This document shows positions 1-64,000 of a DNA stretch of 64,000 bases, in pieces. The stretch lies in NCBI GenBank assembly GCA_016208105.1, contig JACQYS010000031.1, forward strand, positions 1 to 64,000, in the 5' to 3' direction. A model generated the notes under the pieces. It was not told the origin of the DNA. It saw only the letters and a program-made list of their open reading frames with translations, and did not search any database. The DNA is from Desulfovibrio sp. (GTDB lineage Bacteria; Desulfobacterota; Desulfovibrionia; Desulfovibrionales; Desulfovibrionaceae). Made by a program: the position numbers and the translations under genes. Positions within the stretch are counted from its first letter, which is position 1, and the number at the start of each line of letters is the position of its first letter.

Positions 1-134
1 AGCATCTTCAAAAATACCTCGATGAATTCTGCTACCGATTCAACCGCCGTTTCTGGCCTGGGCAGGGCTTCGACCGCCTCTTGAGGGCCTGCTCCAGTGC
101 CACCCCTGTCACCTATGCGGAGTTAAGGGGATAG
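1..134 (+). mobile_element. IS1595-type transposase, C-terminal fragment cut by window edge
   Basis: The frame starting at base 3 is open from the window edge to a TAG at 132-134. It encodes a peptide containing YLDEFCYRFNRRFW and then a short tail. The YLDEF-x-RFNRR block is characteristic of the C-terminus of ISXO2-like/IS1595-family DDE transposases. Only the last 43 codons are inside the window, so I cannot tell whether the element is intact. I did not recognise the terminal inverted repeat in the 213 bases between this stop and the next gene. Confidence 0.7.
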
Positions 135-347
135 CCACGTCTCCGTATGCGATAAGCGGATGTGGCATCAAGGGGTAAATAGAAAAAATAGGCCCCCAGG
201 CGTTTTCCCTGGTGAACAGTGCCCGCATAAAATGTGTGATGCGGAACGTCTCTAACAACTGTCCTGTATGTTCAGGCGATTGTAAGATTTTTTCTGGGAG
301 GAGAAATCAGCTGTGTTGACAATGAAGATTAGGGAGCGAGCAGCGCG

Positions 348-737
348 TCAAGCAACGGCCAACTTCGTTCGTGCGGCCCTTGCCGACTCGGCAAGGAGCA
401 TGTCCGTTGCCCTGGCATAGGCCTGCAGGCCTTTTCTCCAAACTGGATCCGGATGGGTGGGAGCGGGTTCTGGGGTATGTACGGCCTCTCTCCAGGACGC
501 ATCAAACACCTGCTCCCTGAGATTATCTCGATCGAGTTCACTATTGAACGCCTGCCCGGCGGTATCGGCTTGCTTGCGCTCGGTCTGGCCTTCCGGGTCG
601 ACCAGCACCTGCTTTGAAGTGTAATCGACGCCGAATCCACCCAGGCGCAGACCGAAGGCGCGAGTGATCACCCGTGCTGAAACGGATGCCAACAAGTGGT
701 TTTGGGAAGCCTGCCTGATTTGGCTGGATGCTTCCAT
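348..737 (-). CDS. Conserved-looking hypothetical protein, 129 aa
   Basis: A 129-residue soluble protein with no signal peptide or membrane segment; I do not recognise a family. It is rich in Arg, Ala and Glu. The N-terminus (MEASSQIRQASQNHLLAS) and the C-terminal third look helical. The ATG is preceded by GGGAG with 7 nt spacing, which supports a real gene. It stands alone between the transposase fragment and the pst operon, transcribed away from pst. Its leader contains several short hairpins. Confidence 0.55.
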   Translation of the reverse strand: MEASSQIRQASQNHLLASVSARVITRAFGLRLGGFGVDYTSKQVLVDPEGQTERKQADTAGQAFNSELDRDNLREQVFDASWREAVHTPEPAPTHPDPVWRKGLQAYARATDMLLAESARAARTKLAVA

Positions 738-783
738 GGACGAGCTCCCGGGGCGAATAGCCCGATTAGGCAGCCTTGCCTGA

Positions 784-829
784 CCGCGAGGTTTCGCGGG
801 GTTCCCGTCCTTGGAAACCGAAAGGGACG
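784..829. other. Tandem small hairpins in the divergent leader
   Basis: CCGCGA (784-789) pairs with TCGCGG (794-799) across a 4-nt loop. CGTCC (806-810) pairs with GGACG (825-829), with further pairing possible inside. On the minus strand these lie in the 5' leader of the 129-aa gene. I compared them with cyclic-di-GMP and other riboswitches I know and found no full consensus. Confidence 0.3.
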
Positions 830-1122
830 CTTAATAAATAATCCCCGAGTTGGTTTTTGGCAAGAAAAAGGAGATTTCCTTAGACGCGGTAAAGGGCGGT
901 CACGTTACAAAACCATGTTGCACGGCATTTTCCTGGCCGAGAACAGCGGAAAGGCCTCTGTCGAAAACAGTTCGTCCAGGGAACCCTTTCCGGGCAGGGC
1001 ACATCCCCCAGAACCCACGGTGGTCCGTTTGATTGGCCGAAAGCATGGAGAGCAGGATGGCGTAACATTGGCGGCGGCCAGAATGAACAGATATTATGGC
1101 GGCATAGGGCAGGGTAGGACTT

Positions 1123-1162
1123 TTGTAACAGATTCTCTTGAGCCTTGTAACACAACTGTAAT
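1123..1162 (+). promoter_or_regulatory. Candidate Pho box (PhoB-type direct repeats) upstream of pstS
   Basis: TTGTAAC at 1123 and 1145 and CTGTAAT at 1156 are spaced 22 and 11 bp. An intermediate 11-bp register (1134) is degenerate. PhoB boxes in proteobacteria are tandem 7-mers such as CTGTCAT repeated every 11 bp, and this array has that geometry just upstream of a phosphate-binding protein gene. A -10 element is expected near 1172-1177, where the match (TAGGGT) is poor. Binding by a PhoB-type regulator is inference. Confidence 0.6.
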
Positions 1163-1174
1163 ATGTTCCTCCTA

Positions 1175-1196
1175 GGGTCCGCATGCTGCCGGACCC
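1175..1196 (+). other. 5' leader hairpin of pstS
   Basis: GGGTCCG (1175-1181) and CGGACCC (1190-1196) form a perfect 7-bp stem with an 8-nt loop, about 45 bases before the pstS start. No T-tract follows, so it looks like an mRNA leader structure or part of the promoter region rather than a terminator. Confidence 0.4.
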
Positions 1197-1241
1197 GAGT
1201 CTCCGGCAACATCCCTTAATAACATTTGGAGGCTAAAGATC

Positions 1242-2054
1242 ATGAAGAAAATCGCCAGTTTCTTTTTTGCATTACTGCTTACGGCCAGCCTGGCCCAGGC
1301 AGACACCAACATCCGAGTGGACGGTTCCACCACCGTGCTGCCCGCCATGCAGAAGATAGTAGAGGCCTACATGAAGGCCAACCCCGGGGTGAACATCACC
1401 GTTTCAGGTGGCGGATCAGGCAACGGCATCAAGGCCATCATCGACGGCACTACTGATGTTGCCATGTCTTCGCGCGAGATGAAGCCAAAGGAAATGGATG
1501 CAGCCAAGGAAAAGGGCCGCGTGGTGAAGCCTGTGGAGATCGCCCTGGACGCCCTGGCGCCCATCGTGAATCCGGCCAACCCCGTGAAGGGGCTTACCGC
1601 CGAACAGCTTCAGGGCATTTTCGCCGGCAAGGTCAAGAACTGGAAGGAAGTCGGCGGAGACGACAGGGAAATCGTGGTCATATCCCGCGATACCTCCTCC
1701 GGCACCTACGAAGCCTGGCAGGAACTGATCATGAAGGACCAGAAGGTGACCCCGGCCGCCCTTCTTCAGGCTTCTTCCGGCGCGGTGCTGCAGGTGGTGG
1801 GAAAGAACAAGTACGCAATCGCCTACGACGGTTACGCCTACGTGAACAACACCGTGAAGGCGCTTCCGGTCAACGGTGTTGCTGGCAGCGAGAAGACCGT
1901 GGCTGACAAGAGCTACCCGGTCTCGCGTGGCCTGTTCATCATTGTCCCCGAGAAGGCCACCCCCGAGGTGCAGAAGTTCGTGGACTACATCCTGGATCCG
2001 GCCAAGGGCCAGAAGATGATCGGCGAAGTCGGCTATTTCCCGGTAAAGAAATAG
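1242..2054 (+). CDS. pstS: Phosphate ABC transporter periplasmic binding protein PstS
   Basis: 270 aa. Residues 1-20 form a signal peptide (short basic start, hydrophobic core, cleavage after AQA), so the protein is exported to the periplasm. The phosphate-binding fold shows in the N-terminal DGSTTV segment, in SGGGSGNGIKAI and in the SRDTSSGTYE segment, where Ser, Asp, Arg and Thr contact the anion. Length matches the short PstS class common in deltaproteobacteria. GGAGG lies 10 nt before the ATG. It is the first gene of pstSCA and sits behind a Pho-box-like array, so induction by phosphate limitation is expected. Confidence 0.93.
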   Translation: MKKIASFFFALLLTASLAQADTNIRVDGSTTVLPAMQKIVEAYMKANPGVNITVSGGGSGNGIKAIIDGTTDVAMSSREMKPKEMDAAKEKGRVVKPVEIALDALAPIVNPANPVKGLTAEQLQGIFAGKVKNWKEVGGDDREIVVISRDTSSGTYEAWQELIMKDQKVTPAALLQASSGAVLQVVGKNKYAIAYDGYAYVNNTVKALPVNGVAGSEKTVADKSYPVSRGLFIIVPEKATPEVQKFVDYILDPAKGQKMIGEVGYFPVKK

Positions 2055-2068
2055 CATCCAACAATCCG

Positions 2069-2092
2069 CCGGGTCCCCCACGGGGGGCCCGG
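2069..2092 (+). terminator. Strong intercistronic hairpin between pstS and pstC
   Basis: CCGGGTCCCCC (2069-2079) pairs with GGGGGGCCCGG (2082-2092), with one T-G wobble. The bases at the tip cannot all pair, so the working stem is about 9 bp. Only ATTT follows. Similar hairpins after binding-protein genes limit read-through or protect the upstream mRNA, giving excess binding protein over permease. It ends 4 nt before the pstC SD and could also affect pstC translation. Confidence 0.6.
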
Positions 2093-2106
2093 ATTTGGAG
2101 CCTGCA

Positions 2107-3000
2107 GTGGCCATCAGCCGAAAGCTCAAAGACGATCTGATCCGTTATTTCTTTATGATCACCGCCATGGTGTCCATTGTGTCCCTGGCGCTCATCATGA
2201 TCTACCTCTTCCTGGAAGGGCTTCCTCTTTTCAAGCATGTGGGTGTGATGGAGTTTCTCTTCGGGAACCTGTGGTATCCGACTGCCGAGCCTGCGGAATT
2301 TGGGATTTTCCCCCTCATCATGGCTTCTATCGCGGTGACGGCGCTTTCGTCGTCCATAGCCATCCCCCTGGGTGTCATGACCGCGGTTTACCTTGCGGAA
2401 ATAGCCGGGGCCAAGACACGCGGCATACTCAAACCACTGGTGGAACTTCTGGCAGCGTTGCCGTCGGTGGTTATCGGCTTCTTCGGCATGGTGGTGGTGG
2501 CCCCATTTCTCCAGGACACATTCGACTTGGCCACCGGCCTTAACCTGTTCAACGCCAGTCTGATGCTGGCCTTCATGTCCGTGCCCACCATCTGTTCGGT
2601 TTCCGAAGACGCCATCTACGCTGTTCCGCGCGAACTCAAGGAGGCATCCCTGGCCTTGGGAGCCACCCACTGGGAGACCATAAGAAGGGTTATTCTGCCC
2701 GCATCGCTTTCAGGCGTGTCCACCGCCGTCATTCTCGGCATGTCCAGGGCCATTGGGGAAACAATGGTGGTGCTCATGGTGGCGGGTGGAGCGGCAATTC
2801 TCCCCAAGTCGATTTTCTCAGCGATCCGGCCCATGCCGTCCTCCATCGCAGCCGAAATGGCCGAAGCGCCTTTTCGCTCGGACCACTACCACGCGCTTTT
2901 TGCCATAGGCATCGTGCTGTTTCTGTTCACCCTGGTTTTCAACATCATCGCCCAGCACATTTCCGAAAAACACAAACAGGTTGGAGCCGCCACTCTGTAG
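2107..3000 (+). CDS. pstC: Phosphate ABC transporter permease PstC
   Basis: 297 aa inner-membrane permease with about six transmembrane segments. The binding-protein-dependent permease loop appears as EASLALGATHWETIRRV, the EAA-type motif that docks on the ATPase. I chose the GTG at 2107 because GGAG (2097-2100) lies 6 nt upstream; the TTG at 2095 is in frame but would place the SD inside the gene. It is the second gene of pstSCA and is followed after 13 nt by pstA. It partners PstA and an ATPase PstB that is not in this window. Confidence 0.92.
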   Translation: MAISRKLKDDLIRYFFMITAMVSIVSLALIMIYLFLEGLPLFKHVGVMEFLFGNLWYPTAEPAEFGIFPLIMASIAVTALSSSIAIPLGVMTAVYLAEIAGAKTRGILKPLVELLAALPSVVIGFFGMVVVAPFLQDTFDLATGLNLFNASLMLAFMSVPTICSVSEDAIYAVPRELKEASLALGATHWETIRRVILPASLSGVSTAVILGMSRAIGETMVVLMVAGGAAILPKSIFSAIRPMPSSIAAEMAEAPFRSDHYHALFAIGIVLFLFTLVFNIIAQHISEKHKQVGAATL

Positions 3001-3013
3001 AGGCCAGAGCGAT

Positions 3014-3883
3014 ATGCGTAGAAACGACAAGCTTATCAAACGGCGCAGGGGCGTCCAGAGCCTGATGTGGGGAGTGTTCAAGGGCGCGGCCCTGGTGAAT
3101 GCGGCTGCACTGGGCATTATCTGCGTTTTTCTCTTCTACAACGGCCTGCCTGCCATATCCTGGGAGTTCCTCTCCCAGCCGCCTCGCAACTCCATGACAG
3201 CTGGTGGCATTCTGCCCTGCATAATCGGCACGATAATCCTGTCCATGGGGTCCATGCTGGTGGCCTTCCCCCTGGGTGTGTGCGCGGCCATATATTTGAA
3301 CGAGTACGCCAAGCCAGGCAAAATGGTCCGTATGATCCGTCTGGGAATCGCCAATCTGGCAGGAGTACCTTCAGTGGTGTTCGGCCTTTTTGGGCTGGCC
3401 TTTTTCGTCACCTTTTTCGGGCTCGGGGTGAGCATTCTTTCCGGCGTGCTGACCCTCACCATCCTGGTTCTTCCCGTGATCATCGGTACCAGCGAGGAAG
3501 CCCTCAAGTCCGTGCCCAACACGTACCGGGAAGCATCGCTGGGACTGGGCGCAACCAAATGGCAGACCATCCGCTTCGTGGTGCTCCCGGCGGCCATCCC
3601 AGGCATGCTCACCGGGGCCATCCTCGGTCTGTCGCGCGCTGCCGGAGAGACCGCGGCCATCATGTTCACCGCCGCTGTGTTCTTCGCACCCAAGCTGCCC
3701 ACTTCGGTGTTCTCGGACGTGATGGCGCTGCCCTACCACATTTACGTGCTCGCCACCGCGGGAACCGACATAGACAAGACCCGCCCCCTGCAATACGGCA
3801 CCGCCCTGGTGCTCATAGCCCTTGTTCTGGGTATGAATCTGCTCGCCATTGTGCTTCGGGCCAGGCTGCAGAGAAAGGGCTGA
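3014..3883 (+). CDS. pstA: Phosphate ABC transporter permease PstA
   Basis: 289 aa with a basic cytoplasmic N-terminus (RRNDKLIKRRR) and about six transmembrane segments. The EAA loop is EASLGLGATKWQTIRFV, closely matching PstC and typical of the PstC/PstA pair. The ATG at 3014 is preferred over an upstream TTG that would overlap pstC; the SD before it is weak (AGAG), suggesting translational coupling. The usual next genes pstB and phoU are missing; a minus-strand chemoreceptor follows instead. Confidence 0.9.
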   Translation: MRRNDKLIKRRRGVQSLMWGVFKGAALVNAAALGIICVFLFYNGLPAISWEFLSQPPRNSMTAGGILPCIIGTIILSMGSMLVAFPLGVCAAIYLNEYAKPGKMVRMIRLGIANLAGVPSVVFGLFGLAFFVTFFGLGVSILSGVLTLTILVLPVIIGTSEEALKSVPNTYREASLGLGATKWQTIRFVVLPAAIPGMLTGAILGLSRAAGETAAIMFTAAVFFAPKLPTSVFSDVMALPYHIYVLATAGTDIDKTRPLQYGTALVLIALVLGMNLLAIVLRARLQRKG

Positions 3884-4288
3884 AGGTCTTTGGGGAACTG
3901 ACACGCTACACTGAGAAGCCGACAGCATTCATCATCACAACAGTATGCCAACTGGGCAGGTGGCAATTCCCGCCAACTGTGTTTTTAACAACAAGAGAAG
4001 TGAGCAACTAAGTGCCGCCCCGGATGCATTTTCGCACCGGGGCGTTCCTGCATGCGGAGAAAGGTCCACGCCACGATGCACTGCAGCGAAGCGATTGGTC
4101 AGGAGCATACTGTCTGAGGGGATTCCTGTGCAGAAACCGGGGGCGATGCGACAGTCAACAAGCGGGGGCAGAGTTGGGGGACGTAACTGTTCTGCCTTGA
4201 CCAGTTGGAAGACGCTTGGAGCGTATTTCCATAATCCCGTTCGTTCGGTTCAGGTCGTAAGAAAACTGAGCTCGTTTGTCCCCTCTCG
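3884..4288. other. Intergenic region after pstA
   Basis: About 400 bases between convergent pstA and a chemoreceptor gene. An imperfect hairpin around 3961-3975 is followed closely by TTTTT and is a possible pstA terminator. A stronger inverted repeat lies at 4017-4043. A GTG-started 62-codon frame at 4012 overlaps that repeat, lacks family resemblance and was not called. Confidence 0.5.
4017..4043 (+). terminator. Inverted repeat downstream of pstA
   Basis: GCCCCGG (4017-4023) pairs perfectly with CCGGGGC (4037-4043) around a 13-nt loop. The following bases are GTTCCTG, not a T-run, so intrinsic termination would be weak. Confidence 0.35.
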
Positions 4289-6805
4289 TCACATAGGCAA
4301 CCTGAGCGCATCCAACTTGGCGCCAATATCATGCACGCTGTTGGTGCACACGGGCGCCGTATCCTCACAGCCAATCATGCTGTCGGTCAGGTCTTTAAGT
4401 TCCGCAGCCTGTTCAGCCAGGTAGGAGACAGCCTCTGAAGTGTGGACCATGCCATTGGAGGTTTCTTGGGCAATCTCGTTCACCTCGGACACGGCCGAAT
4501 TCACCAGATGATGCGCGGCTGATTGCTCTTCCGCTGATGCGGCGATGCGGCGGACCTGATCCGCGGTGGATGATGTGAACTCCACAATGCTGGCCAAGGC
4601 GTTCCCGGAACGTTTGACTAGGTCATTGGCCTGTGCAATCGCGCTGAACGATCGTTGCGTGCCCTCTATATTGAGCTGAGTGACACGCTGGATTTCCTCA
4701 ATACTCTGCGAGACCTCCCGGGTTGCGGCCATGGTTTTCTCGGCAAGCTTCCGGACTTCTCCTGCCACCACCGCGAATCCCCGTCCCGCGTCTCCAGCGC
4801 GGGCAGCCTCGATGGCTGCGTTCAAGGCCAGAAGGTTGGTTTGATCCGCGATGTCATCGATAACGTCGATGATGCGGCCGATGGAGGTGGCTTTTCTCCC
4901 AAGTTCATCCATTCCTTGCTGTTGTTGACGGGACAGATCGAACACAGCGTCGATGGATACCGTGCACTCGGACACAACGTCTGAGCCTTCTCTGGCCTGG
5001 GTCATGGCGCAATCTGAACTGCTGGCTGCGGCGCTTGCGACTTTGGCCACGTCGATGAGGGTGTCGTTCATTTCGGCCATGGCCTTGGAGGTTTCGTTCA
5101 AACGGGTTGTTTGGAGTGCGGCACCAACCTTGATGCTGTCCACCTGCCCGGAAAGTTCCTCAGCCCCCTGGGCAACATGCAGGGCGATTAAGTTGGCCTG
5201 TTCGGCCACCTGGGTGATCTTTTCATTCTGGCGGCGGATGAGCGTCTCCTGATGTTTGATCTCGGTCAGGTCCGTGAAAAGCGTGAAGACGCCCAGGGGA
5301 ACTCCGTCCAGGTCGTAGAGAGGGGCGCAGTCCTGGCGGACGAAGAACACCCGGCCACGAGCGCCGCATCCCTTGGATTCCACCTCCTGGACAGGGTGTT
5401 TTTCCCGGAAGCATTTTTCAGGAGCCTGAGCCAGACGCGGGTTGCCAGCAAAAAAGCGGTCCACGCCCGTACCGACATGCCGGGAGGCGGGGCCGTCTTG
5501 TTCCAAAAGCTCCAGGAGGGGCGAGTTCACAAAAAGGATATTGCCTTCCGGATCGGTGACCAGGCAGGGGACGGTCATGGCTTGAAGGATGCCCTGGGAG
5601 AAGCCAAGCTTGTTTTTGAGCTCTCCCACCATTCGTCTAAGACCTCCGCTCAGTATGGCCATTTCGGACTTGAAGCGGCCCGTCAGTTCGGCCTGGAAGT
5701 CTCCTTCGGCGATGCGGTCCAGGAAGACTTGCAGCGACTTAAAGGGCAGAATTATCTCACGGCGCAAAAAGGCCACGGAACAGACGAGGATGATGACGGC
5801 AGTGGCCAGACCAAGGAGCAGGCTGGCATGAGTGAGTCTGCTGACTGCAGCGAAAGCCTCGGCTTCGTCAATGACGGTCACCAGGGCCCAGGTGGATTCT
5901 CCAACGCTGATAGGGGCATAGGCGGCAAGGACGGACTTGCCTGAGATATCCTTGGAGAGCTCGCTTCCCGTGCGGCCAGAAAGGGCTTCGGACACGAAGA
6001 GGGTATCCATTTTCCCCTGTGCGGGGTTTGCGAAGGATGCGCCCACGGAGTGCGACTGAGGGTAAGAGGCGCTGTCGGATCGCATGAGCCGGTCAGCTCC
6101 CACAAGATAACTTTCCCCGGAATCGTCTTTTCCGGATCTGGGCTTCATGATGGGGGCCAAATCCTTGGGGGAGAGGCGCAAAAGCGCGACTCCGTCGATT
6201 CCACCCACATGGTTGCGTACCGGGCTGGCCACGAAAGCGGTGGGCTCACCCTGGAGAGGAATATGCGGGGCGAAGTCTTCGAACACAGTCTGGCCCTTCA
6301 AAGCCTTTTGCCATGCGCGGGCCAGAGCGGAATCCTTGAGGGGGCCGTTGGCCAAGTCTTCTCCCAGTTCCAGGCCTTTTTGCACGGTGAAGAGGACTCG
6401 GCCGTAGTCGTCCACAAGGATGGCGTCCTCGTATCCGAGCACAGAGACGAAGGGTTGGAAGGCCGGGGCCACAAACTGAACCATTTCCACGAACTCGGGG
6501 TCGCTCGTGTCTGCTCGCAGGCCCGGTTTGGCCTTCCCCATGAAGATGTCTCGGAGCATGGCTATGCTGCTGTAGACTTCCTTGACCGAGGCATAAATGC
6601 GAACCTCCGCATGCCACTTGTCCACAAGCTGGAGAAGGGACTGCTTTCGCGAGTCGCGTACGGATTCAAGCTGGCTGAACGCTTGCATGGACAGACTGTC
6701 GGACGCCTGGCGGACGCTGTAGACGCCCATGAAGGCGAGCGGCAGAATGCCGATGGCAAGGCAGAAGAGGATGAGCTTGGCGCGAAGGCTGGGTTGGATA
6801 TTCAC
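4289..6805 (-). CDS. Methyl-accepting chemotaxis protein with Cache-like sensor and PAS domain
   Basis: 838 aa. Order: N-terminal transmembrane helix (about residues 12-32), a periplasmic ligand-binding region of about 270 residues of Cache type, a second transmembrane helix ([19 protein letters not shown]), HAMP, a PAS-like domain ([16 protein letters not shown]), then the cytoplasmic signalling hairpin. The hairpin tip carries [18 protein letters not shown], the conserved CheA/CheW contact. No CheR-docking pentapeptide is seen at the C-terminus. I chose the GTG at 6805 because AAGGAG lies 7 nt upstream; in-frame ATGs further upstream have no SD. The ligand is unknown. Confidence 0.9.
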
Positions 6806-7077
6806 GACGGTACTCCTTGTGAGACGGGCGCGAAGATACCCAGACATGGTTGGGGAATGATATACAGCGGGTGACAATTCGGTGTCGGCCGTGGTAGATT
6901 GGAGGCGAACGCAACCAGGAATAATGTGGAGGTGCAGCCAGGAGCAAACAAGTCGAGACAGGCGCGGAGGCGCGGCGTAACGGGCGTCTCTTCCCGGTCA
7001 TGGATTCGTCACACGAAAGGGATAGTTTTCGTATTACCGCGGCGGCGCGGCGAGAACGTCCCTGAAAGGAAGGCCAA

Positions 7078-8286
7078 ATGACCCTGGAAGGTTCGAGCAA
7101 GAGAAAGAATTACGTCATCGACACCAACGTCCTCATCGAAAACCCGAACTCGGTACTGGCGCTTAGAAACGGCAACGAAAACAACATATTCATCCCCTAC
7201 CACGTGCTCATGGAGTTGGAGACGCTCAAGAACACGCCAAAGCTCCGCCACATAGTCTCCAAGGTCATCTCGAGTCTCATCGAGAACCGCGAACACATCA
7301 CCTTCATCCGCAACGGCAACTCCGACTCGCCTTTCACCAACATCGTCGACAACTACATCCTGCGCGAAATCGAGACCGCCCACGACATCCAGGATCCCAT
7401 ACTGGTCACCAACGACAGGCTTTTGCAGCTCCAGGCTTCTCTTCGCAACATCAAGAGCGAGGAACTGCGCGACTCCAAGCCGTTCGAGTCCGAATCGCAG
7501 CTCTACACCGGGTTCGTGGAGGCGGCGGAGGACGCCCCGCCCAACAGTTTCCTGTGGCGCGACGGCAAGCCGGTCATCCTGAACCACGAGGGTGAGAGGG
7601 CGATCAATTATGTCAACGACATTTGGAATTTGAAACCAAGAACCGTCTATCAGAACCTGGCTCTCGAGCTGATCACAGCCGAGCATGTTGACCTGGTGTC
7701 CATCCAGAGCGAGGCAGGGTTCGGCAAGACCTACCTGGCCCTGGCGGCGGCCCTGTACATGGTGCTGGAGCGAAAGCTCTACGAGAAGATTTTCGTGGTG
7801 AAGCCAACCATCGAGATCGGGGCGAAGATGGGGTTCTTGCCGGGGGACGTGGCCGAAAAGATGGAACCCTACATGAAGTACATCTTCGACCTGCTCCTGA
7901 AACTCCACCGTCAGCGCCCGGCCAACAAGCTTTTTTTAAACCCCAACGACGAGACCCTGCGCTTCAACGCCAAGAAGTTCGAGATTTTGCCACTGGCCTT
8001 CGTGCGCGGCATGAACATCGAAAACGCCTTCGTGATCATAGACGAGGCCCAGAACCTCTCTCGCACCGAAGTTCGGGCCCTTCTCACCCGCATGGGCGAA
8101 GGAGTGAAATGCGTGTGTCTGGGGGATACCTCCCAGGTGGATAATCCCTACCTGAACGAGGCCAACAACGGACTCAACTGGATCGTGCGCAAATTCAGGG
8201 GATTCAACAACTACGGGTACATTGTGCTGAAGGGCGACCGGTCCCGGGGACCGATTACAGACATGGTGCTCAAGAGCAAATTGTAG
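7078..8286 (+). CDS. PIN domain-PhoH family ATPase (PhoH2-like)
   Basis: 402 aa. Residues 10-130 form a PIN nuclease-like domain: YVIDTNVLI supplies the first metal-binding Asp, and the later acidic residues in DPILVTNDRLL fit the family. Residues 185-402 are a PhoH P-loop ATPase with SEAGFGKTYLA as Walker A and FVIIDEAQN as Walker B, followed by GDTSQVDNP. PIN-PhoH proteins are RNA-directed ATPase/RNases in the systems studied. GGAAGG precedes the ATG. The first Walker A residue is Ser rather than the usual Gly. PhoH proteins were named for phosphate-starvation control in E. coli; no Pho-box-like repeat is visible before this gene. Confidence 0.9.
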   Translation: MTLEGSSKRKNYVIDTNVLIENPNSVLALRNGNENNIFIPYHVLMELETLKNTPKLRHIVSKVISSLIENREHITFIRNGNSDSPFTNIVDNYILREIETAHDIQDPILVTNDRLLQLQASLRNIKSEELRDSKPFESESQLYTGFVEAAEDAPPNSFLWRDGKPVILNHEGERAINYVNDIWNLKPRTVYQNLALELITAEHVDLVSIQSEAGFGKTYLALAAALYMVLERKLYEKIFVVKPTIEIGAKMGFLPGDVAEKMEPYMKYIFDLLLKLHRQRPANKLFLNPNDETLRFNAKKFEILPLAFVRGMNIENAFVIIDEAQNLSRTEVRALLTRMGEGVKCVCLGDTSQVDNPYLNEANNGLNWIVRKFRGFNNYGYIVLKGDRSRGPITDMVLKSKL

Positions 8287-8333
8287 GAAGGGACGCCTCG
8301 GCACAGCCGGGGCGAAGGCGAACGTGGATGCGG

Positions 8334-9794
8334 CTAGCCAGCCAGCATTTCGCCGCCTTGTGCGGCGTCGCGCTGGTCCTCGCGGCTGGTGGCGATGCTC
8401 ACCCGGTTGCGCCCGGCGTTCTTTGCCGCATACAAGGCCTGGTCCGCCTGGGACAGCAGGCCGGCAGGTGTGGCTGCCTGGCCCGGAACGAACGTGGCCA
8501 AGCCGATGGACACGGTCACCCCGATCGCCTGGCCGCCGTAGCGAAGCTCGGTTGCGGCTATCCGGCGGCGAAGCCGTTCAGCCAGCATCCACCCCTGGGT
8601 CTGCCCGGTGTGCGGCAGGATTATCCCGAATTCCTCTCCCCCATAGCGGGCCAGAAAATCAGTGGAGCGAAGCCCTGCCTCAAGGGAATTGGCCGCGTGC
8701 CTGAGCGCCGCGTCCCCGGCAAGGTGCCCGAAGGTGTCGTTCACCTTTTTGAAATGGTCCAGGTCGGCCATGAGAAGGACAAAGCCTTCCTTATGGCGCA
8801 TATGGCGCTTGAGTTCCTGATCCAGGCGGGCGTCAAATGACCGGCGGTTGAAAAGCCCGGTTAGGCCGTCCCGGTCGGCCCGGCGCTTCAGCAGAAGATA
8901 ATCCAGGGAGTTTTTGACGCAAGGAGCAAGCTGGAGAAGTGCCTGGCGGGCCGTTTCCTGTTCGTGCTTTGCCAGATCCCGCTGAATAAGAACGCATAAG
9001 CAGCCGAAAGGGACATCCAGATGGTGCAAGGGAACGAGCAGGGCCCGCCCAGGTTCGGCAGGAGCCGAATCGTCTCCGCCGGGAATGGTATGGGATCTAT
9101 AGGACCTGGACGGAGCGCCACGAAGCCTTGAGGCCAGATCCAGCAGATAGTCGGTCCGGGAGGCCTTGGCCTGGGCAGGCAGTCCCTCGGGCAAAAATAT
9201 CTCGCTCTCTGAGCTTGGTCCCCAGAAAACGCCAAGAACTTCGGAAACAGGGAAGGCGAGTCCGAGATCCTCGCGCATGCCGGACAGTATGGAGGGAATG
9301 CTCAGGCTGGACATGCCCCTGGCAAGAATGTGCTGGAAAAATGCAAGCCGGCCGTTCTCCTGCACAAGCTGGTCCCTTTCGCGCTGGGCTTCGCTGAGAA
9401 TTCTTGAAATGTCGTCATAGAACCCGGCGGCCTCGCGGGCAGCTTCCAAAGCAGCGGAAATTTTCGCTTTGCCAAAGGGAGGGGAGAGGCAAGAAAGGAA
9501 GCCTTGAGCCAAAACCTCTGAATGCTCCAGCGCTTCGCTCTCGGGGGCGACCAAAACCTTGCGGGCCATCTTGATCCAGGCAGGCATGTTTGCCCGCAGG
9601 GTCCTCCACGTGGCCACGTCGACGAACACCGCGATGGGTTCGGTCCGGTCGTAGTCGCTTTGGCTAGGTATGTCCCGCAGGTCGAAGCGCTTCACCTCGA
9701 AAGCCTCGGGAGTCGCCTGGCGGATACGCTTGGCCGGCTGTCCGGCCAAGCCCAGGAGCCATATCTGGGGGGTACGCTTGGCGAGCTTGCGCAT
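8334..9794 (-). CDS. Diguanylate cyclase (GGDEF) with N-terminal sensory region
   Basis: 486 aa, soluble. The N-terminal half resembles a receiver/GAF-like sensory region that I cannot assign firmly. The C-terminal GGDEF domain begins near DGLTGLFNRRSF and carries the active-site GGEEF at about residue 382, predicting c-di-GMP synthesis from GTP. RSTD sits five residues before GGEEF and matches the RxxD inhibitory site, so product feedback is expected. The ATG at 9794 is preferred because GGAG lies 7 nt upstream; longer in-frame starts lack an SD. It is transcribed divergently from the GAK operon. Confidence 0.88.
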   Translation of the reverse strand: MRKLAKRTPQIWLLGLAGQPAKRIRQATPEAFEVKRFDLRDIPSQSDYDRTEPIAVFVDVATWRTLRANMPAWIKMARKVLVAPESEALEHSEVLAQGFLSCLSPPFGKAKISAALEAAREAAGFYDDISRILSEAQRERDQLVQENGRLAFFQHILARGMSSLSIPSILSGMREDLGLAFPVSEVLGVFWGPSSESEIFLPEGLPAQAKASRTDYLLDLASRLRGAPSRSYRSHTIPGGDDSAPAEPGRALLVPLHHLDVPFGCLCVLIQRDLAKHEQETARQALLQLAPCVKNSLDYLLLKRRADRDGLTGLFNRRSFDARLDQELKRHMRHKEGFVLLMADLDHFKKVNDTFGHLAGDAALRHAANSLEAGLRSTDFLARYGGEEFGIILPHTGQTQGWMLAERLRRRIAATELRYGGQAIGVTVSIGLATFVPGQAATPAGLLSQADQALYAAKNAGRNRVSIATSREDQRDAAQGGEMLAG

Positions 9795-9887
9795 GTGAGG
9801 TCTCCGGGGGGTTGCACTCATCTCACTGACAGCAAGCAAGTTTGATGCCGCTGGAAATTTTTGCCCTGCCCCTTGGCAGTGTGCGCG

Positions 9888-9905
9888 CGGTAACAAGTTC
9901 GTAAT
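9888..9905 (+). promoter_or_regulatory. Pho-box-like direct repeat upstream of the GAK operon
   Basis: CGGTAAC (9888-9894) and TCGTAAT (9899-9905) are 7-mers spaced 11 bp. The pattern GTAACA-N5-GTAAT is identical, with the same spacing, to that at 1147-1162 before pstS. It lies 83 bp before the first GAK gene and about 95 bp from the divergent GGDEF gene. A PhoB-type site is inferred from this single comparison. Confidence 0.4.
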
Positions 9906-9987
9906 GGACGGTGGGTATTGAAGCCTTTGCCTCCCATGCGGAAGGTGGTATGAATAAGACTGTTTTTATACTGGGGAGGACAATCCC

Positions 9988-10536
9988 ATGAGCATGAGCA
10001 ACAAGCATAAATGTGAAAGGATGCTCGATAAAAGCGCGGTCGCTGGATGGCTGCGAGACCTGGCAACGGATTTTGATCGTGGCGAACTGGCCGGGGAAGC
10101 CGGAGCTGTCAGTCTGGAAGGATTCAAGGGGCTGAAGCTGTCCATCAAGCCTGCGTTCGACGGCAAGATCCTGGTGAAACTTTCGGTGAAGTTCCCGAAG
10201 GCAACGACTGGAGCCCAAACCGAGGATGATGACGACGAATCGGACGCCCTTCCAAAATATTCGTCGCTCAAAAAACACATGAAGCAAACCTTCAAGGCCA
10301 TCGGCGCGGCTCTGGCCGCGGGACAATTGCCCCCGGCTCTTGAGGCCCAGAGTTTCATCGCCGACTCCAAACTCATGGTCAGCTACCCTGGGAAGGGTGA
10401 TGAGTTCTACAAAGCCTATTTGGAAAAAACCAACGCCTTCGAGGCGGCCTTGGCAATCTCCGATCTGGAGACTTTAAAGGCCGTTCACAGCGAGCTGGCG
10501 CAACTCAAACGGGATTGCCATTCCCGTTACGCGTAG
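9988..10536 (+). CDS. GAK system XXXCH protein
   Basis: 182 aa, soluble and acidic. The N-terminal 65 residues align visibly with the amphi-Trp protein encoded at 11761: both show L..L...F..GE, then DG, KL and KF at matching spacing. A central acidic run (EDDDDES) leads to a helical C-terminal domain ending LKRDCHSRYA. The near-terminal Cys-His is the mark of the family named XXXCH. GGGGAGGA lies 7 nt before the ATG. It is the first gene of a seven-gene operon and 7 nt separate it from the next gene. The function is not known; it could be the substrate or carrier for the operon's enzymes. Confidence 0.75.
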   Translation: MSMSNKHKCERMLDKSAVAGWLRDLATDFDRGELAGEAGAVSLEGFKGLKLSIKPAFDGKILVKLSVKFPKATTGAQTEDDDDESDALPKYSSLKKHMKQTFKAIGAALAAGQLPPALEAQSFIADSKLMVSYPGKGDEFYKAYLEKTNAFEAALAISDLETLKAVHSELAQLKRDCHSRYA

Positions 10537-10543
10537 GTCCCCT

Positions 10544-11719
10544 ATGGCAGGCACGAAAATAGAGTTGGTAAGGGCCGGGCTGAACGTTCCCTCGGAGGTT
10601 GATCTGGCCCGTATACCACGGGAAGTAACAGACTGGGACATGGAGACGTTTCTGGGCCTAACTTGCGACGGGGTGACTCCCGAACAGGCCCGGGCAATCC
10701 GCACCCCGCAGGTCTGTTTTCCCCGTCAGGAATACGTGTTGGGCGTGCACTGGCATCCTGAACAGGTGCCCATGGACATGATCCGGGACCGCATAGCGGC
10801 CATGTACCCCGCAAGCCAGGACGAACTCATCATCCCCACCCAGCACAACCAGATACTCACCTGGGGCGAGTATGCCGGAGTGGAGGTGGACTGCTATTCC
10901 CACGGCTTCAACCGCAAAGTGCAGCTGCTTATCCACATGCGCGCCGACCGGCTGGGTCGTGCCGGAGTGCTGATGAACATGCTGAAGCACACCTTCAAGT
11001 ACCGCTCGTCGCAGCTTTTCGAGTACCTTGATGCCTTGTGCGCTCCGGAATGGGCCGAACGGCGCCAGCAGGCGGCTGCCAAGGCCGGTTCTGACGAAGA
11101 TGTGGTAGAGTTCACGGCCATCCACGCCCGAAAGCTGAAGAGCCTCATCCTGATGAATGAGTCACGCACGCCTGAAGACGCAATCAAAAACAAACTCGTG
11201 CGTAACTATCTTGATTGTTTGCGCGAATCCTACGATGCCCGTTTCGTCAACAAGGCCCAGGTTTTTGCCAAGGCGGTGAAGGAAGTCGTGAAGGAAGGGT
11301 TCGCCCTGGATTACTTCTACCGCGCCTCGGAGGTTGTGGAAGAAGCTCGCTCCATTGGGGCGGGCATCGTGATCCCCCACCCGGAGCAGTTCTGGCCGAT
11401 CCTTTTGCGTAATTACGATGTGGACGGCATCGAGGTCTGGAATCCCCAGTCGCAGCAGTACACGGAGTTCTTGATCAACGTGGTTCTGGATCAGAACCGG
11501 CGAGGCTACCACAAGGAAAGGCCCATGCTCATCTTCATGGGCGATGACTGTCATATGAGCGAAAAGCTCAAAAAGCCGGCCGAGCAGGATAAAGACAAGG
11601 CCGCCCGCGAGGTGGGGTTGCAGCCCGCCTGGGACGACCTGGTCATCGCCAAGGGGCTCATCATGTCCGGAGTGAGTCGCAAGACCGTGATGGATCAATA
11701 CCGGGACCGGCTTGAGTAG
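10544..11719 (+). CDS. PHP-domain metal-dependent hydrolase-like protein of the GAK operon
   Basis: 391 aa, cytosolic. Metal-ligand motifs of the PHP fold appear in order: GVHWHPEQ (HxH, about residue 67), GVEVDCYSHG, IVIPHPEQFW (about residue 278), VEVWNP, and GDDCHMS (DxH, about residue 331). PHP enzymes are often phosphoesterases such as histidinol-phosphatase or polymerase-linked exonucleases. This protein is longer than histidinol-phosphatases and has an inserted helical block in the middle. It follows the XXXCH gene by 7 nt with a weak SD, so coupling is likely. The substrate is unknown. Confidence 0.75.
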   Translation: MAGTKIELVRAGLNVPSEVDLARIPREVTDWDMETFLGLTCDGVTPEQARAIRTPQVCFPRQEYVLGVHWHPEQVPMDMIRDRIAAMYPASQDELIIPTQHNQILTWGEYAGVEVDCYSHGFNRKVQLLIHMRADRLGRAGVLMNMLKHTFKYRSSQLFEYLDALCAPEWAERRQQAAAKAGSDEDVVEFTAIHARKLKSLILMNESRTPEDAIKNKLVRNYLDCLRESYDARFVNKAQVFAKAVKEVVKEGFALDYFYRASEVVEEARSIGAGIVIPHPEQFWPILLRNYDVDGIEVWNPQSQQYTEFLINVVLDQNRRGYHKERPMLIFMGDDCHMSEKLKKPAEQDKDKAAREVGLQPAWDDLVIAKGLIMSGVSRKTVMDQYRDRLE

Positions 11720-11760
11720 GAAGTTTCCTTCCAGGAATCGGGCTTATTGAGGGGTGGAGT

Positions 11761-12111
11761 GTGTCCCCGGGAACAAAAGACCTAAGGACGTATCTGATGG
11801 ACAAGGCTGACAAGCGCGACAAACCGGCCAAGGAAGGCAAGTTCTCCTACGAGTCGGTGCAGGACGTGCCGACCCTGGTGGAGTATCTCAAGGCACTGAC
11901 CGCTGGTTTCGAAAAAGGGGAAATCCACTTCGCCCGAAAGGATTTGGATATGGTGCTGGCTCCCAAAGGCCTTATCGGCTTCGCCCTGGAGGCCAAGGCC
12001 AAGGATGGGCGCATGAAATTGGCCATGAAGTTCGCCTGGCGCGAAAGCGTCGACGAGGCCATCAAGGAAGACGACATGCTGGTGATATCCTCTTCCGGAG
12101 GCGGGGATTAG
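11761..12111 (+). CDS. Amphi-Trp domain protein of the GAK operon
   Basis: 116 aa from the GTG at 11761, with AGGGG 6 nt upstream. An ATG at 11797 with AAGGA 8 nt upstream is a real alternative and would give 104 aa. The core from KFSYESVQD to MKFAWRESV matches the amphi-Trp domain, ending in the amphipathic strand with the Trp that names it. It ends in SSSGGGD. The N-terminus is very Lys/Asp rich. It is a likely paralogue of the XXXCH protein's N-terminal domain. The next start lies 3 nt after its stop. No enzymatic residues are seen; a binding or substrate role is inferred. Confidence 0.7.
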   Translation: MSPGTKDLRTYLMDKADKRDKPAKEGKFSYESVQDVPTLVEYLKALTAGFEKGEIHFARKDLDMVLAPKGLIGFALEAKAKDGRMKLAMKFAWRESVDEAIKEDDMLVISSSGGGD

Positions 12112-12114
12112 GCG

Positions 12115-13761
12115 ATGCGTCTTCTCGAAGGAGTCGAAGAGAATTTTCGCTTCATGGTCCTGGAAGTGACCAAGCAGGTGGAGAATACCCTCAAGGTGCT
12201 CGAGAAACCCGACCCGGCCATGGTGGCCAAGATTGAGAGCCGGGACGACTATATAGACAACTTGAAAAGCGTGATCGAGAATAAGTGTTTCTCGCGCATC
12301 CACACCGGTTTCGGCGGCGACAAGCGGGCCATAGACCTGGCCCGGGCGGTGAACATCATCACCTCCAACCTTGAGCGTCTGGCTGACCATGCCGTGAACA
12401 TCGTGATGCAGTCGCAGTACCTGCGCGATCCGCATTTCATCAAACGCTACGACTACAAGGCGTTTTTCACCGAGATCATAAAGGCCCTGCGCCTGGTGGT
12501 GAAGGCGCTTTATAACCAGGACGTCACCCTGGCCTTCAAGATCTGCCGGGCGGAAGTGACTCTGGACGCCCTGTTCAAGGCCAACTTCGACATCATAATG
12601 GCCGATCTGCGCAAGGGGGAATCACCGGAGAACTGCATCACATCACACAATATCTTCCGCTACCTTGAGCGCATGGGCGACACCATCCTGAACATCGGCG
12701 AAGCCATCATCTTCGCGGCCGTGGGTGAGAAGTTCAAGATCCACCAATACGGGGCTCTCAAGGAAACTCTGACCGAGTTGGGACAAGAAGTCCCCATATC
12801 CGACGGCGAATTCCATTCCATCTGGGGGACCCGTTCAGGGTGCCGTATCGGGAAAGTTGAAAAAGAGCGCCAAGGGGGGAGATCCAGCGGCGTGCTCTTC
12901 AAGGAGGGCAACGCGGACAAGCTGCGCCGGGAGGCAGAGAATATCCGCCGCTGGGAGGCCATCATGCCGGGTCTGCCGCCGAGGGTGCAGGCCTTTCATG
13001 TGGACGCGGATTCGGCCAGCATGCTCATGGAATACCTGGGCGGGTGCACGTACCAGGAGGTGGTGCTCACCGGGGCGCCCGAAATCGCGGCCAACGCCAC
13101 GTTCATCCTGGAACAGATTGCCCGGCAACTCTGGACCCAGACCCGCGAAAACAAGCCGGTCAGGGCTGAGTACATAAGCCAGCTTCGCCAGCGCCTCGAC
13201 GACGTGTTCCGCATGCACCCGTCGTTTCGCACTCAGGAGATGGAGCTTGCCGGGGAGCGCGTCCCCGCATTCGAAGCGTTGGTGGAGGAGATCGCCAGTT
13301 TGGAGGCCCAGTTCGAAGCCCCCTTTTCGGTGTTCATCCACGGCGACTTCAACATCAACAACATCGTGTACAACCACGAAGAACAACGAATCCACTACAT
13401 CGATCTGCATCGCTCCAAAGACAGCGATTTTGTTCAGGACGTGTCCGTGTTCCTCATTTCCAACTTCCGGTTGCCCGTGTTGGACAGCCTGTTACGCACC
13501 CGGCTGGACAGGGTCATGCGGGAGTTTCTTGCATTCGCCCGAGAATTCGCCGCAGAAACCGGTGACACAACCTTTGAAGTCCGCCTGACCCTGGGGCTGA
13601 TCCGTTCTTTCATCACCTCCAGCCGGTTCGAGTTCAACCTCCGATTCGCCCGGGAGATGTTCATGCGCGGCGTATACCTTATGCGAAAGCTCATGAACCA
13701 CAAGCAAGGTGGAAAACCCTGGCAGGACTTCATCCTGCCCGAGGATGTGCTCATCTATTGA
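12115..13761 (+). CDS. PhoU domain fused to an APH/choline-kinase-type phosphotransferase
   Basis: 548 aa fusion. Residues 1 to about 220 are PhoU-like helical bundles (RAVNIITSNLERLADHAVNI and FRYLERMGDTILNIGEA are PhoU repeats). Residues about 255-548 are a kinase of the aminoglycoside phosphotransferase fold: the ATP-binding Lys region is GVLFKEGNADK, the catalytic loop is HGDFNINNIV (about residue 409), and the metal-binding Asp is in YIDLHRS. PhoU normally gates PstB and PhoR signalling. The kinase half could phosphorylate a sugar, lipid or amino-alcohol. It sits within the GAK operon, 16 nt before the ATP-grasp gene. Substrate and signal are unknown. Confidence 0.8.
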   Translation: MRLLEGVEENFRFMVLEVTKQVENTLKVLEKPDPAMVAKIESRDDYIDNLKSVIENKCFSRIHTGFGGDKRAIDLARAVNIITSNLERLADHAVNIVMQSQYLRDPHFIKRYDYKAFFTEIIKALRLVVKALYNQDVTLAFKICRAEVTLDALFKANFDIIMADLRKGESPENCITSHNIFRYLERMGDTILNIGEAIIFAAVGEKFKIHQYGALKETLTELGQEVPISDGEFHSIWGTRSGCRIGKVEKERQGGRSSGVLFKEGNADKLRREAENIRRWEAIMPGLPPRVQAFHVDADSASMLMEYLGGCTYQEVVLTGAPEIAANATFILEQIARQLWTQTRENKPVRAEYISQLRQRLDDVFRMHPSFRTQEMELAGERVPAFEALVEEIASLEAQFEAPFSVFIHGDFNINNIVYNHEEQRIHYIDLHRSKDSDFVQDVSVFLISNFRLPVLDSLLRTRLDRVMREFLAFAREFAAETGDTTFEVRLTLGLIRSFITSSRFEFNLRFAREMFMRGVYLMRKLMNHKQGGKPWQDFILPEDVLIY

Positions 13762-13777
13762 GCCCCAGGAGCCAGGC

Positions 13778-14653
13778 ATGAAAAAGATTGGTGTGGTCGG
13801 AATCTCGGATGGCTGGTCTTCCGAGATACTGGCGGACGCGTGCAAAAAACTGACGGGTTTTCGTCTGCTCATCGACATGGACAAGGCGGTTCTCGACCTC
13901 GACCGTGGAACCGTTTTTTTTGCCGGGCAGGACCTTCTTGAACTCGATGCGCTCATAATAAAAAAGATCGCTCCGCAGTATTCTCCGGGCGTCTTGGACC
14001 GTCTTGAGATGCTCCGCTTCCTGGAACTCAAAGGCCTGCCCATTTTCTCCCGGCCTTCCTCCATCATACGGCTCATTAACCGGCTGAGCTGCACCGTGAC
14101 CTTGCACGCGGGCGGATTGCCCATGCCCGCCACGGTCATTACCGAGGACGCCGAGGAGGCCTTGGCCGCAGTTGAACGGTTCGGGCGGACCGTGTTCAAA
14201 CCCTTGTACTCCACCAAGGCCAGGGGAATGGAAGTAATCGCGGCTGGGGAGGGGGCCTGGGAGCGCATTAATGCCTTTCAGGCTGCGGGAAACAACGTGA
14301 TGTATCTGCAGAAGATGCTGCCGCCCCTGGAAAAGGATTTGGGAGTCACCTTCCTTGGCGGAGAATACCTGGCCACCTATGCCCGCAAGTCTGGCGGCTC
14401 AAGCTGGAACACCACTACCAATGCGGGCGGCAAGTATGTTCCCTGCGATCCATCGCCAGAGATCATAGCCTTGGCAAAAAAGGCCCAGGCCCTTTTCGAT
14501 ATGGCCTTTACCTGCGTGGACGTGGCTGAGACGAGCCAGGGGCCAATTATCTTTGAAGTGTCTGCGTTTGGAGGCTTCCGTGGCCTGTTGGACGCCTGCG
14601 GCATTGACGCGGCGGATGCTTACGCCCGCCATGTTCTGGAGAGCATTTCATGA
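13778..14653 (+). CDS. GAK system ATP-grasp enzyme
   Basis: 291 aa, RimK-like ATP-grasp. The N-terminal preATP-grasp portion precedes an ATP-binding Lys segment (TVFKPLYSTKARGMEV). The C-terminal metal-binding segment IIFEVSAFGGFRGL takes the place of the usual E-x-N element; Asn is replaced by Ser, which may weaken one Mg contact. ATP-grasp enzymes form amide or ester bonds through acyl-phosphates. The ATG at 13778 follows CAGGAG by 7 nt. Its stop overlaps the next ATG (ATGA at 14650), indicating coupling to the HprK-like kinase. The substrate is unknown. Confidence 0.8.
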   Translation: MKKIGVVGISDGWSSEILADACKKLTGFRLLIDMDKAVLDLDRGTVFFAGQDLLELDALIIKKIAPQYSPGVLDRLEMLRFLELKGLPIFSRPSSIIRLINRLSCTVTLHAGGLPMPATVITEDAEEALAAVERFGRTVFKPLYSTKARGMEVIAAGEGAWERINAFQAAGNNVMYLQKMLPPLEKDLGVTFLGGEYLATYARKSGGSSWNTTTNAGGKYVPCDPSPEIIALAKKAQALFDMAFTCVDVAETSQGPIIFEVSAFGGFRGLLDACGIDAADAYARHVLESIS

Positions 14654-15723
14654 GCCTGCTGACAGTACGGGAGCTTGCAGCCCCCTTTGTGGCCCAATAT
14701 CCGTGCACCCACCTTCTCAAGCTTGGCTTCGGCAGCTACGGCGTGGATGTTCTTTCCAATGATGAACGGCTCGTTGCCTGGCTCGCCGACTACTTCAGGG
14801 ATTTCCTTCGAAGCTCAGGGACCGCCCATTGCGAAGTGATGGCCATCGAATGCGCGCCGCAGGATTTACCCCTGACCTATTCGGCGAAGGAGCCGGAGCC
14901 TGGCAAGAGCAAGGTCAAGGAAGAGTGGGCGGAACTCGCTCATGGCCGCGTGGTGCGCAAGCGGCTCACCGGGATGCTCTTCATCTTCGGGGGTGGCCAG
15001 AATGTGGCTCTTGGCCCTTGCCTGGAGAACCCCAATCAGGTTGTCAACTTCATCAACAACCGGTTCATCGAACACAAGTTGAACCAGGGGTGCCTGCTGG
15101 GCCATGCGGCCGGGGTGTCATTCAGGGGGGAAGGGATGGCCCTTGCCGGATTCTCGGGCATGGGTAAGTCCACCCTAGCCCTGCATATGATGAATCTGGG
15201 GCTTAATTTCGTCTCCAACGACAGGGTGATGATCGGCCGTGACAACGGGTGCCTCACCATGTACGGCGTTGCCAAAATGCCCAGGGTCAATCCCGGAACC
15301 GTGCTCAACAATCCGAGTCTGGCCTCGGTGATGCCCAAACAAGAGCGAAGAGCTTTCAGGAATATGCCCCCCGAGGAGTTGTGGAGCCTGGAACACAAGT
15401 ATGACGCATTCATTGACGAGTGCTTCGGGCCAGGCCGCTTCGAATTGGAAGTGCGTATGAAGGGGTTGGCCATACTCAACTGGAAGCGCGAGGGGGGCGA
15501 ACCACGAGTTGCTCCGGTAGACCTCGCCTCGCGCCGGGACTTGCTTCCGGCTTTCATGAAAAGCGCAGGTCTTTTTTTCGACGCGGGGCACGACATGCCC
15601 CTCCCGGATTTTTCCGAAGAGGCCTACCTTGATGAACTCAAGGGATGCTCGGTGTTCGAGGTAACCGGGGGGACTGATTTCCTGTTGGCGGCCTCCATGC
15701 TCACGAAACTTCTGAAAGGATGA
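14650..15723 (+). CDS. GAK system HprK-related kinase B
   Basis: 357 aa. The C-terminal half carries a P-loop GFSGMGKSTLA (about residues 167-177), followed by NFVSNDRVMI, as in HPr kinase/phosphorylase, where the Asp region aids catalysis. HprK homologues phosphorylate Ser in a protein or peptide; the operon supplies no HPr-like protein, so the target could be one of the two small amphi-Trp-type proteins (inference). The N-terminal 140 residues have no assignment. The gene overlaps the ATP-grasp gene by 4 nt and ends 3 nt before the CofD-like start. Confidence 0.78.
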   Translation: MSLLTVRELAAPFVAQYPCTHLLKLGFGSYGVDVLSNDERLVAWLADYFRDFLRSSGTAHCEVMAIECAPQDLPLTYSAKEPEPGKSKVKEEWAELAHGRVVRKRLTGMLFIFGGGQNVALGPCLENPNQVVNFINNRFIEHKLNQGCLLGHAAGVSFRGEGMALAGFSGMGKSTLALHMMNLGLNFVSNDRVMIGRDNGCLTMYGVAKMPRVNPGTVLNNPSLASVMPKQERRAFRNMPPEELWSLEHKYDAFIDECFGPGRFELEVRMKGLAILNWKREGGEPRVAPVDLASRRDLLPAFMKSAGLFFDAGHDMPLPDFSEEAYLDELKGCSVFEVTGGTDFLLAASMLTKLLKG

Positions 15724-15726
15724 CAG

Positions 15727-16920
15727 GTGCCCACGGTTACCATTTCCCACACGGTCTCGCTGCCTGACAAGGTAAAGATCGCCCGGTATCTGAAAACCCC
15801 TGAGCTTGGCCCGAAGGTACTTTTTTTCAGTGGCGGCACTGCCTTGAGGGACCTGTCCCGGGAATTGGTCAACTATACGCACAACTCCGTGCATCTGCTC
15901 ACCCCCTTTGATTCAGGGGGGTCTTCGGCAAAGCTGCGCCAGGCGTTTCACATGCTGGCCGTGGGCGACCTGCGCTATCGGCTCATGGCCCTGGCAGACC
16001 GGTCCCTGCGGGGGAACCACCAGATTTACGACCTTTTCGCGCATCGCCTGCCCAAGGATCTGGAACAGGAAGAACTGAGGACCATTCTCGATGGCATGAT
16101 CAAAGGCCGCGATCCGCTGGTGGCCGCTGTGCCCGATCCCATGCGCAAGATTATCCGCTCCCACCTCAAATTTTTCCGAAAAACCATGAAGGGAACGGAT
16201 TTCGACCTGCGTGGGGCCAGCATAGGCAACCTCATCCTGGCTGGGGGATTCTTCAACTACAACCGCCAGATAGACCCGGTGATCTACATGTTCACCATGC
16301 TGGTGAAGGCCCGAGGTACGGTTAGGCCCATAATAAACAAGGATCTGACCCTGGTGACCGAACTGGCTGACGGGACCCTCTTGGCGGGACAGCACCTGCT
16401 CACGGGAAAAGAAACCAACCCCATTGAGCAGCCGGTAAAGCGCGTCTACTTGTGCGAGGGCCGGGACGACCTGAGCCCGGTGGAGGTCGAGCTGCGCAGA
16501 AAGGTGAAAGAGCTTATCCGCTCGTCGGAACTGATCTGCTATCCCATAGGCAGCTTCTACTCGAGCATTGTGGCGAATCTCCTCCCCAAGGGGGTGGGTG
16601 ACGCCATAGCCAAAGCCCAGTGCCCCAAGGTGTTCGTGCCAAATCCCGTGGGCGACCCGGAACAATACGGACTGTCCTTGAGCCAGAGCGTGCTTCGCCT
16701 GTTGGAATATCTCCACGCCAGTTGCACCAAGCCTCGGCCCACCGAGTCGCTTCTGAACTTCGTGCTTCTGGACAAGGGGATGAATTATCAGGCCCCGCTT
16801 GGAATCGAACAGATCGAATCTCTTGGAATCAAGGTGGTCGAGGCTGAATTGTCGAACCCGGCCAACCCCCCGTTTTTTGACGAGCGGGCGCTTATTGAGC
16901 ACATCCTCTCTTTCGTTTAG
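15727..16920 (+). CDS. GAK system CofD-like transferase
   Basis: 397 aa. Residues about 28-75 show the CofD/YvcK-type nucleotide-binding start: VLFFSGGTALRDLSREL and then TPFDSGGSSAKLRQAF. CofD transfers a phospholactyl-type group from a nucleotide-activated donor to a deazaflavin in F420 synthesis. YvcK-like relatives bind nucleotide-sugars and regulate the cell wall. No other F420 genes are near, so a different acceptor is likely. The start is GTG with GAAAGGA upstream. It is the last gene of the operon, and its stop overlaps the stop of the opposing GGDEF/EAL gene by 4 nt. Confidence 0.8.
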   Translation: MPTVTISHTVSLPDKVKIARYLKTPELGPKVLFFSGGTALRDLSRELVNYTHNSVHLLTPFDSGGSSAKLRQAFHMLAVGDLRYRLMALADRSLRGNHQIYDLFAHRLPKDLEQEELRTILDGMIKGRDPLVAAVPDPMRKIIRSHLKFFRKTMKGTDFDLRGASIGNLILAGGFFNYNRQIDPVIYMFTMLVKARGTVRPIINKDLTLVTELADGTLLAGQHLLTGKETNPIEQPVKRVYLCEGRDDLSPVEVELRRKVKELIRSSELICYPIGSFYSSIVANLLPKGVGDAIAKAQCPKVFVPNPVGDPEQYGLSLSQSVLRLLEYLHASCTKPRPTESLLNFVLLDKGMNYQAPLGIEQIESLGIKVVEAELSNPANPPFFDERALIEHILSFV

Positions 16921-19277
16921 CAGGCGATATCTTCAGGTCTGGGCGGGCATGAGGCCAGGCCAAGCGGCCCCCGCCGGTCACGCACCCAGACGTTTCCGGG
17001 CAGGCTCTTGGCGTATTTTTTCATCTCAGCGGAGCGGTGCGAAATGTCCTCCAGGGTGCAGTGCCCCTGACAGTCCACTATGGCCAGGGATACGGAGACG
17101 AACCCGAACTTCCCTTCTTTCCCGGACCGGTCCTTTCCCACGATGAATCCTGCCAAACGATCCGTTTCGGAGTAGCAACTTAAGACAAGTCTGGAAAAGC
17201 ACCGGGTGACCGCCTTGCAGATGCGCTCGGCCTTGTCCGGAGTGGAGCAGATGACGAAGTCATCCCCGCCAACGTGCCCGAGGAAATCGGCGGGAGAACC
17301 GTGCCGGCGGATAGCCCAGGACAAGATTCGCGAGGCCAGCAGGATGATCTCGTCTCCGGCTTTGAATCCATATGAATCGTTGAACACTTTGAAGTTGTCC
17401 AGATCGGCGTAGATGAAGCTGGTCGGAGAGTTCGAGTCGACACGGCCTTCAATTTCCCGCTCGATGGTCACGTTTCCAGGAAGTCCCGACAGCGGGTTGG
17501 CCCCTTTGGCCATTTCCATCTGCACCTGAGCCAGGGCGTCCAGGATCTTCTGTACCGAGGCCAGCCCGGCCAAGAGACCCTCCCTGGTCACCAGTACGTT
17601 GTCGTAAACCTTATAGCCGTCGCGGGTCATGGCCGCCTGAGCCGCCATTTCCACGGGGGTGTTCCAGTCAACAATAAGGGGCTGGGTGTCCATTATCTTG
17701 GTTACGGGGCGGTTGGTGTACAGGGCCAGGCCGTATTGCGAGGAAAGAACCCTGTCCATTTGATGCCTGGTGACCAACCCCACAGGGCGTCTGCCTGAAA
17801 CCACCGCCACAGAGCTGATCTGGGAGTTGGCGTCGAAATAACGCTTCAGATCGCCCACAGGGGATTGCGCTTGAACCTGCGGGGCCTCTCCGGCATGGGT
17901 GCCGATGGGTGTGGAGCATTTGAGATCGGACGAGAAGCGGCGTTTGTGCCCCTGGAAGAAGAGGGTGGCTTCGGGCGAGAGTGCGGGTTTTGGGGACGCG
18001 GGGCGGGCCAGAAAGTACCCCTGCCCGTAGTGGACTCCCATGGACACCAGAGAGGATAACTCAGTGGCGGTTTCGATCCCTTCCGCCACGATCTTGCATC
18101 CCACCTTGTCTGAAAAAGTAAGGAAGGTCTCGATGAGGGCGCGTTTCACCGGGTTGGCGTCAATGCCTCTGATGAGCGACATGTCCAGCTTGATGAAGTC
18201 AGGGCGTATCTCGGCGATGGACCACAAACCAGAATAGCCGGTCCCCACGTCGTCCACGGCCACCTTGTATCCCTCGCCCCGGTAATGGTCGAGGGTGCGG
18301 TGAAAAAGGGAGAAGTCTTTGGTGGAGTGGCGCTCGGTGATCTCGAGCACCACGTTATGGGGTTCCAGCCCCAGAGATTCCAACAGTTTGAGCGTCTCCC
18401 CCGGGTTGAAGGCCGGGTCCACAAGCGTTCGGGGGTGGACGTTCAAAAAGAGTGTCCTGCCAGATGCCAGCTCACCGAAGCCGTTCAAGGCAGCCGCCCG
18501 GCAGGCGCGCTCCAGCGGAAACACCAAGTCGTGCTCTTCAGCGAAGCTGAAAAGCATGTCCGGGTTTTCAAATGTGCTTTCGATAGGCCCTCTGGCCAAA
18601 GCCTCCCAGGCGAAGATATCTCCTCCTCTCAGATCCACTATGGGCTGGTATACGGCCCTGACACTGGGAGAGTTCAAAACGGTACGGAACTCCTTGAGCA
18701 AAATGGCGCCGGCAGGGTCCAGGGTGCCCCGAATCATCCTGTGGGCGTCGGCCAGAGCGGAGTGAACGGCTTGCTCGGGCTTTTTGCGTAAACCGGCCGG
18801 GAGTTGTGCTGCGCCCATGGCGATCTCGATATCTTGGCCAGTGAGATTGAGCGCTTCGCGCTTGAGCTTGGCCCGCAGGTTCAGGCGCAGAACAGAGCCT
18901 GTACGATGTAGCGTGGTAATGTCGGTGGCATAACCGCCCAAGGCCAACATGAATTTATCGCCTTCGAGCCTGTCCAGTACCACGAGCGGCAAGCCTGAGA
19001 GCCTGTCCTTGATCAGAGCGTCGAGCTCCCTTTCCGCCGCTAGGCTCAGGGCGTCTGCGATCTCAGCCCCATATACCCTGGAGTAGACGTAAAAATCTTG
19101 GATCTCGAACAGCAGTACGCTGACCATGCCTCCGTGTTTGAGCAGAGTCTCCACAGCCTGACGGTGCGGAGCGGTGAGCAGCGAGAGGGAGTCACAGCTG
19201 TGTGGGTAATCCCCTTTGAGGGGAGTGGACAGGGGGATGAACGGCTTGAAGCTCTTGATACTCATGAGCATGGGCAA
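16917..19277 (-). CDS. EAL-CBS-GGDEF c-di-GMP turnover protein
   Basis: 786 aa, cytosolic. Order: a degenerate N-terminal GGDEF-like domain (LEGDKF in place of GGDEF), an EAL domain beginning near EALARGP (about residue 224) with DDVGTGYSGL, KLD and EGIE motifs intact, a CBS pair (about residues 455-590), and a C-terminal GGDEF domain with GGDDF (about residue 670). Both phosphodiesterase and cyclase residues look usable; the CBS pair may sense adenine nucleotides. The start is uncertain because ATGs at 19277, 19271 and 19265 all lack a good SD. It converges with the last GAK gene. Confidence 0.88.
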   Translation of the reverse strand: MPMLMSIKSFKPFIPLSTPLKGDYPHSCDSLSLLTAPHRQAVETLLKHGGMVSVLLFEIQDFYVYSRVYGAEIADALSLAAERELDALIKDRLSGLPLVVLDRLEGDKFMLALGGYATDITTLHRTGSVLRLNLRAKLKREALNLTGQDIEIAMGAAQLPAGLRKKPEQAVHSALADAHRMIRGTLDPAGAILLKEFRTVLNSPSVRAVYQPIVDLRGGDIFAWEALARGPIESTFENPDMLFSFAEEHDLVFPLERACRAAALNGFGELASGRTLFLNVHPRTLVDPAFNPGETLKLLESLGLEPHNVVLEITERHSTKDFSLFHRTLDHYRGEGYKVAVDDVGTGYSGLWSIAEIRPDFIKLDMSLIRGIDANPVKRALIETFLTFSDKVGCKIVAEGIETATELSSLVSMGVHYGQGYFLARPASPKPALSPEATLFFQGHKRRFSSDLKCSTPIGTHAGEAPQVQAQSPVGDLKRYFDANSQISSVAVVSGRRPVGLVTRHQMDRVLSSQYGLALYTNRPVTKIMDTQPLIVDWNTPVEMAAQAAMTRDGYKVYDNVLVTREGLLAGLASVQKILDALAQVQMEMAKGANPLSGLPGNVTIEREIEGRVDSNSPTSFIYADLDNFKVFNDSYGFKAGDEIILLASRILSWAIRRHGSPADFLGHVGGDDFVICSTPDKAERICKAVTRCFSRLVLSCYSETDRLAGFIVGKDRSGKEGKFGFVSVSLAIVDCQGHCTLEDISHRSAEMKKYAKSLPGNVWVRDRRGPLGLASCPPRPEDIAC

Positions 19278-19408
19278 GCACTTACAGAGAACCGCATTGA
19301 AGGCGTGCCGGATGAGTGAAATGAATGTTAAGAAACGGTGACGACCTGGGTGATCAATAAACTCCGTCTATTACCAAGGCTTGCAAATCGGCAGGAGGAG
19401 CCGTAGGT

Positions 19409-20212
19409 ATGGCCTGCTGGCAAAAGGGGACCGGAATGCCTGGCCGAAAGGATTTTTTCGACGAATTCTACAACGAAACCATGACCGAGATGGCGGAGAA
19501 TTTCTTTTCCCGCCGCAAGGAAATGGAGGCCAGGCTGGAGGGATTCGCTTCACTGGCGGGGGGAGTGAAGTCCGTGGCGGTCAAGGCCCTCAGGAAGTGG
19601 AACACCTTGTTTACGCTGCTGGTGGATGCGGACGTCGCGCTCACATTCTTCCGGGAGCGCGGCATGCAGGCCGGTCATATCCCAGCCCTGGCCGCCGCTG
19701 CTGGGGACCCGTGGCGTTTCAAACCGCCCTTCGCCTTTACCGAGGCGAGCCGGTACCGAAAAAGCGTCCGGTATGCTTACGAAGCCGTACGCCAGGCAAC
19801 ACTCGACTACAATGAGGGAAGCTACGGAAACGACCCAAAGAACCCAAGGAAGAAGGTTCTTCTGCCCAATTACGCCACGCTCAAGGACCTGGCGGAAAAA
19901 ATAAATGCCGAGGTCTGCTCGGTGAATACCTGCCAGACCCCCTCCACAGTGTTGGCTTACGCCAAGAGCATGGACCCGCACGCCGCGGGGAAGGAAGCCA
20001 TAGTCGGTGGCATGACCGGGGAAGACGTCTGCAAGATAGACAGTGACATGGCCTTCAAACCAGTTGATTTCGAGGGGTTGGCCCTGCCGGTTCTTCCCAC
20101 TCCCCCCGCCTTGGAGGAGATTCAGTCCAGTCTCGATGAGATGAGCGACACCATATTTTCGGTCCGGCGAGGGGATGCAAAACGCGCCTTGGCCTGTGTC
20201 AGCGCTCGTTGA
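19409..20212 (+). CDS. Hypothetical protein, 267 aa
   Basis: Soluble, with no signal peptide, and not recognised. The N-terminus is helical (FFDEFYNETMTEMAENFF, then a run of Lys/Arg/Glu). The middle contains CSVNTCQTPSTVLAYAKSMDP, and the C-terminus has a Pro-rich patch followed by an acidic helix. AGGAGGAG lies before the ATG at 19409 with slightly long spacing; an internal ATG at 19436 is possible. It lies between the EAL/GGDEF gene (divergent) and asparagine synthase (convergent, 21 nt apart). Composition fits its neighbours. Confidence 0.6.
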   Translation: MACWQKGTGMPGRKDFFDEFYNETMTEMAENFFSRRKEMEARLEGFASLAGGVKSVAVKALRKWNTLFTLLVDADVALTFFRERGMQAGHIPALAAAAGDPWRFKPPFAFTEASRYRKSVRYAYEAVRQATLDYNEGSYGNDPKNPRKKVLLPNYATLKDLAEKINAEVCSVNTCQTPSTVLAYAKSMDPHAAGKEAIVGGMTGEDVCKIDSDMAFKPVDFEGLALPVLPTPPALEEIQSSLDEMSDTIFSVRRGDAKRALACVSAR

Positions 20213-20233
20213 TCCCAAGAGAGTGAAGAAATT

Positions 20234-22117
20234 CTAGAGGACGTTGAAGCGGCGCAGCCAGAGTTCCAGAGCGGCTAAAGCCCAGAGGCGCTTGCCGTGG
20301 TCAATGGCACCTCCGGCGTGTTCGGAAAGCAGCCGGGAGATTGCTGCCGGCTTGAATAAACGCTCTGCAGCCAGGCCATGCAGAAGCAGTTCACGGCACC
20401 ACCCGGCCAGGCCCTCGCGCAGCCATTTGCCCACGGGAATGCCGAACCCCTGTTTACCCTGAGCCGTAACCTCGGGGGGAAGCAACTCCGCGAAGGTCGA
20501 CCGCAGCAGATATTTTCCGTTTCTCCCCCGTACCTTGAAACGCGCTGGAAGCCTTGCGGCCCATTCTGCCAGCTTGTGGTCGAGCAGTGGTGAACGGCCC
20601 TCAAGCCCGTGAGCCATGGCCATACGATCCGCCTTAACCAGTAGGTCACCGGGAAGGTAGGAGCCCAGGTCCGTGGCCAGGGTCCGGTCCAGGAAGCTCG
20701 AGGCCGAACAGGTGTCGAAAATGCTTGCGAGCATGCCCACCGGATCCGAATCGGGACGGGCTTCCTTCCTCCAGAGATCGCGGGCAGCTTCGGGGCTGAA
20801 ATACGAGCCCCAGCGGATGATGCTTGCCTTTGGGCTCACTGCGGCCACCTGGGAAAGACGTTTGAGTCCCGCCACCCAGTTGGACTCGATTGGCCTGTCC
20901 TTGGGCTCCGGTATCGTGTGCAACAGAGCCGGAAACAGTTTCTGGGTGAGAAACCGGGGCAATGCCGCGTAGGGGGCGGCCAGGGGGTCCAACCAGTAGC
21001 GCTGGTAGCCCGCGAAGAGCTCGTCACCGCCATCGCCGTTCAGGGCCACCGTGACTTTTGTCCTGGTCTCGCGGGCCAGAAAAAATGAGGGAAGAGCGGA
21101 CGGGTCCGCGAAGGGTTCTCCAACATGGGCCACGATCTGTTCGAAGGTGTCCGGAACGTGCCCGTACTCCACAAGGAACTCGTTGTGGTCCGTTCCATAG
21201 AGACGGGCCACGGCCCGGGCTTTGTGCAGCTCGGAAAAGGCTTCCTCCGCGAACCCGATGGAGAAGGTCTTCACAGGCGTACCACTCAGCTTCGCCATGA
21301 GCGCCGTGATGATGCTCGAATCGATACCACCGGAAAGGTGGGCACCAAGAGGAACCTCGGACATGAGCCGGATACGCACCGACTCGGAAAGCATCTCCCG
21401 CAGTTCTGTTTTGAGTTCTTCCTCCGACGCGTTGAATTTGGGTTCGAAAGAGAGCTTCCAGTAACGTGAGGTCTCAACACGTCCGTGTGTAAAAACGAGA
21501 TTATGTCCGGGGGGAAGGCTCTTCAAAGCCTTGAATGCGCTTTGGGGGCCAGGAACGTATTGCAGGGTAAGATACAATCCGATGGCCTCCAGGTCCGCCT
21601 CGTGCGAGACGCCGGGGAAGGCCAGCAGGGCTGTGGGTCCTGATGCAAAGAGGAAGTGTCCTTCGTGAAGGCAATAATAAAAGGGCTTCTTGCCCAGACG
21701 GTCACGGGAAGCGAACAGGGTCTGCCTGCGTTCGTCCCAGATTGCGAACGCGAACATGCCCCTTAGTTTTTCGGTGCATGCGGGGCCATATTCCTCGTAG
21801 GCGTGCAGGATGGCTTCCGTGTCCGAGGCTGTGGCGAAGCGGTGCCCCTTGCCGATGAGCTCGCTGCGAAGGTCCAGATGGTTGTAAATCTCGCCGTTGA
21901 AGACGATCCAGAGGGTGGAGTCCTCGTTGCACATGGGCTGGTCGCCGGTGGCCAGGTCGATGATGGCCAGGCGGCAGTGAGCCAGCCCGACACGCTCTCG
22001 TACATGGAAACCCTGACCGTCCGGTCCCCGGTGGGCGATGGCCTGGGCCATTGCCGCGAGGGATTCCCTGTCCGGCCTACTCCCCTCGGGCGCGATGATG
22101 CCAGCGATGCCGCACAT
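20234..22117 (-). CDS. asnB: Asparagine synthase-like glutamine amidotransferase (copy 1)
   Basis: 627 aa. The mature N-terminal Cys (MCGIAG) is the class II glutaminase nucleophile. The synthetase domain has the PP-loop LSGGIDSS, where ATP forms an acyl-adenylate that ammonia attacks. Length and both domains are complete. In polysaccharide clusters such enzymes often amidate uronic acids or other surface sugars rather than make asparagine; the context of glycosyltransferases supports that (inference). It is the last gene of a long minus-strand operon, 9 nt after a glycosyltransferase. Confidence 0.9.
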   Translation of the reverse strand: MCGIAGIIAPEGSRPDRESLAAMAQAIAHRGPDGQGFHVRERVGLAHCRLAIIDLATGDQPMCNEDSTLWIVFNGEIYNHLDLRSELIGKGHRFATASDTEAILHAYEEYGPACTEKLRGMFAFAIWDERRQTLFASRDRLGKKPFYYCLHEGHFLFASGPTALLAFPGVSHEADLEAIGLYLTLQYVPGPQSAFKALKSLPPGHNLVFTHGRVETSRYWKLSFEPKFNASEEELKTELREMLSESVRIRLMSEVPLGAHLSGGIDSSIITALMAKLSGTPVKTFSIGFAEEAFSELHKARAVARLYGTDHNEFLVEYGHVPDTFEQIVAHVGEPFADPSALPSFFLARETRTKVTVALNGDGGDELFAGYQRYWLDPLAAPYAALPRFLTQKLFPALLHTIPEPKDRPIESNWVAGLKRLSQVAAVSPKASIIRWGSYFSPEAARDLWRKEARPDSDPVGMLASIFDTCSASSFLDRTLATDLGSYLPGDLLVKADRMAMAHGLEGRSPLLDHKLAEWAARLPARFKVRGRNGKYLLRSTFAELLPPEVTAQGKQGFGIPVGKWLREGLAGWCRELLLHGLAAERLFKPAAISRLLSEHAGGAIDHGKRLWALAALELWLRRFNVL

Positions 22118-22126
22118 GTGGTGTAC

Positions 22127-23284
22127 CTATGTCCCCGTATGGCCGCTCTGGCGCAGCTCATCGCAAAGAGCCAGATAACGCGCCGCCACCGATGCCCAGG
22201 AATACTCCTTTTCCACCTTTTTGCGTCCGGCTTGTCCCATGGCCACACGAAGCGCTTGGTCCTGGATGAGTTTAGCCATGGCTTCGGCAAGCTCGTCAGG
22301 CGACTCGGTGGGGACCAGAAGACCCGTTTTCCCGGGAACCACCAGTTCTTCATTCCCGGCGATGCGTGTGGCCACCACTGGCAAACCCGAGGCCATGGCC
22401 TCAAGCACCGCGTTGGACATGCCTTCGTCCCTGGAGGCGAACACGAACAAGTCCATCTCACGCATCAAAGCGGCCAGTTCCGGGCGGCGCATCCAGCCTT
22501 CGAAGATAACTCTGTCGCCAATTCCAAGATTCATTGCCTGTTTTTCGAGTTCAGGCCTCTGGGGGCCATCCCCGGCGATGTGCAACTCCCAGGACAAGTG
22601 AGGTGCGAGTAGCCCGAGGGCGGCGAGCAGCACGTCCAGGCCCTTCTGGTACACCACCCGCCCGTGGCAGAACAGCCGGACCGGGCCGGGTTTGCGGTCA
22701 GTATCTCGAGGAGAAAAAAGGAGAGTGTCAGCACCGTTTGGAATGACGGGATAGTTAAGCTTCGGTTCGAAAGACTTGGCCAGCGCGGCAAGGCCTGCGC
22801 TGTTTGGCACCACGGCTACGGCTTGTTTCCATAAAAAACGGATGAGGGGGCCTGTGAGAGTATGCATCCGGGCCAAGTCGTAGGGTTGGAAGCCAGGCAC
22901 ATCGCCCCCGCGCAGGGACACCACGTAGGGAATGCCGTGGATGGCCTTGCACAGCCAGGCCGATGGGCCGGATGGAATGCCGAAGAAGGCGATGACCGCA
23001 TCCGGCTTGAATGTCCGTGCCAGCATGGGGGCGAACAGGCAGGCGCTGGCCATGAAAATGGCCATTTCCCAGGCTGCGCATTTCTCTTCGTTACGCCTAA
23101 TGGTCGGGATTCTGCGGATGCTGAAGCCATCGGCCTGTTCCCATTTGGCAAAGCCCTTGAAGGCCGAGGTCACCACCTGCACGTCCGCGCCCTGAAGGGC
23201 CATCTCCTTGGCGATGTGAGCCGTGGCGTTGCCCGCTCCGCCTCCAAGCGGAGGATACTCGTAATTTATGCACAGGATGCGCAT
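22127..23284 (-). CDS. Glycosyltransferase family 4
   Basis: 385 aa, GT-B fold, cytosolic or membrane-associated. The N-terminus MRILCINYEYPPLGGGAGN is the typical acceptor-domain glycine-rich start. The C-terminal donor domain shows FCHGRVVYQKGLDVLLAAL and the E-x7-E motif region ASRDEGMSNAVLEAMASGLPVV. It should transfer a sugar from a nucleotide donor to a growing surface glycan. Its ATG overlaps the upstream methyltransferase stop (TGATG), so the two are coupled. Confidence 0.9.
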   Translation of the reverse strand: MRILCINYEYPPLGGGAGNATAHIAKEMALQGADVQVVTSAFKGFAKWEQADGFSIRRIPTIRRNEEKCAAWEMAIFMASACLFAPMLARTFKPDAVIAFFGIPSGPSAWLCKAIHGIPYVVSLRGGDVPGFQPYDLARMHTLTGPLIRFLWKQAVAVVPNSAGLAALAKSFEPKLNYPVIPNGADTLLFSPRDTDRKPGPVRLFCHGRVVYQKGLDVLLAALGLLAPHLSWELHIAGDGPQRPELEKQAMNLGIGDRVIFEGWMRRPELAALMREMDLFVFASRDEGMSNAVLEAMASGLPVVATRIAGNEELVVPGKTGLLVPTESPDELAEAMAKLIQDQALRVAMGQAGRKKVEKEYSWASVAARYLALCDELRQSGHTGT

Positions 23285-24084
23285 CAGAGGGCTTTCCTGC
23301 AGGCCAGGGCAGCAGTGGTGGTTGAGAGCATGTCCCGGTCGCGCGTCGAAAATTCGGGGGCCAAGAAGGGCACAACGGCTGACAGAGCCGCAAAGTCAGT
23401 TTCCCGCTTGAGCACCTCGCAGTCAAATCCGCTGACGCGGAGAGCCGCGAGATGCTCATCCAGCCGGTAGCGGGGAAGATCGCCGGGATCGAGAAGATTG
23501 TCCCAAAGCGCCTTGGAAAAAGTGAGGAAGTGGAAGGGGTATTTGAAGAAGTGGTCGCGATAATCCACCTGGTGGAGCATCAGTCCTCCCGGAACCAGCA
23601 CCCTGCTGCATTGCTCGAAAAGGGCCAGAGGATCGCGCACATGTTCCAGTACGGAGTTGGAAACGATAATGTCGGCGCTGGACGATTCCAGCCCGGCCAG
23701 GTCACGCATGCGGCTTGTATTTTCGCGTGAAGCACGTGGTTGGCTCATGCGGACATTGGCGAAAAGAGTCGCGTCCAGGTCCTGGTCGAAGAGGGCGAAG
23801 GGTTCCACCCCAGTCCAGTGGCCGCCGAAGCGGGCGGTCCACTCGTAGCCGGTGCCGTTGGTTGCGCCGCACCCCAGTTCCACTACCCGCCTGTCATGGA
23901 GGTTGATACCGGCCTGTCTGGCAAGCTGCTGATAGGCTGTGACGATGGGCTCCGGGTCCAGGCGCCCCTGGTTCACCCGCCAATAGGGGATGAATGTTCC
24001 CAGGCGGTCCAGCACGTCCCCGTTGAACAGGAAACGGCGTATGATACGCAGGGTGACGTATTCCAGATTGGACCAGAGTATCAT
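23284..24084 (-). CDS. SAM-dependent methyltransferase
   Basis: 266 aa. The Rossmann SAM-binding motif I is VVELGCGATNGTG, and the post-motif region ADIIVSNSVLEHVRDPL is typical of class I methyltransferases. LVPGGLMLHQVDY follows. I chose the ATG at 24084, which overlaps the asparagine synthase stop as ATGA; a longer frame has Pro/Arg-rich composition out of keeping with a gene. It probably methylates a sugar or lipid-linked glycan in this operon. Confidence 0.85.
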   Translation of the reverse strand: MILWSNLEYVTLRIIRRFLFNGDVLDRLGTFIPYWRVNQGRLDPEPIVTAYQQLARQAGINLHDRRVVELGCGATNGTGYEWTARFGGHWTGVEPFALFDQDLDATLFANVRMSQPRASRENTSRMRDLAGLESSSADIIVSNSVLEHVRDPLALFEQCSRVLVPGGLMLHQVDYRDHFFKYPFHFLTFSKALWDNLLDPGDLPRYRLDEHLAALRVSGFDCEVLKRETDFAALSAVVPFLAPEFSTRDRDMLSTTTAALACRKAL

Positions 24085-25940
24085 TGCGTCCTGCGCCCCT
24101 TGTGGCGCCCAAGCACCCAGAGATTCCACAACAGCAGGCGGTGGTCGGCCAGGCCTTGGCGGTGTTCGCGTTCCATCTTTCGCACGAAATCGCAATTGAG
24201 GGCACTGGGGAGCGGCTCGCCGGATGCCTGCAACTTGCCCTGGTGGAACCACAAGCCCACGGGTGCACCGAATCCTTTTTTCTTGCGGTGAAGGATATCC
24301 GCCGGGAGCAGTGGCTCCAGGGCTTTCTTCAGGATATATTTGCCTTGGCCGTTACGGAATTTGTAGCCATGAGGAATGCGTCTGGCCAGGTCCACCAGCT
24401 CGATGTCCAGGAAGGGCGCGCGCACTTCAAGGGAGTTGAGCATGCTGGCCCTGTCGACCTTCATGAGGATTCCATCCTGGAGATAGAGCTTGGCGTAGAA
24501 CTCCAGGGTCTTGTCCACTATGCTGGTGGAGGGAGCGTTCTCCCATGCTTCGATGGCTTCGGAGTATATGTCTTCCGGGTCGCAAGGGGACGAGAAGAGC
24601 TCCTCGAGCATTTTCGGTTCCAGAGCGCCGAGCCAGACGGGGTTCCACAAGGGCATTTTATAGGAGAGCCCCGTGAGGAACCGGTTCACCTTGAAGGACA
24701 GGTGCATGTTGGAGTGCCCTACGGGAAGGCGTGAGGCCAAGAGACGCAAGGCTTTGTGTACGGGCTTGGGGCAGAGGCTGGAGTAGCGCTCGGCCGTGGC
24801 CAAGGCCTTGAAAGGATCGTACCCGGCGAACAGCTCATCCGCTCCGTCTCCGCCCAGGGCCACAGTGATGTGTTTCCTGGTCTCGCGGCAGAGCAGGTAG
24901 GTAGGCAGGAGTGAGCTGTCGCCCATGGGCTCGTCCAAACGGGCAAGGAGTTCGGGCAGAATGTCCAAGGCCTTGTCCAGGCTCAGCGTATCTTGGTGGT
25001 GGAGCGTATGAAAAAGCGTTGCCGCCCGGATGCTGTATGCGGATTCATCGAAGCTGGCTTCCGTGAAGCCCACGGAGAAGGTTCGCAAATTGTTCACGTG
25101 GCGCGCAGCCAAAGCCGTGACGGCCGAGGAGTCGATTCCTCCGGAGAGAAACACACCCAGAGGGACGTCGCTCATGAGGCGGCGTTTCACTGCCCGATCC
25201 AAAAGCTCGCGGAGTTGTTCGCCCCACTCGGCTTCAGGATTTTTGGGGAGCGTTTCGAAGGGGTCCACCCTGTACGACCAGTACCGCTCTTTCTTGGAAG
25301 AAAAGTCTTCCAGGCGCACCAGCAGGTTCCAGCCGCCGGGAAGCTTATTCACATTCGCGTAGAGGCTGTTGGGAGCGGGAATGAAGGCGTAGGCGAAGTA
25401 TTTGCGCAGAGCTGACAGGTCCAGCGAGTCCGGGACCTCAGGGTGTTCCAACAGGGAGGTCAGCTCCGAAGCGAAGGCGAAAAATCCGGGGCGCAGATGG
25501 TAGTAGAGAGGTTTCTTGCCGAATCTGTCCCGAGAGAGAAAGAGCTCCCCCCGTTCGGAGTCGTGGATCGCGAAGGACCACATGCCGTTCAGCTTCCCGG
25601 GCAACCGGGCTCCCCATTCCCGGTATCCGTGCAGCAGCACTTCCGTATCGCAGTGGCTGGTCTGGAAGCGGTGCCCTTTGGCTTCAAGCTCGCGGCGAAG
25701 CTCCTGGTGGTTGTAGATCTCGCCGTTGAAGGTGACTGTGAGCTTTGAGTCCGTGGTGGACATGGGCTGGGCGCCGGATGCCAGATCCACGATGGCCAAC
25801 CGCAGGTGGCCGAAATACAGGCCGTGCCTGGCGAAGTGGTAGATTCCTTCCCCGTCCGGTCCGCGATGCGCCATACGTGCGTTCATGGCCCTTATGACGG
25901 CCTCGTCCCCGGGCCCGGCGAAACCGCATATGCCGCACAT
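24081..25940 (-). CDS. asnB: Asparagine synthase-like glutamine amidotransferase (copy 2)
   Basis: 619 aa, starting MCGICGFAG with the catalytic Cys2. The PP-loop is LSGGIDSS, followed by the usual ALGGDGADELFAGYD. It is complete. The middle differs considerably from copy 1, so this is not a recent duplicate. It overlaps the methyltransferase start by 4 nt, and the preceding glycosyltransferase stop lies 6 nt upstream. A glycan amidation role is inferred from context. Confidence 0.9.
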   Translation of the reverse strand: MCGICGFAGPGDEAVIRAMNARMAHRGPDGEGIYHFARHGLYFGHLRLAIVDLASGAQPMSTTDSKLTVTFNGEIYNHQELRRELEAKGHRFQTSHCDTEVLLHGYREWGARLPGKLNGMWSFAIHDSERGELFLSRDRFGKKPLYYHLRPGFFAFASELTSLLEHPEVPDSLDLSALRKYFAYAFIPAPNSLYANVNKLPGGWNLLVRLEDFSSKKERYWSYRVDPFETLPKNPEAEWGEQLRELLDRAVKRRLMSDVPLGVFLSGGIDSSAVTALAARHVNNLRTFSVGFTEASFDESAYSIRAATLFHTLHHQDTLSLDKALDILPELLARLDEPMGDSSLLPTYLLCRETRKHITVALGGDGADELFAGYDPFKALATAERYSSLCPKPVHKALRLLASRLPVGHSNMHLSFKVNRFLTGLSYKMPLWNPVWLGALEPKMLEELFSSPCDPEDIYSEAIEAWENAPSTSIVDKTLEFYAKLYLQDGILMKVDRASMLNSLEVRAPFLDIELVDLARRIPHGYKFRNGQGKYILKKALEPLLPADILHRKKKGFGAPVGLWFHQGKLQASGEPLPSALNCDFVRKMEREHRQGLADHRLLLWNLWVLGRHKGRRTQ

Positions 25941-25946
25941 GGGGGA

Positions 25947-26909
25947 TCAATCCCCGCAGTCGCAGTTTCTGGTCCGGTCCACGATGTAGGTGGGTTTGTC
26001 CTGTGATTCGTGGTAGGTGCGCATGAGTATTTCCGCGATGAGTCCCATGAAAATGGACATGAAACCCATGAGGAAAAAAAGGACCACGGTAAGAGGCAGG
26101 GGAGTCTCAATGAAGCTCTTGGCTTCGAAGAATTTCAGATAGAGCATGAGAAGAAAGAACACGAAGGCCACCAGCAGCGCGATAAGCCCGAATCCGCCGA
26201 AGAGATACATTGGCTTCTGGGCGTACTTGTCCAGAAATTTCACCACCATGAGGTCCAGAATGACCTTTATCGTGCGGTCGAAGCCGTACTTGGACTCCCC
26301 GTGCACGCGCGGATGGTGGATGACGCCCACTTCCGTGACCTTGGCTCCCTGCCAGGCTGCGTAGATGGGCACGAAGCGGTGCATTTCCCCGTAGAGCTTC
26401 ACTCCCTTGATGATCTCCTTGCGGTAGGCCTTGAGCGAACAGCCGTAGTCGTGCAGATGCACTCCGGATATCGCCGAGATGAGGAAGTTGGCCATGCGGC
26501 TGGGAAGATTGCGCTTGAGGGGATGATCCTGGCGGTCTTTACGCCAGCCAGAGACCACGTCGTAGCCTTCGGCAAGAGTGGCCAGGAGCTTCGGGATGTC
26601 GGCCGGGTCGTTTTGGAGATCGCCGTCCATGGGGATGAGGATGTCGCCAGCGGCCGCGTCGATACCGGCCATCATTGCCGCTGTCTGCCCGAAATTGCGG
26701 CGCAGGTGGATGACCTTCACCTTCGGGTCGGTCTGAGCCACTTCCTTGAGCTTGGCTCTCGTTTCGTCAGTGGAACCGTCGTCCACGATGATGATTTCGT
26801 AGGGCTGCCCCAGGGAAGTGAGCGACTCGGAAAGCTTCTGGTGCAACGGATGGACGTTGTCCGCCTCGTTGTACATGGGAATGATGATCGACAGGGATTG
26901 TTCGCGCAT
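25947..26909 (-). CDS. Family 2 glycosyltransferase, polyisoprenyl-phosphate type
   Basis: 320 aa. The N-terminal GT-A domain has SIIIPMYNEADNV, the donor-binding VDDGSTD and MDGDLQND, and a NFGQTAAMMAG segment as in DPM1/ArnC/GtrB enzymes. Two C-terminal transmembrane helices (about residues 235-300) anchor it. It likely makes an undecaprenyl-phosphate sugar used by the GT-C enzymes encoded upstream. The last residues contain a Cys-Asp-Cys cluster. The ATG at 26909 is preferred over a TTG three codons upstream; neither has a good SD. Confidence 0.88.
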   Translation of the reverse strand: MREQSLSIIIPMYNEADNVHPLHQKLSESLTSLGQPYEIIIVDDGSTDETRAKLKEVAQTDPKVKVIHLRRNFGQTAAMMAGIDAAAGDILIPMDGDLQNDPADIPKLLATLAEGYDVVSGWRKDRQDHPLKRNLPSRMANFLISAISGVHLHDYGCSLKAYRKEIIKGVKLYGEMHRFVPIYAAWQGAKVTEVGVIHHPRVHGESKYGFDRTIKVILDLMVVKFLDKYAQKPMYLFGGFGLIALLVAFVFFLLMLYLKFFEAKSFIETPLPLTVVLFFLMGFMSIFMGLIAEILMRTYHESQDKPTYIVDRTRNCDCGD

Positions 26910-26945
26910 GTGTGCCAAGGGGACTACACCACAGAGGCCCGGGCA

Positions 26946-28661
26946 TCAACCCTGTGAAGATCGGGCATGGCGCAGGGCACGCAGGTCGAGAAGAAAGGCT
27001 CCGGGGCGAAGGGGGATGCGCGCGAAACGCGTTTCATCCAGAACAGCAAAGCGAGTACGATTCTGGGTCATGCTTTTAATGGCCTGGCCAAAGGGCTCGA
27101 AGAATGGGCTGCGAGAGAGAAACTCGCGGGTGAAATGCGCTTCGTCCACCACCAGGAAATCCACACCGAAATGTTGGGCGAAACGGAGAATCACCTCAGG
27201 ATCTTCGCAGTAGTAGGCGTCGAACAGACCTTCCAGGCGGGGGCGGATCTTTTCCCAATACCCAACGCTCCAGGGCTGGGCCAGCTCGGTGCTTACCAGG
27301 ACGTTTCGCTTGGAGAAGGTGAGCACGTTGTCCATGAGGTCAGGGTGTCCGGCCAACATGGAGTCTTTTGGAGTGGAGGCTTCCACAGCCTCATAGAGGG
27401 CCTGATTCGCTCGAAGGTCGTACAAGGCTACTCCGGACAGCCTGACGGCTCCACAAACTGCCATGGCTGCCAGCAGGAACATCGCGGCTGAACGTTTTTT
27501 CCCCAAGAGCCTCCATGCGGCCAGCAAACATGATGAGAGCAGCAGGGAATAGAGAAGGTTCATTGGGTACTGCACGTAGCGGTCGGGTACGAACAGGGTG
27601 AAGGCCATGGCTCGAGCGGTTATGTAGAACAGCAGAAAAGCAGCTCCAAGAGGGGCCAGCGGCTTTATCCGGTGGGCCAAACCTCGCCAGTCCACGGACC
27701 TGGCTCCTTTTTGAAGGGGCCAGGCCAGCAGGCACAGGCTGACAATGCCGGGTATGAGGCCGAGTTCTTTGAAAAGGCCAATGCCTTCAAAAGGAAAGTA
27801 GACAAAATCCAGAAACGGATTGGGCAGTGGAACCAAATCGAGACGCCCCTGAGTGCCAAACTCAGGCCTTCCCGCGGCCTGGGCCAATGAGACTAGAGGC
27901 CCGAAACCTTTCATAGAGTAAACCAGGGAGAACGAGCCAACGGCCAATCCTGCCGCGCCGAGTACAGACCACGGCCGCCAGCTGTTCAGCCAGACTCCGG
28001 GAAGTCCTCGCACTGCTGCCAGCCCTCTTTGAGCAAGCAAGGCCAGAGAGCAGGGGAGGAAAATATAGGGTATGAAAAGAGCCTGAGCAAAGAGCGTCAA
28101 ACCGAGAAAGGCTCCTCTTCCAGACAACCAGGCCAGAGCGAAGGCGGCCAGCAATGGACTGGCAAACGCCCGTGAAAGTCCCCCCGAGATGTTGTCCAGG
28201 AAAAAGGGCATGAGCCAGGCCGCACAAAGCATGGCCCATCCGGTCTGACGGTCCCCGAGCTTGCGGCCCAGCGACATCATGAGCAGGCATTGTCCGCAGT
28301 AGAGAACACCGGTGATCGCTTTCGAGAACTGGAGCGGGTTCACAAACCAAGACCCGCACCAATACAGGAACTTTATCCCCCAGGGGACGTAGGCTTCGGC
28401 ATACGCATTGAGAATGTCTGACGGGTAAAGCGCTGGGTCGAGCCAGCGCTGCATCCAGAAAACCTGCTGGCGCAAGTCGTCGTTTATGACAAAGGGACTG
28501 GCAAGTGACTTCCAGTGAGCAAAAGCGAAAACCGCTGCGCTGGCTGCCAAGGCAATCAGCAGGTCAAACAGTACGGTCGGGGATGCGGGAACGGCAGGTA
28601 TTGGAGAGATGCGGCCAAAATCGTCCTGCCGAGGCTTTGTGGCCTCAGATTTCCCGGTCAT
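26946..28661 (-). CDS. Polytopic membrane protein, likely GT-C-like
   Basis: 571 aa with at least ten hydrophobic segments. The first extracytoplasmic loop holds VINDDLRQQVFWMQRW, whose acidic pair resembles the catalytic Asp position of GT-C enzymes; this is suggestive only. The C-terminal 120 residues are soluble (DSMLAGHPDLMDNVLTF). No family is firmly recognised. Its first 17 bases overlap the end of the upstream acyltransferase gene, so it is translated in the same operon. Confidence 0.7.
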   Translation of the reverse strand: MTGKSEATKPRQDDFGRISPIPAVPASPTVLFDLLIALAASAAVFAFAHWKSLASPFVINDDLRQQVFWMQRWLDPALYPSDILNAYAEAYVPWGIKFLYWCGSWFVNPLQFSKAITGVLYCGQCLLMMSLGRKLGDRQTGWAMLCAAWLMPFFLDNISGGLSRAFASPLLAAFALAWLSGRGAFLGLTLFAQALFIPYIFLPCSLALLAQRGLAAVRGLPGVWLNSWRPWSVLGAAGLAVGSFSLVYSMKGFGPLVSLAQAAGRPEFGTQGRLDLVPLPNPFLDFVYFPFEGIGLFKELGLIPGIVSLCLLAWPLQKGARSVDWRGLAHRIKPLAPLGAAFLLFYITARAMAFTLFVPDRYVQYPMNLLYSLLLSSCLLAAWRLLGKKRSAAMFLLAAMAVCGAVRLSGVALYDLRANQALYEAVEASTPKDSMLAGHPDLMDNVLTFSKRNVLVSTELAQPWSVGYWEKIRPRLEGLFDAYYCEDPEVILRFAQHFGVDFLVVDEAHFTREFLSRSPFFEPFGQAIKSMTQNRTRFAVLDETRFARIPLRPGAFLLDLRALRHARSSQG

Positions 28662-29772
28662 AGAGCCTGAAGGTCCGCCACTTCCTGCCTCCGAACATCT
28701 GCAACGTCTTGTTCCACTTGATCAAAGTTTCTGGAATGAGCGAGCAGTCGCACCATACCCCAGCATCTTTCCAGCGGATCAGGGTGATCATGATGTTCAT
28801 GATGAGGGCGTAGTGCAGCTTTCTCCACTGATGTGATTTTTTAACGCCGATGATGATGGCCCTGGAGGCTTTGAGCGGAGCTATCCGGCAATCGTAGAGC
28901 AAGCGGAGCATTCCCCACCAGTTGAGCTTGCCGCGGGTCTTGTGGAGGGTGTGGTTGATGTCCGGGGCGACGATGCTGAAAGCCAGAATCTCGCCGTTCT
29001 CCTCCACGAAGCTCACCAGTTCGGGGCGAAGGATGGGTTTTAGCTGCAGGAAAATGTCGTTGAACTGACGCTCTGTCAGGGGGACATGTCCCCAGTTCTT
29101 GTCCCAGAGCGTGTTGAACATCTCCAGGACCTCAGGGCCGCGCTTGATGAATTCGCTGGTCTTGCCCTGGGTGATGGTCAGGCCGGCCGCGTTCATGATG
29201 TCGTCACGACGCTTTATGAGCTCTTCCAGGGGCATGGGAAGCTTGTCGATGATGTATCCGAACCAGTCGAAGACCTTTTGAAAGCCCCACCCTTCGACAA
29301 GTTTCTCGTAGTAGGGGTGATTGTAGCTGTGGAACATCACCGGGCGCTGGTGGTAGCCGTCGATCAAAAGCCCGACTTCGTCGTAGATGCCAAAGGACAG
29401 TGGGCCGTGCAGCTTGGTTTTGCCTTTTGCCCGCACCCAGTCCGCAGCGGTTTGGAATAAGGCGTTGGCTGTTTCTTGATCGTCGAAGCATTCGAAGAAC
29501 CCGAAGAAACCGGTGTTTGTATCGTGATATTTCTCGTAAGCAAAGTTGAGATGCGCGCTGATGCGTCCAACAGTCCGATCCCCGAGCTTGGCCAGAAACA
29601 GCTGCACTTCCCCTACTTCGTAAAAGGGGCCGGTCTTGGGATCCAAAAAAGAACGCAGATGGGAAAGGACGGGGGGGACCCAATGCGGGTCCCCCTCATA
29701 AATTGCGAACGGAAGATGAATGAAGTCTTCCATGTCCTTTTGGGAGGACACGGGAATGATGCGCATGACCAT
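28645..29772 (-). CDS. GNAT-superfamily acyltransferase-like protein (possible bacterial ceramide synthase)
   Basis: 375 aa, soluble. The N-terminus (FIHLPFAIYEGDPHWVPP) matches a large family often labelled GNAT acetyltransferase or, wrongly, dATP pyrophosphohydrolase. From memory, the bacterial ceramide synthase bCerS of Caulobacter belongs to a family of this kind. A two-part GNAT fold is plausible: VGRISAHLNF and later ILAFSIVAPD. An N-acylation role on a sphingoid base is inferred from the alpha-oxoamine synthase five genes upstream in the operon. It begins 1 nt after the adaptor gene stop and overlaps the next gene by 17 nt. Confidence 0.65.
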   Translation of the reverse strand: MVMRIIPVSSQKDMEDFIHLPFAIYEGDPHWVPPVLSHLRSFLDPKTGPFYEVGEVQLFLAKLGDRTVGRISAHLNFAYEKYHDTNTGFFGFFECFDDQETANALFQTAADWVRAKGKTKLHGPLSFGIYDEVGLLIDGYHQRPVMFHSYNHPYYEKLVEGWGFQKVFDWFGYIIDKLPMPLEELIKRRDDIMNAAGLTITQGKTSEFIKRGPEVLEMFNTLWDKNWGHVPLTERQFNDIFLQLKPILRPELVSFVEENGEILAFSIVAPDINHTLHKTRGKLNWWGMLRLLYDCRIAPLKASRAIIIGVKKSHQWRKLHYALIMNIMITLIRWKDAGVWCDCSLIPETLIKWNKTLQMFGGRKWRTFRLYDREI

Positions 29773-29773
29773 G

Positions 29774-30712
29774 CTATTTCTTGGGGATAATGCTTACCTG
29801 CGCCTTGAGACCCTCCTTGAGGGCGTAATCGGCATTGGGCAGGGTGAGCTCGATTTCGTAGTAGGATGGCTGCTGGAGAGCTGTGGGCAGGGGGGCCCAG
29901 GGAATGCGGCTTACCGTGGCCGCAAATTCCTTGCCTTGAATTGAGTCGAACACCACTTTGGCCTGGTCGCCGAGTTTTAAGCGCAAGGCTTCGATCTCAT
30001 GGACCTGGGCACGGATCAATATGGGGTCCAGAACGCCCACCTGGAAGAGTTCGGTATCACGGGCGAGTTTGACGCCCTTACGAAGCTCGGGGTTGATCCA
30101 CAGGATGTAACCGTCCACCGGAGCTTTAACGATGCCTTCGTTGGGCAGGGTACCGAAATTGGCCTTGGGACCGAAACGTTCGCGGGCCAGCTCCAGCCTC
30201 TGCTGGGCCTGCTCCTTTTCAATGGCAAGCTTTTCCTGAAGAGCAACGCGCTGCTTTTCGTTCACCTCTATATCCTGGGCATTCTGTGCAAGAGCCTGGG
30301 AGGTGGCCATGTTTTGCTTCTCCATGACCTCCAGCTCCTTGCGCTTGACCCTGAGCTTGTCGATATCCTTGCCGGCTGTGGCCAACTGATGTTCCAGATC
30401 CTTGACCGAGGCAAGCGACAAGGAACGCTTCTCAGACATACGCGTTTCAAGCGGAATTTCGTAGGTGGCGAGCACCTCGTCTTTTTTCACCTTCTGGCCG
30501 ATGCTCACAGGCATATTCATGATCTGCGAGGTATACGGCAATACAACAGTGAGCTTCAGGGGGCTGTAGAGCTTGCCGGAGAAAATGATCTCCTGGGCCA
30601 ATGGCGAGGGGTCGGCCTTGGGAGTCTGTGGTGTGGCTTGCTGGTTCTGGGCGAAGGCCCCGGAAGCGTACAAGACTATAGTCAAAGCGGTACAAAGGGT
30701 GCGGAGCGTCAT
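29774..30712 (-). CDS. Periplasmic adaptor (membrane fusion) protein
   Basis: 312 aa with a cleavable signal peptide (cleavage after AFA) and no other membrane helix. The central region (about residues 95-170) is a long coiled-coil hairpin rich in Lys, Glu and Gln. The flanks are a split lipoyl domain (MPVSIGQKVKKDEVLATYEIP and IVKAPVDGYILWI), and a beta-barrel follows. This is the HlyD/MacA class that links an inner-membrane ABC transporter to TolC. GGAG precedes the ATG by 9 nt, and TolC ends 3 nt upstream. Confidence 0.85.
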   Translation of the reverse strand: MTLRTLCTALTIVLYASGAFAQNQQATPQTPKADPSPLAQEIIFSGKLYSPLKLTVVLPYTSQIMNMPVSIGQKVKKDEVLATYEIPLETRMSEKRSLSLASVKDLEHQLATAGKDIDKLRVKRKELEVMEKQNMATSQALAQNAQDIEVNEKQRVALQEKLAIEKEQAQQRLELARERFGPKANFGTLPNEGIVKAPVDGYILWINPELRKGVKLARDTELFQVGVLDPILIRAQVHEIEALRLKLGDQAKVVFDSIQGKEFAATVSRIPWAPLPTALQQPSYYEIELTLPNADYALKEGLKAQVSIIPKK

Positions 30713-30715
30713 CCT

Positions 30716-32182
30716 TTATTTCTCCCATGCGGCGACATCGACATACTGGCTTTGGAGGTCGCCGGAAAGATGCTTGAGGGTGAGAAGGGCCGTGTCGCGC
30801 TTGGCCTGTTCCAGAAGCATCTTTTGTCTGGAATCATAGTAAGTGAAGCGGTCGGTCACGAACTTGTCGAATTCGGCCTGACCTGTCTTGTGGCGGTATT
30901 CCGTCTGCTCGTCCATCAGCTTGTTCAAATCCATCTGGGAGGTGGCCAGAGACAGGTCCGCCGAGGTAGACTGATATTCGGACATGGCCTTCTGCACCGA
31001 AACCATGAGCTCGAATTCCTTGGCCCTGCCACCGGCCTGGGCTTGATCGAGTTTTTTGTACTGGCGGGATATCTCGCGGCCTTTGGCCCAATAGTCCAGG
31101 GGAATGCTGATGTTGATGCCCGGGTAGAAGGGAAACCCATCGGACTTATATGTGTTGTTGCTACTATTGAGAGAGTCGACGGTCTGGAAGGTGAATCCGA
31201 ATGTAGGCAGCAGTTTTACATAGGAAAGGCCAATGTTCATCCTCTGTAAGTTTTTTTCATATTCCTGAATACGCAGATCAAACGAGTTGGCGCGGACCTT
31301 TTCATCGGTGACGTCCGCGACACCGAACTTGCCCAGGATTTGCTTCTTGGCCGCAGCCACATCCAGATTTAATTTGTGGGTGAAGGGAATGCCCAGGATG
31401 AATTTCACGTCGTCCAAGATCATGGCACGCATGGAATTGACCTTGTCCTCTTCGGCCTTGGCCATCTGGATCTTGGTCTCGGCGATGCGTACGTCCAGCT
31501 GGGTCGCTTGACCCATTCCGAGCCTGGTCTTGAAGAAGTCCAGGTTCATTTTGGCCAGTTCCTGCTTCTGGCGTACAACTTCCTTCTGCTCCTGAATCGC
31601 TGCCAGCTGGATGAAATCCGTGGCCAAACGCTTGAGCCCCTCGCTGATGATCTTGAGGTGACCAAGAACGGCAATGTTTGCCATTTGATTCTTAGCTTTC
31701 ACGTCGAAGCCGGACAAAAGCGGGTTCCATTGGGTGGTGGAAAAGCTGATGGAATAGGGCTTGTCTGTTGTGCCGTCGGTCCGCTGGGGCATCCTAAACC
31801 AGTATGTGCTGTTGATGCTCACGGTAGGAAGGAAAGTACCCCAGGCGTCTTGGACATCAAGACGCTTGGATTCGATTTCCAGAGCGGATTTCACCAGCAT
31901 CGGAGACTGCACCAGGGCCACGCGTACGCACTCATTGAAGTCCGCGGGTTCCTTGACAGTGGTGGACATCGGCCTTGATCCATCTGGCGGAGGAGGCATG
32001 TCGCTGGCGGGCTTGGCCTCAGGCTTGGAGGGAAGCGTTTCGGACTGCACGGGCTTTGACTCGGGAGTCTTTGCCTTGGCCGCTGCTTTCTGCTGGGCCG
32101 CTGCTGGGCAGGCCCAGGCCAGGGCGAGACAGATGAGAACGGCTACGGCGCGGACGCTTTTCATACCAGCAATGCGTTGCAT
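30716..32182 (-). CDS. TolC-family outer membrane efflux protein
   Basis: 488 aa. The signal peptide ends in PAAA (about residue 29). A Lys/Ala/Pro/Glu-rich linker follows, then two repeats of long alpha-helices and beta-strands as in TolC (FNECVRVALVQSPMLVKSALEIE starts the first; RANSFDLRIQEYEKNLQRMN the second). It should form the outer-membrane trimeric tunnel for the adjacent ABC exporter. The ATG at 32182 has GGAG 7 nt upstream. Confidence 0.85.
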   Translation of the reverse strand: MQRIAGMKSVRAVAVLICLALAWACPAAAQQKAAAKAKTPESKPVQSETLPSKPEAKPASDMPPPPDGSRPMSTTVKEPADFNECVRVALVQSPMLVKSALEIESKRLDVQDAWGTFLPTVSINSTYWFRMPQRTDGTTDKPYSISFSTTQWNPLLSGFDVKAKNQMANIAVLGHLKIISEGLKRLATDFIQLAAIQEQKEVVRQKQELAKMNLDFFKTRLGMGQATQLDVRIAETKIQMAKAEEDKVNSMRAMILDDVKFILGIPFTHKLNLDVAAAKKQILGKFGVADVTDEKVRANSFDLRIQEYEKNLQRMNIGLSYVKLLPTFGFTFQTVDSLNSSNNTYKSDGFPFYPGINISIPLDYWAKGREISRQYKKLDQAQAGGRAKEFELMVSVQKAMSEYQSTSADLSLATSQMDLNKLMDEQTEYRHKTGQAEFDKFVTDRFTYYDSRQKMLLEQAKRDTALLTLKHLSGDLQSQYVDVAAWEK

Positions 32183-32197
32183 CTTGTCTCTCCAGGG

Positions 32198-32884
32198 CTA
32201 ATAGGGCTTGAGCATTCCTTCGGAAAGAAGGCTTCTACGTGAACAACGTGCGGCCGTGGAGGCGTCGTGGGTAACGATGACCATGGCTACCTTGGCCTCC
32301 TCGGTTATCTTGACGAAATAGTCCATGACCCTCTCGGAGTTGGCCTGGTCAAGCTGTCCGGTGGGTTCGTCAGCCAGTATGAACTCGGGTTCATTGACCA
32401 AGGCCCTCGCGATGGACACTCGCTGGCGTTCGCCTCCGGACAAGCGGTTGGAGGGCTGGCGCACCCGGTGTTCCAGGTTGACCCGGTGCAGGGCTTCCAT
32501 GATCTTGTCGGAGCGTTCCCGGCGTTTGACCCCGGTGTAGATAAGGGGCAATTCCAGGTTTTCATAGACAGTTGAATTCTCGAGCAGGTCACAGCTCTGG
32601 AAAACAAACCCCATTTTTTCGCGCCGGAAGATCGCCTGGGCGTCCCTGTCCAGGGTGAGCACATCCACTCCGGCCACCTTGTAGAGGCCGCTGGTGGCCG
32701 GCTGAAATATCCCAAGGATAAAAAGAAGGGTGGACTTGCCTGAACCGGACGGCCCCATGATGGCCACCATCTCTCCCCGGCGGACTTCAAGGTTTATGTC
32801 CTTGAGCACGGGAATCTTTTCCGAACCGGAGTTGTAGACCTTGGTCAGGTGCTGGATATCTATGACGAGTTCGTCGTTATTCAT
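32198..32884 (-). CDS. ABC transporter ATP-binding protein, MacB/LolD type
   Basis: 228 aa. Walker A is GPSGSGKST, the signature is LSGGERQRVSIARAL, and Walker B is FILADEPTG. This subfamily powers FtsX-type permeases (MacB, LolCDE). The ATG at 32884 overlaps the permease stop by 8 nt, so the two are coupled; an in-frame upstream extension has no SD. With the permease, adaptor and TolC it forms a complete tripartite exporter. Confidence 0.92.
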   Translation of the reverse strand: MNNDELVIDIQHLTKVYNSGSEKIPVLKDINLEVRRGEMVAIMGPSGSGKSTLLFILGIFQPATSGLYKVAGVDVLTLDRDAQAIFRREKMGFVFQSCDLLENSTVYENLELPLIYTGVKRRERSDKIMEALHRVNLEHRVRQPSNRLSGGERQRVSIARALVNEPEFILADEPTGQLDQANSERVMDYFVKITEEAKVAMVIVTHDASTAARCSRRSLLSEGMLKPY

Positions 32885-34127
32885 AGCGCATGGCATCCAC
32901 GACTTGCATCCGGCTGGCCCGGATGGATGGGTATAGCCCTGAACCAACGCCCAGAATGGCCGCGAAACCCATGCCTGCCATGAGGCAGAGGAGGAAAAGG
33001 CCTTCCGGCGGGCTGGAACCGATCATGCGGCTCATGTACTCGATGCCCGCCCGGCCTAAAAGCACTCCCAGCAGGGCGGAGGCAAAGGTGACGCACAGGG
33101 CTTCGAAGAGGAATTGCCATAGGATATCGGAGTCTTCCGCGCCCATGGCTTTTTTCAGGCCGATCTCGCGGGTGCGCGCGGTGACCGAGGCCATCATGAT
33201 GTTCCAGATGCCGAAGCCGCCCAGCACCAGGGTTGCGGCAATGGAGGCGTAGATGAAGAGGCTCACCCACCAGAACATACGCTGTACCTGCTTGAGCGGT
33301 TCCCAGCCTACCTGGATGCGTAGTCCTTTGTCGGTCTGGTTGGACTTGATGACGTCTCCCAGGACAGCCGCCACAGGAGCAACGTCGTCCCAGGTGTTGC
33401 AACGGATATAGAGGCTCGATATCTCAGAGATGTTCGGTATGCGGGCCTGGGCGGTGCTGATGGGCAGAAAGGCCATGAGAGTCTTGTCCGCTGCCCTGAC
33501 ACCCCCGATGATGCCGACAACCTCGTAGAGGTTGTTGTCCAGGCTCAGGATGTGCCCAATGGCCGCCTCAGGCGAGCCGAAGATGGTTTTAGCCAAATCC
33601 TGGCCGAGTACGCACACCTTGCGCCCTTCTGTAATGTCCGCTTCGGTGAAGAGCCTGCCGACGCTCGGAGTAAACGAGAAGAGAGACCAGTAGTTCTTGT
33701 CCACTCCCACCAGGTTGAAGCCGTAGACCTTGTCCTGGTAGGTCGTGGTGGCCCCAGAGCGGAGTCTGCTTCTGGTGACTTCCTTCACCCCCGGGATTTT
33801 TTCCACGGCCTCGATGGTTCGCGTGCGGAACCATTCCTGCCTGTCGTACATCTGGGGGTCGAAGTGGGCAGCGATGATGGTGGCGCCGCCCAGGAGGTCC
33901 AGGTCGTTGTTGAAGTTGGCCTTGAGGTCGCGGCCCATGGTGACGATGGTGATCAACCCGGCGGTTCCAAGGGCGATGGCGGCCATTACGCCAATATAAC
34001 GGCGTCTCTTGCGCAGCACCTCGCGGAAGCTGATGCGCACAAGGTCGCCGAAGCGGAGCATTTTCGTCCCGCGCTCAGGTGGAAGGAATCCCGCATCTCT
34101 GAGGGTTTGCAGTGATTTGTTGGCCAT
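32877..34127 (-). CDS. ABC transporter permease, MacB/FtsX family
   Basis: 416 aa with four transmembrane helices: one near the N-terminus (YIGVMAAIALGTAGLITIVTM), a periplasmic MacB-PCD domain of about 220 residues, then three more helices. ARTREIGLKKAMGAED is the conserved cytoplasmic loop that meets the ATPase. It works by mechanotransmission rather than as a classical channel. The start may be 34127 or an ATG at 34061; neither has a good SD. Exported substrate unknown; a lipid or glycolipid fits the operon (inference). Confidence 0.88.
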   Translation of the reverse strand: MANKSLQTLRDAGFLPPERGTKMLRFGDLVRISFREVLRKRRRYIGVMAAIALGTAGLITIVTMGRDLKANFNNDLDLLGGATIIAAHFDPQMYDRQEWFRTRTIEAVEKIPGVKEVTRSRLRSGATTTYQDKVYGFNLVGVDKNYWSLFSFTPSVGRLFTEADITEGRKVCVLGQDLAKTIFGSPEAAIGHILSLDNNLYEVVGIIGGVRAADKTLMAFLPISTAQARIPNISEISSLYIRCNTWDDVAPVAAVLGDVIKSNQTDKGLRIQVGWEPLKQVQRMFWWVSLFIYASIAATLVLGGFGIWNIMMASVTARTREIGLKKAMGAEDSDILWQFLFEALCVTFASALLGVLLGRAGIEYMSRMIGSSPPEGLFLLCLMAGMGFAAILGVGSGLYPSIRASRMQVVDAMRYE

Positions 34128-34187
34128 GATGTATTTGAGGGGGCGTATCGCCCGGCTCTGTTCTAGACTACCTGAAGCATGCAGTGG

Positions 34188-35477
34188 TTACAAGATGGAT
34201 TGGCTGGAACGGGCGCCAGCGATGGTGGACTCTGTGGCGCCGTCCATATCGCCCGAGGCGTCCTCGTCCTGGTCCTGCACGCGTATGCGGTACTTTCTGG
34301 CCATTTCGTCCATGACCTCAAGCACAAAGTCGAGCTGCCGGTCCTGCTGTGTCGACATGCAGGCGGTGCGGATAAGCGCTTGGCCTCTGGGCACGGCGGG
34401 GTAAATGGCCGGAAGGGCGAAGATGCCCCGTTCGAAAAGCTCCTGGGCGAACATGAAGGCCTTCTCGTCAGCCCCGATGGTAATGGGGATGATGGGGGAA
34501 GGCGACTCCGTGATGCGAAGGCCAATCTCCCTGTATGCAGCGCGCATACGGGCCGTGATTGCGTGCAAGCGTTCCACGCGCTCGGGCTCGGCCTCCAGGA
34601 TGTCGATGCAGGTGAGCGCCGCCATGGTGCTCGCGGCGGGCAGGGCCGCGGAGAATATTTGGGTGCGGGACTGATGCTGAATGTACTCAAGAACGTCCAC
34701 TTCATCCGAGGCGATGAAACCCCCGATTGAAGCGAAAGCCTTGGAGAACGTGCCCATGATGAAATCGGCTTCTTTGATCACACCGAAATGTTGGGCCGTG
34801 CCTCGGCCATTGGGGCCGAGCACGCCAAGCCCGTGGGCGTCGTCCAAATAGATGAGAAGGTCGGGAAACTGCTTTTTGAGGGCCGCCAGTTCATCCATGA
34901 CCGCCACGTCGCCAGACATGGAGAAGATGCCCTCGGTGATGAGCAGCACCTGCCCGTCAAAGTCGGGCTTTCCCATCTCCGAGGCGATCTTCCGGGCCGC
35001 GGAAGCAGCGTCGTTGTGGGCGAAGGTGCCCATCTTCTTCGTGCCGCCAACTCCGGCGAAGATGGAAGCATGGTTCTCACGGTCGCAGAGTACATAGTCC
35101 TTGGGCGTAAGCAGGCAGCCAAGCGCTCCAAGGTTGGTGGAAAAACCAGTGACGTGCAGCACGGCGCGTTTCTTGCCGACGAAAGCGGCCAGGCGTTCCT
35201 CAAGGGTCTGGTGGAGAACCATGTTGCCGGAAAGGAAACGGGAGCCGCCTGGTCCCGTGCCCATACGGTATATCGCCTGGGCGGCGGCTTCCTTGACGCG
35301 GGCGTCATGGGCCAATCCCAGGTAGTCGTTGGAGCCGATCATCACCAGGCGTTTGCCGGCAACCTCGACCTCCGTCCCCCAGGAACGGCTGATGGGGCGG
35401 AAGTAAGGGTAGATGCCCGCATCCCGGAGGTTGCGGGTGATGCCGGAAACTTTCTGGCAGCGTTCATGCAATTTCAT
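34188..35477 (-). CDS. Alpha-oxoamine synthase (serine palmitoyltransferase-like)
   Basis: 429 aa, PLP-dependent. Family signatures in order: GSNDYLGLAHD, GPGGSRFLSGN, the conserved DDAHGLGVLG, and FSKAFASIGGF with the Lys that forms the Schiff base. These enzymes condense an amino acid with an acyl-CoA or acyl-ACP (serine palmitoyltransferase, KBL, BioF). The GTFSKAFASIGGF form and the neighbouring GNAT-like acyltransferase point to serine palmitoyltransferase, but KBL or BioF cannot be excluded from sequence alone. It has a polar C-terminal tail. The ATG at 35477 follows AAGGA at 10 nt. Confidence 0.8.
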   Translation of the reverse strand: MKLHERCQKVSGITRNLRDAGIYPYFRPISRSWGTEVEVAGKRLVMIGSNDYLGLAHDARVKEAAAQAIYRMGTGPGGSRFLSGNMVLHQTLEERLAAFVGKKRAVLHVTGFSTNLGALGCLLTPKDYVLCDRENHASIFAGVGGTKKMGTFAHNDAASAARKIASEMGKPDFDGQVLLITEGIFSMSGDVAVMDELAALKKQFPDLLIYLDDAHGLGVLGPNGRGTAQHFGVIKEADFIMGTFSKAFASIGGFIASDEVDVLEYIQHQSRTQIFSAALPAASTMAALTCIDILEAEPERVERLHAITARMRAAYREIGLRITESPSPIIPITIGADEKAFMFAQELFERGIFALPAIYPAVPRGQALIRTACMSTQQDRQLDFVLEVMDEMARKYRIRVQDQDEDASGDMDGATESTIAGARSSQSIL

Positions 35478-35589
35478 CGGCAGATGTTCCTTGCGAGTGG
35501 ATTTGCCGGAGGGGCAAGACGAGCGCGTATGCGCCATTTTAGGAAGGGGGCTCTACCTCAAATACACTCCCCCTGCAACCCTTCGGCCC

Positions 35590-36069
35590 TCAATGGTCCT
35601 TAGCGTTCAGGAATTCCCGGACATGCCGGGCGTTCTCTTTCATTATCTTGGACAATGCTGTCCAGGCTCTGCGGAACTGTCCGGGGAAGGCCGGCGTATA
35701 ATAGACCTCGTCATCGTCATCGGCCAGCACGAGGGTATAGCTGCGTGTCCACACATGGCGTTTGGTGGACCACTCCAGATATATCCAGGCCAGGCGTTCC
35801 CGGCCGTCCTGAGTGTGGCAGCGGGCCACTCCCCAGACGTAGGCTTCGCTGCCTGCGTCCGGTTTGCGGAATTTTATGAAGTCCGGGCGCGAATACGTAA
35901 GGTCAGTCGAAGAACAGTAACCTTTGGAAACAGCCTCCCACGCCTTCGCGTAGTCTTCCTGAGTGAATTGGTGAAGGCCCGAAGGCGGATAGATGAATCC
36001 GTTGAAGAAGGCGAAACCGCCAATGGCCAGGGCCAAAATGGCCAGGGCTCCGAAGAGGAGATTTCTCAC
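35590..36069 (-). CDS. Small exported or membrane-anchored hypothetical protein, 159 aa
   Basis: A single N-terminal transmembrane helix (LLFGALAILALAIGGFAFF) is followed by a soluble domain, probably periplasmic, with many aromatic residues (RHVWTRSYTLVLADDDDEVYY). I chose the GTG at 36069 because GGAG lies 7 nt upstream and the GTGA overlaps the stop of the preceding gene. No family recognised. Its position in the operon suggests a helper in surface glycan or lipid assembly. Confidence 0.7.
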   Translation of the reverse strand: MRNLLFGALAILALAIGGFAFFNGFIYPPSGLHQFTQEDYAKAWEAVSKGYCSSTDLTYSRPDFIKFRKPDAGSEAYVWGVARCHTQDGRERLAWIYLEWSTKRHVWTRSYTLVLADDDDEVYYTPAFPGQFRRAWTALSKIMKENARHVREFLNAKDH

Positions 36070-36509
36070 TTGTGAGCTCCGCCGGGTGCGAGCGGATCGC
36101 ATACTGTCCAGCCCATGGCCCATCCCTCTGCTTGGAGACGCCTGGCGCGGGCAAGCTTCTCTTCAGCCAAGAGGATATAGTCGGCGTTGCGCATGTCTTT
36201 GGCCTGGGTCTTGCGGATGGCCCGCGTCACCCGGTCCTGCGTGACAAGCGCATCTGAGGGGGGCGACTCGCCCCGCGACTGCATCTCGAGCTGACGCAAT
36301 TCCAAAGCCTTGCCGGTCTGGTAATTGAAGTCAAAATGGCGTTCTTTCATTATCAGGGAGTTCTCGCCGTCGTTTATGAGCCCCCTGAAGAAACGCCCCG
36401 GGTCGAGTACCGGATAGACTTCCGGCAATTTCATGAATCCCTTGTAGAACGTGAGACCCAAGCAGAAGAGCAGCCCAAGCTTCACCAACGGGGTCAGGTT
36501 AATCCGCAC
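36066..36509 (-). CDS. Small membrane-anchored hypothetical protein, 147 aa
   Basis: An N-terminal transmembrane helix (KLGLLFCLGLTFYKGFM) precedes a charged helical domain rich in Arg, Gln and Glu. I chose the GTG at 36509 because AAGGAG lies 7 nt upstream; the gene overlaps the end of the GT-C gene by 11 nt and the next gene by 4 nt. No family recognised. Together with the 159-aa gene it forms a tightly coupled pair. Confidence 0.7.
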   Translation of the reverse strand: MRINLTPLVKLGLLFCLGLTFYKGFMKLPEVYPVLDPGRFFRGLINDGENSLIMKERHFDFNYQTGKALELRQLEMQSRGESPPSDALVTQDRVTRAIRKTQAKDMRNADYILLAEEKLARARRLQAEGWAMGWTVCDPLAPGGAHK

Positions 36510-38112
36510 TGACGGGCTCCTTTCGCTTGTATATGACCAGGGGGCTTTGGGGCGGCCCGGCCGGTACGAAGGAATGGAACTGAGGGCCAGCGCGGTTGCC
36601 AAAAGTCTCGTCAGGCATGTCCAGATCGATCCGCTCGTAGTCGCGGGCTAGATCCAGGTGGGCGATGATGAATTCTCTGGGGGCAAAAAGGAATCCGTCT
36701 CGGTTCACCCGCACGTCCCGGCGCATGCTCACCCAATCCGGTTTTTCGTCCGGGGCGATGGGCCCTTGCAGTCCACCGATGACTCGAAATGGAGTGTGAA
36801 ACTGCAGGGGCATGTCTCCGTATTCGGCAAGGATAGTCTGCCCGGGTTTTGCGTGCTCTTTAAAGAAGGTGATCAAGCTCGTGTTAACATCCGGATAGCC
36901 GCAGAGGATTTCAGTCAGATGAAGCTTAAGAGGGATGTTCACCGACGTGAGCATCCTGAAGTCGTTCTGCCAGGGTCTGTTCACGATGGCCAAGCGTTCC
37001 ATGGGGATGAGGTGCAGCCAGTTGGTGAGCCCGACAAGGATGAGAAACAGCGCTCCGGAAGGTCTTGAGAAGCGCCAGAGTAAAATACCTGCCCAAGCCA
37101 GCAGCATGGAACAGGCCGGATAAAAGTGAACGATATAGCGGTGAAACCGTTGGGGGAAGAGGGACAGAATGAGGAAACTACCCATCATGACAAGGACCAT
37201 GAAAAGGCAGAATCGTTCCCTTGGGTCCTGCGGTCCTCCCCTGCCAAAAAAGAATCCGCGCCAACGCCAAGCCAGTGCCGCAAGCACGGGCAAGGGAATC
37301 ATGAACATCACCCAGTCCGAGAAGTAGAGCATGATGTTCTCGGGCACGAGCATGATATTGAAAAGGGTGGATTGGCGGCCCAGACGGTAAAGGAAGATCC
37401 CCGGAACAACCAGGGCCGAGGCTGATGCAATGACGAGCGCGATGCGCGTCAGCGTCAGCTCCTGGCGATAGAGCAGCAGGGCGGCGATGAGCAGGGGCGG
37501 GGCAAGGGAGAGAAGAAGCAGATAGTTGGCGTGAAAAAGGAGCCCAAACCCGATACCGATTGCGAGAAGCGGAGGCCAGCGGCGCTTCCAGTCCCCCAGG
37601 AAACCCCAGAAAATGATCAGGAGTATGAGGCCGCCCGCTGAGTAGTACCGACCTTGCCGGGCATACAAAAGAAAGGGGACATGCAGGGTGAGAAGTGCTG
37701 CGGAAAGTCGCGCCCAGGTTTTGTCCCCGAAACGGCTGAGAACCAGGGCGTACGTCCCCGCGATGCAGGCCAGGCCGGTAACTGCGAAGAAAAACCTGGC
37801 CCAGAATGTGGACTGAGGGTCCACCAGTTGCCCAGCGGCGGACATGTAGATCTGCATCCATGGGGACCAGCGCCAGACCATGTCCGCATCAAACTCACGG
37901 CGCTCCTCTTGGGAGATGAGATTCACTCCGTCGGTGACGTAGGGGGTCCCTGTCTTTATGACGTTGCGGGCAAGATTCGCTGTCTCCGCCTCGTCCTGCC
38001 ACAAGGGGCGGGCGCCGAGGTTGAAAAAGATCAGGAAGGCTCCGAGGGCTAGGGTGGCCCATAAAACGGGGTCTTGCCACGCGCGTGCGGGGGGGGGAGT
38101 GGATGTACTCAT
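36499..38112 (-). CDS. GT-C glycosyltransferase of the PMT/ArnT family
   Basis: 537 aa from the ATG at 38112, with about ten or more transmembrane helices. The first periplasmic loop holds PLWQDEAETANLARN, whose Asp-Glu pair is the GT-C catalytic motif. The C-terminus is a soluble periplasmic domain (GQTILAEYGDMPLQF). Such enzymes take sugar from a polyprenyl-phosphate donor and decorate lipid A, glycans or proteins outside the membrane. An ATG at 38181 is in frame; neither start has an SD. It is the first gene of the long minus-strand operon. Confidence 0.82.
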   Translation of the reverse strand: MSTSTPPPARAWQDPVLWATLALGAFLIFFNLGARPLWQDEAETANLARNVIKTGTPYVTDGVNLISQEERREFDADMVWRWSPWMQIYMSAAGQLVDPQSTFWARFFFAVTGLACIAGTYALVLSRFGDKTWARLSAALLTLHVPFLLYARQGRYYSAGGLILLIIFWGFLGDWKRRWPPLLAIGIGFGLLFHANYLLLLSLAPPLLIAALLLYRQELTLTRIALVIASASALVVPGIFLYRLGRQSTLFNIMLVPENIMLYFSDWVMFMIPLPVLAALAWRWRGFFFGRGGPQDPRERFCLFMVLVMMGSFLILSLFPQRFHRYIVHFYPACSMLLAWAGILLWRFSRPSGALFLILVGLTNWLHLIPMERLAIVNRPWQNDFRMLTSVNIPLKLHLTEILCGYPDVNTSLITFFKEHAKPGQTILAEYGDMPLQFHTPFRVIGGLQGPIAPDEKPDWVSMRRDVRVNRDGFLFAPREFIIAHLDLARDYERIDLDMPDETFGNRAGPQFHSFVPAGPPQSPLVIYKRKEPVSAD

Positions 38113-38255
38113 GGGTTGGGCTTGCACCCAGTACCCGCAAACGTGGACGAAAACAAGGGTAAGCTCATTGGGGCTTGACATGCCCCCGGGTTTGGGGATT
38201 AATCCCGCGTTCCCGATCTCTAAGCCAGATCGATCTACTCTGGAGGAATTCCCCG

Positions 38256-39062
38256 ATGATGAACGGCAAGAAAGTGGTGGTGGTCATGCCGGCCTACAAC
38301 GCCGCCGCCACACTCGAACGCACCCTCGCCGAGGTGCCTCGCGATATCGTCGATGATGTCATCCTGGTGGACGACGCCAGCCGTGACAACACCATAGAAC
38401 ATGCCCGCAAGCTCGGAATCAAGTGCTTCCTGCATGAGCGTAACTGGGGGTATGGGCGCAATCAGAAAACCTGCTATGCCGAGGCCCTCAAGATGGGCGC
38501 TGACGTGGCCATCATGGTCCACCCCGACTATCAGTACACGCCGCTTATTATCCCGGCCATAGCCAATCTGGCCACGTCCGGACTCTATGATGTGGTGATC
38601 GCTTCCCGCATTTTGGGCGGCACAGCGCTTCAAGGCGGCATGCCGGGTTACAAGTATGTCTCCAATCGTTTCCTGACGCTGTCGCAGAACCTGCTCATGG
38701 GAGCCAAGCTTTCGGAGTACCACACTGGCTATCGGGCATTCACCCGTGAGGTTCTGGAAAAGCTGCCTTTGTGGGAGAACTCCGACGACTTCGTGTTCGA
38801 CAACCAGATGCTTGCCCAGGCGCTGTATTTCGGTTTTAAGATAGGCGAGGTAAGTTGCCCGACCAAATATTTTGAAGAGGCCAGTTCCATCAACTTCAAG
38901 CGCAGCTGTGTTTACGGGCTCGGCTGCCTGAAGACCGCCTGGCAGTTCCGCATGCAGAAGATGGGCAGGGCAAATCACAAGATATTCGATCCCAACGGCC
39001 GGGGGCTGAACGACCCCGAGGCCGGCTACTACACCGACCAGACCGCGACCTGCTATCCGTAG
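38256..39062 (+). CDS. Family 2 glycosyltransferase, dolichol-P-sugar synthase-like
   Basis: 268 aa, soluble. The GT-A motifs are [27 protein letters not shown] and VHPDYQYTP, the last standing where the DxD normally is. GGAGG lies 9 nt before the ATG at 38256 (38259 is also possible). It is divergent from the GT-C operon and followed by a strong terminator, so it is a single-gene unit. It likely makes a polyprenyl-phosphate sugar donor or adds one residue to a glycan. Confidence 0.87.
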
Positions 39063-39122
39063 GCGATCTGGTTATTTTCCCCCCTCTTCCGGCTTTCCCG
39101 CGACAGGAGAGGGCCTGCTGAT

Positions 39123-39158
39123 CAACAAAGAACCCCGCCCCGGCGGGGTTCTTTGTTG
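39123..39158 (+). terminator. Rho-independent terminator
   Basis: A perfect inverted repeat of 17 bases each side: CAACAAAGAACCCCGCC (39123-39139) against 39142-39158. The tip must leave a few bases unpaired. The downstream arm supplies TTCTTTGTTG in place of a pure T-run, and the upstream arm is A-rich, so it may work in both directions. It ends the family 2 glycosyltransferase transcript. Confidence 0.85.
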
Positions 39159-39213
39159 CCTGAAGGAGCACCGGTACAGACTGCTGAAGGCGATAGCCGG
39201 ACCGGATTTGCCT

Positions 39214-39279
39214 AGACTTGCAAGTCTGACAAATTTTCTAGGCGACTTTTCTGGTAAACTATCTTATATAAATTAGTTT
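39214..39279 (+). promoter_or_regulatory. Palindromic promoter/operator region of the second chemoreceptor
   Basis: AGACTTGCAAGTCT (39214-39227) is a perfect 14-bp palindrome. CCTAGA (39211-39216) is inverted as TCTAGG (39237-39242), and AAACTA (39256-39261) as TAGTTT (39274-39279) around an AT-rich core containing TTATATAAAT. The arrangement suggests a dimeric regulator site near a promoter. No sigma-28 or sigma-54 consensus is seen. Confidence 0.4.
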
Positions 39280-39373
39280 GCCTTCTGATTTCGGATTTTA
39301 TACAATAAAATCACCATTGCTGAGGAGGAGTTCGCCGGGGCGCGTTTGTTTGATGGTTGAGAGGAGGCTCCTC

Positions 39374-41719
39374 ATGTTCGCTAAGGTCAAAATCCAGACA
39401 AAACTTCAGGCAGCGGTGATGTGCATTGTGTTATTCGCGGTACTCGTTTCAGCGGGAATCGCGATTTTTAACATCTACAGCAGGGCGCTCACCTTGGGCC
39501 AGGCCTTGGCGGAAACATCCGCGGATGGAGTTAGCGATGCGGTCGCGCTGTATCATGATACAGCCAAAAGTCTCTTGGAGGCAGTCTGCGACAATCTCAA
39601 CGCCAACGTCGATCCGGCCAATTTCGGCAAGGAAACAGACGGCAAGTTTACTCTCGTTGATGGTATAAAGAAGAAATACCATGCCGACGCGACGATTTTC
39701 TTGCGCGAGGGCAACAGCTTCGTGCGGATTTCCACGAATGTGGAGCAAGAAGGTAAGCGCATGGTCGGGACTTCAATTAAGGACGGTCCCGTCTATGAAG
39801 CTTTGGCAGCCGGAAAGTCCTACTCGGGATTGGCTACGGTCGGCGGAGTGCTGAAATTTGTGGACTACAAGCCGATAATGGACGGCGGAAAAGTCCTGGG
39901 AGCTATTTTCGCAGGTCTCAATGTGTTCAGCAAGGAACTACAAGAGTACCTCAAAACCGTGAAGGTGGACGGAAAGGGCTACCCGTTCATCATCAACGAC
40001 AAGGGAGTCTTCGTCTACCATCCCGACGCATCCTTGATAAACCAGGATGCCGTTCAGAAACTCCCCACAATTGGCAAACTTCTGACTGAAAACACGCAGA
40101 AATACCTCGTCTACGAATTCAAAGGCGAACAGAAGGTGGCTGCTTTAAAAACCTACGACCCCTTTAAGTGGAAGATCTATTTCGGAATGAGCCGGGCGGA
40201 AACCCTGCATGGCCTGGACTGGGTGATTTACAAATCCTCGCTGACAGGGCTTCTCGTGGCCATGGTAGCGTCCGGGCTGACCCTCTTCCTGGTTATCACC
40301 AGGGTGGTCATGGCCCCGGTGAAGCGCATCGCAGAGGCTTCCGAACAGATCGCCAGGGGGGAGTACAACGTCTCCATGGACTATGAGGCCAAGGACGCCC
40401 TGGGCGAGACCGCCGAGTCCGTGAAGCGTCTGGCTGCCACTGTAAAGGAGAAGATCGGCTTTATTCAAGGAGTGATGGACTCCATCCGGGCTCCCAACGT
40501 CATCTGCGACGGGGATGGGAATGTCCTCCGGGTAAATCAGGAGATGCTTGATTTCATGCAGATTGGAGGGTCACCGGAGTCCTGGGTGGGCAAGAAGGCA
40601 GGAGAGTGCATCTTCGGCGACGCTTCTCGTATAACTGTTGTGCAAAGGGCCGTAGCGGAAAAGAAGGCCCTGATCGCACAGCTCCTTGACCCGGTGACAC
40701 GGAAGGGGGCGCAAAAGCACGTTCGCGTTGATGCAGTGCCCCTGTACGACCTGGATGGCCATCTGATCGGCGGGTGTTCCATCTGGACCGACCTGACCGA
40801 CGTGGTGGCGGGCCAGAAGGCCGTAGAGGAGAACCACAGGCAGCTTCTCGAACTGGCGGAAGAGATAGATGGTTTCACGCACAGGGTTGCCGCGGCCTCG
40901 GAGCAGCTTTCCGCCCAGATCGAGCAGGCCTCCAGGGGTACGGAAAACCAGCGTGAACGCACCACGTCCACAGCCACGGCCATGGAAGAAATGAACGCCA
41001 CGGTGATGGAGGTCGCCCGCCACGCGTCCGAGGCCGCCAACGGGTCCCGGGAAGTCCAGTCCAAATCAAACCACGGGTCCGAGGTTGTGGGCAAAGTCAT
41101 CGAGGCCATGGGCAAGGTCAACACCATGTCCAAGGAACTCTCTGAAGAAATAAACGACCTGGGGCGCCAGGCAGCGGACATCACCTCAATCATCAATGTC
41201 ATCCAGGATATCGCTGACCAGACCAACCTCTTGGCTTTGAACGCGGCCATCGAGGCCGCCAGGGCTGGGGAGGCCGGACGTGGCTTCGCTGTCGTGGCGG
41301 ACGAGGTGCGCAAGCTGGCCGAGCGGACCATGAGCGCCACCACCGAGGTCACAGGTTCCATCCAAGCCATAACAGGCACTGTGGACAAGAACGTGCGCAG
41401 TGTGACCCAGGCCGTGGAGGCCATAGAATCTTCCAACAGGCTGGCTTCCCAGGCCGGTGAATCCCTCAAGGAGATACTGGCCATCGCGGGCAAGGCGGTG
41501 GATCAGATCACGTCCATCGCCACTGCAGCAGAGCAGCAGTCAGCCACATCGGAAGAGATCAACCGCAGCATCGACGAGATCAATGCCATCGCTTCTGAAA
41601 CCGCTGAGGGGATGAACCACTCGGCGCAGGCTGTTTCCGATCTGGCACGGCAGGTGGGTGATCTCCGGCAACTCGTGGCCCGCATGAGCGGCGCTGACCA
41701 GCCCAGGGCGCTCAGCTAG
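39374..41719 (+). CDS. Methyl-accepting chemotaxis protein with Cache sensor and PAS domain
   Basis: 781 aa. Transmembrane helix 1 covers about residues 12-36; the periplasmic Cache-type sensor includes [18 protein letters not shown] and [10 protein letters not shown], typical of single-Cache receptors. Transmembrane helix 2 is near residue 290, followed by HAMP, a PAS-like domain ([14 protein letters not shown]) and the signalling hairpin with [18 protein letters not shown]. It has the same order as the receptor at 4289-6805 but a different sensor. The ATG at 39374 follows GAGGAGG at about 6 nt; that SD lies in a short self-complementary stretch. No CheR pentapeptide at the C-terminus. Confidence 0.9.
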
Positions 41720-41783
41720 GGGAGAGGACGGTCAAGAGTTCCACACCAAAGGCTCTTGGAGAAACAACTGGTTGCAGACTCAC

Positions 41784-41826
41784 GTGAGAGGCCGCCCCCC
41801 CTTTTAAAAGGGGAGCGGCCTCTCAC
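41784..41826. terminator. Bidirectional terminator between convergent genes
   Basis: GTGAGAGGCCGC (41784-41795) pairs with 41815-41826; inside, CCCCTTTT pairs with AAAAGGGG. The stem exceeds 18 bp and lies between the chemoreceptor (ending 41719) and the minus-strand membrane gene (ending 41858), serving both. Confidence 0.85.
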
Positions 41827-41857
41827 TAATTTGATGTAGCCTCAGGTTATTGGGGAC

Positions 41858-43534
41858 TTACCAGAGCTTTGTGCTTTCCCTGCGCCTCCTAGCGGTCAGG
41901 ATCAGGCTGGCAGCGACTAGAAGCCCATAACCGCATACCCCGGCGACGCTCAAGTTGGCCCGGGAGTAGTCTTTGGCCAAGACCACCGCTGGGCGCACCG
42001 GCTGTTCAGTGAGGAACACGGATGAGCTTTCAGGTTGAAACATGTCCGGCTGAAGATTCTGATAGGTGTATTCCCGAATTCTCCATGGTTCGAGCCAGGG
42101 GAGGTGAACAGGATCACCCGCGGATCCGGGAGGAATGAGGGTCAGGCCTGCGGGAATGGCAACGCCGGGAAGCAGTGTGTCGCCGGAATAGCCGACGACC
42201 CGGTGCGTAAGGTACTCCTTGAAACTGAAACCTCCGAAGATGTCTTCCTCACTGGAATTGAGCGAGGCGAGGACGCCATTGCGGTCGTAAAACAAAAACA
42301 TCGTTGGGAGAAAAAGGGTAGCCAGAACCACGTTCCGAAGCATCCCTTTCGGTACGAGGCGGCCTAAGCGGTGCAGACCTTCGAGCACGAAGACGGCAGT
42401 GAATAAATAAGCCACCCAGAGAAATCTGAAGGGATAGATTTCTGAGGATAATACCGAAACCAGTTGAGTGATTTCGCTCCAAACAGTGCCCCATCCGAGA
42501 ACGAGAAAGAGCACCGCGCACACGAGGGGGACCCAGCCGGGGAATCCCGGAGTTGAGTCGCTCCGCTGGGGAAGCAGCCATCCGACGCAGGCAAGGCCAG
42601 CAAGAAAAAGAAACCACCAGCCCACGAGGAGTGACCCATCATAAAAGGCTACTCCGTAGCGAGAGTAGGTGGCCGGGAAATCAAACAGCGGACTTGCGGA
42701 GTCGGTCAGCAGCCCAAGCAGGGCCTCGAAACTCTCATACCCGTGTCCCGGATAGCGGACGAAATCGGCGTATGCGTCAGACACGGCGTGGTATTTAGCG
42801 AGGATGAGGGGGAAGGTGAGAATCTGCGCCCAAAGAACTCGAAAGAGAGGCCTGAGAGAACGCTCGTGAAGGCTGCAAAGCAACGAGCAGGCCAATGCTG
42901 CGAGGTTGGCCCAAACGAACATGTGCAGGGCGCCCTGAAGGAAAACAGTGGCGTTGACCAGTGCGGCTATCCCCAACTGTGCTGGGACATTGCTTCTGGC
43001 CATGAAGAGGGCGGTCAGAAGAGGCAAAAGCAGACAGTTGATGGCCGGGGTGTACCCGATAGCCAGATGTTGGGTGAGCCAGGGGTTGAGAAAGAGAAGA
43101 GTAAAAAGAATGACGGCCAGGAAAGGATCAAAGTCAAGTCGCTTGGCCAGCAGGAGCGTCCCTGCGATGCCGATGAGGAAATGGCCCAGGAAATAAGCCT
43201 TGATGAAAGGCACTGTGTCAAGAACCAGCGCCAGCGGAAGAAACGGCGAAATGCTTACCACTTCCGGATTGGCCCAGTAGGAAAGGTTCTGCAACGTGGA
43301 GAAATGCGCGATCGAATCGGGAATGGTGAAAAATGACAACGGTAGCTGGCCATACTCCGTGATCGATGTGCGCAATACGTGGAAATAGAAAAGTTCTTTC
43401 GGCCAATCGAGAATGCCGACCATGTCGGAGAACAGGTATTCTCCGTTGAAGAGCACAACGAGGGCCATACAGCAGAGCGCCGACAAAGTGGTGTTCGTCC
43501 AGTTCCAACTGGAGCGCGGTGTGTGTGGCAGCAT
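41858..43534 (-). CDS. Large polytopic membrane protein, 558 aa
   Basis: About twelve hydrophobic segments, a long extracytoplasmic C-terminal part (about residues 400-520), and one last helix before a basic end (TARRRRESTKLW). No family is firmly recognised; layout resembles GT-C or YfhO-type membrane proteins of surface glycan clusters. The acidic loop after the first helix (FSDMVGILDWPKELFYF) could be catalytic. The ATG is 1 nt after the zinc dehydrogenase stop, so it is the second gene of a two-gene operon. Confidence 0.75.
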   Translation of the reverse strand: MLPHTPRSSWNWTNTTLSALCCMALVVLFNGEYLFSDMVGILDWPKELFYFHVLRTSITEYGQLPLSFFTIPDSIAHFSTLQNLSYWANPEVVSISPFLPLALVLDTVPFIKAYFLGHFLIGIAGTLLLAKRLDFDPFLAVILFTLLFLNPWLTQHLAIGYTPAINCLLLPLLTALFMARSNVPAQLGIAALVNATVFLQGALHMFVWANLAALACSLLCSLHERSLRPLFRVLWAQILTFPLILAKYHAVSDAYADFVRYPGHGYESFEALLGLLTDSASPLFDFPATYSRYGVAFYDGSLLVGWWFLFLAGLACVGWLLPQRSDSTPGFPGWVPLVCAVLFLVLGWGTVWSEITQLVSVLSSEIYPFRFLWVAYLFTAVFVLEGLHRLGRLVPKGMLRNVVLATLFLPTMFLFYDRNGVLASLNSSEEDIFGGFSFKEYLTHRVVGYSGDTLLPGVAIPAGLTLIPPGSAGDPVHLPWLEPWRIREYTYQNLQPDMFQPESSSVFLTEQPVRPAVVLAKDYSRANLSVAGVCGYGLLVAASLILTARRRRESTKLW

Positions 43535-43535
43535 G

Positions 43536-44741
43536 TCAGCGCAGATCGAAAGCGGCTTTCATTGAACCGTTCCCTGCTTTGTCGAAAGAGACCTGAAAGG
43601 CGTTCTTCCAATCATCTATACGGAAAAGTCCGGTCAAAAGCCCTTGCACGGGGTAGCCGCCCGAAGCCAGCAGATCGAGGCACACCTTGTAGGTACGAAC
43701 ACGATGGCCGTTCCACGTGGCGGTGGCGTAGCTGGCCGAACCGGTCACTTGAAGCTGACGAAACCACAGGCTTGAAACATCAACCTTGTTCAATTGGCTG
43801 GCGGTGCCGATCATCACGTAACGGCCCCTGGAGCGCAGAGCCAGCAGGGCTTCCTGGAACGTTCCAGAGGAAGCCACGCAGTCGAAGACCATATCCGCTC
43901 CGCCTTCCACGTTGCCGCCGCCCATGGTGGTGGGAATAAATCTCCCCCCGCAGGCTTTGGCCAAATCCTGTCGACCTGGAGAACGGAGCACCTGATCAGC
44001 GCCGCCGGCCCGGGCCATGTCCGCCTGGAAGGAGTGGCGGGCTATCACTATCAGGCGCCCTTCGAATCCCATGGCCCGCAAACAGCGCACTGCGTGCTGG
44101 CCCAGGATTCCCGCACCCCAGACCACCACTGTGGAACCGGGCTCTGGGAAGTTCTCCAGGATTGGCTGCATCACCGAGGCCATGGAATCCACGAGCACCG
44201 CGTCCTCGTCGCTTAAGCCGTCCGGAACGGGCAGCACCTTTGATGGATGCGCGGAACACATTTCGGCCATGCCGCCGGAAGCCTTGGCGTTGAAACCGAG
44301 TACGGAACTGGGCGGTAGCGCGCCATCCAGGAAATTCTCACAGAGGTTGTATTCGCCTTGGGCGCAGAACCGGCATGGAGGCAGTTCGCGGCAGGCGCAG
44401 TCCAGAACGGGTTCCACGACGACGCGCTGCCCTTTGGCCAGGGAAGAATCCGCAGGCGCGGCATCCACGGTTCCCAGAACCTCATGGCCAATGATCATGG
44501 GCAGGGAGGCGTATGGTTCCAAAAGCATGGACTCGGCCCCCTTGAGGAGATTCAGATCCGAGCCGCAAATACCGCACAACCGTGTCCGAATCGTCACCCA
44601 GCCTGGGCGGGCCGGCACGAAGGGAACATCCTCCAGCTTGAGAGGTGTCACCAAATGGTGGAACCGTTTGCGCTGAATTTTGCTGAAGAACGCGGACAGC
44701 AGGTAGCGCGGGATGGAACGATGGTAAACAAGCGCTTTCAT
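43536..44741 (-). CDS. Zinc-dependent medium-chain alcohol dehydrogenase
   Basis: 401 aa. The catalytic zinc site is GICGSD with GHEVLGTV, and the structural zinc Cys residues lie in CACRELPPCRFCAQGEYNLC. The NAD(P)-binding Rossmann segment is VVVWGAGILGQHAVR. Related enzymes oxidise polyols, sugar alcohols or threonine. The ATG at 44741 is preferred to an ATG 12 codons upstream because MKALVYH is the family's usual start; the SD is weak. In this context a nucleotide-sugar or glycan precursor is a plausible substrate. Confidence 0.85.
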   Translation of the reverse strand: MKALVYHRSIPRYLLSAFFSKIQRKRFHHLVTPLKLEDVPFVPARPGWVTIRTRLCGICGSDLNLLKGAESMLLEPYASLPMIIGHEVLGTVDAAPADSSLAKGQRVVVEPVLDCACRELPPCRFCAQGEYNLCENFLDGALPPSSVLGFNAKASGGMAEMCSAHPSKVLPVPDGLSDEDAVLVDSMASVMQPILENFPEPGSTVVVWGAGILGQHAVRCLRAMGFEGRLIVIARHSFQADMARAGGADQVLRSPGRQDLAKACGGRFIPTTMGGGNVEGGADMVFDCVASSGTFQEALLALRSRGRYVMIGTASQLNKVDVSSLWFRQLQVTGSASYATATWNGHRVRTYKVCLDLLASGGYPVQGLLTGLFRIDDWKNAFQVSFDKAGNGSMKAAFDLR

Positions 44742-44886
44742 GGCCGAGTACTTGGAGCAGCGAGGCGTTGCTGTCAAGGTTGACTCCGGTTTTGGCCGGG
44801 AGTAGAGAGCACCGTCCCACTTGGGTTGAAAAACCCGTGGGATATCGACACACGGCTATCGTGAAAGAACAGGCCCGAGAGGTATC

Positions 44887-46101
44887 ATGTCCAAACGCTC
44901 CAGCATCGCCCTGGGAACCATTCTCAAAAACTTCGCCCGGGTATCCCGCCATCCGTGGATCGCCTCGAGGCTCATCGCTCTTGAGAAGGAGAAGTTCCTT
45001 TTCAAACAGTTGAACCCAAAGGCGCACGAAGGCGTTGCCCGTTCCATCCGGCAGGTCTCCATCCGCATTACGGATATCTGCAACCTGCGCTGCCATACCT
45101 GCGGCCAGTGGGGTGACCAGGGATTTCTGCATTGCTCTGATTTGAAGGAACTCAAGAAGGCCGAAGTGAGCCCGGAGCGCTACCATCTGCTCCTGGCGGA
45201 TTTGGCCACGCACGGCCACTTCCCCTCGGTTTACCTTTGGGGGGGCGAGCCCACCATGTACAAGGGCTGGATGGAGATCATCGAACACGCCACTGTGCTC
45301 GGCATGCCCACCTCCATCGCCACGAACGCCACCGGCATCGCCAAGGCCGCCGAACGCCTGGTGGCGGCGCCGATGTTTCTCTTGCAGATGTCCATCGACG
45401 GCCCGGACCCGGATACGCACAACGCCGCCCGTCCCTCGGCCGGCGGCGGGAACAATTTCCAGGACATCATGGATTCGCTGGACGCAATCAACGAACAGAA
45501 GCGTCTCACCGGAAAGAAATTGCCTTTGACCGCTTCGCTTACCACCATCTCCCAGGCCAACGCACACCGGTTGGTGGACATCTACGAAACCTTCAAGGAC
45601 AAGGTCGACCTCTTCGTGTTCTACCTCTCCTGGTGGATCGACGAGGCCTCGGCCGACGCCCATGAAGTGGATTTTGAAGGCCGGTTCGGGTTCAAACCCA
45701 AGCTGCACCGGGGCTGGGTGGGGGACTGGACCATAAAGGATCATGCCACCCTGGACGCCCAGCTCAAGGAAGTGCTCAAGCGCTCCAAAAGCTGGGACTC
45801 TCCGGCCGTGAACATCATCCCAAACATTACGGGTGTGGACAACCTGCGCGAGTACTACTCCGACCATTCCACCACCTACGGCTACGACCAGTGCATCTCC
45901 ATATACCAGGCGGTGGAAATCGACTCCAACGGCGACATGTCACCATGCCGCGACTATCACGACTATGTGGTAGGCAATGTCAAAAAGAACACCATTACAG
46001 AGATATGGAACAATGATGCCTACCGGAAATTCCGGTCCAGCCTCACCACCAAAGGGCTCATGCCCGCGTGCACACGCTGCTGCGGACTGATGGGGTACTA
46101 G
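44887..46101 (+). CDS. Radical SAM protein with SPASM-like C-terminus
   Basis: 404 aa. The radical SAM CxxxCxxC motif is CNLRCHTC (about residues 65-72), and the SAM-binding WGGEPTM and later SIDGPDPD follow. The C-terminal third has further Cys residues (CISIYQ, SPCRDYHDY, CTRCCGLM) fitting a SPASM-type auxiliary cluster. It is divergent from the zinc dehydrogenase, with GAGAGG before the ATG. Radical SAM/SPASM enzymes modify peptides, proteins or sugars; no precursor peptide is seen beside it, so a glycan role is possible. Substrate unknown. Confidence 0.85.
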   Translation: MSKRSSIALGTILKNFARVSRHPWIASRLIALEKEKFLFKQLNPKAHEGVARSIRQVSIRITDICNLRCHTCGQWGDQGFLHCSDLKELKKAEVSPERYHLLLADLATHGHFPSVYLWGGEPTMYKGWMEIIEHATVLGMPTSIATNATGIAKAAERLVAAPMFLLQMSIDGPDPDTHNAARPSAGGGNNFQDIMDSLDAINEQKRLTGKKLPLTASLTTISQANAHRLVDIYETFKDKVDLFVFYLSWWIDEASADAHEVDFEGRFGFKPKLHRGWVGDWTIKDHATLDAQLKEVLKRSKSWDSPAVNIIPNITGVDNLREYYSDHSTTYGYDQCISIYQAVEIDSNGDMSPCRDYHDYVVGNVKKNTITEIWNNDAYRKFRSSLTTKGLMPACTRCCGLMGY

Positions 46102-46247
46102 CCCTGTGTTGTTTCCCCCTCGGGCGGTCGAGTGTTCGTAGATAACGTGGGGGCAGTAAGGCTGACGGTTTTTGCGCTTGTGCCGTTCGGGCTGCTCCGG
46201 ACGGCTCTCCTTTTTTGCGCTTAGCAGACAGGAAAGGCCTTTGCGCC

Positions 46248-47333
46248 ATGAAACATCCGAAAAAACTCGTTCTTATTCTACAGGACCTCCTTTATGGCGG
46301 ATCCCAACGCCACGCCCTTGAGCTGGCCCGACGCATCGACCGGAGGAAGTTCGCACCGGAATTTTGGATGCTCTCGGCAGGGGCTGATTTCGCACCCATG
46401 GCTCAAGAGGCCGGCATACCCATGAGGTGGCTGTCCGATAAGCGTACGGTTGTCCCGGCTGCGATTCTCGCATTACGACGGGAGCTTGCAAAGAGTGGTC
46501 CTGACATCCTCATGCCCCTCACGGCCGTTCCAAACATCTGGGGGAGGCTCTTCGGCAGGCTGGCTGGAGTCCCCTTAGTAATAGGCACCTGTCGGGGTGG
46601 GGGGAACATTAAACGCCAGCACGAGCGTTTCCTGGCTCGTTTGGCGCATCATCACATCACGAACACGAAAGCCTTGAAGGGCGCACTCCTGAAACTGGGC
46701 AGAAATGACGCTCAGGTAACAGTGATCCCAAATGGGGTGGACACCGACTTCTTCACTCCCGACCCAGACGGCTTCGGTCTGGTGCGCAAAGTGGCGCTTT
46801 GCGTGGCCAGGTTTGTGGAAGACAAGGACCACCTTACCCTGCTGCGAGCCTTCGATAGGGCTTGGACCCAGGTTCCGGAAGCCGAGTTGTGGCTGGTGGG
46901 GGATGGTCCCCTGAAGGGCAGGGTTGAGTTTTCCGCCCGCCGTCTGGCCTGTGCGCGTCAGATAAAAGTATTTCCCGGCGGTTCCGACTTACGGCCTTTC
47001 TATCGTCAGGCCAGCGTGCTGCTGTTGTCTTCGGTGCGTGAGGGGCTGCCCAACGTGGTCTTGGAAGGGATGGCATCCGGAGTGCCAGTGGCCGCAACTG
47101 CCGTGGGGGGCATACCAGAGGTGGTGGAAGAGGGGCGCACAGGCTTGTTGAGTCCTGCCAAGGACGAATCAGGGCTTGCAACGAGTCTTGTCAGACTTTT
47201 TTCTGATGAGCCGTTGCGCTCCCGTATGGCCAGTGAGGCCAGAAACGTAACCGAGAGGGAGTTTTCCATGTCAGTCATGGTGAAACGGCACGAAGAACTC
47301 CTTGAGGAACTTACCAAGAACCGCACAGCCTGA
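46248..47333 (+). CDS. Glycosyltransferase family 4
   Basis: 361 aa. The start LILQDLLYGGSQRHALELARRI is the acceptor-domain glycine loop of GT4 enzymes. The donor site is SSVREGLPNVVLEGMASGVPVAA, with the two Glu residues in place. GGAAAGG lies about 10 nt before the ATG at 46248. It follows the radical SAM gene on the same strand after 146 nt. Likely adds one sugar to a surface glycan. Confidence 0.88.
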   Translation: MKHPKKLVLILQDLLYGGSQRHALELARRIDRRKFAPEFWMLSAGADFAPMAQEAGIPMRWLSDKRTVVPAAILALRRELAKSGPDILMPLTAVPNIWGRLFGRLAGVPLVIGTCRGGGNIKRQHERFLARLAHHHITNTKALKGALLKLGRNDAQVTVIPNGVDTDFFTPDPDGFGLVRKVALCVARFVEDKDHLTLLRAFDRAWTQVPEAELWLVGDGPLKGRVEFSARRLACARQIKVFPGGSDLRPFYRQASVLLLSSVREGLPNVVLEGMASGVPVAATAVGGIPEVVEEGRTGLLSPAKDESGLATSLVRLFSDEPLRSRMASEARNVTEREFSMSVMVKRHEELLEELTKNRTA

Positions 47334-47491
47334 GCATTGGCGAGGCCTGGCATCAACAGCTCGAAAGTACTATTCATTTCGACAGATTGGTTCTATATCC
47401 GGGCCGGATTCGCTTAGGCGATAATCCCAGCTTTGCCTACTGATGTCTGGAGTGACCCGCACTGGGGATAAGGATTTTTGGAGACAGCATA

Positions 47492-47896
47492 ATGAGACCC
47501 TTTCTGCTTGCCATTGCCCTCTTCTTCATGGCACTGAGCCCCGCCCTGGCGCAGGCCGACATCACGGGGCTGTGGGTGGCCGATTTTTACGGCAACAAGG
47601 TCGAATGCCACATGGAGCAGCGCGGCCAGTTTCTTTATGGGGTGGCTTACGTAACCACAAAGGCCGGGGAGCGGAACACCTATCACCTCGCCGGACTGAT
47701 CGATGGCAACAACATACGCGCCATGCACGGCAGCGGTAATTATTTTGTAGGCTCTCTCCAAAACGGGGACAAGGCTGCGGGGACCTTCTTTTTCAAGGAT
47801 GGCCCTTCCTTCTCCATACAGGCTGACCGGACCAGGCAGGGCAAGACCGCGCCGGGAGGGCTGGAGTGGCCTGCCGGGTATCCTCCGGTCAACTGA
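47492..47896 (+). CDS. Small secreted protein, 134 aa
   Basis: A clear signal peptide (cleavage after ALAQA, about residue 22) precedes a small beta-rich domain of about 110 residues (ITGLWVADFYGNKVECHM through FSIQADRTRQG). One Cys remains after cleavage. GGAG lies 8 nt before the ATG. I do not recognise a family. Lying just before a family 2 glycosyltransferase, it may be a periplasmic helper. Confidence 0.7.
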   Translation: MRPFLLAIALFFMALSPALAQADITGLWVADFYGNKVECHMEQRGQFLYGVAYVTTKAGERNTYHLAGLIDGNNIRAMHGSGNYFVGSLQNGDKAAGTFFFKDGPSFSIQADRTRQGKTAPGGLEWPAGYPPVN

Positions 47897-47919
47897 GCCT
47901 AAGGGATTGAGGTAATTCA

Positions 47920-49092
47920 TTGAAGACACTGTTCGTTCTGTCAGCGCTTGGCGAAATCGCGCTGCTCATGGCTCTCTTCTGGGCCGGGCGCAGGCATGTG
48001 CTCGCCGGTCTCAAGCGTTTCTATTCTGGGCCGGTCCGTCTGGCGAAAGAACCCCGCGCGGCAATGATCATCCCCATAACCGGGGACTCTCCCGCCGTGC
48101 GTCTGGGACTGGAAAGCCTGCTTGCCCAGGATTATCCCAACATTCGCTATGTGTTGGTGACCCACGACGAGGCCGACACCGCCACGGTGGTCGCCCGCGG
48201 CCTCATAGAAGGCCGTGAGGACGCCACGCACCTCTTGAGCGGTTCCGCTGACGCCTGCGGCCAAAAGAACCATAGCCTGCTGGCAGGCTTGGCCACGGTG
48301 CGTGACTGGGCCGACATCTACATCTTCTGCGACTCCACCCACGTGGCCCGTCCCGACCTGGCAAGACTTTTGGTGGAGCCCATCGCCTTGGGCCAGGCAT
48401 CAATCTCCAGCGGTTTCCATCGTATAGTCCCCTTGGATGGGGCCGTTCCCACACTGGGGATGTTAAACGTCTGCCTGTTCCTGCACTGCCTCCAGCCCAT
48501 CCGGGCCATCACCCAGCCCTGGGGCGGGGCCATGTCCGTTTCCCGTGAGGCCTTCGAGGAATACGGTGTGGCCGAAGTGTGGGAAAAGAACATCGTGGAT
48601 GACTTCTCCCTTGGGCCCCTTTTGGCCAAGCGCGGCATAAGGACTTGGCCCGTGGCCGAGGCCTGCCTGGACACGCCACTTAAGAAAGTCTCCTTTGCAC
48701 ACTGGCAGGACTGGCTTACCAGGCAACTGCTCTATCTGAAATTCTGCACCCCGGAGATGTGGCTAGGCTCGCTGCTGGTGGTTGGTCTTTTCATTGTGCC
48801 TCCGCTGTTGGCTGTGCTGGGAAGTCTGGGAGTTCTTTTCGGATCGGTCGATCCCTGGTGGCTTGGAGCCGCGACATGCTACGCTGCGGCCTTTGCTGTG
48901 GTGGGGATGTTTTTCCGCACCCTTTCCCCAAAGCCCGTTGGGGTCTGGGACTGGATGAAAGGTTTTTTCGCTTCCCCCTTGATGACCGTCTGGTGCTACC
49001 TTCGCACCTGGACCACGTTCACCATGAGCTGGCGCGGCATCGCCTACAAAGTGACCTGGGGAGGCCGGGTGGTGGAGGTCATCAGGCAGTGA
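47920..49092 (+). CDS. Membrane glycosyltransferase family 2
   Basis: 390 aa. An N-terminal membrane segment precedes a GT-A domain (AAMIIPITGDSPAVRLGLESLL, then FCDSTHV in the donor-metal position), a QPWGGAMSVSREAFEEY segment, and about three C-terminal transmembrane helices. The layout is that of ceramide glucosyltransferase/HpnI-like enzymes. I chose the TTG at 47920 because TTGAGG lies 7 nt upstream and no ATG is close. Its stop overlaps the next start (GTGA). Confidence 0.85.
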   Translation: MKTLFVLSALGEIALLMALFWAGRRHVLAGLKRFYSGPVRLAKEPRAAMIIPITGDSPAVRLGLESLLAQDYPNIRYVLVTHDEADTATVVARGLIEGREDATHLLSGSADACGQKNHSLLAGLATVRDWADIYIFCDSTHVARPDLARLLVEPIALGQASISSGFHRIVPLDGAVPTLGMLNVCLFLHCLQPIRAITQPWGGAMSVSREAFEEYGVAEVWEKNIVDDFSLGPLLAKRGIRTWPVAEACLDTPLKKVSFAHWQDWLTRQLLYLKFCTPEMWLGSLLVVGLFIVPPLLAVLGSLGVLFGSVDPWWLGAATCYAAAFAVVGMFFRTLSPKPVGVWDWMKGFFASPLMTVWCYLRTWTTFTMSWRGIAYKVTWGGRVVEVIRQ

Positions 49093-49589
49093 CCGGGATC
49101 CCTCCCGGCCTCACGCTTCCGGCAGAGATTTTGGGAGCAGCCGGGAAATACGATTACGTCGATCATTTCGCCGTGGAGAGCGGCAAAGAAATCCGCCATT
49201 TTCTGGCGGATTTCTTTATGTATCGACCGGGCTGGCTGAGAGCGCTGTTTCTTTTGCGAAAACCGCTGGCCCTGGCTCTTGGCATCAAACATTCACTGCA
49301 GGCAGACCGGCTGATAACACCGGGAGATATCCCTTTCGTACTTGGTGAGTCGCTTTTGGTATTTCGGGTGGTGGCGGCCGAGGACGGCAGATACTGGGCC
49401 GGTGCTGCGGATGACGTCCATCTGTTCGCCCTGCTGGCGATTGTTTGTGAAAGAACTGGGCAGGGTGGTTACCGGCACCGGGTTATGACCTTCGTTCGCT
49501 ACAAGAACTGGCGCGGGCCATTCTACTTTCTTTTGATTAGGCCGTTCCACACATTGGTGGTCAAGGCTATGGCAGAAGGGGCGCGCTAA
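49089..49589 (+). CDS. DUF2867-family protein
   Basis: 166 aa from the GTG at 49089, which overlaps the glycosyltransferase stop as GTGA; GGAGG lies 10 nt upstream. The pattern DYVDHFAVE, FLADFFMYRPGWLRAL, then VRYKNWRGPFYFLLIRPFH matches what I know of DUF2867, a domain of unknown function. Soluble, one hydrophobic stretch in the middle. Longer upstream frames run inside the glycosyltransferase gene and are not real. Its last 4 nt overlap the end of the opposing flippase gene. Confidence 0.75.
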   Translation: MTGIPPGLTLPAEILGAAGKYDYVDHFAVESGKEIRHFLADFFMYRPGWLRALFLLRKPLALALGIKHSLQADRLITPGDIPFVLGESLLVFRVVAAEDGRYWAGAADDVHLFALLAIVCERTGQGGYRHRVMTFVRYKNWRGPFYFLLIRPFHTLVVKAMAEGAR

Positions 49590-51046
49590 AACGCCTGCTC
49601 CCGCACTCTGGCCTGGGCCTTCATATCCTTCCACCATGTCCATCCCAGTACCACGAACGGTGCTATGCCTCCAGTTTCGGCGACCTCGCGAATCCCAAAA
49701 AGCCCAAGCCCCAGGTACAGCCCCGCTCCTATGAGCGCGGCCACCAGCACGGGACGCACCGCCCGCCATTTGATGAGCTTCATGCTCCGCTGACAATAAA
49801 AGGTGGTGCAGCAGGCCACGGTGCCCTTGGTGATGACGATGGAGAGCCCGGCGCCCAGGAGCGGATTGTTGGGAATGAGCAGGGCGCACAAGAGGATGTT
49901 GAAGGCCAGTCCCGCACCGTAAATCCAGAACAGGGCGTATTGGCGGTGCTGACTCATCATGAGGTAGGCCGCCAGGTTGTGGATGAAGCTGAACATCACT
50001 GACGGCACGAGCCATTTCTGCAGCCACATGGCGTCCACGTAGCTTGCGCCGTAGATGAGCCCGATAATCCTGTCCGACTCAACGAAAAGAAAGAACATAA
50101 CCGGAATGGAGGCTCCGAAGAGCCACTTCACCGAGTTGTCTTTGAGCCTGTCGAATTCATTCTTGTCCTGGCGCCACAGGCCAACGAACAAGGGAAAAAG
50201 CACACTCTTCATGAGCAGACTGGAAATGGGGATCTGTACCGCGTCCACCACTTCCCAGGTGGCCGAATACTGCGCCACGGCGTGAGGACCGGAGAACTTC
50301 TGCAAAAAGAAGAGATTGGCTTTATTGTAGAGGATTGAGAAGAAGGCCATGAACACGAAGACCACGCCCCCCTTGGCCGTGTTCCAGGTGCGGGCCAGGG
50401 CGTTGCTTTTTAGCGTCAAGCTCTGGACATCTGTTTTGCTGATGGTGAACCAGGCTCCCCCGATCAGGTTGATTCCGTTTTCTATGAGCTTGAAAAGAGC
50501 GATCCAGTGGGGTTGGAAGCCCAGAGCCAAAGTCCCGAGCGCCCAGCCGTATCCGACGATGGCACCCACCGACTTTATTCGCGCCTCCAGGTCCTGGCGC
50601 CCCTGGACGCGGCAGGCCACAAAAAAGCTGCTGGCCAGAGCCTCGAGGCCGACTCCGGCGGTGATAACCTGGATCAGGTTGGTAAGACCGCCGGTATAGC
50701 GCTGTTGCAGAACGAACATCCACACCCCGAACCACCCGATCAGCAAGATGATGCCCTTGATCAGGGTGTACTGGACCAGAATGTCGCCCTTGTGGCCGAA
50801 TTTCTTGGACAGTGAAGACACCAGGGGCTGATTCAGGCCGAACTCGCCCAGGAAAAGCACGATCATGGCCGTGTTGAAGGCCAATTGGAATTCGCCGTAA
50901 TGGCTCTGGTCCATTCGGGCCAGATAGATGAAGAAGCAGGTGTGCAGGATGTCCCGGATGGTCTGGGCCGAAGCCAGGTGCAGGAACTTGCCGATGATGC
51001 CGTGAGAGGCTGCGCCCGCCTGCTGGGTGTTGGGGGAGACGGTCAT
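49586..51046 (-). CDS. Wzx-like oligosaccharide flippase
   Basis: 486 aa with about twelve to fourteen hydrophobic helices and basic cytoplasmic loops, the layout of the polysaccharide-transporter (PST/MATE-like) superfamily. An early segment (KFLHLASAQTIRDILHTCFFIYLA) is the usual amphipathic entry helix. It should flip a lipid-linked oligosaccharide across the inner membrane. It lies downstream of a radical SAM gene in a minus-strand operon from 56916. Confidence 0.85.
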   Translation of the reverse strand: MTVSPNTQQAGAASHGIIGKFLHLASAQTIRDILHTCFFIYLARMDQSHYGEFQLAFNTAMIVLFLGEFGLNQPLVSSLSKKFGHKGDILVQYTLIKGIILLIGWFGVWMFVLQQRYTGGLTNLIQVITAGVGLEALASSFFVACRVQGRQDLEARIKSVGAIVGYGWALGTLALGFQPHWIALFKLIENGINLIGGAWFTISKTDVQSLTLKSNALARTWNTAKGGVVFVFMAFFSILYNKANLFFLQKFSGPHAVAQYSATWEVVDAVQIPISSLLMKSVLFPLFVGLWRQDKNEFDRLKDNSVKWLFGASIPVMFFLFVESDRIIGLIYGASYVDAMWLQKWLVPSVMFSFIHNLAAYLMMSQHRQYALFWIYGAGLAFNILLCALLIPNNPLLGAGLSIVITKGTVACCTTFYCQRSMKLIKWRAVRPVLVAALIGAGLYLGLGLFGIREVAETGGIAPFVVLGWTWWKDMKAQARVREQAF

Positions 51047-51113
51047 GCTGCGCGGGCTTTTTCCATGGTGAACCTGTTTGGGGCGGGCTCAAGGCCCGCC
51101 CCAGGTACTGCTA

Positions 51114-52565
51114 TTACTTTTTGCCTTTCGCCTTTGAAGGCTTCGGCTTCTTGGTTTTGGTTTTTGCCTCGGCTGGTTTGGCTACAGAACGTGGTGTCGT
51201 GGAAGCAGAGGCTGCGTCTGGTTTCACGGCCGGAACAGCGGCCTTTTCCTTCACAGCAACCGCAGCGGCAGGCTTCGTCGCAGGCAGAGTGGCGCACGCC
51301 TCGGCGGGAAGGTTGGCAGGCGCGGCTGCCTTGGCTGCTCCGCAACACCCGCCGCGCGGGGTGCAGCTTATGAATGTGCCATATTTTTCCAGCTCGTCCA
51401 CGCGGCAACTCCAGACCATCCTGCCCTTGTGGAGGATGGCGTCGGGGCAGCCGTCGCACATGTTCTGTCGGCCGTCCTCGAACAGGTCGCAGGGCTGGAT
51501 GATCATGATGGACTGGATGTGCAGGCAGTCGGTCCATTTGGAGGGGTTCTGCAACCACTTCCAGAATATCTTGCGTATGCTCTTGCTGAAAAGGGCCAGG
51601 GGGAAGAGAGCCTGGGCAGTGTTGGTGAGCCAGGGTCTGGTGTAGGCCAGGTAGGTTCCCCATATCAGGTGGTGGATGCTCTGGACGAGTTCCGCGAACT
51701 TGGGGCCGAGGTAGCCCAGGGTGCGGTTCTTGTCGCCCACTTTGAGGGTGAGCAGCCACTTCATGGAGCGCGGGTCCTCGGTGCCGTTCAAAAAGGCGCA
51801 GGGCTCGAATTCCGGGTCGATCTCGCGAATTTTGTCGGCCACGTCCTGGGCCAGGATGTCCTTGTGGGTCTCCATGTGGTCCAGCTGGTAAACCAACTGG
51901 CCGACGTCCACGGGCTTGCCGCCGGCGTGGCAGTCGAAACCGGCCTGGGCTTTGACTGAGCGGAACAGGATGAAGACCATGGTCTGCACACGGTCGATGT
52001 GATCCTGGGCCCAGCGCACGAGCATGGGGATCTGGTCCAGGGTGTCGCGATAGATGGTGGCGTTGAAAGCGCAGGCCACTTTGCCGCCGCTGTTCTCGTG
52101 GATCATGTTGGCCAGGGTGAGGCGCAGTTCACAGAGCTCTTTCTCGGTCTTGCCGATAGAGCCAGGACGTTTCTGGTGCGAGTCGACATGCATGGTGAAG
52201 CCCACCAAGCCGGCCGCGGTCAGGTCTCGCACCAGAGCGGGAGTAAGGGCATGTCCGTTGGAATTGATGATGGGCTTCCAGCCCTGGGCTGCTACGTAGC
52301 GCACCAGCTCCACGATGTGAGGGTAGATGAGGGGCTCGCCACCGGCGATGGAGATGCCGTCCGTGCGGCGCAGGTTCCGCACGGTCTCCAATTCCCGGAT
52401 CACGTCCTCGAGCGGCCTGTGGCCGTCGGGGTCGTTCTCACGGTAGCATCCCTCGCAGTAGAGGTTGCACTTGGTGGTCGGTTCGAGCCAAGTGATGGAG
52501 TTGTCGGCCAGGTTCCAGGGGAGGCGGTAATAAACCTCGGGCGTAAGGGGGCGTTTGGGATTCAT
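51114..52565 (-). CDS. Radical SAM protein with Lys/Ala/Pro-rich tail
   Basis: 483 aa. The radical SAM motif is CNLYCEGC, with GGEPLIYP following. A middle helical region (FPLALFSKSIRKIFWKWLQN) may be amphipathic. Then Cys residues (CDLFEDGRQNMCDGCPD, CTPRGGCCG) suggest an extra iron-sulfur cluster. The last 75 residues are low-complexity Ala/Lys/Pro, ending KPSKAKGKK, unusual for the family and possibly membrane- or glycan-binding. The ATG at 52565 is chosen as closest to the domain; the SD is weak. Function unknown; the context is glycan assembly. Confidence 0.82.
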   Translation of the reverse strand: MNPKRPLTPEVYYRLPWNLADNSITWLEPTTKCNLYCEGCYRENDPDGHRPLEDVIRELETVRNLRRTDGISIAGGEPLIYPHIVELVRYVAAQGWKPIINSNGHALTPALVRDLTAAGLVGFTMHVDSHQKRPGSIGKTEKELCELRLTLANMIHENSGGKVACAFNATIYRDTLDQIPMLVRWAQDHIDRVQTMVFILFRSVKAQAGFDCHAGGKPVDVGQLVYQLDHMETHKDILAQDVADKIREIDPEFEPCAFLNGTEDPRSMKWLLTLKVGDKNRTLGYLGPKFAELVQSIHHLIWGTYLAYTRPWLTNTAQALFPLALFSKSIRKIFWKWLQNPSKWTDCLHIQSIMIIQPCDLFEDGRQNMCDGCPDAILHKGRMVWSCRVDELEKYGTFISCTPRGGCCGAAKAAAPANLPAEACATLPATKPAAAVAVKEKAAVPAVKPDAASASTTPRSVAKPAEAKTKTKKPKPSKAKGKK

Positions 52566-52619
52566 GGCTGTCCGTCTTCTGGTTTGGCTTTGAAACAACG
52601 TTGATAAATCCAAAAAAAT

Positions 52620-53696
52620 TTACCGCACAAGCCCGTTGTTGGCAACGTCCTGAAGGCGCTTGTCACGAATGAAACTCGCAACCGTTGAGAAGGCGAATTC
52701 GTTGCCTCTGAAATCCACGGCCCGAACGCGCTCCCGGCAATCCTCCACTTTCGTTTCGAAACCGGCCACCGCGGCTTCGTCCAAGTGGTGCATGTCCAGG
52801 TGCAGGCCGTAGCCAAGTTTCTGGAGGTAATGGGCGTTGAGCCATTGCTCGAAAGCGCCCTTCACAGGCAGGGAGATGATGGGTTTGCCGTAGTAGAGGG
52901 CCTCGCTCATGAGGGTGTGCCCGCCTCCGCAGATCACAAAACTTGAGGAGGCCATGTCGCTAAGCAGGCCATCCTCGCTGAAGGTCTTGAAGGTGAGGTT
53001 TCCATCCGTTTCGTTCTTCCCGTACCCGTAGATGATGACGGGCCTGCCGAGAGTTTTCAGAAGTGGAACGAAGTTGTCGCAGATGGAGCAGCTCTGGTAG
53101 ACCAGAATATGGTCGCCTATGCTTGGTTCGTGTTCGAACACCTTGTCCCGGTGGATGGGAGCGGAGATTTGCCGCCTCGGCCCAGGCTTCAGCCGGGGTT
53201 GATAGAAAGATATTATCAGGTGGTCGCTGGAATTTGAGAACAGATTGTCCACCGAGAACGAGGTGGAAGTCATGTCCCACCAGGTGGATTGCGGGAGGGT
53301 GTGGTCGCACAGGGTAATGACGTGCTGATGGTCCAGGGAGAGGCAGGGGACCCCTGCGCGTCTGGCGGCGATGGGTACGAAATACTCGTAATCAGAGATA
53401 CACACGTCCGGCTGGAAGCGCTCGATAACCTGGCCGATGCGAGCAAGTTCCCGCCCCCGGTGCCAGAAAGTTCTTGCGGCCAGTTTCACTGTGGCCGGAA
53501 GATCCAGGGCGTAGTTCTTGTAGCGGGTACCGGGATTGAGGGCGGTTTCCACCTGGAAGTCCCGGCGCAGGATTCCAGCGGCCTCCTCGCTGGTCACGAA
53601 CAGGAACTCGTGCTCGGAAAAGCGCCTAGCCAGGGTGAGGGCACGGATGGCATGGCCATGCTGGGAGCCGTGAACGCCGTAGAGTATTCGTGCCAT
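52620..53696 (-). CDS. GT-B glycosyltransferase, MurG/GT28-like
   Basis: 358 aa. The start ILYGVHGSQHGHAIRALTLARRF matches the family of MurG-like predicted glycosyltransferases (GHG loop). The donor site is VICGGGHTLMSEALYYGKPIISLPV, the usual G-G-x-x-T-x-x-E motif. It begins with MARILYG right after asparagine synthase copy 3 in transcription order. Probably transfers a sugar from a UDP donor. Confidence 0.83.
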   Translation of the reverse strand: MARILYGVHGSQHGHAIRALTLARRFSEHEFLFVTSEEAAGILRRDFQVETALNPGTRYKNYALDLPATVKLAARTFWHRGRELARIGQVIERFQPDVCISDYEYFVPIAARRAGVPCLSLDHQHVITLCDHTLPQSTWWDMTSTSFSVDNLFSNSSDHLIISFYQPRLKPGPRRQISAPIHRDKVFEHEPSIGDHILVYQSCSICDNFVPLLKTLGRPVIIYGYGKNETDGNLTFKTFSEDGLLSDMASSSFVICGGGHTLMSEALYYGKPIISLPVKGAFEQWLNAHYLQKLGYGLHLDMHHLDEAAVAGFETKVEDCRERVRAVDFRGNEFAFSTVASFIRDKRLQDVANNGLVR

Positions 53697-53772
53697 TGTG
53701 TGTCCGTTGTCGTTCCGCCTCTATGGTATAGAGGTCAGGTGGTGTCATCCCGCAGGTTCTCGGAGGCCACTC

Positions 53773-55671
53773 CTACCCAATGCGCGGATTATTGTGCTTA
53801 AGCCACAGCTGGAGCACCAGAAGCGTCCACAACTCTTTGCGCCTGTCCATCTTGCCGGAATCATGCTCCTCAATGAGCATCCGTACGGTTTTCGGATCGA
53901 AGAGTCCCTGCTGGCGGAGGTGGGATTCACCCAAGAGATCCTCAACCATGGGCTTGAGCTTGTCGCGCAGCCACCTGGCCACGGGAATCAGGAATCCCCG
54001 TTTGTTTCTGGTGAGAATTTCCTTGGGCAAAACATCCGCCATGGCTTTTTTGAGCAGGTACTTTCGCGTGAGCCCCCGCAGCTTGAACGAAACAGGCAGG
54101 CGGGAGGCGAATTCGGCAAAGTCCCGGTCCAGGAAGGGAGCCCTGGCCTCCAGCGAGTGCATCATGGTGCAGCGATCCACCTTGACCAGGATGTAGTCCA
54201 GGAGAAACTGCCGGGCGTAGGCGTGGAAGGCGCGCTCCATGTCCGTTTTGGCGGTGGAGTTATCGAAAGCCTGGCGGGTGGAGGCGAAGAGGTTTTCGCG
54301 TGAAAGAAATTCATGGTCCGGATTGAGCCACAGCTTTTCCTGAAGCTCGGGATGCAGGGCTGTAAGCCACGTCTGGACGCGAAGCCAGCCGGGCTGGCGA
54401 GCCCCGGCCAGAAAGGTGGCCGCTCCCAGGCGCAGGTTCACGTAGCCGTCCGAAGCCGGGAGCCTGGCACACACCGGATCAACCACGCCCTTGCGGAGCA
54501 AGGCTGGCAGGTAGTTGTACCATCCCGCGGCCTTCAAGCCGATGAAGTGCTCGTATCCGGCGAAAAGTTCGTCCGCGCCGTCGCCGCCCAAGGCCACGGT
54601 GACTTTTTCCCTGGTCACTTTGGAGAGAAGAAAGGTGGGGGCGATGGACGGATCGGCCATGGGCTCGTCGAAACGGGTGACGATCTCGGGTAGAAGGTCG
54701 GCGCAGTCCTCGGCATTGAGGATGTGCTCGTGATGGTCGGTTCCCCAGCGCTCGGCCACCAGCCGGGCGAAGCGGGATTCGTCGTAGCTGGCTTCCCTGA
54801 AACCGATGGAAAAAGTCTTGATGCGCGGGGCGAGCCTGGCCATGAGCCCGGCCACGATGGAGGAGTCGATGCCGCCGGAAAGAAACACGCCAAGCGGCAC
54901 GTCAGAGATCAGGCGGCGTTTCACGGCCTGGGTGAGCAGGCGGTCGAGTTCCTCGCATAATTCCTGTTCGGTGGCCCTGGTCGGTTCAGGAGCCGGCAGG
55001 TCCCAGTAGCGCCCTAGGGTGAGGGAGCCATCCTTGAAGAGCAGGTACTGCGACGGGGGAAGCTTGCGTACTTCCCGGTAGATGGAATCCGGGGTTGGCA
55101 CATATTCGTAGGCCAAAAACCTTGCCAGGGTCCTTGGGTCAACGCTGAGGCCGAGCCCGGGAAGCTTCGCCAGGGCGGAGAGTTCCGAGGCAAAGGCGAA
55201 CATGCCGTTTTGCAGTGTGTAGAAAAAAGGCTTCTTGCCGAAGCGGTCCCTGGCGCAGAAGAGGGTGCGTGTGGAGCGGTCCCAGAGAGCGAAGGCGAAC
55301 ATGCCCTCGAAGCGCTCCAGACATGCGGGCCCCCACTCAAGCCATCCGGCCAGGATGATTTCCGTGTCCGAGTGGGTGCGGAAAGAGTGCCCCTTGGCTT
55401 CGAGAGCAGCCTTTATTTCCAGGAAGTTGTATATTTCGCCATTGAAGGTGACGGCCAGGCGCCCGGAATGGTGTTCCATGGGCTGGCCGCCGGTGGAAAG
55501 GTCGATGATGGAGAGGCGGCGATGCCCCAAGGCCACGGGGCCGTCCACGAGAAGGCCCTGGCCGTCTGGGCCGCGGTGGGCCATGCAGCCGGTCATGGTC
55601 CCGAGCCAGTGGGAAGCCTCTGCGGGTAGGGGTTCGCCTGAAGCCTGGACGAATCCCGCGATGCCGCACAT
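53773..55671 (-). CDS. asnB: Asparagine synthase-like glutamine amidotransferase (copy 3)
   Basis: 632 aa, starting MCGIAGFVQ with the nucleophile Cys2. The PP-loop is LSGGIDSS, followed by GGDGADELFAGYEHF. Complete. Sequence resembles copy 2 more than copy 1 at the C-terminal domain by eye. It begins 3 nt after the upstream glycosyltransferase stop. As with the other copies, amidation of a glycan carboxyl is the likely job, inferred from neighbours. Confidence 0.9.
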   Translation of the reverse strand: MCGIAGFVQASGEPLPAEASHWLGTMTGCMAHRGPDGQGLLVDGPVALGHRRLSIIDLSTGGQPMEHHSGRLAVTFNGEIYNFLEIKAALEAKGHSFRTHSDTEIILAGWLEWGPACLERFEGMFAFALWDRSTRTLFCARDRFGKKPFFYTLQNGMFAFASELSALAKLPGLGLSVDPRTLARFLAYEYVPTPDSIYREVRKLPPSQYLLFKDGSLTLGRYWDLPAPEPTRATEQELCEELDRLLTQAVKRRLISDVPLGVFLSGGIDSSIVAGLMARLAPRIKTFSIGFREASYDESRFARLVAERWGTDHHEHILNAEDCADLLPEIVTRFDEPMADPSIAPTFLLSKVTREKVTVALGGDGADELFAGYEHFIGLKAAGWYNYLPALLRKGVVDPVCARLPASDGYVNLRLGAATFLAGARQPGWLRVQTWLTALHPELQEKLWLNPDHEFLSRENLFASTRQAFDNSTAKTDMERAFHAYARQFLLDYILVKVDRCTMMHSLEARAPFLDRDFAEFASRLPVSFKLRGLTRKYLLKKAMADVLPKEILTRNKRGFLIPVARWLRDKLKPMVEDLLGESHLRQQGLFDPKTVRMLIEEHDSGKMDRRKELWTLLVLQLWLKHNNPRIG

Positions 55672-55674
55672 ATG

Positions 55675-56916
55675 CTAGCCCTTTTCTCCGGGCGCGTCGG
55701 GAAGGTGGCGCTTGAAGAGTTCGAAAAGGCTGCGGGCGTTGGTTTGGGGGTCGAACATCGTAAGCACCAGCTCGCGTCCCTTGGAAGCCATCTCCAGTGC
55801 GCGCTCCCTGTCCGATGCCATGTCCATGATGGCCTCGGCCAGGGCTGCGGGATCTTTCTGCGGCGCGATGAGTCCGGTTTCACCATGCCGCACTACCTCG
55901 GTGATGCCGCACACGTCGGTGGCGACCACCGGAAGCCGGTGGGAGAGGGCTTCCATGATAACATTGGGGATGCCGTCACGGTCGCCGGAGGAGTGCACCA
56001 CGCTCGGCACCACGATCATGTCGTGGGTCTTGAGCAGGTAGGTGAGCTGGTCGTGGGAGAGAAAGCCTGGCATGTCCACACAGTCCTCCACTCCTTGGGC
56101 CTTGCGCAGGCTTTTGAGCATGGGGCCTTGAAATCCCGAACCTACCAGGGTGAGTTTGAACGCAAAGCCTCGGTCCTTCATGACCTTGCAGGCCCGGATG
56201 AGCACGTCGAACCCTTTGGTCCGGGCGAACCGGCCCACTGCCAGGAGCTTGACGGGAGGGGCCATTTCCACGTTGCTTTCGCCGTTTTCCCGCAGGGTGA
56301 GGCTGTTGTACACCAAGTGAATTTTGGAGGCATGGCTGGGAGCCTGAGCGGACAGATAGTCCACATTAGCCTGGTTATTGACCCGCACGAAGAGGCTGTC
56401 GCGGATTTTTTCCGTCAGGGCGCCATCCGGAGGGTAGATGTCGCCGGCGCGCCCTGCCATTGAGAATGAGATGTTAGTGAGACGGGAGGCCACCCAGGCG
56501 GCGGTTGCCGGTCCTCCGGCCCAAGGGGCGTGAACGTGCTTGACGTTGTCGCGCTCTAAAAGCCTGGCAAGTCTGAAGCCCGCGAAAAAGGCCCACCAAC
56601 TCTCACCGGTGACCTCGAGGCTGCACCAGCGCCTGAGCAGCACTTCCTTTGCCAGGGCCATGAAGCATCCGGGTGAACGCTTGTTCCAGTAAAGGATGTC
56701 GCGAAAAATAAGTGGCAGAGCGTAAAGCCCCATGCGCCGCACTCCGTATGAGAAGTCGAACATCTCCGGGGAGCAGTTCTTGAGCTTCTTGCCATACAGG
56801 CTATACACCAGGACATGCAGTCCCTGGCGTCGAAGGGATTGGACTTCGCGGAAGATGAAGGTCTCCGAGGAAAGCGGAAACCAGAGGAGTACGTATGCGG
56901 TCACGGGTAGATTCAA
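55675..56916 (-). CDS. Glycosyltransferase family 4
   Basis: 413 aa. The N-terminal domain starts VLLWFPLSSETFIFREVQSL, a pattern of colanic-acid WcaL/AmsK-like GT4 enzymes. The donor domain shows AVGRFARTKGFDVLIRA and later VHSSGDRDGIPNVIMEAL with the E-x7-E pair. It is the first gene of the operon that runs to the flippase at 49586. Confidence 0.88.
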   Translation of the reverse strand: MNLPVTAYVLLWFPLSSETFIFREVQSLRRQGLHVLVYSLYGKKLKNCSPEMFDFSYGVRRMGLYALPLIFRDILYWNKRSPGCFMALAKEVLLRRWCSLEVTGESWWAFFAGFRLARLLERDNVKHVHAPWAGGPATAAWVASRLTNISFSMAGRAGDIYPPDGALTEKIRDSLFVRVNNQANVDYLSAQAPSHASKIHLVYNSLTLRENGESNVEMAPPVKLLAVGRFARTKGFDVLIRACKVMKDRGFAFKLTLVGSGFQGPMLKSLRKAQGVEDCVDMPGFLSHDQLTYLLKTHDMIVVPSVVHSSGDRDGIPNVIMEALSHRLPVVATDVCGITEVVRHGETGLIAPQKDPAALAEAIMDMASDRERALEMASKGRELVLTMFDPQTNARSLFELFKRHLPDAPGEKG

Positions 56917-57109
56917 CGGTCGGCCTCGGGGGTAAAGCCGGCTAGCGGCGTTTGGGGGTTCTAGTCCAGGGCGGAGGCTGTGTAAAGCATGCTGAGATGA
57001 CAGAGGAAAAACTTGACAACTTCACCAGAGTAACCCATCCGGTTGTGTACTGGCCAAGTTTGCGTACCAATCGTTTCAGCACCTCGTTCCTAATTGACCA
57101 GAGGGCTTC

Positions 57110-58081
57110 ATGAGCCAAACCAACATCCTACTCGAATCCGGGACCAACGAACTTGAGATAGTCGAATTCTATATCGACGAGGAGGGGGAAGACGGTTCAC
57201 CCTATCGTAGCTATTTTGGGGTGAACGTTGCCAAGGTGCTTGAGATCATCCGCAAGCCCAAGGTGACCGAAATGCCCAACACGCCTCATTTTGCTGTGAA
57301 GGGGACCTTCAACCTCCGTTCTCGCATTATTCCGCTCATCGATCTTTCGGTCTGGCTGGACAAAACCTTGGTGCAAAACGATGCCCCGAAAGTGATTGTC
57401 AGTGAATTCAACAATACGACCAACGCGTTTTTGGTATCGGGAGTCACGCGAATCCACCGTCTGAGTTGGGAACAGGTGGAGCCCCCCAGCGGCTATGTGG
57501 CCAGCTTCTCCTCGAACAGCTTCACCGGGGTGGTTAAATTCGACGATAGAATCGTGCTGCTCCTGGATATGGAAAAAATTATTTGGGACTTAAACCCCAG
57601 CCTGGCAATGCGCGAGGACCCGGAAAGCGAGGCCAGGGTCGAATCCTCCGAGGATCTCACCTACCGTGCTCTGGTGGTGGACGATTCCGGGTCCATACGC
57701 AAACTTATAGTCAACACGCTTCTGCGCGACGGCTACCTGGTGGAACAGGACATTAACGGCCAGAAGGCCTGGGAACGTCTGCTCGCAATCAAGCAGCAAG
57801 CCGCGGATGAGGGGCGCGATGTCCTGGAGATCGTAAACCTGGTGGTTTCAGACATTGAGATGCCGGCAATGGACGGCCATAATCTCTGCAAGCGCATCAA
57901 GGATGACCCCGTACTGAGGGATATACCGGTGATCCTCTTTTCCTCGCTCATCAACGACAAGCTCTATCACAAAGGGGTCTCGGTGGGAGCGGACGACCAG
58001 ATCACCAAGCCGGAAATCACGCAGCTCACTCAGAGGGCCAAGGTTCTTATCGAACAGAGGGGACGTCCGCGCCGGAAGTAG
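57110..58081 (+). CDS. cheV: CheV-type chemotaxis coupling protein (CheW plus receiver)
   Basis: 323 aa. Residues 15-160 form a CheW-like domain (YFGVNVAKVLEIIR, then IPLIDLSVWLD). Residues 185-320 form a response-regulator receiver: acidic pocket ALVVDDSGSIRK, phospho-acceptor Asp in VVSDIEMPAMDG, and Lys in ITKPE. CheV links chemoreceptors to CheA and adapts the response when phosphorylated. AGAGGG lies 4 nt before the ATG. It serves receptors such as the two in this window (inference). Confidence 0.9.
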   Translation: MSQTNILLESGTNELEIVEFYIDEEGEDGSPYRSYFGVNVAKVLEIIRKPKVTEMPNTPHFAVKGTFNLRSRIIPLIDLSVWLDKTLVQNDAPKVIVSEFNNTTNAFLVSGVTRIHRLSWEQVEPPSGYVASFSSNSFTGVVKFDDRIVLLLDMEKIIWDLNPSLAMREDPESEARVESSEDLTYRALVVDDSGSIRKLIVNTLLRDGYLVEQDINGQKAWERLLAIKQQAADEGRDVLEIVNLVVSDIEMPAMDGHNLCKRIKDDPVLRDIPVILFSSLINDKLYHKGVSVGADDQITKPEITQLTQRAKVLIEQRGRPRRK

Positions 58082-58114
58082 CTGTTTCGATTCCCCAGAG
58101 AGGCAAGTAACTCC

Positions 58115-58828
58115 ATGAGCATCCGGGTGGCACTTGTCGCATGCGCAGGCCCCGCCAGAGAGGCGTATGTTGATGCCTTGAGGAGGCTCGGGGCCGAAGC
58201 CGTCGTCTTCGATTCACCTCGTGGCGGCCTGGAAGCATTGGCTTCCCGCGATCTTCAGGGAATTCTGTTCGATCTGCCGACCCTCTTGAGAGACAAATCC
58301 TTCGACAAACGGATGCTTGTCCGCCTTGAGAACGTCATCCCCATCATGAGGCTCCGCCATGATCCGCACTCGGGCCGCATCGACGGCATTTCCGGGGGGC
58401 AAGCCTACCGGACGGGTGAAGCACTTCAGCGGTTCATTCACGGTCAGTGCGGGCACTACTCGGCCCACGCGCTCAAAGGCGCCGAGCGGGTGAAGGTCGC
58501 TCTTCCGGTGCTTTTGGGTCTTGGTGAGCCTGGGAAGGAAGACTGGGAGAAGACCGTAACGCGAAGCATCTCCATGAAAGGTTGTTTTGTCTATACCGCA
58601 ACCTGTAGGGAGCCGGGATCGCGGATCAATCTCGTGTTCAGTGACTTCAGCGACCAAACTCCGATTCCAGCGCAAGTGAGCTGGTGTGTTCCTTGGGGAA
58701 AAAGGCGGGAAGTGCCGGGCCTTGGGCTTATCTACCATACTCTAACGGAAGGCCAGAAAGCGGAGCTCGCATCCCTGGGGCTTGGGACGTATTCTTCACC
58801 GCTTGCCCACGGGGCGCATGGCGTGTAG
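58115..58828 (+). CDS. PilZ-like domain protein
   Basis: 237 aa. The N-terminal half resembles a receiver-like fold without the phospho-acceptor set (VALVACAGPAREAYVDAL). The C-terminal half has GAERVKVALPVLL and RSISMKGCFVYT, in the positions of the PilZ Arg box and the D/N-x-S-x-x-G motif; both are imperfect, so c-di-GMP binding is uncertain. It follows cheV by 33 nt on the same strand, suggesting a shared role in motility control. Confidence 0.6.
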   Translation: MSIRVALVACAGPAREAYVDALRRLGAEAVVFDSPRGGLEALASRDLQGILFDLPTLLRDKSFDKRMLVRLENVIPIMRLRHDPHSGRIDGISGGQAYRTGEALQRFIHGQCGHYSAHALKGAERVKVALPVLLGLGEPGKEDWEKTVTRSISMKGCFVYTATCREPGSRINLVFSDFSDQTPIPAQVSWCVPWGKRREVPGLGLIYHTLTEGQKAELASLGLGTYSSPLAHGAHGV

Positions 58829-58843
58829 ACGAATTGCCCACGC

Positions 58844-58933
58844 GGAGGGATGGCCGAGCGGTTTAAGGCGGTGGTCTTGAAAACCACTGGCGGGGGAACC
58901 CGTCCGGGGGTTCGAATCCCTCTCCCTCCGCCA
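58844..58933 (+). tRNA. tRNA-Ser (anticodon TGA)
   Basis: A 90-nt class II tRNA with encoded CCA. The acceptor stem GGAGGGA pairs with TCCCTCC (58923-58929), the discriminator is G, and CCA follows. The anticodon loop CTTGAAA carries TGA between GTGGT and ACCAC stems. A long variable arm (GCGGGGGAACCCGT) and a T-loop GGTTCGAATCC are present. Confidence 0.97.
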
Positions 58934-59017
58934 CTTTTCCTTTTGTTCCTGACGGTACCCATCGTTCCATCATTTAATCTGCGCTCTCCAGGCGTGACCG
59001 GACATTGCGAGGACATG

Positions 59018-59446
59018 ATGTCAACGATCTATCTGGCTGGCCCCCTTTTCAACGAAGCCAAACAGGCGTGGCACCGTGCCACCAAGGCGCGCATCGAGGC
59101 GGAAACAGGACATGAGGTCGTCTGGCCCTACGAGTTGTTCGACCAGGCCGAAATCATGACCTGGGGAGACGACGCCTCGCGCATGGTGATGGAGGTTTGC
59201 CGGGATGCGCTGCTTCAGTGCGACCTGATGGTAGCCCTGCTCGATGGCGCCCAGGTCGACGACGGCACGGCCTGGGAGATCGGGCTGGCGCACTGCAAGG
59301 GAATTCCCGTGGTCGGCATCAGGACGGATTTCCGCCGGGCTGGGGATGTGCCTGGGGCATTGGTCAACGCCATGGTGCACGGGAGCTGCGAGAAGATCGT
59401 CCGCAGCGTGGATGAACTGGTGGATGCACTGAAAGCCTGGGGTTGA
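59018..59446 (+). CDS. Nucleoside 2-deoxyribosyltransferase
   Basis: 142 aa. The start STIYLAGPLFNEAKQAW and the segment DLMVALLDGAQVDDGTAWEIG match the family; the Glu of GTAWEIG is the nucleophile that takes the deoxyribosyl group. Role: base exchange on 2'-deoxynucleosides in salvage. I chose the ATG at 59018 since GAGGA ends 4 nt before it; the ATG at 59015 sits too close to it. It follows the tRNA by 84 nt. Confidence 0.88.
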   Translation: MSTIYLAGPLFNEAKQAWHRATKARIEAETGHEVVWPYELFDQAEIMTWGDDASRMVMEVCRDALLQCDLMVALLDGAQVDDGTAWEIGLAHCKGIPVVGIRTDFRRAGDVPGALVNAMVHGSCEKIVRSVDELVDALKAWG

Positions 59447-59553
59447 CGCCCGCAATTGGTGCTCCTTTCTCCACGCGAGGAGAAGTCACTCCTGGTGTTT
59501 CCCCTGGAGCCAAACGTGAGCACTGGCAGTATGGACAGGGTCTGAGCCTGTTA

Positions 59554-59820
59554 TTACTGTTGTCTGGCCGCCTCGGCTTTTACAAAGGAGAGTAACTGCG
59601 AGGCCATACTCTCGGCCTGGTCGGCTTTGGCCTTCTCCACAACCCCGTATACGTACTCCACCCCTGCCTCCGGCAAACAGTGTATGTTTTCCGCCCAAAC
59701 CCTGCATTGCCCGGCCAGGCGATACAGTTCCATTGATTGCCTCTCCAAACGGGCGCTCTCCCCGTGGTAGTATGCGATAATCTCCGCGCGCATGGCTTCG
59801 AGCTGCATGTCGTCTTTCAT
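59554..59820 (-). CDS. Small hypothetical protein, 88 aa
   Basis: Soluble and helical (MRAEIIAYYHGESARLERQSM), with two Cys residues. AGGAGG lies 9 nt before the ATG at 59820, which supports this start over longer frames reaching 60042. Convergent with the deoxyribosyltransferase gene; a weak inverted repeat (59467-59484) lies between them. No family recognised. Confidence 0.6.
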   Translation of the reverse strand: MKDDMQLEAMRAEIIAYYHGESARLERQSMELYRLAGQCRVWAENIHCLPEAGVEYVYGVVEKAKADQAESMASQLLSFVKAEAARQQ

Positions 59821-60063
59821 GGGATGCCACCTCCTGTTTCCATAAAGTACGAAGGTATCAGCCGGTTCATCCATGATGCGTGGCTTTTTTCCTGCATCTT
59901 TTCTGAAGCAGGGGCGAGCTGATGGGGAGGCCCAAATTCTCCCGGAAACAGCTGCGCTGGATGATGGGGTCATTGTGAAGGCAGGGAAGCGAGAACAAGA
60001 ATGAAGCCCGCGAGTATCCACTCGCTCGAGAGCTAGAGACACTGGCTGGACAAGAAAGGGCGG

Positions 60064-60192
60064 CTAGAAGTTTTCTACAAATGCCATGAAAAGAACACAG
60101 AGCACGAACGCGTAGGCCAGAACTTCCGCCGCGATAAGAAGCGCACGCTCCATCTTGGAAGCCTCATGATACATGGTTGTCTGAGTTGTCAT
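60064..60192 (-). CDS. Possible small membrane protein, 42 aa
   Basis: A 43-codon frame starting MTTQTTMYHEASKMERA and then one strong transmembrane segment (LLIAAEVLAYAFVLCVLFMAF), ending VENF. No clear SD is visible before the first ATG. The composition is protein-like and it fills an otherwise empty gap, so I report it at low confidence. Confidence 0.35.
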   Translation of the reverse strand: MTTQTTMYHEASKMERALLIAAEVLAYAFVLCVLFMAFVENF

Positions 60193-60589
60193 GATGGATA
60201 GTCGCAGGAAATGGTGCCTGCGGTTACACATTGAGGCTCACGTCGGGGTATCTTAGCCCGAAGAGGGCTGGCGGCACCCAGGGGGGGAGGCGGTGAATGC
60301 GAACGAATTGTCCCAGGTCTTGTGTGGGGTTCGGGCATGTTTTCGGCTGAGCGAGGGGTCTGGCAGGTCAGTCGAATATCGATAGATGATGTCAATAGGT
60401 CGCAGGCTTTCGATAGGATAGTTCTTGGAAAGGGCAAATTATCCCGGCGTGTTCTATTCCGACTAGAAACGTTCCAGATTGGGAAAAAATGCACAGTAGC
60501 TTGTTTTTCTTGACGAATAATTCGGTTTCAAGCAGAGAGTAATTCAAATCAGACTTACCCCATGTTCAACTCCAACAGGCGAGGGAACA
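60193..60589. other. Intergenic region upstream of nuo
   Basis: About 400 bases. The right half is AT-rich compared with its neighbours and probably holds the nuo promoter. A TTGACG at 60510 is a possible -35, but no good -10 sits at the right spacing. No gene is supported. Confidence 0.5.
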
Positions 60590-60967
60590 ATGGTCTTTAG
60601 CTGGCTCAACGTGGCGGTCTTTGCGTGCCTGGCCGCCGGAGTCGCATTTGCCGCCGGTCCGCTGGCAGCATCCTATCTCTTTGCCCCGCGTACCCGGGGT
60701 GGCGCGTTCGCGGCGCCCTACGAGTGCGGTATGGTGCCCCGCGGACAGGCCTGGACCCGTTTCGGAATCAACTATTCGCTCTACGCGCTCATATTTCTCT
60801 CCTTTGACGTGGACGTGCTCTATCTGTTCCCGGTGGCCGCGACCTATCCCCAGAGTAAAGGATGGGAGCCCTTCGTGGCCGTGGTTGTCTTTGTGGGCGT
60901 ACTGGGCTTGGCAATGGCGTATTTTCAGAGAAAAGGGGTGTTCACGTGGCCAAGGCGCATCAGGTAG
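60590..60967 (+). CDS. nuoA: NADH-quinone oxidoreductase subunit A
   Basis: 125 aa with three transmembrane helices. The segment [22 protein letters not shown] and [10 protein letters not shown] match NuoA, including the Cys loop that contacts the quinone site and the Asp-Val-Asp in helix 2. GAGGGA precedes the ATG. It is the first gene of the nuo operon; nuoB overlaps it by 22 nt. Confidence 0.92.
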
Positions 60968-61476
60968 TACCCAGATCGGATGAAGTTCTGCCTCCGCGGC
61001 TGGACTTCAAGCTGCCGGCCCAGGTGTTCGACCTCTGCCGGGCCATGTCCTTGTGGCCCATGACGTTCGGGCTGGCTTGCTGCGCCATCGAGATGATGGC
61101 CGTCACCATGCCGCGTTTCGACCTCTCCCGCTTCGGGGCCGAGGTTTTTCGGCCTTCCCCCAGGCAGTCCGACCTGATGATCGTGGCCGGAACCGTGACC
61201 AAGAAGATGGCTCCGGCCCTGGTCACTCTGTATGAGCAGATGCCAGCCCCGAAATTCGTCCTGGCCATGGGCAACTGTGCAATCTCCGGCGGACCATTCA
61301 AGTACCCTGAACAGTATTTCGTGGTGGAGGGAGTGGACAGGCTGGTGCCTGTGGACGTGTACGTGCCCGGTTGCCCGCCCAGGCCCGAAGCGCTGATGGA
61401 AGGGATCTTCCAGCTGCAGAAAAAGCTGACTGGCAAGCGCTTCTGGCCTGTCCCGGCTTTGGTGGAGGAAGTATGA
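60946..61476 (+). CDS. nuoB: NADH-quinone oxidoreductase subunit B
   Basis: 176 aa peripheral-arm subunit. The N2 [4Fe-4S] cluster ligands are the adjacent Cys pair in [10 protein letters not shown], the Cys in MGNCAISGG, and the Cys in [11 protein letters not shown]. The start is a GTG at 60946 with AGGGG 7 nt upstream, inside nuoA. The N2 cluster passes electrons to quinone. Confidence 0.93.
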
Positions 61477-61595
61477 GCATGCCCGTTCACAGGATGCCGT
61501 GTGGCTTGGCACGGTGTGATTTCAGGCCTCTTCAGAGTTCTCCCCACTCGTTGCCCCACCGCTTTGGCAGTCAACCGGGAGCCTCGCATGCCTGA
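61473..61595 (+). other. Short frame bridging nuoB and nuoC (possible coupling leader)
   Basis: A 40-codon frame opens at the ATGA overlapping the nuoB stop (61473), with GGAGG 4 nt upstream. It closes at TGA 61593-61595, just inside nuoC whose ATG is 61588. The predicted peptide is basic and Ser/Pro/His-rich without family resemblance. It could carry ribosomes across the 111-nt gap. Confidence 0.3.
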
Positions 61596-62127
61596 ACTTA
61601 CTTCGCGCCTGGGGCTGGCCCTGCCGCAGGGAGAATCGGGCAGGGATGCCGCCCTGACCATAGCTCCAGAAGACATTCGCCTCGTGGCCGAGCGCCTTCT
61701 CTGCCAAGACTGGTTTCTCGAAGACATCTGCGGGTTGGATGTGGCCGAGGGGTTGGCCGTTCTCTATCATTTCGCCCACTGGTCCAGGCCCGGCCGGGTG
61801 GTGCTTCGGGTTATGCTGCCCCGCGACAATCCGGAGTGCCCCTCCATCGAGGGGATTTATCCTGGTGCAGGGTGGCACGAACGAGAAACCCGCGACTTTT
61901 TCGGCATCAACTTCACGGGCGCGGCGAACACCATGCCGCTCCTGCTGGACGAATCGATCGAGCGGCCTCCACTGCTTAAGCCCGAGCAGGCTCGCATCTC
62001 CACCAACCAGCTGTGGCCGCACGGCGAGTGGGTGGGGCCGGCCAAGGGGCATGCCCTGGCCGAAGAGCTCATGTCCATCTGCGGCACAGGTGAGCCGGGC
62101 GGGCAGACCGGAGGCGAGACCTCATGA
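61588..62127 (+). CDS. nuoC: NADH-quinone oxidoreductase subunit C
   Basis: 179 aa. The 30-kDa subunit signature is [19 protein letters not shown], followed by the conserved PLLK near [12 protein letters not shown] chose the ATG at 61588 because GGGAG lies 6 nt upstream; longer in-frame starts encode unlike sequence. It is shorter than E. coli's fused NuoCD since nuoD is separate here. Overlaps nuoD by 4 nt (ATGA). Confidence 0.88.
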
Positions 62128-63299
62128 CCCGCATGATCGCCGGCGATCCCTGCCGGGGCCTTGAAGGCGACTCCTACGCCCAGACCTTTGCCCTGGAGGC
62201 CCGGGAAGAATCGCTCATACTCAACATGGGACCCCAGCATCCTTCCACCCATGGGGTCCTGCGCGTTCTTCTGGAAATGGACGGCGAATACGTGCTCAGG
62301 GCCGAGCCGGTACTGGGCTACATCCACCGCATGCACGAGGCCATGGGGCAGAACAGGGCCTACCTCCAGTTCTTCCCCAACATGGGCCGGGTCGACTACC
62401 TGCACGCCCTGGCCTGGAACTGGGCCTGGGCCGGGGCGGTGGAGCGTCTTGCCGAAATAGAGGTTCCTGAGCGAGCCGAATACATCCGGGTCATCACCAC
62501 GGAACTCAACCGCATAAACTCCCATCTGTTGTGGTGGGGGGCCTATCTCCTCGATTTGGGCGCGGTCACCCCCATCATGTACGCCTTCGAGGACCGCGAG
62601 ATCGTCATGGACATCCTCCAGGAGATCACCGGCTCGCGACTGACCTACGCCGCTTTCCGCTTCGGCGGGGTGGTGGCGGACATAAGCCCGGGCTTCGCCA
62701 GCCGCACCCGTGAATTCCTGGACAGGATGCCCGGGCGTCTTGAGATGTACCGCGACCTGGTGACGGACAACGCCATTCTGCGCGGGCGCTTGAAGGACGT
62801 GGGCGTCATCGACGAGATGATGGCCAGGCGCTACGGAGCCACAGGGCCGGTGCTGCGCGGCTCGGGCATCGCCTACGACGTGCGTCGGGCGGAACCATAT
62901 GGTGTATACAACCGCTTCGAATTCCCCATCCCGACGTATTCCGAGGGGGACAGCTTGGCCCGCTACCAGGTCCGGATGGACGAGATCGAGACATCCCTTG
63001 CCATAATTCGGCAAGCCCTGGACGGCCTGCCTGAAGGCCATTTTATGCTGCCGGACGCCCCGCGCGGCAAATGGAAGCCTCCGGCGGGCGAGTCTTACTT
63101 CGCAGTCGAGGGAGCCAGGGGCAAGATCGGCATCTATCTGGCCAGCGACGGATCCGAGATTCCCTACCGGGTGAAGCTCAGGTCCCCCAGCTTCTCAAAC
63201 TTGAGCCTGTTCCCCGAACTGGCCGAAGGAACGCTTTTGTCCGACGCGGTGGCCATTCTCGGCAGCCTGGACCTTGTCATCCCGGAGATTGACAGATGA
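62124..63299 (+). CDS. nuoD: NADH-quinone oxidoreductase subunit D
   Basis: 391 aa, 49-kDa-type subunit. Family motifs: MGPQHPSTHGVLR with the quinone-site His, GYIHRMHEAM, and GKIGIYLASDGSE. It lines the quinone cavity with NuoB and NuoH. Start and stop both overlap neighbours as ATGA, giving tight coupling. Confidence 0.93.
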   Translation: MTRMIAGDPCRGLEGDSYAQTFALEAREESLILNMGPQHPSTHGVLRVLLEMDGEYVLRAEPVLGYIHRMHEAMGQNRAYLQFFPNMGRVDYLHALAWNWAWAGAVERLAEIEVPERAEYIRVITTELNRINSHLLWWGAYLLDLGAVTPIMYAFEDREIVMDILQEITGSRLTYAAFRFGGVVADISPGFASRTREFLDRMPGRLEMYRDLVTDNAILRGRLKDVGVIDEMMARRYGATGPVLRGSGIAYDVRRAEPYGVYNRFEFPIPTYSEGDSLARYQVRMDEIETSLAIIRQALDGLPEGHFMLPDAPRGKWKPPAGESYFAVEGARGKIGIYLASDGSEIPYRVKLRSPSFSNLSLFPELAEGTLLSDAVAILGSLDLVIPEIDR

Positions 63300-64000
63300 A
63301 CATGGACGCCATTTCCGGCGAGCTGATCCGCCTGTTGGTGGCTCTTTTGGCGCTCATGGCCTTCATCGCGGGCAACGGCATGCTGCTTCTCTATGTGGAA
63401 CGCAAGGTGGCGGGCCATGTGCAGCGCCGGCCAGGACCCTACGAGGTTGGCCCCCACGGTCTTCTGCAGGCCCTGGCGGATGCGGGCAAGCTGGTGGGAA
63501 AACAGTTGGCTACCCCGGCCGGAGCCGACGCGCTGCTCTTCTGGGCCGCTCCGCTCATGGCCTTCATGCCCGTACCGCTCATGTTCATCGCCGTGCCATT
63601 CGGGGAGAATCTCTGGGGGCTTGGGACCAATCTTGGGCTGGTGCTCATCCTCTCCTTCGCCGGGTTCAACGTGCTGGCGCTGTGCCTGGCCGGATGGGCC
63701 TCCAACAACAAATGGTCACTTCTAGGAGCGGCCAGGGCCGTGTCCCAGGCCGTGGCCTACGAGATTCCACTCTTGCTTGCGGTGCTGGCCGTGGCACTCA
63801 TGACCGGCAGCCTCGACCTGCGCGCCGTGGTGGCCCACCAGGGAGGGTGGCCCTGGCAGTGGAACGTGTTCGTGCAGCCGCTGGCCTTCTTCATCTACTT
63901 CGTGTGCGCGGTGGCCGAGACCAACCGCGCTCCGTTCGACCTGCCCGAGGCCGAATCCGAACTCACGGCAGGGGTGCACACCGAGTATTCCGGCATGGGC
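63296..64000 (+). CDS. nuoH: NADH-quinone oxidoreductase subunit H, 5' part (cut by window edge)
   Basis: 235 codons are visible with no stop. The frame starts MNMDAISGELIRLL at an ATGA overlap with nuoD. Family motifs: YVERKVAGHVQRRPGP, GLLQALADAGKL, and the loop AETNRAPFDLPEAESEL near the window end. It is an inner-membrane subunit with about eight helices that shapes the quinone entry. No nuoE, F or G is seen before it; whether they occur elsewhere cannot be seen. Confidence 0.92.
   Translation, partial: MNMDAISGELIRLLVALLALMAFIAGNGMLLLYVERKVAGHVQRRPGPYEVGPHGLLQALADAGKLVGKQLATPAGADALLFWAAPLMAFMPVPLMFIAVPFGENLWGLGTNLGLVLILSFAGFNVLALCLAGWASNNKWSLLGAARAVSQAVAYEIPLLLAVLAVALMTGSLDLRAVVAHQGGWPWQWNVFVQPLAFFIYFVCAVAETNRAPFDLPEAESELTAGVHTEYSGMG

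Follow-up and report, generated by a model that had tools for sequence, protein, structure and literature searches.

What does the GAK system do? As curated (TIGR04354-TIGR04358) it has names only, and no function for it was found in the literature searched. The phrase "GAK system" returned no paper in a full-text search of the open literature, and neither XXXCH nor GAK is present in the main text of PMC12389409. The question is raised here by a 64-kb stretch of DNA from Desulfovibrio sp. (the window, meaning the whole stretch analysed), where seven open reading frames on the + strand follow one another, in order, from 9988 to 16920:

9988..10536, + strand: gene 1, XXXCH protein (TIGR04358, 94.4 bits, cut-off 40; model, fold match, PDB profile)
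10544..11719, + strand: gene 2, putative PHP-fold metal-dependent phosphoesterase (model matches 3e0f/3o0f; invariant residues)
11797..12111, + strand: gene 3, amphi-Trp protein (TIGR04354, 58.4 bits, cut-off 31; alignment)
12115..13761, + strand: gene 4, fusion of a PhoU domain and an APH-type kinase (Pfam PhoU, EcKL, APH)
13778..14653, + strand: gene 5, ATP-grasp enzyme, RimK/MptN/LysX-like (TIGR04356, 443.4 bits, cut-off 300; PDB matches)
14650..15723, + strand: gene 6, HprK-related kinase B (TIGR04355, 511.3 bits, cut-off 200; Walker A; HprK structures)
15727..16920, + strand: gene 7, CofD/YvcK-like transferase (TIGR04357, 520.9 bits, cut-off 340; 2ppv)

An earlier note on this DNA, made from the sequence alone, had taken these genes for a complete, same-strand GAK set, and the profile searches agree, with five of the seven well above their NCBIfam cut-offs. 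The comparison it proposed, with TIGR04355-TIGR04358 and the amphi-Trp model, puts all five models over cut-off. Three of these five carry the name "GAK system", which confirms the TIGRFAM link made in that note. The gaps of -4 to 41 nt that it gave need one change. Because homologues of gene 3 start near ATG 11797, this start is more likely than the upstream alternative GTG 11761, and the gap before gene 3 would then be 77 nt rather than 41. The start of gene 5 was corrected to 13778.

The gene set is the same in relatives, and the expectation that the seven families are kept together held up. Conservation was counted over the 56 loci with an ATP-grasp gene, window included. All seven families are present in 33 of them; the gene order is exactly that of the window in 12, and 13 more have the same order with one extra amphi-Trp gene at the end. 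XXXCH is absent from 17/56 loci and the HprK-related kinase from 5/56, with no match for the latter in L065, L080 and L104 even among all ORFs. Genes for the small non-enzymatic partners occur in one to three copies per locus. Presence was counted from all ORFs because the gene caller drops genes with overlapping ORFs (e.g., the HprK-related gene in L066, and both this gene and ATP-grasp in L067). Fifteen of 71 sequences were set aside from the gene-presence and box counts: three repeats (L072, L078, L031), a second Solidesulfovibrio locus (L027) and 11 with no ATP-grasp match.

The enzymes encoded bear out the chemistry that had been read from the gene set, namely phosphoryl transfer, ligation and phosphoester hydrolysis. 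Pfam places PhoU (87.2, gathering 23.5) in the N-terminal half of gene 4, and EcKL (38.9, gathering 22) and APH (28.8, gathering 23.2) in its C-terminal half; HGDxxxxN, at residue 409, is found in 52/52 homologues. In the HprK-related kinase B both GxxGxGKST (Walker A) and NDR are invariant; with its Walker A conserved, it scores under the HPr kinase/phosphorylase cut-off (TIGR00679, 29.4 vs 240). Gene 2 is less easily placed. It has no Pfam match above cut-off, a single chance-level NCBIfam row (15.8 bits vs cut-off 580) and a single row in the PDB profile search (E 0.15). Its predicted structure (pLDDT 89.6) is matched by Foldseek to the PHP phosphoesterases 3e0f/3o0f with probability 1.00 and E 2e-4, at TM-scores of only 0.38-0.50, and H69/H71, H101, H131, H279 and D335/H337 are invariant in 40 sequences. 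The PHP label is given for the modelled fold and these metal-type His/Asp residues, the sequence profiles being without a match; on that footing gene 2 would belong to the PHP superfamily.

Gene 5 resembles a ligase, not a kinase. Its profile matches the amino-acid ligases RimK and LysX in the PDB (E about 1e-23), and MptN/RimK/LysX ligases belong to the same ATP-grasp branch. The best characterised family for it is MptN (143.5 bits, under the cut-off of 350), and it is also under the RimK cut-off (96.1 vs 143.4). E-V-S is shared by all of 41 GAK sequences, whereas the three aligned LysX-type chains have E-V-N. Among the inositol pyrophosphate enzymes, PPIP5K joins an ATP-grasp domain to a histidine phosphatase and DIPP is a NUDIX protein. 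The pairing of ATP-grasp with histidine phosphatase recurs at GAK in the three Rhodobacterales plasmids fetched, which also carry a metallophosphoesterase, and a NUDIX gene is present in one of the three. However, neither PPIP5K nor ITPK is among the PDB matches of the GAK ATP-grasp profile; since ligases are found instead, a PPIP5K/ITPK-type kinase was rejected and no kinase activity is claimed for gene 5. The product of gene 7 shares the fold of the YvcK/CofD family (Pfam, PDB profile), with E 2e-37 to the UPF0052/YvcK-type structure 2ppv, but is under the YvcK cut-off (TIGR01826, 106.2 vs 196).

A CofD-like and an MptN-related enzyme in one operon might suggest that the product of GAK is a cofactor or envelope component that spares phosphate, with a CofD-type phosphodiester followed by MptN/CofF-type ligation of amino acids as in F420 and tetrahydromethanopterin side chains. 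MptN being the best characterised relative of gene 5, and CofD the F420 phosphotransferase fold, would fit. The ATP-grasp enzyme is nevertheless far under the MptN cut-off and the CofD-like protein under that for YvcK, and the PhoU, HprK and PHP partners are not known as F420 enzymes. A cofactor or envelope product is judged distinctly unlikely. That lipids of D. alaskensis G20 are remodelled under phosphate limitation, according to the available text of PMC5193443, counts in its favor.

The earlier note had also proposed a phosphorylated modification built on a small protein, and this part did not fare well. Both candidates are encoded within the operon, and the kinases and ligase could decorate either one. 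RimK and LysX relatives act at protein C-termini, and the XXXCH protein is conserved at its end. The amphi-Trp C-terminus is variable in the alignment, and the XXXCH gene is missing from loci as counted above. By model, fold match and PDB profile the XXXCH protein combines an amphi-Trp-like N domain with a degenerate cytochrome c'-type four-helix bundle; no pointer to either protein as a modified substrate was found, and little credence is given to this explanation. A role for amphi-Trp as a LysW-like carrier was rejected as well, since its C-terminus is not conserved. The small proteins as binders of polyanions by net charge were likewise rejected (median pI 5.8-5.9). Gene set, conservation and chemistry stand from the earlier interpretation, and the modified small protein found no support.

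What that interpretation missed about the physiological role is a promoter with a PHO-box and a neighbourhood of phosphate genes. The relevant features of the window are:

1147..1162, + strand: PHO-box-like repeat before pstS, with TAGGGT 10 bp downstream
1242..3883, + strand: pstS-pstC-pstA, companion predicted PhoB target (TIGR02136, TIGR02138 and TIGR00974 above cut-off)
6997..7012, + strand: PHO-box-like repeat before a phoH-like gene, with TAGTTT 10 bp downstream
7078..8286, + strand: PIN-PhoH protein, companion predicted PhoB target (PF02562, 159.8 bits)
9890..9905, + strand: GTAAC-N6-GTAAT, a PHO-box-like direct repeat (11 bp) located 98 bp upstream of gene 1
9916..9921, + strand: -10-like TATTGA, its start exactly 10 bp downstream of the GAK box

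Three such repeats occur in the window (0.64 expected), one each before pstSCA, the phoH-like gene and GAK, and in all three TA follows after ten bases. GTAAYN6GTAAY occurs six times in the 4.18-Mb genome (11 for the reversed control), and two of the six precede pstS and GAK. In relatives, a box lies upstream of 15/56 GAK loci compared with 11/229 control genes (p=6.5e-6), and upstream of pstS in 14/23 (7 of 30 pstS loci had no usable upstream region). The enrichment at GAK is seen only at the 11-bp period, other gaps giving 0-2/56. TA at +10 follows 9/16 GAK boxes and 10/15 pstS boxes, and the motif emerges from pstS upstream regions alone. A third half-site (gap 17) is found before pstS in 9/23 but is rare before GAK (2/56). 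Within the 350 bp scanned, 41/56 GAK loci have no exact box (four of these loci lie behind phoB or pst genes), and the exact pattern does not precede the operon in the three Rhodobacterales plasmids. The motif resembles the direct repeat (c/t)GT(n)AC given for D. vulgaris PhoB from DAP-chip in the available text of PMC3333781; GAK is not among the PhoB targets named there, and D. vulgaris may not carry GAK. On these patterns GAK appears to belong to the PhoB regulon. Regulation through a predicted PhoB promoter is well supported by comparison, with PhoB presumably binding the box at 9890.

The neighbourhood points the same way. In 12/33 genomes (1.46 expected) and 8/21 genera, GAK has a gene for pstS, phoU or a phosphate permease within 20 kb. 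PhoU genes were taken from among the matches listed, and five second-stretch pstS rows and long PhoU-containing ORFs were not entered, which makes the expected numbers slightly too low. Two of 35 GAK-positive genomes (G027, G052) were left out of these and the polyphosphate kinase (PPK) counts. In G020, taken as D. gigas, phoB-phoR-pstB-phoU-GAK share a strand, and boxes are found ahead of phoB and in the interval from phoR to pstB. The genes mgtA, mgtE and PiT adjoin GAK in some relatives.

A module so placed could also be purely regulatory, responding to phosphate and making no storage compound: the PhoU-kinase and HprK-like kinase would phosphorylate the small proteins, and the CofD/YvcK-like protein would sense a nucleotide sugar, with uptake and carbon flow thereby adjusted to phosphate. 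The PhoU domain in a kinase, the closeness of the CofD-like member to YvcK-type structures and the small non-enzymatic partners in their varying copies would suit this. So would the regulator-like occurrence of the CofD-like gene alone, with DUF47-PiT in the five loci fetched from genus g42 and, in L084, downstream of a run of pst-phoU genes. A ligase, phosphoesterases and the NUDIX partner of one plasmid seem beyond a regulator's needs, and a signalling role is considered doubtful.

The usual polyphosphate enzyme did not turn up with GAK: PPK1 was over cut-off in 0/48 GAK-positive genomes searched. In the relatives PPK1 occurs in 0/33 GAK-positive and 4/24 GAK-negative genomes, and PPK2 in 0/33 and 2/24; PPK1 is absent from all 17 GAK-positive genomes of the phylum draw. 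Pooling, in which two draws were joined after the fact, gives 0/35 vs 10/31 for PPK1. Neither PPK1 nor PPK2 has a homologue in the window's own genome, and G020 has neither. The absence of PPK1 is not specific to GAK, because 20/24 GAK-negative relatives also lack it.

With a likely phosphate-starvation switch and, often, phosphate genes nearby, GAK probably serves to handle or store phosphate where bacteria lack the usual polyphosphate enzyme. The operon, its enzyme classes, the PHO-box promoter, the phosphate neighbourhood and the absence of any PPK above its cut-off from the GAK genomes searched are supported by sequence comparison. With moderate confidence, GAK is proposed to be a PhoB-regulon phosphate module for making and turning over a polyphosphorylated organic reserve in place of inorganic polyphosphate; storage itself, the sequence of steps and the identity of the product are inferred. 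PhoB would bind the box at 9890 and turn the operon on, with phosphate and Mg2+ supplied by Pst/PiT and MgtA/MgtE. The PhoU-APH and HprK-related kinases may phosphorylate an acceptor. Drawing on a nucleotide-activated sugar, the CofD-like enzyme would form a phosphodiester or diphosphate link, and the ATP-grasp enzyme would contribute a ligated group. Breakdown of the product would fall to the PHP phosphoesterase, a task that the metallophosphoesterase and histidine phosphatase might take in the three Rhodobacterales plasmids, and the small amphi-Trp and XXXCH proteins may bind or organise it. The proposed role is like that of PPK1/PPK2, a phosphate reserve linked to Pho, but those enzymes are unrelated to the GAK enzymes.

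A candidate product exists. Hensgens et al. in 1996 reportedly identified the electron-dense granules of D. gigas as alpha-glucose 1,2,3,4,6-pentakis(diphosphate). That report was not found in the open-literature search. Large phosphorus granules in D. gigas are described in the available text of PMC5134017. GAK could then be the first gene cluster for a PPK-independent phosphate store, a sugar-based organic pyrophosphate that the PhoU-APH, HprK-like, CofD-like and ATP-grasp enzymes would make and that would be packed together with Mg2+ and the small amphi-Trp/XXXCH proteins; in D. gigas the granule compound, glucose pentakis(diphosphate), would be that product. This more specific proposal is tentative and on balance rather unlikely. 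A starvation-induced operon for storage also involves some tension, because granules of D. alaskensis G20 are lost when phosphate is limiting (available text of PMC5193443); G20 may not carry GAK.

Compared with GAK as curated, what is new is the predicted PhoB promoter and a putative phosphate role for this operon. These, with the phosphate and magnesium neighbours and no PPK over cut-off, make GAK a testable phosphate system. If true, the storage reading would explain phosphorus granules in sulfate reducers without PPK, and may provide the missing genes for the organic pyrophosphate reportedly found in D. gigas.

The stretch from 9988 to 16920 is filled by seven genes, all on the + strand, which the earlier note had ascribed to a GAK system. 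NCBIfam profile searches bear this out: five of the seven proteins (XXXCH, amphi-Trp, ATP-grasp, HprK-related kinase B and CofD-like) are well over the curated cut-offs, and the operon is clearly a member of the named system. No function for GAK was found in the literature searched. Features of the window discussed here are:

1242-3883, pstS-pstC-pstA, with no adjoining pstB or phoU seen (stand-alone phoU matches of this genome are on other contigs)
9988-16920, + strand, GAK genes 1 to 7: XXXCH (9988-10536), PHP, amphi-Trp, PhoU-APH, ATP-grasp, HprK-related kinase B (HPRK), CofD-like
18312-18382, tRNA-Ser (ARAGORN), inside an opposite-strand gene for an EAL/GGDEF protein; may be a false call
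58844-58933, tRNA-Ser (ARAGORN)

Gene 4 encodes a PhoU domain and an APH-type kinase in one fused protein, and its homologues keep HGDxxxxN and a downstream Asp in 52/52 cases. For gene 2, profile searches of NCBIfam, Pfam and PDB gave nothing over a cut-off. Its AlphaFold model (pLDDT 89.6) matches PHP phosphoesterases with a probability of 1.00 and modest TM-scores (0.38-0.50) in structure comparison, and the His/Asp positions expected of PHP are invariant across 40 sequences. Gene 1 is predicted to combine an amphi-Trp-like beta-alpha-beta-beta domain with a four-helix bundle. The bundle matches cytochrome c' both by profile (E 1.8e-4) and by fold (probability 1.00, best E 3.4e-3, none <=0.001), and 35/35 aligned sequences keep the heme-motif Cys-His, the first heme Cys being missing. 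The protein is a cytochrome c' relative, apparently located in the cytoplasm; no signal peptide is seen by eye, which makes heme attachment doubtful.

The genes were also expected to be conserved together, and tabulation in relatives agrees. Among 59 relatives, 35 score over the cut-off of the ATP-grasp model. At 56 loci with an ATP-grasp gene, PHP is found at 47, amphi-Trp at 52, PhoU-APH at 52, HPRK at 51, CofD-like at 49 and XXXCH at 39; the complete seven-family set is present at 33. In a draw of 297 genomes from the phylum, 24 exceed the CofD-like cut-off, 15 of them with ATP-grasp also over cut-off; the remaining nine comprise G218, G333 and seven genomes of genus g42. At three loci on Rhodobacterales plasmids a histidine phosphatase and a metallophosphoesterase replace PHP; one of the three has a NUDIX gene, and one lacks the CofD-like gene in the stretch shown. 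Reduced sets (ATP-grasp, HPRK, CofD-like) at L085 (3329-10716) and L087 (4504-12061) enclose a peroxiredoxin-like gene, assigned by eye, and a phosphate acetyltransferase, named by NCBIfam in L085 and by sequence cluster in L087. At L119 (genome G103) the CofD-like, PhoU-APH and PHP genes are fragmented, and HPRK and ATP-grasp are one ORF each. One contig of Solidesulfovibrio alcoholivorans carries two GAK loci (L029, L031) in opposite orientation ~45 kb apart, with identical gene coordinates; their sequences were compared by coordinates only.

A repeat resembling a PHO box, GTAAC-N6-GTAAT, lies 98 bp 5' of gene 1. The window holds three matches to GTMAY-N6-GTMAY (the exact pattern), compared with 0.64 in shuffles, and this number is by itself weak evidence, since 3/100 shuffled windows reach three. 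The stricter GTAAYN6GTAAY has six occurrences across the 4.18-Mb genome, among them those of pstS and GAK, and its reversed control has 11. The placement of the predicted boxes is telling: pstS, a PIN-PhoH gene and GAK have one apiece on their 5' side, in each case on the coding strand and with TA exactly 10 bp further on. Since the GAK promoter had supplied the motif, other genes were used to test it. When 23 pstS upstream regions were scanned for every 5-mer direct repeat of period 11, with a background of mostly coding DNA, GTAAC, GTCAC and their one-base shifts came near the top, and these pstS-derived repeats are also enriched 5' of GAK. The exact pattern is found upstream of GAK at 15/56 loci, of pstS at 14/23, and of other genes from these loci, taken as controls, at 11/229 (GAK versus controls, Fisher p=6.5e-6, which is optimistic because the loci are related). 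Half-sites at other gaps occur at 0-2 of the 56 GAK loci. The 15 box-bearing loci represent nine genera, with five loci in the genus of the window (window counted); the box of L062 is within the called gene start. TA at +10 follows 9/16 GAK boxes and 10/15 pstS boxes (other offsets <=2). A third half-site at gap 17 is common for pstS (9/23) and rare for GAK (2/56). In Desulfovibrio vulgaris, DAP-chip defined the PhoB box as a direct repeat (c/t)GT(n)AC 5' of 14/30 targets (PMC3333781, available part); there a 6-bp repeat has a 4-bp spacer, in contrast to the 11-bp period of the window box. Pst genes and phoU are among the targets named in that part, and GAK is not. The GAK operon very probably belongs to the PhoB regulon.

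Phosphate genes are frequent neighbors. A pstS, phoU or PiT gene is <=20 kb from the ATP-grasp gene in 12/33 genomes (five in the genus of the window; by genus 8/21) versus 1.46 expected, and <=10 kb in 6/33 versus 0.75 expected (P ~4e-6, one per genus). In L070, L081, L104 and L111, phoU and a pstB-like gene precede the GAK genes on the same strand; further behind are phoR and phoB in L081 and L111, phoB in L070, and in L104 some other genes, then pstS further upstream. In L081, phoU and pstB were named by NCBIfam over cut-off, and phoR and phoB are of the expected families below cut-off; names in the other three come from sequence clusters or gene starts. The exact pattern occurs 5' of phoB in L081/L156, L070 and L111. 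L081 has a further box between phoR and pstB, and genome G036 (L157) has one 5' of its pstS match. In L115 a box is followed by an MgtA-type ATPase gene, then ATP-grasp and HPRK. L084 has the run pst-phoU-CofD-like-mgtE with no exact-pattern box before it; matches at other positions occur in the stretches of L084, L021, L022 and L023. An MgtA-type gene is 3' of HPRK in L029 (named by NCBIfam) and L110 (by cluster). PiT genes flank L064, and in L104 (G036; 7693-9761) a PiT gene and a DUF47-like gene on the opposite strand lie between CofD-like and ATP-grasp, at the place that HPRK has in other loci; the whole stretch gave no match for HPRK. At five fetched g42 loci (L098, L099, L100, L117, L118) a solitary CofD-like gene is followed by PiT and DUF47 genes; by eye, it sits in a conserved run with yidC-, mnmE- and pseudouridine-synthase-like genes. 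A PhoH-like gene is <=8.3 kb away at 14/56 loci, a count without a control comparison.

Storage genes, ppk for example, can be among the targets of PhoB. Among the Desulfovibrionales searched, PPK1 gave no match in 33/33 GAK-positive genomes and was found in 4/24 GAK-negative ones (20/24 likewise lack it); PPK2 is found in 0/33 versus 2/24. Of the 297 genomes in the phylum draw, 30 have PPK1 over cut-off, none of them among the 17 known to be GAK-positive, of which G187 has a fragment far under cut-off (27.9 bits). Both draws together give 0/48 GAK-positive genomes with PPK1 over cut-off. Pooled over family and order, the figures are 0/35 GAK-positive versus 10/31 GAK-negative (p=2e-4, the relatives not being independent). 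Genus g42, with the CofD-like gene only, has PPK1 in 6/7 genomes.

The enzyme set, with two kinases, one ligase, one phosphoesterase and a transferase of CofD type, fits the making and dismantling of a phosphorylated organic compound. By CofD chemistry, the CofD-like enzyme would convert a nucleotide sugar and a phosphate acceptor to a sugar 1-diphosphate. HPRK is missing from 5/56 loci, and so is not always needed. The ATP-grasp enzyme is the weakest step of a storage mechanism: a ligated group or changed chemistry needs explaining, because its relatives are amino-acid ligases and its motif is an invariant E-V-S instead of the E-V-N of aligned LysX-type chains.

The granule compound of Desulfovibrio gigas was reportedly identified by Hensgens and colleagues (1996) as glucose pentakis(diphosphate). 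In the genome taken as D. gigas (G020), there is a match to the respective model or to the PhoU family for six GAK proteins, and to our own-built profile for PHP; part of the locus is masked, and the gene run was not read unbroken. Neither PPK1 nor PPK2 gave a match there. Large single phosphorus granules are described for D. gigas (available part of PMC5134017, citing Jones and Chambers 1975), and in D. alaskensis G20 phosphorus granules form in rich phosphate and are lost under limitation (available part of PMC5193443). The GAK operon is a candidate maker of the D. gigas granule compound; that its product there is this glucose pentakis(diphosphate) seems rather unlikely. A storage role for GAK, in which a phosphorylated organic reserve would be built and turned over in place of polyphosphate, appears to us evenly poised.
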